This document shows, piece after piece, positions 1-41,307 of a DNA stretch of 41,307 nucleotides (its first letter is position 1; every line of letters starts with the position of its first letter). The notes beneath the pieces are model-generated. The model was not told where the DNA came from. It did not search any database and saw only the letters and a program-made list of their open reading frames with translations. The position numbers and the translations under genes are program-made. This DNA is from Ectocarpus siliculosus (lineage: Eukaryota > Sar > Phaeophyceae > Ectocarpales > Ectocarpaceae), in NCBI GenBank assembly GCA_000310025.1, contig FN649736.1, forward strand, positions 1,791,552-1,832,858. Reading direction: 5' to 3'.

Positions 1-778
1 TACGTAGCTGCTGATTTATGAGAACCCCAGGGTTGCGAAAATAGGAAGTTCCTCGGTGGCGCGCCTACTAGTTGCTGTTCTATACACATTGCTGGCCCCC
101 GTAGGCCGTATGCTGTAGGCACGCAACCCCGGTGTTATTCCACGTCTGTCTCCGCCCGTTTCCCTCCCTGTCCCCCCTAAGGAGTACCACTAAGGGCATC
201 TGTTGGAATTCCACGTGACTGAGAAACTCATGTCGTCTGTAACGCACAGCGGAGGGCTCTACACTCTACACTCGGGCTCGTTGTGCAGCGTGGAGACAAG
301 GATTGGTTGATGACATGCATATCATAGGCTTATACTGTAGACTGCTGTAGATAGGTCTACTCAAGTCAACATGCGGTGGAAATGGGGTTCCCGGCAACCA
401 TTTTCTCACCGGAAATCATCGCCATCACCATGTTCGGGAACCATGATCTGATAGGCATCCTTGCGCCTGGCGTGTGAGTTGGGCCTCTGGTACGCCCTCT
501 CCCTTGTGTCCTTGTCCGCTTGTGTGTGGCTCCACAGCAGTCCACTGTCCATGCGACCAGAACACGAGGGGACCCGCGGCTGCTATCTTGCCTTTCGCCT
601 ACCGACCTAAATATTTGCTCAGACCCACGCCAATTACGCCGCACGTCGCACACCACCTGACCTTGCATGACACAGCAGCACGCCACCGCCGCAGCAGTAG
701 CCTGTAGTGCGTGGAAACGATATCCTAGCTGCGCTACACTCGATTCTATTGCACCTCTCTCTCGGGTATATCGAGAAC
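1..778. other. Upstream flank, no gene recognised
   Basis: No open reading frame here resembles a known protein, and no RNA gene was seen. The stretch probably contains the promoter and 5' untranslated region of the adenylyltransferase-like gene that starts at 779. A pyrimidine-rich tract lies around 140-180. No clear TATA box stands out near the start. Confidence 0.4.
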
Positions 779-3700
779 ATGTCAGAGATGCAGAAAGTTC
801 TGCTGTTTGGACTATCAGGGAACCCCCCGACAGGCCGAGATGGGCACGGCGGCATGATTGAGTACTTCGTCAACCTAGGTGTGTGTGTGTTACTGTACGT
901 TGTCGGGTGCAGTTCTTCCAGTGCCTGCCCCGTGTAGAAGAACTTCTACTGCTGTGTGCACCACACCAATCAATGCATTTTTGAACTCGTACCGATGTGA
1001 TGTGTGCTTGAATTGAGTACCCTACGTTCTACGCGAGACATGACCATGCAGAGTTCAAACGTGGCAACGACCAGCGACTCTTCAACATGTGCTGGGGCCC
1101 GGGTTGTACCAACACTGACCTTTGGCAAGGCCCGCGTCTACATGGATGCAGAGCATGCAGTAGAATGTCTCCCACTTTGTGATACTTCTAACTCTGATGT
1201 GAAACAAATGTCGTCTGGGAGTTATGCGGGTCGGTGCCTCTTCAGCGACCTCAAAATAGGTCGTAGCAAGCGATTTCTTTGGTTCTCGAACGCTTCAAAG
1301 CACACGGCAGTGACTGCAACTCAGAGCCTGCGTGAGTGCCTGTGAGCACCACCAATTTCGACATGACTCTTAGTTCACATACCCTACTCATCGCTGTGAT
1401 CGATTTGAAGCCATGGGGTCGTGCACAGCAGTAAGTCTAGCCTCAGGCGGTACACTATTAATAAGTGTTCAACTGGTGCGCACAGACTTGGGAACCTATC
1501 TACTGCGGTACTACCGTTTAGTCACGCACGAAAAGTGCGAAGGGAGGCCTTTATCGCGGTAATAGATGTGTATTATGGAATGTAGCATAGTACCGAAGTT
1601 AAGGTTGCAAAACGAAATAGCGTCAGGCTTTTCCTGTTTCACTGCAGGGAGGAGAGATCTGCACAACTCCCCCGCGTGCAAAAGTTGCAGATGAGCGTGT
1701 CCGTTCCGTAGACAGCAGGATTTCCACTGCTGCTGATGTGCGAGCGTTGACACCTTGTAAGCAGCCCTGGTCAGCTCTGTGGGGAAACGTTGTAGAGAAG
1801 ACCCAGGTTTCTCTGCCTGTCTTGTCTGTCTTGTCTGTCTTGTCTGTCTGCCTGCCTGCCAGCCTGCCTGTCTGCCTGCCTGCGTGCCTGCCTGCCTGCC
1901 GCCTGCCTCTGCCCCTGTGTGCACGTGCGTATGTGTGTTGCCGTTGCGACCACGCTGGGCGTTATGTTTCTGTGTGGAAAAACGAAAACTTTATTTGATA
2001 CAAGTGGTTCATCCGGAGTGGGCGCACGAGAGCACAGCAGTGTCATCAAGGGGTGACGCAAGATGAAAATACAGCAGGCAGCAGGACCAACCAACAGCTG
2101 ACTGCCAGCTGCGGTGTGACGTTTCCCAAGCTCAACAGCTCACACAGCTGACGGGCTGGTTCTCTCACTCTCTCTCCCCTCCTTCCCTCTCCCCGTCCGC
2201 CCCCCTCCCTCCATCTAATCTCCGACGGAAACAAAAACGGAACTTTCGAAACCGAACGTGCGATCGCACACGGCGGAGCGCTCAGCACGGTTCAGCGAGA
2301 TCTGGGTCCTCCCGGTGTACCAGCACATGTTCTCGGCCAAGAGAAAAGCAATGGCGAAGACGGGCGCTCCGACGTACGAGGACAGAATAGAGATGTGCAG
2401 GTGATAAGGGAACCTCTGATCCTTGCGCTCTGCCTTACGTCATGCCCGTCGCTGTGGTTTTCTCTTCGTCGTCGGCTCATAGCGGATAGTAAATCGAAGT
2501 CACGTCTTCTTTCGGCGGCCGATTCCCCTGCCCAGGCTCGCCTTCGAAAGCTACTCCACGGCGAGCTGCAGGGTGCGCGTGTTAAGAACGGAGCAGGAGG
2601 TTTTCGCGGAGATGCTCAACTCTCGAGGGACCGGGTGAGGCTTGGTGCCCCGCTTCAACGTTTCGCTCCCGCCCTTCCGGCAGCTTTAGAGAGAATGTCC
2701 GCAAGATCGTGCAGTTGATGCAAGTTTTTCCCCTTGTCTCGGCAAGGCGTGTTCACCGTTACGCAGGACGTTAATGGTGCGGGGTAATTCTTGAGCAGAT
2801 TCCACCCCCCGGGAGGTTTCGGAACCCGGCTCAACTGGCGTAAACGCGGGCCATCCGCTGCAGCATGCCGCGCGAGTAGGGTGGTTCCAAAGTTGGCACC
2901 TTCCGATGGGTGGTAAACGCGTACCCTTTGCCTTGTGCAAACAGAAAGCGCGCGCGATGGCTTCACGACCCCCTCCCCTGACCTCTGTACACACGGGTTT
3001 CGTGGCATGAAACCAATAGGCCAGCGCGGTCAAGCACCTACGACGTGGTGGTCTACCTGAAGAAGCAACACCCCGACGTTGAGGTAAAGAGATACCGGTT
3101 GTTTGCTTGCCTCATACGCTGGAATGCGTCATGAACTCTCACGTACAAGTGAAGCTTTTAGAACTTCTTCAACCCCCCCAACCCCCCCTCTCCTTCGATG
3201 AAGGTTACCCTGCCCCCTCCCTATAGCCCCCGTCCCCCCTTCCTCGTTGTGTAGCCTACAGTGGAGGTCCCTAAAACGGGTGGTCTGAGTACGGCGGTCG
3301 CCCTACATAAGGCGGGTGAAATTTGCTGGTATAGGCGGAATAATCATTTTTTTCTACACATGGAATACAGGTGGCTGCCCCATATTAGGCGGTCAGTATC
3401 AGCTGCCCCACGATCTCCTTATTCGGGAAATCCCCACTGCTTTCGCCGTGTTTTGCCGGTGGTGCGTCGCGCCAACAGTTCTCGTTGCTGCTCGGGACGG
3501 ACACGTACCAAGACCTCCGCAAGGGGAAGTGGCGCAAGTCCGAGGAGCTCATGAACATGGTGTCCTTGGCCATCGTCGATAGTAAGTCACGTCAGCTCAT
3601 TTGTATCGAGTTGAGACACTGCTGTCTCTTTTTTGTTGTACTTCTACTTCTGCTTTTAAATCAGCGCTCACAGCATGTCTGTCGGGTAGCTCCAATCCGT

Positions 3701-6037
3701 GGTCATACAGAAGGGTTGCTCTCCCTGAGGGCGCGCCTGTGCTTGCCTTAGATTTTGAATGCGAGAAGAGTGCAGCACCCTCTTCTCTCAAACTGAACAC
3801 ATGAACTAGCGCTTTTCCACTTGGTATTGAACGTTTGCCTGAAATGGCACCCATGATAATTTTCAGGTTTTTCTTCGTTAACGGTTTTTCATGCCGGCAT
3901 CATTTCCCGCGTTAACCAGAAACCACGGAACAATGGAGTATTTTTTGGGCGTTAACTGGCCACCACGGCACAAGTACAGTAATATTTGGGCGGTAACTGG
4001 CCACCACGGTAAATCCCGTACGGTAACTGGTCACCACGGTAATTCCGTACGGCAACTGGTCACCACGATAATTTTCTTGTGCGGTAAACAGCCACCACGG
4101 TATTGCACAGAAATGTGCATTTTGTAAGGTAACTATATAAGTTGTAAGTAAACCACTTTAAGACACGTCTGAACGGCAAAAAAAAAACACATTCCCCGAA
4201 AAAAACTTCAAGAAAAAGAAAAGAGATGACACGCGAAAAAAGAGATGAATGGACTCGAACCCTCCGTTAACAGAGGTCTATGGGCCGATTGGACGCACCT
4301 GTGCGCGCAGAGAGGCAGCGTCCATTTTATCATGACTTCCCCAGGAGTCCACTTGGTGTTTCTGTGCGGTAATTGGGCTCTTATTGCTCTTACGGTACTG
4401 TAATGTACTCCGCGGTAACTTGAAAGCACGGGAAAAGCGATATTTGCGCGGTAAACTCTTGTACGGTAATGAGAAAACTCAATTTGTTCGTTAACGGTTT
4501 GGGCGATAACGGTAATTCTCATTTTTCACGGGATCGCGGGAAACGGTAATTACCGTGGTTTTACCGCAGTAAAATTACCGCGGAGAAATTAACGAAGAAA
4601 GCCCTGATATTTTTGGAGGGTTTGCTACATTGCTGGGCAGGTGCGGAGGACCAATGTGTGGTAGGAGTACCGTTTCCCAGTGGTTTGTGCTGTAGACGAT
4701 GTTCTGCTTCAACTGCGGTTTACACCACGGCAGCAGTCACGTCTTCGGAGGTTTTTGTGCGGCACGGCGTTTTGTGACTATTTGTATACCAACTATTGCT
4801 TGTCACGTGTAAACTATTGGCACCTTGAATTCCCGTTGCCAAGTTATTTTATCCATTAGCGTTTTCTCCCACCACTTCCTGCTCTCCACCCACCGCTCAT
4901 CCCTGTCTGTGCTTGGTGGGATTACGCATAGCTAGCAATGGGCCGGCATCACGGTACCCCCCCTTCAGTCCCTCATTATGCACGTGACATGTTGTATTCG
5001 CCGCACCTTTGACTCCACCGGGTGGCAGGAATGGGAGTGCGGCCCGAGACGGAGAATCTGCTCTCTGGAGTAGAGTTGCACCACCCGCCCTTGCTCACGG
5101 ATGTCTCCTCGACAAAAATTCGGGACGCAAGAGCGGAAGATGTGAGATTTTCTTTACACACCAGAAGGGAGGGGGGTAGGGATGAGGGAGGAGGAGGAGG
5201 AGATATGCACAACTATCTGATTGGCCGCCGAAGCTGCTGTGGTTTTGGTCTGTCGCTCAAACCATCATTGACCGTCCTTCTGTGACGATTTGGGTGTCGA
5301 TCCGAGAACGTGTGCCGTTGCGGTCGGATCCACGTCCCATGCTTTCGACATATTATTCGATGTTAGAGCACCTGCATGGAAGACGACAGCAGGACAAGGA
5401 AGAGGTGTAGTCAAAACATCTACAACATGTCTGTCCTGCTAGCGTCGTATAAGAGACACACCCATGCTCGAAGGCCACGTTTCATGTATCAAATGCAACC
5501 GGCTGCGTTCAACTCCGCGTATCCGTTTTCAATCGACACGTTCTGGTCGACCTTTGTCACCCCACCCCTCCTAGCTCTGGGTGTATGCGCCCCCTTTCCG
5601 TTTTCTGCCTTTATTTCTTTCGCACCGAAAACCAAGCACTCGTCTCCTCGTTTCTTCCTTTCCTATTACTGCTTTTTATTTGTTTCCCACCGAATCAAGC
5701 GCTCGTCTCTTCTCTCGATTCTCAACCTTGTCTTGATTTGTCGGGCGTTTTTTTTTTGTTTACATGAACACAGCTCCTGGAAGGAACGCTGGCGGTAGAG
5801 ACCTCTGTCCTGCGGTACATGAAGGACCACCGCCTCTACGGCTTCGGCCGGCAGTCGCGGCTGGAGAATGTGCTCGTGGCGGCGTCAGAACGGTTCTCGT
5901 CAGTCTTCTCGGAGGAGCGGCGGTGGATGGTCATCGCGGGCACAGCAGCTGTCGTGGTGACCGTCGGAGTGTTGCGGGTTGTCGGCCGATTTCGGGACGG
6001 CGGCATTCGAGGGGGAAGAGCCCGCTCGGTTTCCTAA
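779..6037 (+). CDS. Nicotinate/nicotinamide-nucleotide adenylyltransferase-like protein, tail-anchored, 7 exons
   Basis: Exons inferred from splice sites and phase are 779-878, 2286-2400, 2536-2634, 3035-3083, 3479-3581, 5029-5141 and 5774-6037. All junctions are GT-AG and phases agree throughout, giving 280 residues ending at TAA. The protein has hallmarks of the NadD/NMNAT branch of the nucleotidyltransferase superfamily. These are the nucleotide-binding loop GLSGNPPTGRDGH (residues 11-23), WVLPVYQHMF (40-49), LGTDTYQDL (126-134), GKW (137-139) and VSSTKIR (181-187), which corresponds to the family's ISSTxIR motif. The family transfers AMP from ATP to nicotinate or nicotinamide mononucleotide in NAD synthesis; the substrate here is inferred. 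Residues about 244-263 (start WMVIAGTAAVVV) form a hydrophobic segment followed by a basic tail, so a membrane tail anchor is likely. The start at 779 is chosen because the family core begins within seven residues; ATG 788 is an alternative. Intron 5 contains a MITE. Confidence 0.82.
1811..1910. repeat. CTGT/CTGC tetranucleotide microsatellite
   Basis: An imperfect run of TGTC and TGCC tetranucleotides lies in intron 1 of the adenylyltransferase-like gene. It creates spurious open frames on both strands, such as Cys/Leu/Pro-rich ones, which are not genes. Confidence 0.85.
3864..4606. mobile_element. hAT-like MITE with 8-bp target duplication
   Basis: The 743-bp segment has inverted ends. The left begins CAGGTTTTTCTTCGTTAAC, and the right ends in the complement of CAGGGCTTTCTTCGTTAAT. 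The flanking 8-mers ATAATTTT (3856-3863) and ATATTTTT (4607-4614) match at 7 of 8 bases. An 8-bp target duplication with CAGGG-type termini is the known signature of hAT transposons. There is no transposase frame, so it is a non-autonomous element. It lies wholly inside intron 5 of the adenylyltransferase-like gene and contains internal CGGTAA-rich subrepeats. Confidence 0.65.
3909..4101. repeat. Short tandem subrepeats inside the MITE
   Basis: Six imperfect units of the type CGGTAACTGGCCACCACGGT begin near 3909, 3950, 3991, 4021, 4050 and 4082, so the period shrinks from 41 to about 30 bp. Related CGGTAA and TTACCG words continue to 4580 in both orientations. Internal subrepeats of this kind are common in hAT-type non-autonomous elements. 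Confidence 0.7.
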
Positions 6038-7917
6038 GACGGAACATGCTCGGCCCGAACGAAAACGATTTGCCGACTCGGCGTAGGAAAAAGGGTTGTG
6101 GATTGTATTTTGTGTATCGTTCGTTTCGGTAGATTAGTTTGTTACGTTGTTGATGGGAAGAGTATCTGCCTTGCGCCTGGCACGACCGGCTTTCATTTTC
6201 CTTCGGTTTGGTCCTCCGGCCCGCGTGCGTGATTCTGCATCACCACGATGTGGTGTTTGTTTCGGTGGTGTAGGTTGTGTAAAGTATTGTGGATGGATGT
6301 TGGAGATATCTTCGGAGATTTCTCTTGTTCACAGCATTGCAAGGGGGGATATCCCCCGGAGAATGTGGTCTGGAAATCGAGCCTTCAAAAGCCTTGTTTT
6401 GGGTGTGAGGAGCTACATATCCCCTAGACCAAGCATGCCGACACTAGGCTAGTCAGTCAAACTTCGGTGCGAGAGCGCTGCTCAACCGCACATTGGCAAG
6501 GGCTATCCGTTGCCAGTCGAATCTGGGTAGAGTTGACATCCGGGTTGTGTGTGTGCTTTCGTCCCGTGTGTTCTGGGCGCCTGTTCGCACCTTTCGGTTC
6601 ACGTTTATCGGACCACCCTGAGTCACACATGGGGAAGGTGTGCACAGGAGGTTTTCTTCTTTCATATTTCCTCTTGCAGTGCTCACCTTGAAACTCAGCG
6701 CGAGAAGGGTTCGGCAGTCCCTTCCATCTTCGCTGTCGGTATTGTCGACTGTACGATTTTCACTGCGGAGGAATTGGAACCCACATCCCAGAGTCAGATG
6801 GGTCGACGAGGTGAACAACTGAACCCCGGCTCAACCCTTTGTTGCGCGACCAAGCCTTTGTCAAATACGGAGCACAAGGCAAGGATCCGGATGGATGTGT
6901 GATCACAATCAACACATGTGAATGACGTCCCACACCCCCTACATCCATCCCCTACCTCAAGCTGTTCACCGCCCATAACACGGATACCACTTCGTGGTGC
7001 TTGTGATCATGTAAAAACGATGATTTGTGTCCTATGTACGTAGTCCAACACACACCTGTATCCAAAATGACGTGACAATCGCTAAAACCCAGGTGCCGCC
7101 GGCCATGAATAGCCCCCACCCCACGAGGCGCACATACCCCTGCTTGGAGTACACCCGCTCATTCACCACAACGCTGCGGCATCAAGATGATAGATCCGCA
7201 TTCGAACTCCAATTTTCCTCCTCCAAGCGTCCGGCAAGAGTGCGTCGCAACGATCTCTTCCCAGGACAAATACGAATGGTTCCTCGAAAGACCAGCGTAC
7301 TTGTACAACCTGGGGCATCACTTATCGGCTGCCACACTGAACTTGCCTGAAAAGCTGCCCGCCAGTAATCTTATTGGTCTTTTGGTGGCTCTGCCCATCT
7401 ACGGGTTTGCTCCCTCCGTACTCGATGATGATGTTGACGTTGCTGTCCCAACATCAAATTCGCTTGACCTCTATCAAAGGCTTCGTCTTCCGTGCCCTTC
7501 AAGGGAAGCTCATGAACTTTGTTGGTCGCAATCATGGAAAAGGGAGAACACCCCAGGCGGTCCTACGAACAGCAAGAGGACAGAGTCGCCGAATTGCTGT
7601 TTCATGGAGTCCATGGAAATACTGTAGGCGTGTTATGTTGTCAGTTTCCCGCCACTTGGGAGGAAATAATGAGTCGTTGTAATTTGAAAACGAACAGGCA
7701 CATAACCCATGCTGTAGACACAGGAAGCGGTCCAATCGGTCACATCGTTTTCTCAAAAATCGTTCGAGCGGGCGCGAAGACAGCGCAAGCATTGTCAGCA
7801 GGTCAAAAGCTACAAAGCACGTGGAGCAGACGCTTGAGCCGCATACACTCGAGGTTGTTTGGACACCACGGGCTACTTCGTGGGGTTCGAGTTGACAACG
7901 ACAACTCGGTCAACGTC
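6038..7917. other. Intergenic region: 3' flank of the adenylyltransferase-like gene and 5' flank of kinase copy A
   Basis: No convincing coding sequence was found. The part from about 7230 to 7350 resembles 31170-31300, upstream of kinase copy C, so the segmental duplication includes 5' flanking DNA. An open frame runs from 7519 into kinase exon 1, but copies B and C align clearly only from about 7890 onward. The upstream part is therefore treated as 5' untranslated or promoter sequence. Confidence 0.4.
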
Positions 7918-10900
7918 ATGCGCATATGGCGGCGGAAAGCTGCCTCTGGCGATGACAATAGCCAGACGGGAGAACGGCGCCAATGGTTTTCCTTTGGCGC
8001 GATGAAGAAGGCGAAAGAATTGGAGAAAGACAACGAGGTAAGCACGTGGAGCGAGCTCCATCACGCATGGATTGGCTCCGTGTTCGCCTCCTCCATACGT
8101 TGTGATCTTACGCTAACAACTGAGTTGACGTACCTCGCCTCAACTTCGGACAACGTTGTCCTGAGGTGTATGGCTGTTTCGCCGAAAATGTAGAGAGAGT
8201 TAGGGTTAGTACAGGGTATGGGTGACGTTCGTTGGGGCGTGCCGTCATCGTTAGCATCGACCGTGCTATCCAGCTGACGGTCGATAAACAGTCTCAGTTC
8301 GGCCAAGAAAAGGAAAACGCTCCAAAAGGTCATGATCGGGAATCCAGTGAGGAAGGGGTTGCGGAGGAAGCTACAGGTCGCTGTCCTGATTAGTCTGTTT
8401 AGCTGCAGAAAAGGTAGTAGATGAAGAGACGTGCACGTGTCTGCGGAGGCCTCTACTCATGTTCGTGTTCGGGCCTCCGTCGCCTGTTATTGCTGGTTCT
8501 GTCTTCCTCTTTGTGTTCAGTTCTCGCCTCGCTGATGGTCTACATGTACTTGGCAGTTGTTGTGTAGGAGATGAGCTCTACGTGTAGACTACATAGTCTA
8601 GATGACAATTGATCTCCTCCACAGCACGCCCTCGTTGTGTGTATGTTGTCATTCAGCCGAAGCGAGCGGGCACCCTAGTTTAGAGGCTGCTCATAAGGTA
8701 TGGGGGAATACTGGAAGTTTTGTGAAGCAATGTGCTCGGTTTTACGACGCATCATCTTAGATCTACCTACATGTTGAATTGTGGGTGGCGTTTCCATTGA
8801 GCACCACGCCCCAGTATACTATGGCGCGCTGTCGAAGCCCCCAATTGTGTACGTGTCACGGGCAGAGGACTTGCTGCCCGCTGAGGTGGTGGTGGGAAGA
8901 AGCCCCGCTGTAAAGACTTGTGACTCAGACTTTTATCAGCCCTCTCTTCTGCTTGAAAGTCGTGAGAGGGCATCGTGTTTTTAGGAGTACGTTACAAAAC
9001 CAAGAAATAGCCAATAAAACGCGTCACCCAGAGAGTGAGCGTGCCAACAGCAGTTGTGGGACACGCCCGCGGAGGGAATTCTACATACTGCATCATCATT
9101 CGACTACACGTACGGTAGCTCTTTACCCCGATATTCTGCTCCTGCTACGAGCAAACACCAGCAGCAAGTGGACTTCTAACGTGATCTCCCAGGGGGAAGG
9201 AGAGAGAGGGAGGCCCGGTTCCTGGTCGAGAGAGAGGGCGTCCGTTTCAGCGGCTCGGTCCGAAAGGGAACATGCGGCGCAATATTCGAAAATTCAAGTT
9301 TCCCACCCTCTAGAACTCCCAACAACCAACAACCCAGTTGCCAAAGGCAGCACCAAAAGGGTCCAACCGTTCCAACCTTCATGTTTCTTCCTCTCGTAGG
9401 CGCCAGCCACAGCGAAAGTAGCGGCAGCTACTTCAGGGCACCCAAGATGGAGGCTTGGTGGTTTGCGGCCGATGTCCGGGGTCATGGTGCTGCCATACCG
9501 ATCGTGGCACACAACAGGGTGAGTGTGGCCGATTTTTCTCAGGCATTCAAACACGAGGTTCCACCGCAGATTGAGGAGCGGATTGCAGTACAGTAGTGCT
9601 GCGGCAGCCGTCGTAGGCTAAAATGAGTAGCGTAGCATGAATGCCTTACATTTGCACGCCACTAATCAAGGGTAGAAAAGGAAGAGCGCAGTTGCAAACG
9701 TAGATGCGTGAGTTATGAAAAAAGTGTCTCCGCATGACACATCGCGATGGTCGGTTTCTTCAACCCAAACCAAGCAAGCTAAAGTTAAGGGCGCGGGGGA
9801 GATCGCCGTACCTCCTCTGAAAAATCCAGGAAACGCCTGCATATCTCGGTTTTCCAAATTCTAACTCCAGTACGAAACTACCATCGTAAATTAACCGTCC
9901 GCAGCGGTCGCTTGTGTACAATGTTAGTAGCTGAGGTTGTACCCCTTGCGATACACTACAGACTAGCGGTCCGCGATTTTCCAAACGATCCTTCTATCAT
10001 CGAGTTCGGTGAGCTACAAGCTAGATTTTTGAAGCTGCTGTGCGGTCCAATTTTGAAACGCTTCAAGCACCTTTGCCTAAAGGCTGGACATGCATATACA
10101 TGACCCTAGGCATTCAAATCGACAATGGCGGCCAGCTGGATATGTGAGGGAAGAGCTGCGCTGAAGTTCGCGGCCCCATACACTCACATAAGGCGGTGAT
10201 TCGTGTTCACCGTGTGCTTGAAGCGTTTCAAAATTGGACCGCACAGCAGCTTCAAAAATCTAGCTTGTACACACTCACCGAGCTCGATGATAGAAGGATC
10301 GTTTGGAAAATCGCGGACCGCTAGTCTGTAGTGTATCGCAAGGGGTACAGCCTCAGCGACTAACATTGTACACAAGCGACCGCTGCGGACGGTTAATTTA
10401 CGATGGTAGTTTCGTGCTGGAGTTAGACTTTGGAAAACCGAGATATGCAGGCGTTTCCGGGCGTTTCCTGTTTTTTTTAAGAGGAAGTACTGCGATCCCC
10501 CCCGCGCCCTTAAAGTTTGCAACACACTGCTATGTTCGCCCGTCTGTTTTCGCAACGGTCTTCGAACCGCTTTCACTCCTAATGTTTGATCGCCTTCATT
10601 GCAGGTGGCGTCGTCAGCTGCCCGAGGACCGAATCGCTCCCGCCGACACCAACAAAAAGAGGACCCAGGCTCCCCTCTTGAGAAAAAACGCCGAGGTGAC
10701 AAAGAAGCAGTGGATTGTGACGTCTGGATCATGAGGTCAAACTCGCCGCAGTTACACGAACTGACCCATTCTTCCTCGTAGGGATGCACAAACAAATACA
10801 AACAAATACGGACAGCGATTAGTTCGTGTGACAATTCGACGTACTGCTTGAAGAGGGAAAGGAACGGCTGAGGTGTGCTCTCGCGAGAGAGGTTAGAAAG

Positions 10901-13900
10901 CAACGTAAAAAAAGGAGGGGAAAAATGAATGAAAAAAATCCTTGGTCTTGCCTTCCTCCTGTGTGACCCCGACGTCCAGAATGAACATTGGCGGACACAA
11001 ACAGCGTCTTGCTTCTTGAATGTAAAGTCACGACTCCGGTTAACAACGAACTAGTGACAGCAGGCCCGCAGTCTCCTGAATAACCGCTTTAGAACTTTCA
11101 CCACATGTTGCGGAACGTATACCTATAAATCCGCAAGAAGAAAAGGCAAGTTATCTGGACTGCTAGCAAGTCCCATGTCACGGTGACCTTCGCCACACTT
11201 CGCTTTCAGTCTAAGCCTTGGAAAATTCGAAAATCAATCGCTGCTTCACCGCTGTTGCACTGCCTGGCCGCCGCTTTCCAGGCCTGTTTACCTCTTGCAC
11301 TGGTGTTGGTGTTCGCCCTGTGTACCTGGAGGTGGTACAAGGGCAAGCTACCGGCAAGGCAGACACGAGCCGCCGACGAAACGGCCGTAGCGGCTAACCT
11401 CAGAGATGAGGAGGAAGGGGCACGCGACCCGCCGCCACCTGTTCCCATCAGAGGTCCCGAAGGAGGGGCTGTGGCAGGAGCGGCAAGAGCGGTGGTAGTA
11501 CGTCCCGCTGTCCTGAACCAAACCCTTGAAGAGATCGAGGAGGGATCGGCCGCGGAGGCTCCAGCAATCGTTGTCAACACCAGCGGTGATGGCCGGCGAG
11601 GTAGGCGGGCGCCCTCTCCCGCCGTCGGTTGTGGGGGTCTCCAGCGTGAGGCGCGAGTACGGTCACCCCCTGGTCGTGTTGGAGTTCCGGATGGGGCAGC
11701 GGCGATCGTTGCGGCGACACCACATCATGCTGGCCTCAACCGTGTCTTGGAGGATGGTGTAGAAGAGGTGGAGAGAGTGGCGGTTGTACGGATGCCCAAC
11801 ATCGCGGCCGTCGATGTGGTACCGCATCCTGCGGTACCCCTTACAGGTGTCCATCAGGGGGGAGAGGCGTGTCTACCTGCCGATGGCATCGCAGACAACA
11901 GCGGAGGAGAAGAAGGGGCGCATCAAGCCGCGGTGGGCTTGCTACCGATACTTCACCGTGGTGAGGATTTCGACCTATCACATCTCCCGGCAGGCCTTGG
12001 GGATGTCGAGCAGGATGGAGGTGCAGTGTTGCCGCCGGGTCTCTTCGGATATTTGGGTGAAGAGGGGGGAAAGGTGGAGGAAGAGAGGGTGGCGGAGGTC
12101 CGGATGCCCACCATCGCCGCCACCGATGTGGTACCGCGTCCCGAGGTACGCTCTGGAGGTGTCCATCAGGGGGGGGAGGCGTGTCTACCTACCGACGTCA
12201 TCGGAGACAACAGCGGAGGAGAAGAATGGGGGCGGCAAGCCGCGGTGGGCTTGCTGCCGACACTTGACCATGGTGAGGACTTCGACCTATCACACCTCCC
12301 GGCAGGCCTTGGGGATGTCGAGCAGGAGGGCGGGGTAGTGTTGCCGCCGGGTCTCTTCGGATGTTTGGGTGAAGAGGGGGGAAAGGTGGAGGAAGAGAAG
12401 GTGGCTGAGGCCCGGATGCCCCCCATCGCCGCCACCGATGTCGTACCGCGTCCCGAGGTACGCTCTGGAGGTGTCCATCAGGGGGGGGAGGCGTGTCTAC
12501 CTGCCGACGTCATCGGAGACAACAGCGGAGGAGAAGAAGGGGGGCGGCAAGCCGCGGTGGGCTTGCTGCCGACACTTGACCATGGTGAGGACTTCGACCT
12601 ATCACACCTCCCGGCAGGCCTTGGGGATGTCGAGCAGGAGGGCGGGGTAGTGTTGCCGCCGGGTCTCTTCGGATATTTGGGTGAAGAGGAGGAAAAGGTG
12701 GAGGAAGAGAGGGTGGCTGAGGTCCGGATGCCCACCATCGCCGCCACCGATGTCGTACCGCGTCCCGAGGTACGCTCTGGAGGCGTCCATCGGGGGGGGG
12801 AGGCGTGTCTACCTGCCGACGCCATCGGAGACAACCGAGGAGAAGGGGGGCGACAAGCCGCGGTGGGCTTGATGGCGACGCTTGCTGCCAACACCACCGA
12901 AGTCCGCCATGATGAGCAGGCAGAATCATCACATCGCCCAGCACGCTTTGGAGATCGTGCGCAAGGGGGTGGTGGGGCAGTGTTGCCAACGGGCCTCTTC
13001 GGATATCTTGGTGAAGAAGAGGAGAAGGTGGAGGAGAAAGAGGTAGTGGAGTCGGCACACACATCCAGCCTCACAACCGGACACGCGGGGCAAGAGCAGG
13101 GGACTCTGCTACCCGCCGGCCTTCTCGGCTTTCTGGGGGGCGTGGAGGAGGGAGAGGCGGCGCCTCGAGTTGGTCAATCATGCGAGACGAGCCGTCAGCA
13201 CCAGGAAGGGCGGCAGCATGAACCAATCATGCTGCGAGAGAGGATGCAGGCCGGCAACGATCGGGTGGGGCACCGCGAGAGTGCGGCCGGGTGGTGGATG
13301 GCCGAAGAGAAAGGTTCGTACGTGGCCGCCGCTGGTTTTAGTCGGATCGAGAGCAAGCCACGGGACGAACGCTTCTCAGGCGAAGTCTGTTCCGGAAGGA
13401 CGATCGGTGCTACCGCAGACCAGGGCATGCGGGCGGAGGCGACGGGCTTGGAGGGCCGTGCTATGCGGGCTGAGGGGCGTGTCGATATGTTCGATCACCG
13501 TCTTGAGGTGAAGGGGGAAGGGGTGAGGTCTCGCAACGGGAGGTGGTGATACATGCAGATTGTTTTATGTGTTACGCTGACATGTATCAACACCTTGTGC
13601 CCATGCAGCAAGAGTCTTCGCACTAGGAAAACACGGTCGATTTTAGGGTACATCTCTTCTTGCAGAGAATCGCTTCCGTTGTACAGAGAACCACGGCAAA
13701 AAGCAGCTACACCTTGTGTTTTCGGCTGGCAGCACTAGACTCCAGCTAATGCGCGGCGATATAGTCGTGTCCCTCCCGCATGAAACCCGCTTACGATAAC
13801 AGCAATGTCCACATTCAGGTACTGATCACTGTTGTGATGCCCCGCTGTTGTGTGTTCCCTGACACATTGAGAGCTAGCACTTTGTCGGCGCCGCACTTCG

Positions 13901-16900
13901 TTAATGTCCCCTCCCCCCTCGCATAGCCTTTCGGCAGTAAGAGTCGATTGGTGGACCATGAACGAACGTTTTGTCTTGTAACGAAATCCTCGTGCTGCTG
14001 TCGCCCGGTGGCAGGTTGGCGTTGGGGAGCACCTCTGGACGAAGGACGACAAGACATGTGAAGACGTGGCCGTCGGCATGCGACAGGAGCAGCTTGTGTT
14101 GCAGAACATGGACGGCATGGCATCGCATACTCTAGAGGCCAAGGCTGAAGGCAAGGGTCCGCCGTTGCGACCACCGATGAAGCGGGTCCAGATGCTGAAT
14201 TCCATCCTAGATAACTCGCCGTCGGGGACCGCCGCAGGCAAGGGACCGTCAGCAGCGAGGGCTCGGGACAGCAGCATCGCATCGATGGCGTTAGAGGCCA
14301 AGACGGAGGTGAAGGGAGAGGAGTTGAAGCCGGTTCAGGGTCTTCAGGCCTTCTCGCGAGGCGTTCGGGCGGAGGGTGAAGCTCTTCCGTGTATTCCGGA
14401 GGGTCGATCCGCGACGGTCGCGGCGGGAGGGCTACTGTCGACGGCCGGGCCGGGAGACGGGCCCTTGATCCGCGCGCCGTCCGTGGGACAGACTGACCGA
14501 GCTGACGAGCAGACTCGTCAGTCGGCTTTGACGAGTCTGTCGAGGCAAGTCGGGCAGGGATGGCGACAAAGGGGTAGCATCAGGCGCCTTTTCCTGGCCA
14601 ACCTCGCTGAAGTGTGTGCCTCCGGTCAGGTGCAGAGCTTCGCGGTCAATGCCCTGAAGACCGCGGACATGCCTATGGTGCTCGCGCAACCGCTTGGGTA
14701 CGGGTCGTTCGGACGAGTGGACGACGTGTCGTACGCCAGCCTCCCCGGCCAGTCGTTCGCCATGAAGACCGTGACACAGGTGAGCCGTGTACTGCTGCAC
14801 TGTCTAGACGTTGCCACTTTTGCTGCGTACGTGTGCCCGGGTGGAGAGAGCAGGTTTGGCAAGGAGAAGTGTTGCGCTTGAGACACAATCCGACCACCTC
14901 TCGGCCAACACACTCAAGCTGGGCCCCAACCAGGTGAAGGGCATGTAAAACACTCAAGTCCTAATGTGGTTTGTTGGATGCGGCCGCGCCTCACACCCCG
15001 TTTGCCTTGCGACCTCTCTCGTCCAGGCCGCCAGTATGTCGGCGAGGTTCTGTGCGTTGGTGGAGATGACGGTGTTCGCACGGTGAGATTGAGATTGCAC
15101 CATGGGAGAGGACCTGTGTTTGGACGTTTGGGATGTGGGATTTGCGCGTTTGCTCTCCACGCCAGGGTACTGGGAGGGATAGATCAAATCATTCACTGAC
15201 ATGGCAGCAGGAATCGCGGGGATGCCCTCGCGACTGCCGCGGGAAGCCGAAGGCGTCGAGTGCGAACTGTATACGGGCATGAGTCGCGCGTGCTTCTTTG
15301 TTTGTGTAAGGACGACGTCCCCTGCCGTTGCACACACACGAGTGCCACCAGTACAGTACGTCGGTCGTCCCAAATGTACTTTGGTGGCGAGGGTGGCGCT
15401 CCCATTCCATGCCGTGCGTCTAGCGTCCGCACCGACAACGCCTCTACAACCATGTGATGTTTGTCATCAGACCTGGCCCGACCGTAGAATGCTGTCGTAA
15501 GTCCATGTCCTCCTCAAGGCTACACCTTTCACGGGCTGTATATATTGTCCATTTCCATGCGACACTTCCCTACATGAAATGTTCCGTTTCGTGCTTGTTC
15601 CCCAGGCTGGCGCGAACCCCTCACCAAAATGTGCTCGGTGCGCTGTCAATGGACGACGACAGCGACCTGATGCCGATACTATTACCCAAAGCTCGGTGCG
15701 ACTTGGGGTCGTACATCAACTCCGACACCCATGGCCTTGGGGACAAACTAAGGCGAGATGCCCTGCTACACGCTGGCATGCTGCCCCACTGATGACGATT
15801 GGTCTGCCGTTCCTAAGCAATGTTCCACCACACCATGTGTGAAGGTTTGAAGCTGTAACCTACTTCGAACGCATTGATCGTCGGTGCGTCGTGACAAGGC
15901 GGAAGCTGCTGGGCTGATGGCGATAGCACCTTGACTGCGACGGCGTAGACAGTGCTTTTTGTCGAAACCGTCCGTGACATCCAGCTGGTGTGTTCAAGTC
16001 GATTCAGCCTCCCCGAGTTCTGCAGTGCTACCAACTATGTCAAGACTGGTCGCTGACTCATTCCTTCCTCCCTTACCGTTGTTTACCTTCGTTGTCTTTG
16101 CAGGCTGGTGGTTGACCTTGCGAGAGGGGCCCACCATATGCACTCCATGGGATTGGTTCACCGGGATATCAAGCCGGGAAACGTCTTGGTGTTTGAGTCT
16201 GAGGAGCATGGGCTGCATGCCAAGCTGGCGGATTTCGGGTTCGCCGCAGGTGAGGTTGTTTGTTCCCCCGCTGCTGTCCCAACCGTGAGCCGTTCTGGTC
16301 TGACGGCAAAATCCGCTTTGGGCTGTCATCAGTACAAATATCCCCCTGATGCAGAACGTCGTAAAAAGCCGCTTGTGCGTATTCCCCGGGTGCAGGCCGT
16401 GCTCGTATGGTATCCTTTCCGAAATCAGTGTTTGGCTTTGGTCGGAGATATGTGTGTCCTCCGAACGGCAATAGCGCTCCTGGCGACCGCTAATGAATGA
16501 AACCGGTTGGGCCTTTGGGCGTTGTTGAGTGAACCGTTCGTTCAAGACTACACGATTTGGACGGCAGCTCATGCAAGGTGCAATACATGGGCATGTTTTT
16601 CTACTCCCCTCAAGTTATCCTGCTCCCAACCCTCATGCCAACCGCCGAAAACGTGTCGTGTCGCGCTGTTCGGTTCACCATGTCAAACATGTCAAACACC
16701 AACAGAAATCGGGGAGAGGTGTCCGGGGGGAATGGGCACGTCGGGGGCCATGGCCTTCGAGACCATGTCGGCGGATCCAGTGTTGGGTGCACCGGCGCAA
16801 GACGTGGTTTCGGTGGCTGTCGTGCTCTTGATGGTTTGCTTGAAGAGGGAGCGGAGGTGCTCAAACCTCTTCACGCAGCAGGTAGGAGCAGTGCAGATGA

Positions 16901-18495
16901 AGTCAGTCCACGGTATTGTACGACCACACACCCGGAGGGAAAGTGTCTGCGCGCAACCGCACACTGCTGTCCCGGGGTCCTGTTTTCGTTCAGATGGCTC
17001 CCTTTGAAAATGCTCTCCTTGCGATCACATGAGATCCGCTGGTGGCCTGTTCGCTCGTTGTTGTCCGCAATAGTATTTGGTGTGTTTTGGACTGGATGGT
17101 TTTGTACCGAATGGGTGGGTTGGCGCCAACGAACTCTGTATGAACGTCGGTGGTATCTTCACTGCTGTGTGGAATACGCCTGCTCAACCCGTTGGATGTG
17201 GTCATTCCAGCCACCAGCGCCACAAACACAAGAGTTCATTCTCTTCGTAAAACGAGCCTCAACGTAGCTCTGCCGCTGGTTGTTCACAGCTGGGGTACTT
17301 TGCTGCCCGGCAAAGAGTGCATCGAACTTGCGTCGGCACAAGACAGGTGAGCACGAGCTACTGCATGTTTCTGCGCAATACCTTATTGATTTCCAAGCCC
17401 TTCAGTCCCATTGCGTTCCTACCTGAGAACGTGAAACATGAACGTTTATGTGAATTCGCCACGCACCTTACCGCAGGAGCTCAGAACGGCTGACGAGACC
17501 GCTAGGCTGGAAGTCCTCCTGGAACGTACTAGACTCGGCCAGGATGTTTCGCACGAGACCAAACTCTTGGAGGTACGCACCCCGTTGGCAAGAGGGTACT
17601 CTGCCGTCATGTCGTTGTGTGTGCCAGGGGTGTTGTTCCTGCTAGCCACGGTCCCGCATTGTTTGATGTGGTTTTTGCCCCTGGCTCGCCCGGTTGGTAG
17701 TTACCACGTTCGTATGGAATCCCAGTAAACGCCGAAGCGGTTGCTCCGTTCCCTCCGCGTGGAATAGCCTTGAGTATAGGGTAGAAGGAAGAAGGAGGTG
17801 CGTTTCGGCTCCAATTGTGTTCGTGGTTCATTGCCATGTGAATGTTGAGAGGACCCCCTTCCACTCCCGTCATTCATTCACTGCCTTGTTGTGCCTCGGT
17901 AGTTCGAGGTTTCCAGGAGGACGATGGCAGACGGGTCTTTCGTGGCGTGGCTTTCACCGGACAAGTTTGACCTGACGCTTGAATCGTCCGAGAAGGTGAA
18001 TGCAGTAGCGTGCCGTCCGCCCGTTGAATCGTGACCAACGCAGCTGATAAATCGTTCTCTCTCTCGCTATCCATTTCAAGGCGCCATGCACGACTCGCGT
18101 TTCGTCGTCAGCCCGATTTGCCATTTTGTAGAGGACAGTCTGTGACTGCTTGCGGCCAATTCGTCTGAAACATCTCGAAAGGGAACGTTACACCTCGCGA
18201 GATCCGCATCAAGTGGCGATGAATGAAATGAGCAAGAGAGTGACAAGATGGGCGTGTTTTGCATGAACGGCATGGCTTGTTGGGTTTGCTAAGATGTACC
18301 GCGATGTTGCTCTTCTTCCCGCTGGTCCTCGTCGCCTTGCCCAAAAATCAGCTTGTCGGCGTACTCCCGTCCCTCCTGGCGGTCGACCCTGAGAGCAGGG
18401 AAGACATGGACTTTCTCGTCCAGTTTACCTCCCACCTCGCCGAATTGAACAAGGGCTCAGAACAACCCGTAGAGGAGCCCGGGCGTGGGGGATAG
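7918..18495 (+). CDS. Single-pass membrane protein kinase with acidic repeat domain (copy A), about 12 exons
   Basis: Inferred exons are 7918-8037, 9400-9518, 10605-10695, 11210-13522, 14015-14779, 15027-15082, 15606-15752, 16104-16249, 16706-16881, 17290-17346, 17477-17572 and 18352-18495. Phases agree, giving about 1,409 residues. Order: basic N-terminus (MRIWRRKAA); a hydrophobic segment at about 128-150 (LPLALVLVFALCTW) followed by basic residues; a Glu/Gly-rich region with four 104-residue repeats; then a kinase domain. The kinase has the glycine loop GYGSFGRV (1109-1116), lysine in FAMKTV (1132), a helix C glutamate (1149), HRDIKPGN (1223-1230), DFG (1247-1249), MAFE in place of APE (1268-1271) and helix F aspartate (1285). 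The start is set at 7918 because exon 1 is exactly 120 bp in both A and B, beginning at this ATG. Exon 7 uses a GC donor. Exon 10 is the least certain: an alternative exon at 16994 would end at TGA 17030. It is probably an active Ser/Thr or TKL-like kinase. Confidence 0.72.
9787..10511. mobile_element. Foldback (long terminal inverted repeat) element
   Basis: Two arms of about 300 bp, roughly 9787-10078 and 10212-10511, are near-perfect reverse complements separated by about 130 bp. The outer ends are AAGGGCGCGGGGG and its complement. They are flanked by identical AAAGTT hexamers at 9781-9786 and 10512-10517, consistent with a 6-bp target duplication. It lies in intron 2 of kinase copy A and was not seen in the corresponding introns of copies B and C. 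No transposase is encoded; open frames in the arms are mirror-image shadows. Confidence 0.68.
11777..13030 (+). repeat. Coding minisatellite: four 312-bp in-frame repeats in kinase copy A
   Basis: Units start at 11777, 12089, 12401 and 12713, each exactly 312 bp (104 codons) apart. Each unit encodes an opening VRMP block, then VVPRPEV, VHQGGEACLPAD, NSGGEEG, GLLPTLDHGEDFDLSHLPAG, GDVEQ, LPPGLFGYLGEE and VEEER. Units 2 and 3 are nearly identical; unit 1 and the later part of unit 4 have diverged. A further partial unit (LLPAGLLGFLGG) follows near 13110. The region is acidic and Gly-rich, predicted on the opposite side of the membrane segment from the N-terminus. Long antisense frames here are repeat artefacts. 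Confidence 0.9.
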
Positions 18496-20399
18496 AGGAG
18501 AATTCCTCAAGTGTTTTCCTGGCTGTTGTGTTGTTTGCGGTACAGTAGTTCGACGTGTACCAGGAAGTTCATCTTTGTCTGGTGTCTATCGATTGTGATT
18601 GAGCCATTCCAAACGCTCAAGAGTTCATCCTCGTGTTTTTCGGTGGTGGGAGAGGAAAACACGCTATTGGATGGTGTTGGGTCTGGGTCGTAGGTTCGAA
18701 CATCTCGACCAGCACCCCAGCTGTTTGGTGCAATGATAATCGAATGATAGGCCGTGTTTGCCATTGCAGTGGCGGGCGCGGGGAAGGTTTTATCGGGGGT
18801 TCATGAAGGTTGGTTTGGTACCCGACATTCCTGAGTTCCTCGTGTACTTCCCAGGGGATCATGCCAATCTTGCGGTCCGCTGTGACAGCGTTGGCAATGA
18901 ATGCTCTGTCGCAGCTGTGATGCTTGGATTCGATAGAATAGGGTACCGCTCGTCATTTCTTGCTTGCGTGTAGTATTCTGGGAGTTGTGCGATGAAGTCC
19001 CTGTGGCTAAGGTTGGAGTAGCTCGTTCCCAGAGCCACAAATTCATATTCTAGACAACGTTTTCGAGGAGGGGAGAAAAGGTTTTCTGCAAGAACCGTGG
19101 GACACACGGGACTGACGTGTCGGGTGGAGGATGCTGGGAGTACTGTGTGGTATATTTGACACGTACATTACAGGTTAATATGTACATGCGTCGGGTGCTA
19201 TCGCCGTCATACCTATGACGTTAACGTGGCGTGGACTAAATAGGTGAAGTAGGTGATTTTTTCGTCTTACAAGGAACAGCGACAGAACACCTGTTTTCAG
19301 CATGTTCTCTTGGTAATGACGTGCGCCGCGCTGTGCTTGACGGCATGTTGTGTTGCCTCCTTAATGTTCAGAGCCGGGCGGCACCCTTCGCCGATATCCG
19401 GTGGAATATCATGGGGAAAGAAGGCAATGAATGTCAGTTTCATTGCCTCGACTTCAGTGACAAACCGAATGAACTCGACCTAGCCCTCGATTCTGTGGCC
19501 TATTGACGTACGAACTTAGTTCACAGCATGAGAGACGCTCTTGCTCGCAGAATATTACGTCCTTCTACTCCAGACCTATGGACGGAAATCAGGAACGTAT
19601 TTGGTCGCAATCGTTCCAAACTGGGTGTTATGTCTGTATCCCTTTACCTCCCCTTCGATGAGCAATGTCCGATCCCTTTTGGAAGGCAGTGCAATGGTTC
19701 CGTGCCGCCTGCTGCACTGCCAACAACGTGAATGTCCTCTCCTATTCATCGATTCACTTCGTGTAGGTCTGCAAAGCACCGTGTGCACAAGCACCGAAAA
19801 TATTTATCACATATGAGTGCCGGTGGACCGGCGGCTACAGAACAGAAAGCGACTCCGGCTGTGGGTGTCGAGAAAGCGAAATCGTTCGAGGCTGCTACTT
19901 ATTCCCGCACAATTAACCTATCGGTATTGCGTTCAGATCAAGCGTATGGTGCTGATTCCTGTCGTGCGGACCGTGATCGTGTCCCACAATTTTCTTTTTC
20001 TCTTCTCGCAAATTTAACAGACAGATGATTCCCAGGATATGCTGGTATAGTATGAATTAGCAAAGGGCACAGTGCTTGATGATTAACGATTCCCTGAGCA
20101 TCATACAGCGATATTTTCCCTTTGGGTAACAGACTCAACAACACAGTTTGGTGACCATCTTATATACTAAAGAATTTATCTGATAATATGTTTTGCTGTG
20201 AACGTGTAACGGAGTAGCCAATATATTGCTTGGTTGTGAAATGGATGTCGTGGTGCGGCCATACGGAGTATATTTTAGTGGATTGAGAGGTGGGCGCACG
20301 GGCCGCAACTTGTCTTAACTTGCCTGCGGGAGACAGGGGAACGGGCAGCCCCCAGTGCTAACCACCAAAGCATGGAAGCAGGGGGGATTAACCCTTCAT
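18496..20399. other. Intergenic region after kinase copy A
   Basis: No gene was recognised. Open frames around 19320-19500 and 19530-19820 are short and match no family I know. Near 20300-20385 the minus strand resembles the 5' half of a tRNA (a GGTGGTTAGCAC D-arm-like stretch), but no convincing T-arm follows, so it is at best a tRNA-derived relic. Confidence 0.4.
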
Positions 20400-22370
20400 T
20401 AGACAGAAGGAGTGAAAATTGCCGCACACGGCTTTCGTGTAGCCCCATTTTTCGCCGATCGGTACGATTTTCCCCTCGATTGTCACGTTGTTTCGCAGAA
20501 TTTTCACTTCTTCAACAGTGATTGTCATGCTGAAATAAAAGGCGCATCATTTCATTTCAGATGCATATCGGTTCCCTCCGCGAGGCAGCCACATCGAAGC
20601 CCACACTGATAGAGATCTTTGGCCACGATGCCCCGGGTTTTCATAATTCTGATGGGATCCACATGTGTGTGGGAGTGGGGACTCGGTTTCGCAAAGTGAC
20701 TTCGCCCTCGGTATTATTGTCATGGGAAAACACAAAGAGCCAAAATTGTCACGTAGGGTTATTACCGTGAAGTAGCCTGTTGGAGGGAGTCGGTGCTTGG
20801 TTTTCAAAGCACGACGTCGGGCACGGAATACCTTGCCATGAATATCATGGGCAAGAGATAGGGAGTGAACTTCGCGATGCCCGTTTCCTTGGAGCTCTAT
20901 TTCTTCAACGACCGAGATACCATTTCCCTTGGGTGCCACATGATATTGGTATTGTTTCCGTGTAAGTTTCATATGAAATTCTTCAACAGTGTCGTGTTTC
21001 TGCAGCCATAGAGCATTTGAATTCAGATGCATATCGGTTCCGTCCGCGAGGAAGCGAAGTCGAAGCCGACAACGACATGGACCGTCGGCGAAGTCGAAGC
21101 CGAAAGTAGCAGTGATCTTCGACAACAGCGCCCCGCGATTTCGTAGGTCTGATGCAGTAGGACCCAACCTGGGATACATGTGTGTGGGCGTGTGGACTCG
21201 ATTTCACGACGGGACTTGCGACATAAATCCCTGGTTATGAATGTCATGGGCAAGAATCACAGAGTGAAAGTAGTCACGTTGGGGTGCGACAGTGAGACAG
21301 ATTGCTGAAGCGAGTGTGGACTCGATTTTCAAACTGGGCTGTGGAACATCGAAAAACCTTGCTATGAAAAGCATGGGCAAGAATGAAGGAGTGAACTTCG
21401 TGATGCCTGTTTCCGTGGAGCCTTACTTGTTCAACGATCCATACCATTTTCCCTTGGGATGTCACAATCGTTCGTCATGATTTCACATCCAACGCTTCAA
21501 CACTGTCGTGTTACTGAAGCCGCAGAGTTTTGTGTCATGCATGATGGGTTCCCTCGACTAACAGCTAAGTACGTCGCCGCTGGCAGTGAAACAGATATTT
21601 GGCAACGAAGTACCGCGATTTCATTCGTCTAATGGCATGCAAATCAGAGAGACATGTGTGTGAGAGTAGGACTCGCAGACATGTGTGTGGGAGCAGGACT
21701 CGGTTTCACAAAGGGACGGAGAACACGGAAAATCCCCACTATGAAAACCATGGGCAAAGAGTGAACTGCGTGATGCCCGTTCCCGTGAAGCTTCATGTTA
21801 TAACGATCCGTGTTGTTTTCCTTGGAATGTCACACAAATCCCGTATGATGTTCACATACAATTCTTCAACAGTTGTGTCGACTGAAGCTGAACAGTATAG
21901 GGTAGTTGGATGACGGTTTCCTCGACGAGGAAGCCACGTCGCAGGTGACAGTGCCATAGCGTTTTGGCAACGACGCCCCGCGATTTCGTGATTTCATATC
22001 TGCCTCTGATGGCATCCAACCAAGAAGACAAGCGGGCCGGGGTTGGGCCACGGTTTCACACCACACCGAACCCTGGGTAAGAATGAAGCAATGGAAAGAA
22101 TGAGTGAATTGTCACGTAGGGTTGCGGCAGTGAAACACATTGTTGGAGGGAGTCGGGACTCGGTTTTCCCGCCGCGACGTGGAACACCTGAAACTTTTTT
22201 CTATGAACACGACCACGGGCAAGAATGAAAGAGTGAACTTCGTGATGCCCGTTTCGTGGAGCCCCGTTTCTTCAACCATCCATGCCATATCCCCTCGGGA
22301 TGTCATTGGGGATGTTACAATATTTCACATCCAATAGTTCAGTCGTGATACTGGGGCCGCAGAGCCTAGT
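20400..22370. repeat. Degenerate satellite-like tandem array
   Basis: About five direct copies of a unit of roughly 365-510 bp can be followed by shared words. TTCTTCAACAGT-like sites occur near 20513, 20990, 21500, 21865 and 22335. ATGGGCAAGA with GAGTGAAC follows in most units, as do GGTTCC-CTCGACGAGG and ACATGTGTGTGGG. The copies are diverged and carry small indels. The 210-residue minus-strand frame at 20547-21179 runs across unit boundaries and recurs in pieces in the other units, so it is a repeat artefact rather than a gene. Confidence 0.65.
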
Positions 22371-23519
22371 TCCAGAGGCATGGAGGCAACAACAACCCAG
22401 TACAGGGCAATGATGCTCAGATGATGCTCAGTACATGGCATGGGAGAAGCACATGATGAAGCAGCAATGCTGCTTGATGGTAATTGCGGTTTCTCCTCGT
22501 AATTCAGAAGCAGGAACGTCGGACTCCTGCGCCCCCCCGTTGGCAGAACCCCTTGAAGGCAGTTCGCTTATATTGTTCCGCCTAAAGACTGGCGTATTTC
22601 CATTGGTCAGCCTGTTAGGGCGATCGTTCAAGATTCACACTTGTCTCGTTGAGCAGGCGCAAGACCAGCATTGCAGACTATAGCATGCCATAACTACACC
22701 TCGTCGAACATATGTGTGAGTAGGACAAACTAGACAGCATCTTCGTGTTACTAGCTCATTCGCGCGACTGGAGTTGGCGTCGATGACCCGGGACAACGTA
22801 ATGGGCTTGTTCCGGCGGAAAGCTGCTGCTAATGATGCCAGCAGCCAGGCGAAGAAATGGAATCGATGGTTCTTCGCAGACCGTAACAAGAAAACGAGCG
22901 CGTCGAACGGGGGTATGAAAGTAAGTTCGTGGAACGGGATCCAAGCACGGCTAGGCTCGTGTGTTGTTGTTGTTGTTGCTGTTAGAATAATCAGGTTATA
23001 CATAATCAAGTTCTTCGCCTCTACCGAGTTATGGATTGGTTGTTGCCCCGAACAGTTCAACAGGTGCTCCTCTGACTTACTGGGTGACGCGCGTGTGCTC
23101 ATGTTGCCGTGCAGCCGCAAAGAGCGGGCGCCCAGATAAATTGCTGCGTAGCCGGACGAAAGCTGTCCAGCCGGATGTTGGAGAATGTCAAGCCACCCGG
23201 GGTTACCAACTACATGTAGTCTCGCATATTTTCGACCGTCAAGTTGTGGATTTTGCTACAATATGAGCGCGGCATGAGTGTGGCATGTTGGGGTATTTAT
23301 ACCGAACGAAGCAACCGGACATTGTGTATCCAGCAGGACTTGGACGTTGTTCGTCGATGTAGAGGTGAGAAAACCGGGCTGAACTAAAAAACATGTGTCA
23401 GCCTTTCGTTTCTCTTTTGAGCGTCAGGGGAACGGCGATAGCGGTTTTTATACAATACCATAACTTTGCACGACATTTGAGAAAACGATCACCTGCACTT
23501 GACTGTTTTGGGGATGTAC

Positions 23520-24900
23520 TTCGCTCTCTTTGAACGTTTGCGTACGCACAACTTGACACTCATGCTCCGAAAAGCCCCCATCGGCGCTACAGAAGCGGAC
23601 TTTCTTCTGACACACCATCTCTCCCGACAGTGTTAGGCCCTCACGAATATGCCTGTGCCCAAGGATGTCGAGCAACTCCATTCTTTTCTCGGAGCCCTCA
23701 TCTAATACCGCAACTTCCTCCCCGACAGGCTACACGCATTCGGCCTCTGACTTATTTCCTAAAGAAACAGGTGAAGTTCCTCTTCACCCCATCCATGGAG
23801 CAAGTCGTTCGCGTCCTGTTGTCTAAGTTGGTCAACCCCCCTGTTTTGGTTTATCCAGATTGGGATGCCGCTTCGGACGGCTCGCGGCCTTTTATTTTTA
23901 CTGTAATGCTAGTAGCGATGGGTTCGGAGGGGCTCGAACAAAAACAACCGGATGACTCCATCCGACCCATCGTTTTCATCGGCCGAGCTACATTGAACTC
24001 CGAACGCCATTGGACTCCCCTCGATCTCGAGGCAGGTAGCATCGTGTGGTGCATCCAAAGACTTCGGGGTTACTTGTGAATGACAATTTCGCATTTTCAC
24101 CGACGACAAACCTCTTGAGCGTTTCGCCAAGGTGCGGGAGAACAATGCCCGCGTTCAGCAGTGGCTCGAATTTCTTACCGCCTACAAATGCACGCTCGAG
24201 TATCGCAAGGGTCCCGCGAATGGCAACGCTGATTCGCTCTCTCGCCTTCCGATCAATGCGGTCGAATGTGACCGATCTGATCGTAGCCGCTCGACCCCAG
24301 CTGATGATGAGGAGAACGTGTTTTCATCCGTTCTTGTAGCCTTACACCTTCCGGTCAACGGGGCCGCGGGTTATAGCTTGCGTGGACTAGTCCCGACTTC
24401 TCCGAATTCGATCTTGGGTGGGCTTGCCCTCTCTACGGCTGATTTAATCGATTTCGGTCGGCACGGTCCGCGTCTCCCGCCGCCAGGCCTTTCGCCTTCG
24501 TCTGGCGTCTGGAACATCGCTCCCTGGCCGTCCACGACTCTCGGTGTCCCGCCTCTTCGAGAATGCGCAATGGGCCTTCTGTCGTTTCGTCCGACTCTCT
24601 GCAGCCGTGTTGGGATGATGCTATTGCTCTAGAGCCTCGAGTCTCCGTCGACCGTCCCGCCGGCTTCCGCGCCACGTCGGACCCTCCACGGTACTCCAAT
24701 GATTTCCACGCAAACTCGCCACCGCAAGGCGGTCGTGGCAGGCAAGCTGCTCCCGCCTGTTGATAATGGATTCTCTGACGACCCGTTCCCCGCCTCCCAC
24801 ACGGATTTCCGTCGCGCCTCGACCGTTTCGACGGTCTACGACGAGGTCCTCGGCACCGTCGACGACACCAGTGCTGCCAAGTTCGGTTTCTCTACCACTC
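23520..24900 (+). mobile_element. Ty3/gypsy retrotransposon relic (end of RT, RNase H, linker)
   Basis: The reading begins with the end of a reverse transcriptase (LFERLRTHNLTLMLRKAPIG, then ADFL). It continues through the junction motif MPVPKDVEQLHSFLGAL, then the RNase H region with PPVLVYPDWDAASDGSRPF, RHWTPLDLEAGSIVWCIQRL and FLTAYKCTLEYRKG, ending in NADSLSRLP. This order is typical of Ty3/gypsy Pol proteins. Stops (near 23634, 23703 and 23749) and frameshifts (near 23900 and 24080) break it. After about 24240 the frame runs into a linker with no integrase. LTRs were not identified. It lies in intron 1 of kinase copy B and explains that intron's length (about 2.35 kb against 1.36 kb in A and 0.46 kb in C). 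Confidence 0.85.
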
Positions 24901-25859
24901 TAATTGTCATAGTTCTTTTTTTTCCTCGTTTAATCCGTAGTAAGTGAACAAGCACCGTGAAATATTTATTTACTCCCCTTTGGATAGCAGTTAGCCTGGG
25001 ACCACGGCAGGCAGTCGTCCGCATCAGGTGACCGAAAGCGGATGTTTGCAGGTAACAAGGAGGCAATACAAACCAACATCAAACAGCAACAAGAGAGAGA
25101 GAGGCGCCGAAAACCTCGTGGTGGAGAGATCAGCGGTTTCAACCGCTGAAGTCGAAGGAGGAGGTGCGGCGCAAGTTAAGGTGAAACAGTGAAATCAAGT
25201 CTCTCTCTCTAACAACTCCCGCCCGATGTATCCCTAGTCACCAAGCGCTCAATGAATCATGTTTCTTCTCCAAGGTACCGACCTCAGCAGGAGTAGCGGC
25301 AGTTGCTGCAAGTAAACCAAAATGGGGTCTCGGTGGTTTACGGCTCATGTCTGGCGTGATGGTGATGCCAACCTCATCTTGGCACACAGAAGGGTGAGTG
25401 AGGCCGATCATGATCCTTTGCTTAGGTCAAGCACGAGGTCCCAGCGGCTGATGCAATGAAAGAACAGCGTGTGTGCAGCATACTGCAGCCGGTGTAGCGC
25501 ATGCATGGTGCGGGTGCTGCCATACATTTACCCCGCTGCTCTGAAGAGAAGATGTGACGAGCTTGAACTTTTTTCACGCGTCGCCGCAATGGCGTTATTG
25601 AAAATACCCCATGTGTGCGCAATGTGTGGAGCACGTCGGACTCCAGCAATTGTATTCATAGCCAAAACACGCAGCTTGTTGCCGCAGAACCCCTTTCACC
25701 CACCATCGCGACATTGCTTGATCGCCTTCATAGGTGGCGTCGCGAGGACTGGGCCACCCCGGCCGACAGCAAGACCACCCCGGCTCTTTTCCTGAGAGAA
25801 AACGCCGAGGTAAAAACGAACTTCGGAAGCATCCGACGTAGACCAACAATACTGCAGTG

Positions 25860-26615
25860 CACCACAACAACCATGAGAACGCCGGGGAGCAACTATTTTC
25901 ATATTTCCGCTCCCCCACCTTCGGAATGGGTCAAGGTTGTAGAGGACGTATGGAAGGGGTTAGACATCGACGAAGATGAAACGCTGGAAACGGAGGGTCT
26001 ACAGGGGTTCAAGGAGAAGATATATGTTGCTTGTGCCGAGAGAGAAGAACGGAATCTAAGGAAAGAAACCAAGGATAAGGAGGATCTAGAAGTGTACGGA
26101 ATGTTGAAAGAAGGAATATGGTTCAAGGATTACCTACATGGACCAATGGATGCAGGGACAAAGCTTAAGGTTAAATTCAGTACCGGGGACATAGGCCTTC
26201 GAGAACGTCGACGAAGACATAGGGCGGTAGACGACGAAGACGACAAGTTCAAATGTGATTGCGGCTTCGAATGCGAAGACCGTGTTCATGTAGTCGCGGA
26301 ATGTCCGTGGTACGAAGAGGAGGAGTTAAGTGTACATGAATGAGCTGGGAAAAATACAAGGGACGTACAGGGAGATGTTTGAGGCATGGAATAGAGAGGA
26401 GAGGACGGTAGCTGTACTGGGGAGTAGGAAGTGGTTTGAAAAGGCGGGAAGGAATATCGTTAGGATAGACAGACTAGGGAAGACACTTTTGAGCCACCTT
26501 TGGCAAAGTAGGAAGGAACGATTGGCCATCGGTGATCGGTCCTGTGGGAACAATGCTCCGTCCTCTCGAGGACGCGTGGTCAATGGTCTAACCGCTAAGA
26601 CATGCAAAACATAAG
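25860..26615 (+). mobile_element. Non-LTR (LINE) retrotransposon 3' fragment
   Basis: An open frame to 26343 encodes a charged region ending in CDCGFECEDRVHVVAECPWY. This Cys-x-Cys-x3-Cys-x4-His-x4-Cys pattern is known from the C-terminus of LINE ORF2 proteins. The tail continues in another frame (MNELGKIQGTYREMF, then LSHLWQSRKER) and stops at 26612, so there is a frameshift near 26330. The reverse transcriptase and endonuclease are absent, as expected for a 5'-truncated insertion. It lies in intron 3 of kinase copy B. A poly-C run follows at 26622-26634, and no poly-A tail is seen. Confidence 0.72.
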
Positions 26616-26886
26616 AGTACGCCCCCCCCCCCCCACCTTCGAGAACGGCCCTGGTTCCTCTTCGATAATATTTTCCTCTCTCCTCGGGGGCGGGAAGGGG
26701 TTACAGGACGGGGGGTTTCGTTCCAGTAACAGTATTATCTGTTGTTTGTTTTTTGTTTTTTTGTGTGGTAGTGTGGTGTTGATAGAGCCTTAGCCTTTGC
26801 TGCTTGTGTGCTTTCTCGCGGATGCTGCCCTTCCCCGACATGTGAGGTCAGCCAAGTGTGTGTTGGTTGCGTGTAACGAAACAAGA

Positions 26887-26931
26887 GAACACCCCGGGAC
26901 GCCCCGAGATTTTGCCCCGGGGTGTTTTATT
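26887..26931. other. GC-rich hairpin
   Basis: AACACCCCGGG at the left pairs with CCCGGGGTGTT at the right, separated by about 20 bp, giving a stable 11-bp stem. It lies in intron 3 of kinase copy B, downstream of the LINE fragment. Its role is unknown; it could be the end of a small element. Confidence 0.55.
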
Positions 26932-29204
26932 TGTTGAAACCATTCCTCCCTGCCATTGAGAATATACCCGAGGCGTTCATCTTCCCTGAACGGTTCAAAC
27001 GCTACACGGGGCGTTCTCGAAGGGTGTTTGGGTGGCGTTACGTTCTGCCGATTGTCAACGGGTTAATAATCTCGCACACAAACCGCGTTGTCGTGCTGTG
27101 CTTACATCTGTACGAGCTGTAGCCAGGTACTCTTCACACTCGGTACTCCTAAGCAAGGTCATATGTTCATTATGCTTAGAGCTGAACCCCAAGGACCATC
27201 GAACACTGCTGGTATACTGTCCGCCCGCCGCGCCGGTTTCGCAGGCTTCTTCCGTTGTCGTGCTGGTGTCCGTGCTCTGTATGTGTGCCTTGCGATGGTG
27301 CAGGGGGAGGCTGGTAGCAAGGAAGGCACGTGTAACCACGGGAGCGGCACGAGGGGCTACTCTCGGAGGTATCGTGGAGGAGGATGCGCGCGTGCAGTCG
27401 CCTCCTGTTTCCAGTCGAAACCCAGGCGCGGGTGTCGTGGCGCCGGCGACTGGGCGCAGGGCAGTGCCATCAGGTCCCACGATCATATTGGAGATCATTA
27501 TGAGTAACCCGGGGGAGCAGCGGATATGGCGGCAGATGTGGCGGCGTCATCATATATCGCTGCCCTCAACGAACATTTGGAGGAGGAAGTAAAGGGGGGA
27601 TCGGCCGCGGAGGCCCCGATACCTGATGTGGTCACTTCTGCCGCGGTGCCCCTTGGAAGTGTAGATCTCCGTCAGAGGGGGGCGCGCTGCTACCTGCCGG
27701 CCCCCTCAATGGATACAGCCGTGGAGGGGAAGAAGGGGGACGGCAAGCCACGTTGGCCTTTGTTCTGATTCTTGCTCAACACCACCGATGTCCGCCATGA
27801 TGAAAAGGTATTTTAGTCACATTAAATAGCAAACCTTGGTGATGTCGAGCAGGGGTGCGTGGCAGTGTTGCTGACGGGTCTGTTTTGGATATCTCGGTGA
27901 TATGGAGGAGGTGGAGGAGGAGGAGGAGGAGGAGGAGGAAGAGTGGGGGGTGGGCTCGGCGCACATATTCACCGTCACAGCTAGGCACGGAGTAAAAGTG
28001 GGGGTCGCTGCGGCCAACTGGTCTCCTCGGCGTTCTGGAGAGGGCGGGAGAGGGTGGAAGCGGTGCTTCGACCTTCGGCAGAGCGTGGATGAGTATTATG
28101 ATACGACCACCAGGCGTGAGAGAGTGGAGGACTGCGATGAGTGGGTGAGGAATCGTGAGAGTACGGCGGAGTGGTGGATCGCCGAGGCAGAAGATTTTAG
28201 ACGTGGAGACGGCGGCTTCGTCGGCCGCTGTGGTCCAGAAAAAGGCACGGCACCAACGTGCCTTGGAAAAACTCTGTTCCGATTGGAAGGTCGGTGCTAC
28301 CTTCGATCAGACGATGTGGGCGGAGACGTCGGGCTTGGAGTGTCGTGCTATGGAGGCCGAGGAGCGTGTTAGAATGCTCGGTCACCGTCTTGAGGGGGAC
28401 GACGGCGGGTAAACTCTTGCAATCTTCGGTAGTGATTCTCTTATGTACGAAAGGGCACGTGGGTCACTATCATGTACCGTATGAAACCCCCCCGTCTATT
28501 TCTTCTGCTGAGAGCCGTTTTCGTGGACAGGAAACGACGGTATGATTCAGCAACCTCTTGCGTTTTGGTTTGGCAGCACTATAGCATCCTGCTAGGCGCA
28601 GCGATGGTCGCGTCTCTCCTTCATGAAATCAGATCACCATAAAGCAGCGCAAACGATGTTAGTATGTACATGAGTTGCACCATTAGGGTGTTGCCTTGTG
28701 TGCCTTGGGAGCTGTAGGACCGTGGCGATGCCGCACCTTACGTCCTGCTCCGTCCCGCCTAGCAAACGGGTTTCAGTTGTTGATCGTAAATGTTGTGTTG
28801 TACATTGATGTATAGTCTATGATGCACACCGGCGTCATTGGGTGGTGGTAGGCTGAAGTTCAGGAGCATCTCTGGTCCGAGAAATAGCCCAAACGTGAGG
28901 ACGTACGCACGGACATCGAACCCGACCTGTTGGCGTTGCAGAACATCGTCAGCGTGGAATCGATGGCGGTAAAGCCCGAAGCTAAGGGGAAGGTCGTGTC
29001 TCTGTGTTCCTTCATGAAGCGGTTCTAGACCCTGTAGTCCATTCTACATAGGTGCACCATCGGAGACCGTCGTTGCCAATGATCCGGGACAGTAGAGAAG
29101 GCATGGCATCCGCTGGCGGGGTGGGTATGCAGAGTACCACGCCTCTGCACACATCGCCATGGCTGCTCTCATCTACCCTCACGAACACGCGTACGAACGC
29201 AGTG

Positions 29205-29570
29205 AGTGGGTAGTTGTTTCCCGGCAGTGCAGCAACACACGACTCACCTGCGGTCTTCGTGTCAAGCGACCACCCACGACGGCTGGCGCACGAGACATCA
29301 TCGTCGACTCTTCCAGACGCACTGTATCGAAGCGGTTGTGCCCCAACACCAAGGACATGGCGCTGGCGTTGAGGGTATATTGTTGGCGAAATCTAATGTA
29401 CAGTATAGTTCCTGGTCGGAGGCACCGTCACTCACTTCGGCGACATTTTCCAGAAAGAAGCATGTGATGTGACCCCTCTGCCAATGCACCTCCACACTCC
29501 ACGACAGGCTCGCCAAAGCCTGACGTCTTAGCTCGTCAGGTTGGTCCATCTGCGAGACAATTTGTACATG
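29205..29570 (-). pseudogene. Inverted duplicate of kinase exon 5 (3' half) plus start of intron 5
   Basis: On the minus strand this encodes a relic of the region before and into the kinase N-lobe: DQPDELRRQALASLS, then FFLENVAEV, and a degenerate glycine-loop area. It matches copy A residues DRADEQTRQSALTSLS and FLANLAEV. The exon-intron junction is preserved: the minus strand reads GACCGCAG then GTGAGTCGTGTG at 29246-29248, against ACACAG then GTGAGCCGTGTA in copy A. It sits inside the broken exon 5 of copy B, so copy B contains this segment in both orientations. Confidence 0.7.
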
Positions 29571-30210
29571 AAACAAGGATTCATATCCAGTCCCCACATG
29601 ATGATGTGGACGGCAACCTTACAGCCTCCGTCGAAGATTGCTCCTCCTGCACGCACGATGGAAGTTTTCACCCTTCGTCCAAAACGCGTCGCGGCAAGGG
29701 CTTAAGAGCGTGAGCCCGTTTCATCGCTGTTACGTTGCCATAGGGAGCGACGATGAAGCGGGTGCAGGGTTCAGGGTCTTTTCGCACGGAGTCGGGGTCT
29801 TGACGCAGGGAGCTTGAACGGAGGGTCAAGCTTTGCCGGGCATCCAGGAGGGTCAACCCTTGACGGAGGCCGGACGTTACCGTCGATATATGGGACAGGA
29901 CATTGCTTTAGCTGTGCGTGCTGTGGTCGTGGAGATTGAATTGACCAATTTGACAAGCCGAGACGTCAGGCGTTGGGGGTCTGCGGTCTGGCTACAAGGA
30001 CGCAGAAGTGTACTTGAGGAGGGAGTATCGCCGAAGCGAGTTGGGTTTGTCCGAAAATGCCCTGAACACCAGCGATATGCCCTGTCGAGGCAGCAACCGC
30101 TTGGGCACGGAATATTAGGAATAGTAGATGATGACGCGAATGTTGTTGTCTGTTGCCATGAAGAAGATCGTCATAGAGATGATGCTGCTTCATGCGCGCG
30201 TTCGCGAGGA

Positions 30211-31593
30211 TAGATGAGAGCACATTTCGGACGTGGCAATGTAGTACCCGAATTGTCGACGCCACTCACCCACCTATCTAGTACGTTCACATGCCATCAG
30301 CTTGTTGGATGCAACCTACTAATTCCTCCCCCCCGGATGCGTCACTGAGAATATGGCCGATCGGGGTCTCCAGCGGCTAACGTTACATCGGCTGCTGACT
30401 GACTAGCATGAATGCTTTCGACGTCATTTCGGTCCAAGAATGATGAAGCCACCTGTGAAATTGGCGGTACAGACTTGGAGTATTGGGACATCTTGCTCAT
30501 GGCTATCCATTGTCGGCTTGTGCGTGAAGTCTATGGCATGAGGAAAGCAACACAGCGTGAGCGTGGCTGAGTTTTGTGTGATCACCTTGACTCATCTTTT
30601 CGATAAATCCTATCGGCAAATATATCAACACTTTTCGTGGGTCTACGGACATGGTTTGGATATGTTAGCCGTACGTACAAGTGTGACGCAGATGGTGTAG
30701 AACCTTTTAGGTAGGGGTACGGTGATGATGCATCGGGGCCCCCTTTTGTTGTGTGCAGCAGCCCTGCTGCCACTCTTCCTTTCTGAGCACGACAGCGCCC
30801 TGGGTACGGGCGTTGCCTCACCGTCTGAAGTTAATACACTACACAAACAATACCCGATAAGTACGCGGAGTACGGCCGACAAACAAACACACCGTGTGCC
30901 AGTGCATATCAACAGTACCCGCAATGCCTTGCAACCCAGTGAGAGAAACAGAGGTATAGGGCACCAAGAGATTCATTCGCCGTCACACAAGGAGCAGGCC
31001 GTGACTCAATCAATCACGCACCTGTTTGTCCTGCCACAGGGAACACGGCACGCCCCAACAAACGACTTAACAATCGTCTAAACCCAGTCGTGTGTAGCCC
31101 TACCCCACGTTATCTATTGCACACTTGGACACCAACTTTCTTGCCCTTCTCGTGTCTATCGTCCTATGAGACCCTGTCGCAACGATCTCTTAACGGTACA
31201 AAGATGTGAATTTCCTCAAAGAAAGGCCAGCGACGCCGCAGGACCGACCTATGGTACGCTACTGGATGTCTCACTGAAGTTGTCTGAAACGCGTCCTGCC
31301 GCGCGAGGAGAAACGAAGAACGATCCCATCGGGGAAAGTGTGCGAAACCCCCTAAGCAAAACAAAAAAAAATAAAACGAAACGCTCACATGGTGACCCGT
31401 GAATCACACACACTCATCTTTCCCTCGACCAGGTGGGTAAAGAAAAGCAGCATTGTATAGACTAGTCTACAGTAGCTCATCAGCTACATAGCGCGTGGTT
31501 AGATATGGTGGTAGGCTGAACGAGACAACATCTTGGTGTCACCAGCTCATTCACGCGACTAGAGCTGGCGTCGATAACCCGGGACAACCCCAT
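30211..31593. other. Spacer between kinase copies B and C
   Basis: No gene was recognised with confidence. A plus-strand frame from ATG 30725 to 31081 (about 118 residues) starts with a signal-peptide-like stretch (LLLCAAALLPLFL), but it has no recognised domain or conserved copy, so it may be chance. The part from about 31170 to 31300 resembles 7230-7350, upstream of kinase copy A. From about 31450 the sequence resembles the region just before exon 1 of copy B. Confidence 0.35.
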
Positions 31594-33130
31594 CTGGGCT
31601 TGTTCCGGCGGAAGGCTGCCACCGGTTATGGCAGCAACCGACGAAAGACGGCGTCGTCGGTGGTTTTCCGCTGGCTGGAAGAGAAAACGAGAGAAATATC
31701 GGAGGAGGAACCGAGAGGCAAGTACGCGGCTGGGCTTCACGCCCGTCTATCTCTGCGACTTCGGTTCCATGCGTCGTGATTTAGAATACATAGCCACCCG
31801 GGTTGACGACGTCGCCTCTACATTCAATTATTAAACCTCATTGTGCGGTGTGGGTGCCGAGCGGGACCTGCGAGAGGGCATACCCTCCGTCCTCCGTAGA
31901 CATGGTCTTACAACGAACTTCCAGCAGCAACAAGGGTAGACTTCTAACATGATCGCCGCAGAGAGAGGGAGGGAGGGGGGGAGGGATGGAAGGAGAGAGA
32001 GAGAGACGCCCGACCCCCGACCCCCGGTTCCTGGTCGAGAGAGCGGCCGTTTCAGCGGCCATGAGTCGAAAGGGAACATGCGGCGTAATTGCAACTGTTG
32101 TACAGTCTCTCCCTCTAACAACTCCCGACTCATTTGTCAGTCGTCAACCCGCCAACGCGCATCTTCATGTTTCTTAGCCTCAGCAGTAGTAGCGGCATCT
32201 ACTACCGCAGAAGACCTGAAGTGGAGGTTCGATGGGTGCGGCCGATGTCTGGCGCCATGGTGCTGCCAGACCTATCGTGGGACACACAGAGTGAGTGTGG
32301 CTGATCATTCTACTTTTTCTCAAGCAATCAAACACGAGGTTCCACCAGCCGATTACACCAGAGGAACGGATTGCAGTAGTCGTGAAGCCATCGTAGTATT
32401 CGAAAAACGTGCTGCCTGGCGATTGCGCCCCGCCGCTCAAGGGTAAATTAGAAGAACGAGGGCATCTTGAACAATAGCTTGTCCACACCCCACATGGCGA
32501 TGACCGTTTCTTGAATCCACATATGAAGCCAGACAGGCAAATGTGCAGCACAATGGACTCGCCCATCTGTTTTCGCAACGGTCTTCGAAAGTTGTTCACT
32601 CAGAACGGCAACAATGTATCGATCACCTTCTTAATGTATAAATAGGTGGCGTCGTCAGCTGCCAGAGGACCGAGACACCCTCGCCCGCACCAGCAGAAAA
32701 GGACCCCGTCTCTCTCCTTGAGACAAAACGCGGAGGTGACAAAGAAGCAGAGGATTGGTTGAGCGTGTCCGAGGCATTTTCACAGCCTAGCGTCGTAAAA
32801 GTGGCACGGCGTAGGGGCTTTGTGAAAGCTAGTCAAAACCGGGTCAGTAGCCCGGTTTCTGACAGGAGAAGCCCACGGATGCAACACCCGCCACATCGCC
32901 CACCGGCAAAGGACGAAACGGCCGGAAATCACCGAGCCGCGGGCTTATCAAGGGACGGGAAGAATGCCACCGTTTACACTATTAATAGTGCGGCGGGATA
33001 TATTTTCAAGCTCAAAGGCCAAGCGCCCTTTTCTCTACAGCAGTGATGCCCGGACACGCACTGGCGTACTTCTCTCTGCTATTGGCACTAGGGCAGTACG
33101 CCAGAGCGCAGCAGGGCATGCGCAGCATGC

Positions 33131-33279
33131 CTAAGCTTGTCCCTGAGGCTAGGTGGTGTCGTTGTCCATGTAGAATGCCGCGTCGCACCGGGCTGTCGGC
33201 AATAAAAATTGGCGTCAAATCGCTGCAGTCGTCCATGTTCAGCGAACCGAGCACGTCGCTGCTAGGGTTTGGCGCAAGC
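33131..33279 (-). pseudogene. Inverted copy of kinase exon 7
   Basis: The minus strand reads an intact acceptor (CCCCAG), then the exon with DVLGSLNMDDCSDLTPIF, matching NVLGALSMDDDSDLMPIL in copy A. It ends before a GC donor (GCATGC at 33125-33130, minus strand). Sequence homologous to intron 6 follows it in plus orientation (about 33330-33530) and leads into the plus-strand exon 7 copy at 33536. Confidence 0.7.
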
Positions 33280-33535
33280 CTGGGGAACAAGAACAAAACT
33301 AGAATGGTCCCGTGTGTGCGTTGTTGTCCAGGGTGGCGCTCCCGTGCGCTTAGTCTAGCGTCCTCGCCGAAAATGTCTCTACATGTATGAGTTTTCGCGA
33401 TCAAACAAGACCCGACTATGGAATACTGTCGTATGTCCATGTCCTCACCAAGGCCACACCTTTCACGGGCGGTGCATACGTTTCCATGCGACGTGACTAT
33501 GACGACCTTTGTTCGGTTTCGTGACTGTTCCCCGG

Positions 33536-33880
33536 GCTGGCGATAATCCAAAACAACAACGTGCTCGGTGCGCCGGCCGTGGATGACAACATCGATTTCA
33601 TGCCAATCTTGCCCATAGCTGGTTGCGACATGGCTTCGTACTTGGACAACGACAACTCTAGCCTGGGGAACCAACTGAGGCAAGCAGTGATACCCTGCCA
33701 CGCGCTGGTGTAGCAGGGCATGCGCTGCTTGCCTGAGGGTATTTCCATGGCCATGGATGTCGCTGTTCATGTGTGATGCCAAGTCGCATCAAGCGTTCGG
33801 CAACAGGATAAGCATCAAATCGCTGTTGTCATCCGTGGACAACGCACCGAGCACGTTGTTGTTTTGGGACCAGCGCCAGC
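33536..33880. repeat. 345-bp palindrome made of two exon 7 copies
   Basis: A plus-strand exon 7 copy (33536-33679) and a minus-strand copy (33733-33880) lie tail to tail. The 53 bp between them is also palindromic: GCAAGCAG at one side pairs with CTGCTTGC at the other, and ACCCTGC with GCAGGG. The unpaired loop is therefore only about a dozen bases. Both arms use GC (GCAAGC) at the exon 7 donor position and have lost the acceptor AG (CCCCGG). Confidence 0.75.
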
Positions 33881-34089
33881 CCGGGGAACAAGCACGAAAC
33901 GGAATGATAGTCGTCTCGTGCGTGCGTTGATGTCCAGGGCGGCGCAATCGCGCTATGTCGCGCGTCTATCATGGCGCCCTCACCGGGCACGACGCTACAA
34001 TAGTCTACGTGCGGTTGCCCGTAGACGCTTTCCCTACGGCTGTGTCTTCTTTCGATTCCGTGCACTGACTCTAGCTGCACTACTCTCAC

Positions 34090-34434
34090 CTGCTGGGTGA
34101 AGAGGTTCGACCACCTCCACTCCCTCTTCAGGCAGGCCATCAGCAGCACGACAGCCACCGACACCACGTCCTGTCCCGGTGCACCCAACTCCGGATCCGC
34201 CGACATGGTTTCGGAGGCCATCGCCCCCGCCGTGCCCATTCCCCCCCAACATCACTCTTACATCGAGAGTGGTGCCCGGGGAGAATGTGTACGGGGAGAG
34301 TCATGGCCTTCGAAACCATGTCTACTGATCCGGTGTTGGGTGCGACGAGGCATGATGTGTTGTCGATGGTTGTCGTGCTACTGACGACCTGCCGTAAGAG
34401 GCAGCGGAGGTGCTCGTGCCTCTACACTCGGCAG
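34090..34434. repeat. Head-to-head inverted pair of kinase exon 9
   Basis: The minus copy at 34090-34247 encodes GAMASETMSADPELGAPGQD, with intron 9 sequence continuing leftward. The plus copy at about 34256-34434 encodes MAFETMSTDPVLGATRHDVL. Both correspond to the MAFE and helix F region of copy A (MAFETMSADPVLGAPAQDVV). Donor GT sites are kept on both (34088-34089 minus, 34435-34436 plus), but the acceptors at the centre are lost. Confidence 0.75.
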
Positions 34435-35246
34435 GTGTGAAGGAGTGCAGATAGGCTCGGTGCGCAGTATCGTGAGACCACAGACGTACGGAAAGCGTCT
34501 GGGGGCAACCGCACACTGCTGTCCAACGGTCGTGCATCGGGCATGATGGGGCGTGTAGTTGATGGTTTTTGCCACCTGTGATTTTGTTCAGACGGCTCCC
34601 TCTGAGAAGCTAGCCTCGTCGTCAAATAAGGTCCGCTGGTGGCCTGCCTTGCTAATTGCTGTCAACAAGAATGCTTGGCGTGTTTTCGATTCGATGGTTG
34701 TGTACGGAATGCATGGGTGGGTGCCAACAAACAATGTCTGAATTTTCGCACCATCAACAGCGGGTGAAATACGCCTGCTCAGTCCGTTCCGTGTGGCTCT
34801 TCCGGCCAACAGCACCACAGACGAAACACCGTGCGTGAATCGAATGCAGTTGAGACAAGCTACCCCCAGCAGTACCTCTGCCGTTCGTTGTTCGCCGCTG
34901 GGGTGTTTTGCTGACGTTAATGTATCAAACATGCGCCCACAAACGACCGTTGAACAAGCGTGCAGTTCCTGGTTGGTTTCCGTGTCCGTCAGTGTCGATC
35001 CATTAGCGCCTGAACGTGAACGCTTAGATTGTCGGCCGAAGACGAAAAGGTACCGTACCGCAGGCGCTCAGAACCGTTGGCGAGAAAGTCAAACCTGGAG
35101 GTCCTGCTCGGAAGCACCAGACTCTGCCACGACGTTTCGCACGAGACCAAACTGTTGGAGGTATGCACCCCTTTCGCAAAATGACACAGCTGTCATACCA
35201 GGTTTCGGTGTCTGTGCCCCGAATGCTATTGTAGGAAAGTCATGGC

Positions 35247-35758
35247 TGGTTGGTTTCGCTCAAAAGCTTGTGGTGATGTTGCTGTTCCCGTTGCCTTGTC
35301 CGAATCACCAGCTGGACGGGGTACTCTCCCCTCCCGCCCGGCGGCAGACCCTGAAAGCCGCGAAGACGTGGACTTTCTCATCCAGTTTGCCTCCCACCAA
35401 CAGATAAGAAAACTTTGAGGACCTCGTTATGGAGCTCCCCTATCCCCCACATCCGTGCTCCTCTCTGACAACTGATTGTTCCACATTCCATTCAAGTCGT
35501 GAGATGACGAGGAATGTGGGACAACCAGTTGTTCGAGAGGAGCACGGATGTAAAGGGTAGGCGATCCCTGTAAGGAGGTCCTCAAACGCTTATCTGTTGG
35601 TAGGTTGCAAACTGGACCAGAAAGGTGTGTCTTCGCGGTTTTCACGGTCTGCCGCCAGGAGGGAGGGGAGTACCCCGACCGGCTGGTGGTTCGAACAATG
35701 CAACGAGGAACAGGGGAACAGCAATATCGCCATAAGCTTTGGCGAAACCAACGAGCCG
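35247..35758. repeat. Palindrome of about 510 bp around kinase exon 12
   Basis: The left arm contains the end of intron 11, the acceptor CACCAG and exon 12; the right arm holds the same in reverse. The centre (about 35497) has CAACTGATTGTTCCACATTC opposite its near-complement, with a loop of about 19 bp. The arms differ by small substitutions and indels, so the palindrome is not a very recent artefact. The inverted exon 12 keeps a reading (GVLPSLLAADRENREDT) closer to copy A than the plus one does. Confidence 0.78.
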
Positions 35759-35914
35759 TGGCGCTGCTTCGAGCAAATGCGGAGAGAGCTACCTTGCTGG
35801 CCATCTCCATGTATCTTCTCGCTCATTGCATCTATCGCCACTTGATGCGGCGAGGCTTACCCTTCCCTTTCTTGAGATGTTTTCAGAAGTACTGGTTACA
35901 GTAATCTCCCTCAA

Positions 35915-36165
35915 GGACAACGACACCGCTAGCCTCGGGGACAAGCTGAAGCAAACAGTGGTCCCCTGCGACACACTGGCGCACTTCCCTCGGTGTAGCA
36001 GGGCGTGTGATGCATACCTGAGCTTGTCCCGGAGGCTCGTGGTTTCGTTGTTCATGTAGGACGACAGGTCGCATGAGCTTTGGGCAACAGGATGGGCAAT
36101 CATGTCGCTATGGTCGTCCGTGCACAACCCACCGAGCACGTTTGTGGTGTGCGTCTCGCGACAGC
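35915..36165. repeat. Tail-to-tail exon 7 remnants
   Basis: The 3' end of a plus-strand exon 7 (about 35915-35951, GC donor) faces a complete minus-strand exon 7 (36019-36165). The minus copy has an intact acceptor (CCCCAG) and a canonical GT donor (GTATGC). Intron 6-like sequence follows in plus orientation from about 36215. Confidence 0.7.
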
Positions 36166-36402
36166 CTGGGGAACAAGCATGAAACGGAAAGATGGTCGTC
36201 CCGCGCGTGCGTTGATGTCCAGGGTGGCGCTCCCGTGCAATGCCATGCGTCTATGTAGCGCCCTCCCCGAAAACACCTCTACAAGTATGATGTTTCTCGA
36301 TCAAACAAGGCCCGACCATTGAGGCTGCACCTTTTACGGGCTGTACATTTCCATGTGGGATGACTCTGACGACTTTTCTTCGGTTTCGTGCTTGTTCCCC
36401 GA

Positions 36403-36700
36403 GCTGGAGCTAATCCAATAATACAACGTGCTCGGTGCGCCGGCCGTGGGTAACAACGTCGACTTCATGCCGATGTTGCCGATAGCTGGTTGCGACATTG
36501 CTTGGTGCATGGACAACGACAACTTTAGCCTGGGGAACAAACTGAAGCAAGCAGTGATGCCCTGCCACACACTGGTGCGGCAGGGCATGCGCTGCTTACC
36601 TGAGGGTGTCCCCGTGACCATGGAAGTCGCTGGTCATGTACGATCCCAAGTCGCATCGAGCTTTCGACAACAGGATGGCCATCAAATCGCTGTTGCCGGA
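36403..36700. repeat. Second exon 7 palindrome
   Basis: A plus copy (36403-36546, GC donor GCAAGC, acceptor mutated) and a partial minus copy (36600 to about 36697, GT donor GTAAGC) lie tail to tail. The 53-bp centre contains ATGCCCTGCC and GGCAGGGCAT around a 12-base loop. The arrangement repeats that at 33536-33880, including the spacer length. Confidence 0.75.
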
Positions 36701-36708
36701 AGTAGTCG

Positions 36709-37160
36709 ATGCAGGAGGACCAAGAAACTATAGGTACGAAAGGTGAGAGAGCTATGCCGGCGACGTCGCGTGATCGGTCCTTGATTGCTGAAAGCACCCC
36801 AGAACACCCGGCGAATTCCGGCAGGTGCTCGAGCGGTCCAAGGCCCCGGAGGGAAGGGGAAGCCAGATGGTGGCGGCAGATCCGTCGAGGAGACGGAACG
36901 TATCCTACCATTCTGGTGCAGTTGATGGTAGACAACGGTGTGGAAGAAGACAGGTCGGCGAAATTGCACACAGTGGAGTCCAAGACAATTGTGTTACGGT
37001 CCCGGTGGTACCTCCCGTGCCTGGCGATCTTGACAACACAATCAGCATGCGCGACGGCGCGGCACGAGGCGCGCGAGTCAGGGCATGCCTACAATAAGGC
37101 GAAGCGACTTGGAACTTATCACGAGGTGCGGCGACCCCTGCACGGACCTGGCTGAGTGGG
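36709..37160 (+). other. Unassigned, possibly coding region
   Basis: All three plus-strand frames are partly open, including one of 148 codons to 37155. No family is recognised. A stretch near 37090-37200 reads RSDLELITRCGDPCTDLAEW in another frame and looks protein-like, so a decayed gene is possible. I cannot propose a function or a firm model. Confidence 0.2.
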
Positions 37161-37481
37161 CGAGAACGGTAGACGCTGCAGAAATTGGGAGTATCCCGAT
37201 CCAGTTCCCCTGGGTTTCTCTTCCTCGGGGATGACCGCTTCTAATGGTGTTTCAAAAGGGTCGCGCACCGCGCAACCCCCAAGGTCGGACGAAACCGTTG
37301 CAAGTTAAGCGATGTCGACCAACGTCCATTCCGTCTTTTGTTAATCCCATGAGCGTGCTCGGGCCTTTACCTTTCGGCACCTCTGGCAGATACCAAATCA
37401 TTGTGACCCGTCACTTTTGTTCTCATGCCTGACTCAGGAGATCGAGGCGACTAGCCAACTAGATTTGCTGTTGGCTGAGGT

Positions 37482-38310
37482 GTGCCCCGCCGAGCGTTTA
37501 CCGCGTCTACAGCAACCGCTGTAGACAGGTTATGGATGACTTTCCAATGCCGCGCCTACGAACACGCCCGCACGACCATGACAGCTTGCGGTTACGTTTT
37601 CCATTCCTCCTGCGTGCGGGCGCTCGCGAGGAGATGCAAGTACCGCATGGCGCCGTACTCCGTCGCTGTTTTGCGCCTGTGCAGCACCCAGGACCTTCTC
37701 GCGGACATTCCCGCAGTCGCGACAAGGATCGGCGAGCTCCTTCCTAGTGTCTGTCGTACGAGCCTGACGCCGGCTTCGACAGAGACAGAACTGGCCCTCT
37801 TGCTTGAGGCGTATGTGCGGCGTCGGGGGGGGGGGGGGCACTCTGGCGTTGTCTCATCTGCAGAGAGACGCCACTGGCAAGCGGTATCCTCCCTTCGTGC
37901 CGGGGCTCGCCTGGGATGTGTGGGTTCCCTACTTCCGCCTATTGCCGGAGGACCGAAGGAATACTCGGGGAGACGATGCGCGTCCTCTTTGCGACTGGTC
38001 CATCTCGGCCAACCAGGAGAGCCATTATGCACGATATCCTTTCTCCACCCTGCCCTTAACCCCCTACGCGCGTGGAGGAAAGCGACAGTGCTGACGGCTT
38101 GGACCCATACAGCCTGTTCGCCCTGGCTCGTAACTGGGACCCCTACTTTGTTCCGTCCTAGCAGGGCTTCTTCGAGTTCCACGTGCTCCAACCCGGCGTT
38201 CGTGACTTCTCTTGGTCATGGAGCGCCAATGTTTCTGGAAGTCGGGCGAAGCCCTTTCCTCCCCTTTTTCGGCAGGCCGCCGAGGTGGGACGCCTGGGTG
38301 ACAGGTTAGA
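37482..38310 (+). pseudogene. Unrecognised reading frame with a RING-like remnant
   Basis: An open frame covers the whole span. Around 37585-37640 it encodes ACGYVFHSSCVRALARRC, which resembles the middle of a RING finger (Cys-Gly-His-x-Phe-His-x2-Cys), with Tyr in place of the first His. Another frame just upstream reads CRQVMDDF, reminiscent of the first RING Cys pair with one Cys lost, suggesting a frameshift. A poly-G run (37826-37838) interrupts the region, and protein-like segments after it occupy different frames (for example WDVWVPYFRLLPEDRR and LFALARNWDPYFVPS). It is most likely a decayed or mis-assembled gene; RING identity is tentative. Confidence 0.28.
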
Positions 38311-38499
38311 GGTATGCATTAGTGGTCGAGGCGCGTCGCATCCCTGTTTAGGTTCAGTGCGACTTTGGCCGCGCCCCGATCGAGAACCAGCCTGACCTCA
38401 TCGCCCGCTTGACGTAATCGCCTTCCGGCCCGTCTCCGCCGATCTCCTCGTCGCATGGGCGGGCGACGCGGTGGAAGCCGTGTCAGCGAGTAATTCATC

Positions 38500-39690
38500 C
38501 TGAGGTATGCCCTGCCGCGACCAGCCCGGGAATGGAACCTTAACGGGTGCCGAATCGGATGCTGACCCCCGGCCTGGGAGTGAGTGTCGAGGTAGGTTCC
38601 CGCGAGGGAATGGGCTGCGTCCATCGTTTCCGATTGCTACAGTGACAGGACCAACCCTTGAGAGTGCGCGGTAGCTTGGCAAGGGTCGAACTTGCTGGGT
38701 GCGGCACGGTGTACTACGCGTGTTGATTCGTGTGGAAATATTTGTGTAGCCGTATGTTCATGTAGCTGTCTATCTCTCTTCGTGATGTCGCATGCCCTGT
38801 GATTCTTGTTTTTTATTTTCCTTTTTTATTTCCCCGTTGCCTTCGAACGCCGGCAGTCTCTTGGCGTGCACCGACGGATTCCGTCGCCACTGCGTCGTCC
38901 GTGTCGCAAACCTCGGGAAACGTCTCGTTCCCCATGCGTCCTTCGCTCCACTGCTGTTCCCCACAGGTGGGGGTGCCGGGTACTCCACCCCGGGGTGAAA
39001 CCGCTTCGGAGAATAGCAGTGCTAATGGAGATACCACCGGACCAGGCGCTACGCGGGACCGAACCGAGGAATTCATCCCCGGCCTCCCCGCCCTCGTTGA
39101 CGCCGCCGAGGGTAAAGCAGCGGTCGGGGCTGGAGCTTGGCCTGGTGAAGATGAAATGACGTTCTGCCGCGGCCGACCCGGGAATGGGACCTTGACGGGT
39201 GCCGAATCGGATGCGGAAGCTTCGCCTGAGAGTGCAGAGGTAGCTTCCCGTGAGGGCTCCGGCTGCGTCCATGGTTTCCGATTGCTTCAGCGACGGGACC
39301 AACCCTTGAGTGAGCGATACAATAGCATGGCGAGGTCGGACGTGCTGAGTGGGACAGGGCCTGCGCGTGTTGATTCGCTAGGAACTAATAGACTATTTAT
39401 GTAGCTGTGCGTTCGAAAAAAAACATGTTGCTGTAGCTCTGCACACTCTCTTCGTGGTGCCGCATATATATGCCCTGTTATCTTCTTTTTTCCGAATATT
39501 CCTTCCACGTTGCCTTCGAACGCGAGAAGTAACTTGACGTGCACGGACGGATTCCGTCGCCATTGCTTCGTCCGCGTTGCGATCGTCCGTGAACGTCTCG
39601 TTCCCAATGCGCTGTTCCCCACAGGTGGGGGTGCCGGGGTGATGGTCTACGGCTTCGGAGATAGGCTGTGTGACGGGAGACGCTCAAAGG
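38500..39690. repeat. Tandem duplication of about 650 bp
   Basis: Two direct copies, about 38500-39030 and 39160-39690, share several landmarks. These are GGGTGCCGAATCGGATGC, GACCAACCCTTGAG (38648 and 39297), TTGCCTTCGAACGC (about 38838 and 39510), GACGGATTCCGTCGCCA, and CCCCACAGGTGGGGGTGCCG (about 38959 and 39617). The offset is 649-672 bp. Short GCTTCGGAGATAG repeats follow near 39652 and 39719. A 201-codon frame (38799-39404) spans the copy junction. Confidence 0.75.
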
Positions 39691-39739
39691 CCATGCGCGA
39701 CGCGGCTGGGTGATTCAGCTTCGGAGATAGATAGGCAGT

Positions 39740-40196
39740 GTGACGGGAGTCCCCCCCGGGCCAGGCACGACGCCAGACCGAGCCGAGGGCATGCTCCTGG
39801 CCGTTTGCGTCGCCGTCAGTTCCTTCGCGAGGGGCGCAAGCGGCGGCGACCGGAGCCGGAATCACCGGGAGTGGGTGCCCGAGTTTCGCGACGGGATGTT
39901 GACGTGGGAGTCCTACATCGCCACAAACCTACCCGGGGCGCAGACCTACTCGTGGCTGTTCTGCCGGCTGCTGCTGGACGCCCTCGGCGACGACGCTTCT
40001 CCGAGGTTCGAGAGGCCCGGCGATTTTGTGGCCTCTCGTCGACGCCTTCCATGCTCGCCTCTTGGGACAGAACCCGACAGTGCACAGCGGCTACAGGTGG
40101 AACGACCTTAACGTCGACAAGGCAGCAGGGCTTCCTCTCGATGGCAGGCGTAACAGCCACGTATCGGCCGGATCGTACGTCCCAGCCCTTGAATAG
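39740..40196 (+). CDS. Hypothetical protein fragment, possible 3'-terminal exon
   Basis: Up to about 40015 one frame reads a protein-like sequence (for example WVPEFRDGMLTWESYIATN and AQTYSWLFCRLLLDALGDD). From about 40025 a neighbouring frame takes over (FHARLLGQNPTVHSGYRWND and LNVDKAAGLPLDGRR) and ends at TAG 40194-40196. Either a one-base frameshift separates them, or the first frame simply ends at 40111. No family is recognised. The true start and any upstream exons are unknown, so the start given is only the first in-frame ATG. Confidence 0.3.
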
Positions 40197-41307
40197 CAAA
40201 GGCTACTGGAATATTTTTCCTGTAACGGCAGCACGGTATGTTACGGTTGATTAGTTACGGTTTCAAGGAGTTGCATATTTTTGGAGTGTAGTGATGTAGT
40301 GATATTCTCATAGGGGGTACATCTGCAGAGCCCCTTGTTGCACTCGCTCACTTCTTTTTTTGGCGTTCCAGAGCTTAGCAGTAGTCAAAGCGAAAACGGT
40401 ATCTACGACCGGAGACCTTCTCCACGTTCCACAACCCACCTTTTCTAGGCTTCTCTATCGCCGTTCAAGCGCGCCCTTCGAACTTGGTACCGATCGAGAG
40501 ACTGCCACCAACAGGTTGGTGACTGTATAGTCTACAGCAGTAAGCTTTTAGTCCGCGTGGGATGCCTCTCTCAGCCACACTCACACATGTGTGGCCTCTG
40601 CGAGTCATGAAACGCAATGCTCGAGACCACTCTTGTAGGACCTTCTCAAGTGACAGGATCCCACCCAAACAAACTATATATTCTCTCCTTCCGATACCTG
40701 ACCCACCGCCAGCTACTTTGTAGCTACAGCTGAGAGGAAAGCTGCACAGCGACTGCAGTGACAGTGCAGTTGCCTCGACACCTACTACAGTACTGCTGTA
40801 TGTATGCATGCATGTGGACACACGTCCATGTCGTGCTGCCGTGTGTGTGCGTTGGTGCTGCCTCCTACTGTAAAGATCGATTTAGTAAGCTTGTATGAGG
40901 GCTGGTCATAACGAAGAAATCACATCTCGACCTCACAGTGTTTTCTCGAATCCACAGCAGCAGAGTATCCACCCCATTCAACGCCATTCTTGTGTTCATG
41001 ATGCGGCAGGCCAGGCAACACCCACCCTTGCCACCCCCCTCTATTTGATTATTACTGAGTAAAAAAGGGCCTGCGGCCCTGCGGGGTCGCAGATTTTCTC
41101 GAAAATATGCTCTCAGCGCAGGATCCCCGGGGGCCAATCTGCGGCTTACCGCAGGGAAAAAAAATGGGCCGCACATCTTTTCGCCGTAGGCGCAAAACAT
41201 TTTATGCGGCCCCAAGGGTACACGAAAAAAAAAATCCTGGACCCACACTCCACTTTTTTCATTTTAGGCCGGCCGAGGGGGGGGGGGGGGGAGGGGGGGG
41301 GGGGGAC
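40197..41307. other. Right-end non-coding, low-complexity region
   Basis: No gene was recognised. Small palindromes occur (CACACATGTGTG at about 40582; CTGCGG with CCGCAG at about 41140; GGGCCGCA at about 41164 with TGCGGCCC at about 41208), along with several A-runs. From about 41275 to the end the sequence is almost pure G, probably a sequencing or assembly limit. Confidence 0.5.

What the first reader, a model, noticed from the sequence alone, without database searches (positions are those of the whole stretch)
33131..36700. Inverted kinase exons form palindromes of about 250-510 bp: a candidate natural hairpin-RNA source
Exons 7, 9 and 12 each occur as facing pairs within about 3.6 kb, and two exon 7 pairs share the same 53-bp self-complementary centre. 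A transcript through any of them would give a long duplex matching copy A exons. Known: inverted gene duplicates can produce small RNAs that silence the parent gene. Inference: copy C may regulate the kinase family, or may just reflect repeated palindromic rearrangement.
Basis: partly seen in the sequence, partly recalled or inferred. Interest (0 to 1): 0.72.

Follow-up and report, generated by a model that had tools for sequence, protein, structure and literature searches.

The report
Palindromic exons in a dead kinase copy
A broken extra copy of a protein-kinase gene carries several of its exons as old mirror-image pairs that would fold into long RNA hairpins if transcribed, but nothing in the sequence shows that they are used for gene silencing.

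Summary
The palindromes are real. Exons 7 (33501-33915), 9 (33987-34535) and 12 (35241-35760) of a kinase paralog form inverted pairs far beyond chance; three further exon-7 palindromes are cut short. Arms are only 69-82% complementary, so this is old sequence, not an assembly fold-back. Plus arms of different exon-7 palindromes group together, as do the minus arms of units U1 and U3: a palindromic unit formed first and was copied later. A second partial paralog (B) has an exon-5 palindrome. Copy C has no match to the exons carrying the lysine, alpha-C, HRD and DFG, so alone it cannot encode an active kinase; copy A looks intact where I delimited it. As RNA the three main palindromes fold extremely well (z -21 to -29), and 222 of 3645 21-mers of C match the copy A region with at most 2 mismatches, 2 exactly. 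But G:U and A:C mismatches are equal (55 v 51) and perfect pairing is not clustered beyond correction. Best reading: a degenerate paralog shaped by repeated inverted duplication; at most a raw hairpin source. Ectocarpus has sRNA-making palindromic regions (PMC4513859), but this organism is unidentified.

The parts
11129..18500 (+). Copy A: kinase gene, open in the exons I delimited (long first exon with 3.6 copies of a 312-bp repeat, G-loop exon ending 14779, alpha-C exon 15027-15085, exon 7 15606-15752, exon 8 with HRD/DFG 16104-16254, exon 9 16717-16881, exon 11 about 17477-17572, exon 12 about 18304-18492); outer limits approximate
   Evidence: Joined translated exons hit Pfam Pkinase 6.3e-19 and solved kinases; exon 8 alone 9e-12; tandem repeat; exon positions
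27204..30131 (+). Copy B: 5' part of a paralog (A 11247-14872), with matches to the first exon spread over three frames
29513..29976 (.). P5: exon-5 palindrome in copy B (minus copy of A 14325-14872 at 29149-29723, plus copies of A 14347-14724 at 29796-30131)
31176..32757 (+). Upstream exon-like blocks Q, R1, R2 of copy C, collinear with those before A (7244-10717) and B (22646-25820)
   Evidence: alignments
33039..33299 (.). P7a/U0: exon-7 palindrome with most of the plus arm lost; minus arm 33086-33299
33307..33904 (.). U1: intron-6 piece plus exon 7 (+) tail-to-tail with exon 7 (-)
33501..33915 (.). P7b: exon-7 palindrome of U1, 76% paired, centre near 33708
33910..34000 (+). Start of a further unit (A 15364-15449), cut off by P9
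33987..34535 (.). P9: exon-9 palindrome, head to head; minus arm 34009-34257, plus arm from 34267; 77% paired
34267..35196 (+). Exon 9, intron and exon 10/11 region, collinear with A 16714-17610
   Evidence: exon 11 peptide at 35089-35160
35241..35760 (.). P12: exon-12 palindrome, plus copy 35229-35398, minus copy 35599-35895, inverted 3' tail in its left middle; 82% paired
35914..36189 (.). P7c/U2: exon-7 palindrome with most of the plus arm lost
36194..36698 (.). U3/P7d: intron-6 piece, exon 7 (+) and cut exon 7 (-)

Best explanation
Copies B and C are dead, partial paralogs of the kinase gene A. In them several exons (5, 7, 9, 12) were copied in inverted orientation next to themselves, most likely by fold-back priming or short-range template switching during repair or replication (inferred). 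One such product, the exon-7 palindrome with its intron-6 lead, was then copied as a unit (supported by the tree). Since then most arms have drifted without a trace of constraint. The palindromes are therefore fossils of rearrangement with strong but incidental hairpin potential. If the locus is transcribed in a cell with Dicer they may shed mixed small RNAs (inferred), but a regulatory role over A is not indicated.
For: Palindromes far above chance. Plus arms U1p and U3p are 87% identical and minus arms U1m and U3m 83%, while the two arms of one palindrome are 73% (U1), 67% (U3), 61% (U2) and 64% (U0) identical, so the palindrome predates its copying and arms were not homogenised. G:U and A:C mismatches 55 v 51, p 0.77. 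Longest perfect runs fit random placement in three of four palindromes; P7b has 26 pairs counted across a gap (25 without), p 0.023 before correction for four tests. The best-conserved 21-nt window of exon 7 is at the 95% null limit (0.876 v 0.878). No match in C to the exons with the lysine, alpha-C, HRD or DFG at E 0.05. A stop or frameshift inside the exon in four of six larger exon-7 copies (U0m, U1m, U2m, U3p); U1p is open but has lost the acceptor AG, and U3m is cut short but open in what is left. The two plus arms tested (U1p, U3p) show no third-position excess against A.
Against: The formation mechanism is inferred; no palindrome-free ancestor of C is available. Unit U0 does not fit neatly: its minus arm groups weakly with A (0.54) and is closer to plus arms U1p and U2p (70, 73%) than to the other minus arms (65-68%). 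In exon 9 the minus arm has evolved more slowly than the plus arm (9 v 27 private changes, p 0.004; intron 15 v 13), and both exon-9 arms read open for nearly their whole length. In exon 7 the minus arm U1m differs from A with third-position bias (22 of 40, p 0.004). So some minus arms were under coding constraint, were converted from A, or come from another paralog, which would make those palindromes juxtapositions rather than fold-backs. Lack of selection marks cannot exclude a young or weak small-RNA source.
Confidence: 0.66

Rival explanations
1. Copy C is a hairpin-RNA (proto-microRNA) locus: transcribed through the palindromes, diced into 21-nt RNAs that act on kinase A or its relatives.
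For: Very stable folds. 477 of 3645 21-mers of C lie within 3 mismatches of the copy A region, against none in two controls. Exon-like blocks Q, R1, R2 end about 280 bp before C and also precede A and B, so transcription could enter. Precedents: 16 Arabidopsis MIRNA loci from inverted duplications of coding genes, MIR163 with its donor's promoter (PMC1790633, abstract and passages); a Drosophila hpRNA with arms from a coding exon (PMC10317233, passages); sRNA-producing extensive palindromes in Ectocarpus (PMC4513859, section 17 read).
Against: No mark of selection on pairing; 2 of 3645 exact matches to A; transcription unknown; organism unknown.
Confidence: 0.22
2. The minus arms were captured from a different, longer-functional paralog, so some palindromes are juxtapositions of two diverged copies and not fold-backs. 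(This overlaps with the best explanation and differs only in how the pairs arose.)
For: Exon-9 minus arm is closer to A than to its own partner in the exon (23 v 39 differences of 166) but not in the intron (36 v 34 of 109); exon-7 arms of U1 and A are nearly equidistant (27, 21, 26 private changes).
Against: Short spacers between arms (6 to 31 nt for P7b, P7d, P9, P12), and in P12 the arms look like sisters (25 A-private v 19 and 9, no significance test made).
Confidence: 0.25
3. A mobile element that captured kinase exons, the palindromes being its inverted ends.
For: A TTAA-flanked fold-back element lies at 9785-10513 in the same window.
Against: Copy C keeps an intron stretch and upstream blocks collinear with A. 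Terminal repeats or target duplications around 33039-36698 were not sought systematically.
Confidence: 0.04
4. Assembly or library artefact: chimeric inverted reads.
For: Artefactual palindromes exist in long-read and amplified libraries (recalled).
Against: Arms 18-31% diverged; plus arms of different units group together.
Confidence: 0.02

Closest known systems
Inverted-duplication-born MIRNA and siRNA loci of plants (PMC1790633)
   Same: Local inverted copies of protein-coding sequence with arms similar to a gene family, and a strong fold
   Different: Several separate palindromes in one paralog, arms of about 120-260 bp; no small-RNA evidence; old, drifted arms
Drosophila hpRNA loci (PMC10317233)
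   Same: Inverted arms with homology to an exon of a coding gene (about 200 bp in hp-ODox1)
   Different: hpRNAs there are shown to be transcribed, Dicer-dependent and to repress targets; none of this is tested here
Sixty-five weak miRNA candidates in complex palindromic regions of Ectocarpus (PMC4513859)
   Same: Extensive palindromes over hundreds of bp
   Different: Those make sRNAs. For their accepted miRNA loci the authors found no derivation from coding genes by BLAST. The species here is unknown
Fold-back inverted duplications (PMC3907307)
   Same: Inverted copy beside the original with a spacer between
   Different: Those are human duplications with sequenced spacers of 766-70,466 bp; here spacers of about 6-31 nt and single-exon scale

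Membership tests
hpRNA / inverted-duplication MIRNA locus | Long inverted repeat that folds as RNA far better than shuffles | tested here: met
   z -21.5, -28.8, -26.0; none of 100 shuffles as good in each of the three palindromes folded
hpRNA / inverted-duplication MIRNA locus | Arms derive from a protein-coding gene | tested here: met
hpRNA / inverted-duplication MIRNA locus | Sequence close enough to guide on the parent gene | tested here: inconclusive
   2 exact and 222 of 3645 21-mers at up to 2 mismatches
hpRNA / inverted-duplication MIRNA locus | Pairing kept by selection (excess of G:U over A:C, clustered pairing) | tested here: not met
   55 v 51; three of four palindromes at random expectation; P7b p 0.023 uncorrected
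hpRNA / inverted-duplication MIRNA locus | Transcribed and diced into 20-24-nt RNAs | not testable with these tools
   no expression or small-RNA data held
Duplicated (unprocessed) pseudogene | Loss of essential exons or reading frame, introns kept | tested here: met
Gene-converted palindrome (Y-chromosome type, recalled) | Arms of one palindrome more alike than arms of different copies | tested here: not met
   clear for units U1 and U3

The most novel reading that the evidence does not exclude
Inverted duplication of exons in a dying paralog turns it into a multi-hairpin small-RNA source for its living relative: a caught-in-the-act origin for extensive palindromic sRNA regions such as those reported in Ectocarpus, whose own origin is not explained in the sections of that paper that I read. 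Here a palindromic exon unit is itself amplified like a gene.
Probability: 0.13. Interest if true: 0.68.

Novelty: new variant of a known kind. Interest (0 to 1): 0.38.

Why it matters
Inverted gene duplication is one accepted way to make new small-RNA genes (PMC1790633). Here two partial gene copies hold palindromes of four different exons, apparently of different ages, beside a likely donor gene, so the steps can be partly ordered from sequence and tested with small-RNA libraries once the species is known. If no small RNAs are made, the locus is still a clear record of repeated local inversion-duplication in a degenerate gene.

Tried and rejected
Looked for the organism and found nothing conclusive. 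No genome is held. The joined kinase had no relative in viral contigs and one remote bacterial hit (24% identity) in genome contigs. The retroelement ORF had no viral-contig relative, and phages gave one remote kinase. Ten further ORFs had no Pfam match at E 0.1; Rfam at gathering threshold and ARAGORN found none. A brown alga is my guess from G+C, long introns and kinase layout; it is not tested.

Considered a minus-strand gene made of the minus arms: rejected, since exon order on that strand is 7, 7, 12, 9, 7, 7. Considered a promoter at TATAAATA (32637): one of 2 matches in the window, 0.11 expected; in the alignment it lies in a C-only insert before block R2, so not relied on. Considered an embedded conserved 21-mer in exon 7: not above the null. 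Considered one duplication of the whole exon-7 array: not clean, as U0m and U2m are only 65% identical while U1 and U3 are 83-87%, so the order of later copies is unresolved.

Literature: searches; I saw no paper describing this locus in those listings (each capped, open-licence papers only). Beyond the papers cited above, PMC11378527 (passages), PMC12477816 (passages) and PMC12867755 (section 9 and passages) were seen in part. Supplementary files were not open to me, so I could not compare the locus with published sRNA lists.

Full report
OBSERVATION. The region 33039-36698 (copy C) holds inverted exon pairs as described. Aligning each stretch with its own reverse complement gave scores of 386 (33501-33915), 512 (33987-34535) and 536 (35241-35760), and 58, 94 and 150 for three shorter ones (P7a, P7c, P7d). 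The best of 50 shuffles was at most 44 in every case. A scan of centres across the whole window found seven clusters above 60 (maximum 30 in one shuffled window). Six are exon palindromes or a head-to-head neighbour pair in copies B and C; the seventh is a fold-back element at 9785-10513. P7a and P7c were too short to pass that scan. Pairing is 76, 77 and 82% in the three main palindromes and 69-75% in the other three.

ANATOMY. Copy A (about 11129-18500) is a plausible working kinase gene. Its exons joined at inferred splice sites give a Pfam kinase domain (E 6.3e-19) and match many solved kinases; I did not delimit every exon. Copy B (27204-30131) matches the 5' part of A and copy C the 3' part. 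Both partial copies have blocks Q, R1 and R2 upstream, collinear with those before A; their alignments look like exons with splice signals (my reading). Read along the window, copy C runs: exon 7 plus (tail only)/minus, intron-6 piece, exon 7 plus/minus, start of a third unit, exon 9 minus/plus, exon 10/11, exon 12 plus, inverted 3' tail, a stretch not placed with confidence, exon 12 minus, exon 7 plus (tail only)/minus, intron-6 piece, exon 7 plus/minus. Copy B has exon 5 minus/plus. Exon pairs 7 and 12 are tail to tail, 5 and 9 head to head. Copy C has no match at E 0.05 to the G-loop/lysine, alpha-C or HRD/DFG exons, so by itself it cannot make an active kinase. Four of six larger exon-7 copies have a stop or frameshift inside the exon (U0m, U1m, U2m, U3p); U1p is open but lacks the acceptor AG; U3m is cut but open.

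HISTORY. In a tree of nine sequences (exon 7 of A and eight pieces of C), the four plus arms group together (support 0.92) and U1m groups with U3m (0.92); U1m, U2m and U3m stand apart from the rest (0.84), while U0m falls weakly with A (0.54). U1 and U3 share 87% in plus arms and 83% in minus arms, but the arms within a palindrome share 73% (U1), 67% (U3), 61% (U2, 90 columns) and 64% (U0, 42 columns). So the palindrome came before its copying, at least for U1 and U3, and arms were not homogenised. It also argues against assembly fold-backs. Private changes of A, minus and plus arms are 27, 21, 26 for exon 7 (U1) and 25, 19, 9 for exon 12: exon-7 arms are about as far from each other as from A, while the exon-12 pair looks younger. 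Exon 9 is odd: within the exon the minus arm has 9 private changes and the plus arm 27 (p 0.004), but in the intron 15 and 13. Its minus arm was under coding constraint longer, or was converted from A, or came from another paralog. The exon-7 minus arm U1m shows third-position bias against A (22 of 40, p 0.004), U3m weakly (13 of 25, p 0.042), U2m not significantly (16 of 35, p 0.087); U0m, U1p and U3p do not. These p values are not corrected for the 21 pairs listed.

HAIRPIN TEST. As single-stranded RNA P7b, P9 and P12 reach -265, -369 and -378 kcal/mol with z -21.5, -26.0 and -28.8. In these three, 387 of 441, 495 of 541 and 495 of 581 21-nt windows have at least 15 paired bases; in P7d 137 of 261. 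Of 3645 21-mers in C (palindromes and the rest), 2 match the copy A region exactly, 60 within one mismatch, 222 within two and 477 within three; inside the six palindromes 169 of 2228 are within two. A shuffled C and window 19001-22665 had none within three. So the raw material for silencing exists. Against a maintained role: a hairpin kept by selection on one strand should favour G:U over A:C mismatches, or the reverse if the other strand is read, but they are 55 and 51 over the six palindromes (p 0.77). Perfect runs are no longer than random placement gives, except in P7b (26 pairs, p 0.023 before correction for four tests). No 21-nt window of exon 7 is conserved beyond the 95% null.

COMPARISON. 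Plant MIRNA genes born from inverted duplication of coding genes are the nearest functional analogy: 16 Arabidopsis loci, some thought to join two related duplicates, and MIR163 with its donor promoter (PMC1790633, abstract and passages seen). A Drosophila hpRNA has about 200 bp of homology to a coding exon (PMC10317233, passages). In Ectocarpus, a large number of candidate miRNA loci lay in 'complex, extensive palindromic sequences' making multiple sRNAs, and 65 are shown as weak candidates (PMC4513859, section 17 read). The same paper found no evidence that its miRNAs derive from coding genes (section 21 read). [quoted passage not shown] If the window is from such an alga, this locus would suggest one source for those palindromes; that is inference on an unidentified species.

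VERDICT. Observation confirmed and extended. The regulatory reading is possible but unsupported. The best reading is a degenerate paralog with repeated inverted exon duplication and secondary copying of a palindromic unit.

Noticed in passing
9785-10513: A much younger inverted repeat (arms 91-96% identical, perfect runs up to 67 bp) with TTAA at both ends and GGGCGCGGGG/CCCCGCGCCC termini, like a fold-back MITE; folds at -576.5 kcal/mol (z -59, 20 shuffles). It is a stronger double-stranded RNA candidate than copy C and lies between blocks R1 and R2 before copy A.
   Followed up: partly
7244-10717, 22646-25820, 31176-32757: Three collinear copies of blocks Q, R1 and R2 precede kinase copies A, B and C, so a larger segment was triplicated; whether they are 5' exons of the kinase gene or a neighbouring gene is open.
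   Followed up: partly
15752; exon-7 copies in 33039-36698: The exon-7 donor appears to be GC in copy A (AAG|GCGAGA) and GC or GT in the copies (e.g. CAG|GCAAGC, CAG|GTAAGC); a likely GC-AG intron, from my reading of the alignment.
   Followed up: no
11771-12884: Tandem repeat of a 312-bp unit, 3.6 copies, 92% matches, in the long first open frame of copy A.
   Followed up: no
20401-22381: Several diverged direct repeats (aligned pieces of about 80-950 bp, 62-74% identical), with no Pfam match in the one ORF tested.
   Followed up: no
23534-24632: Retroelement remnant with RT/RNase H-like matches in two frames.
   Followed up: no
38512-39638: Direct repeat, 72% over about 500 bp.
   Followed up: no
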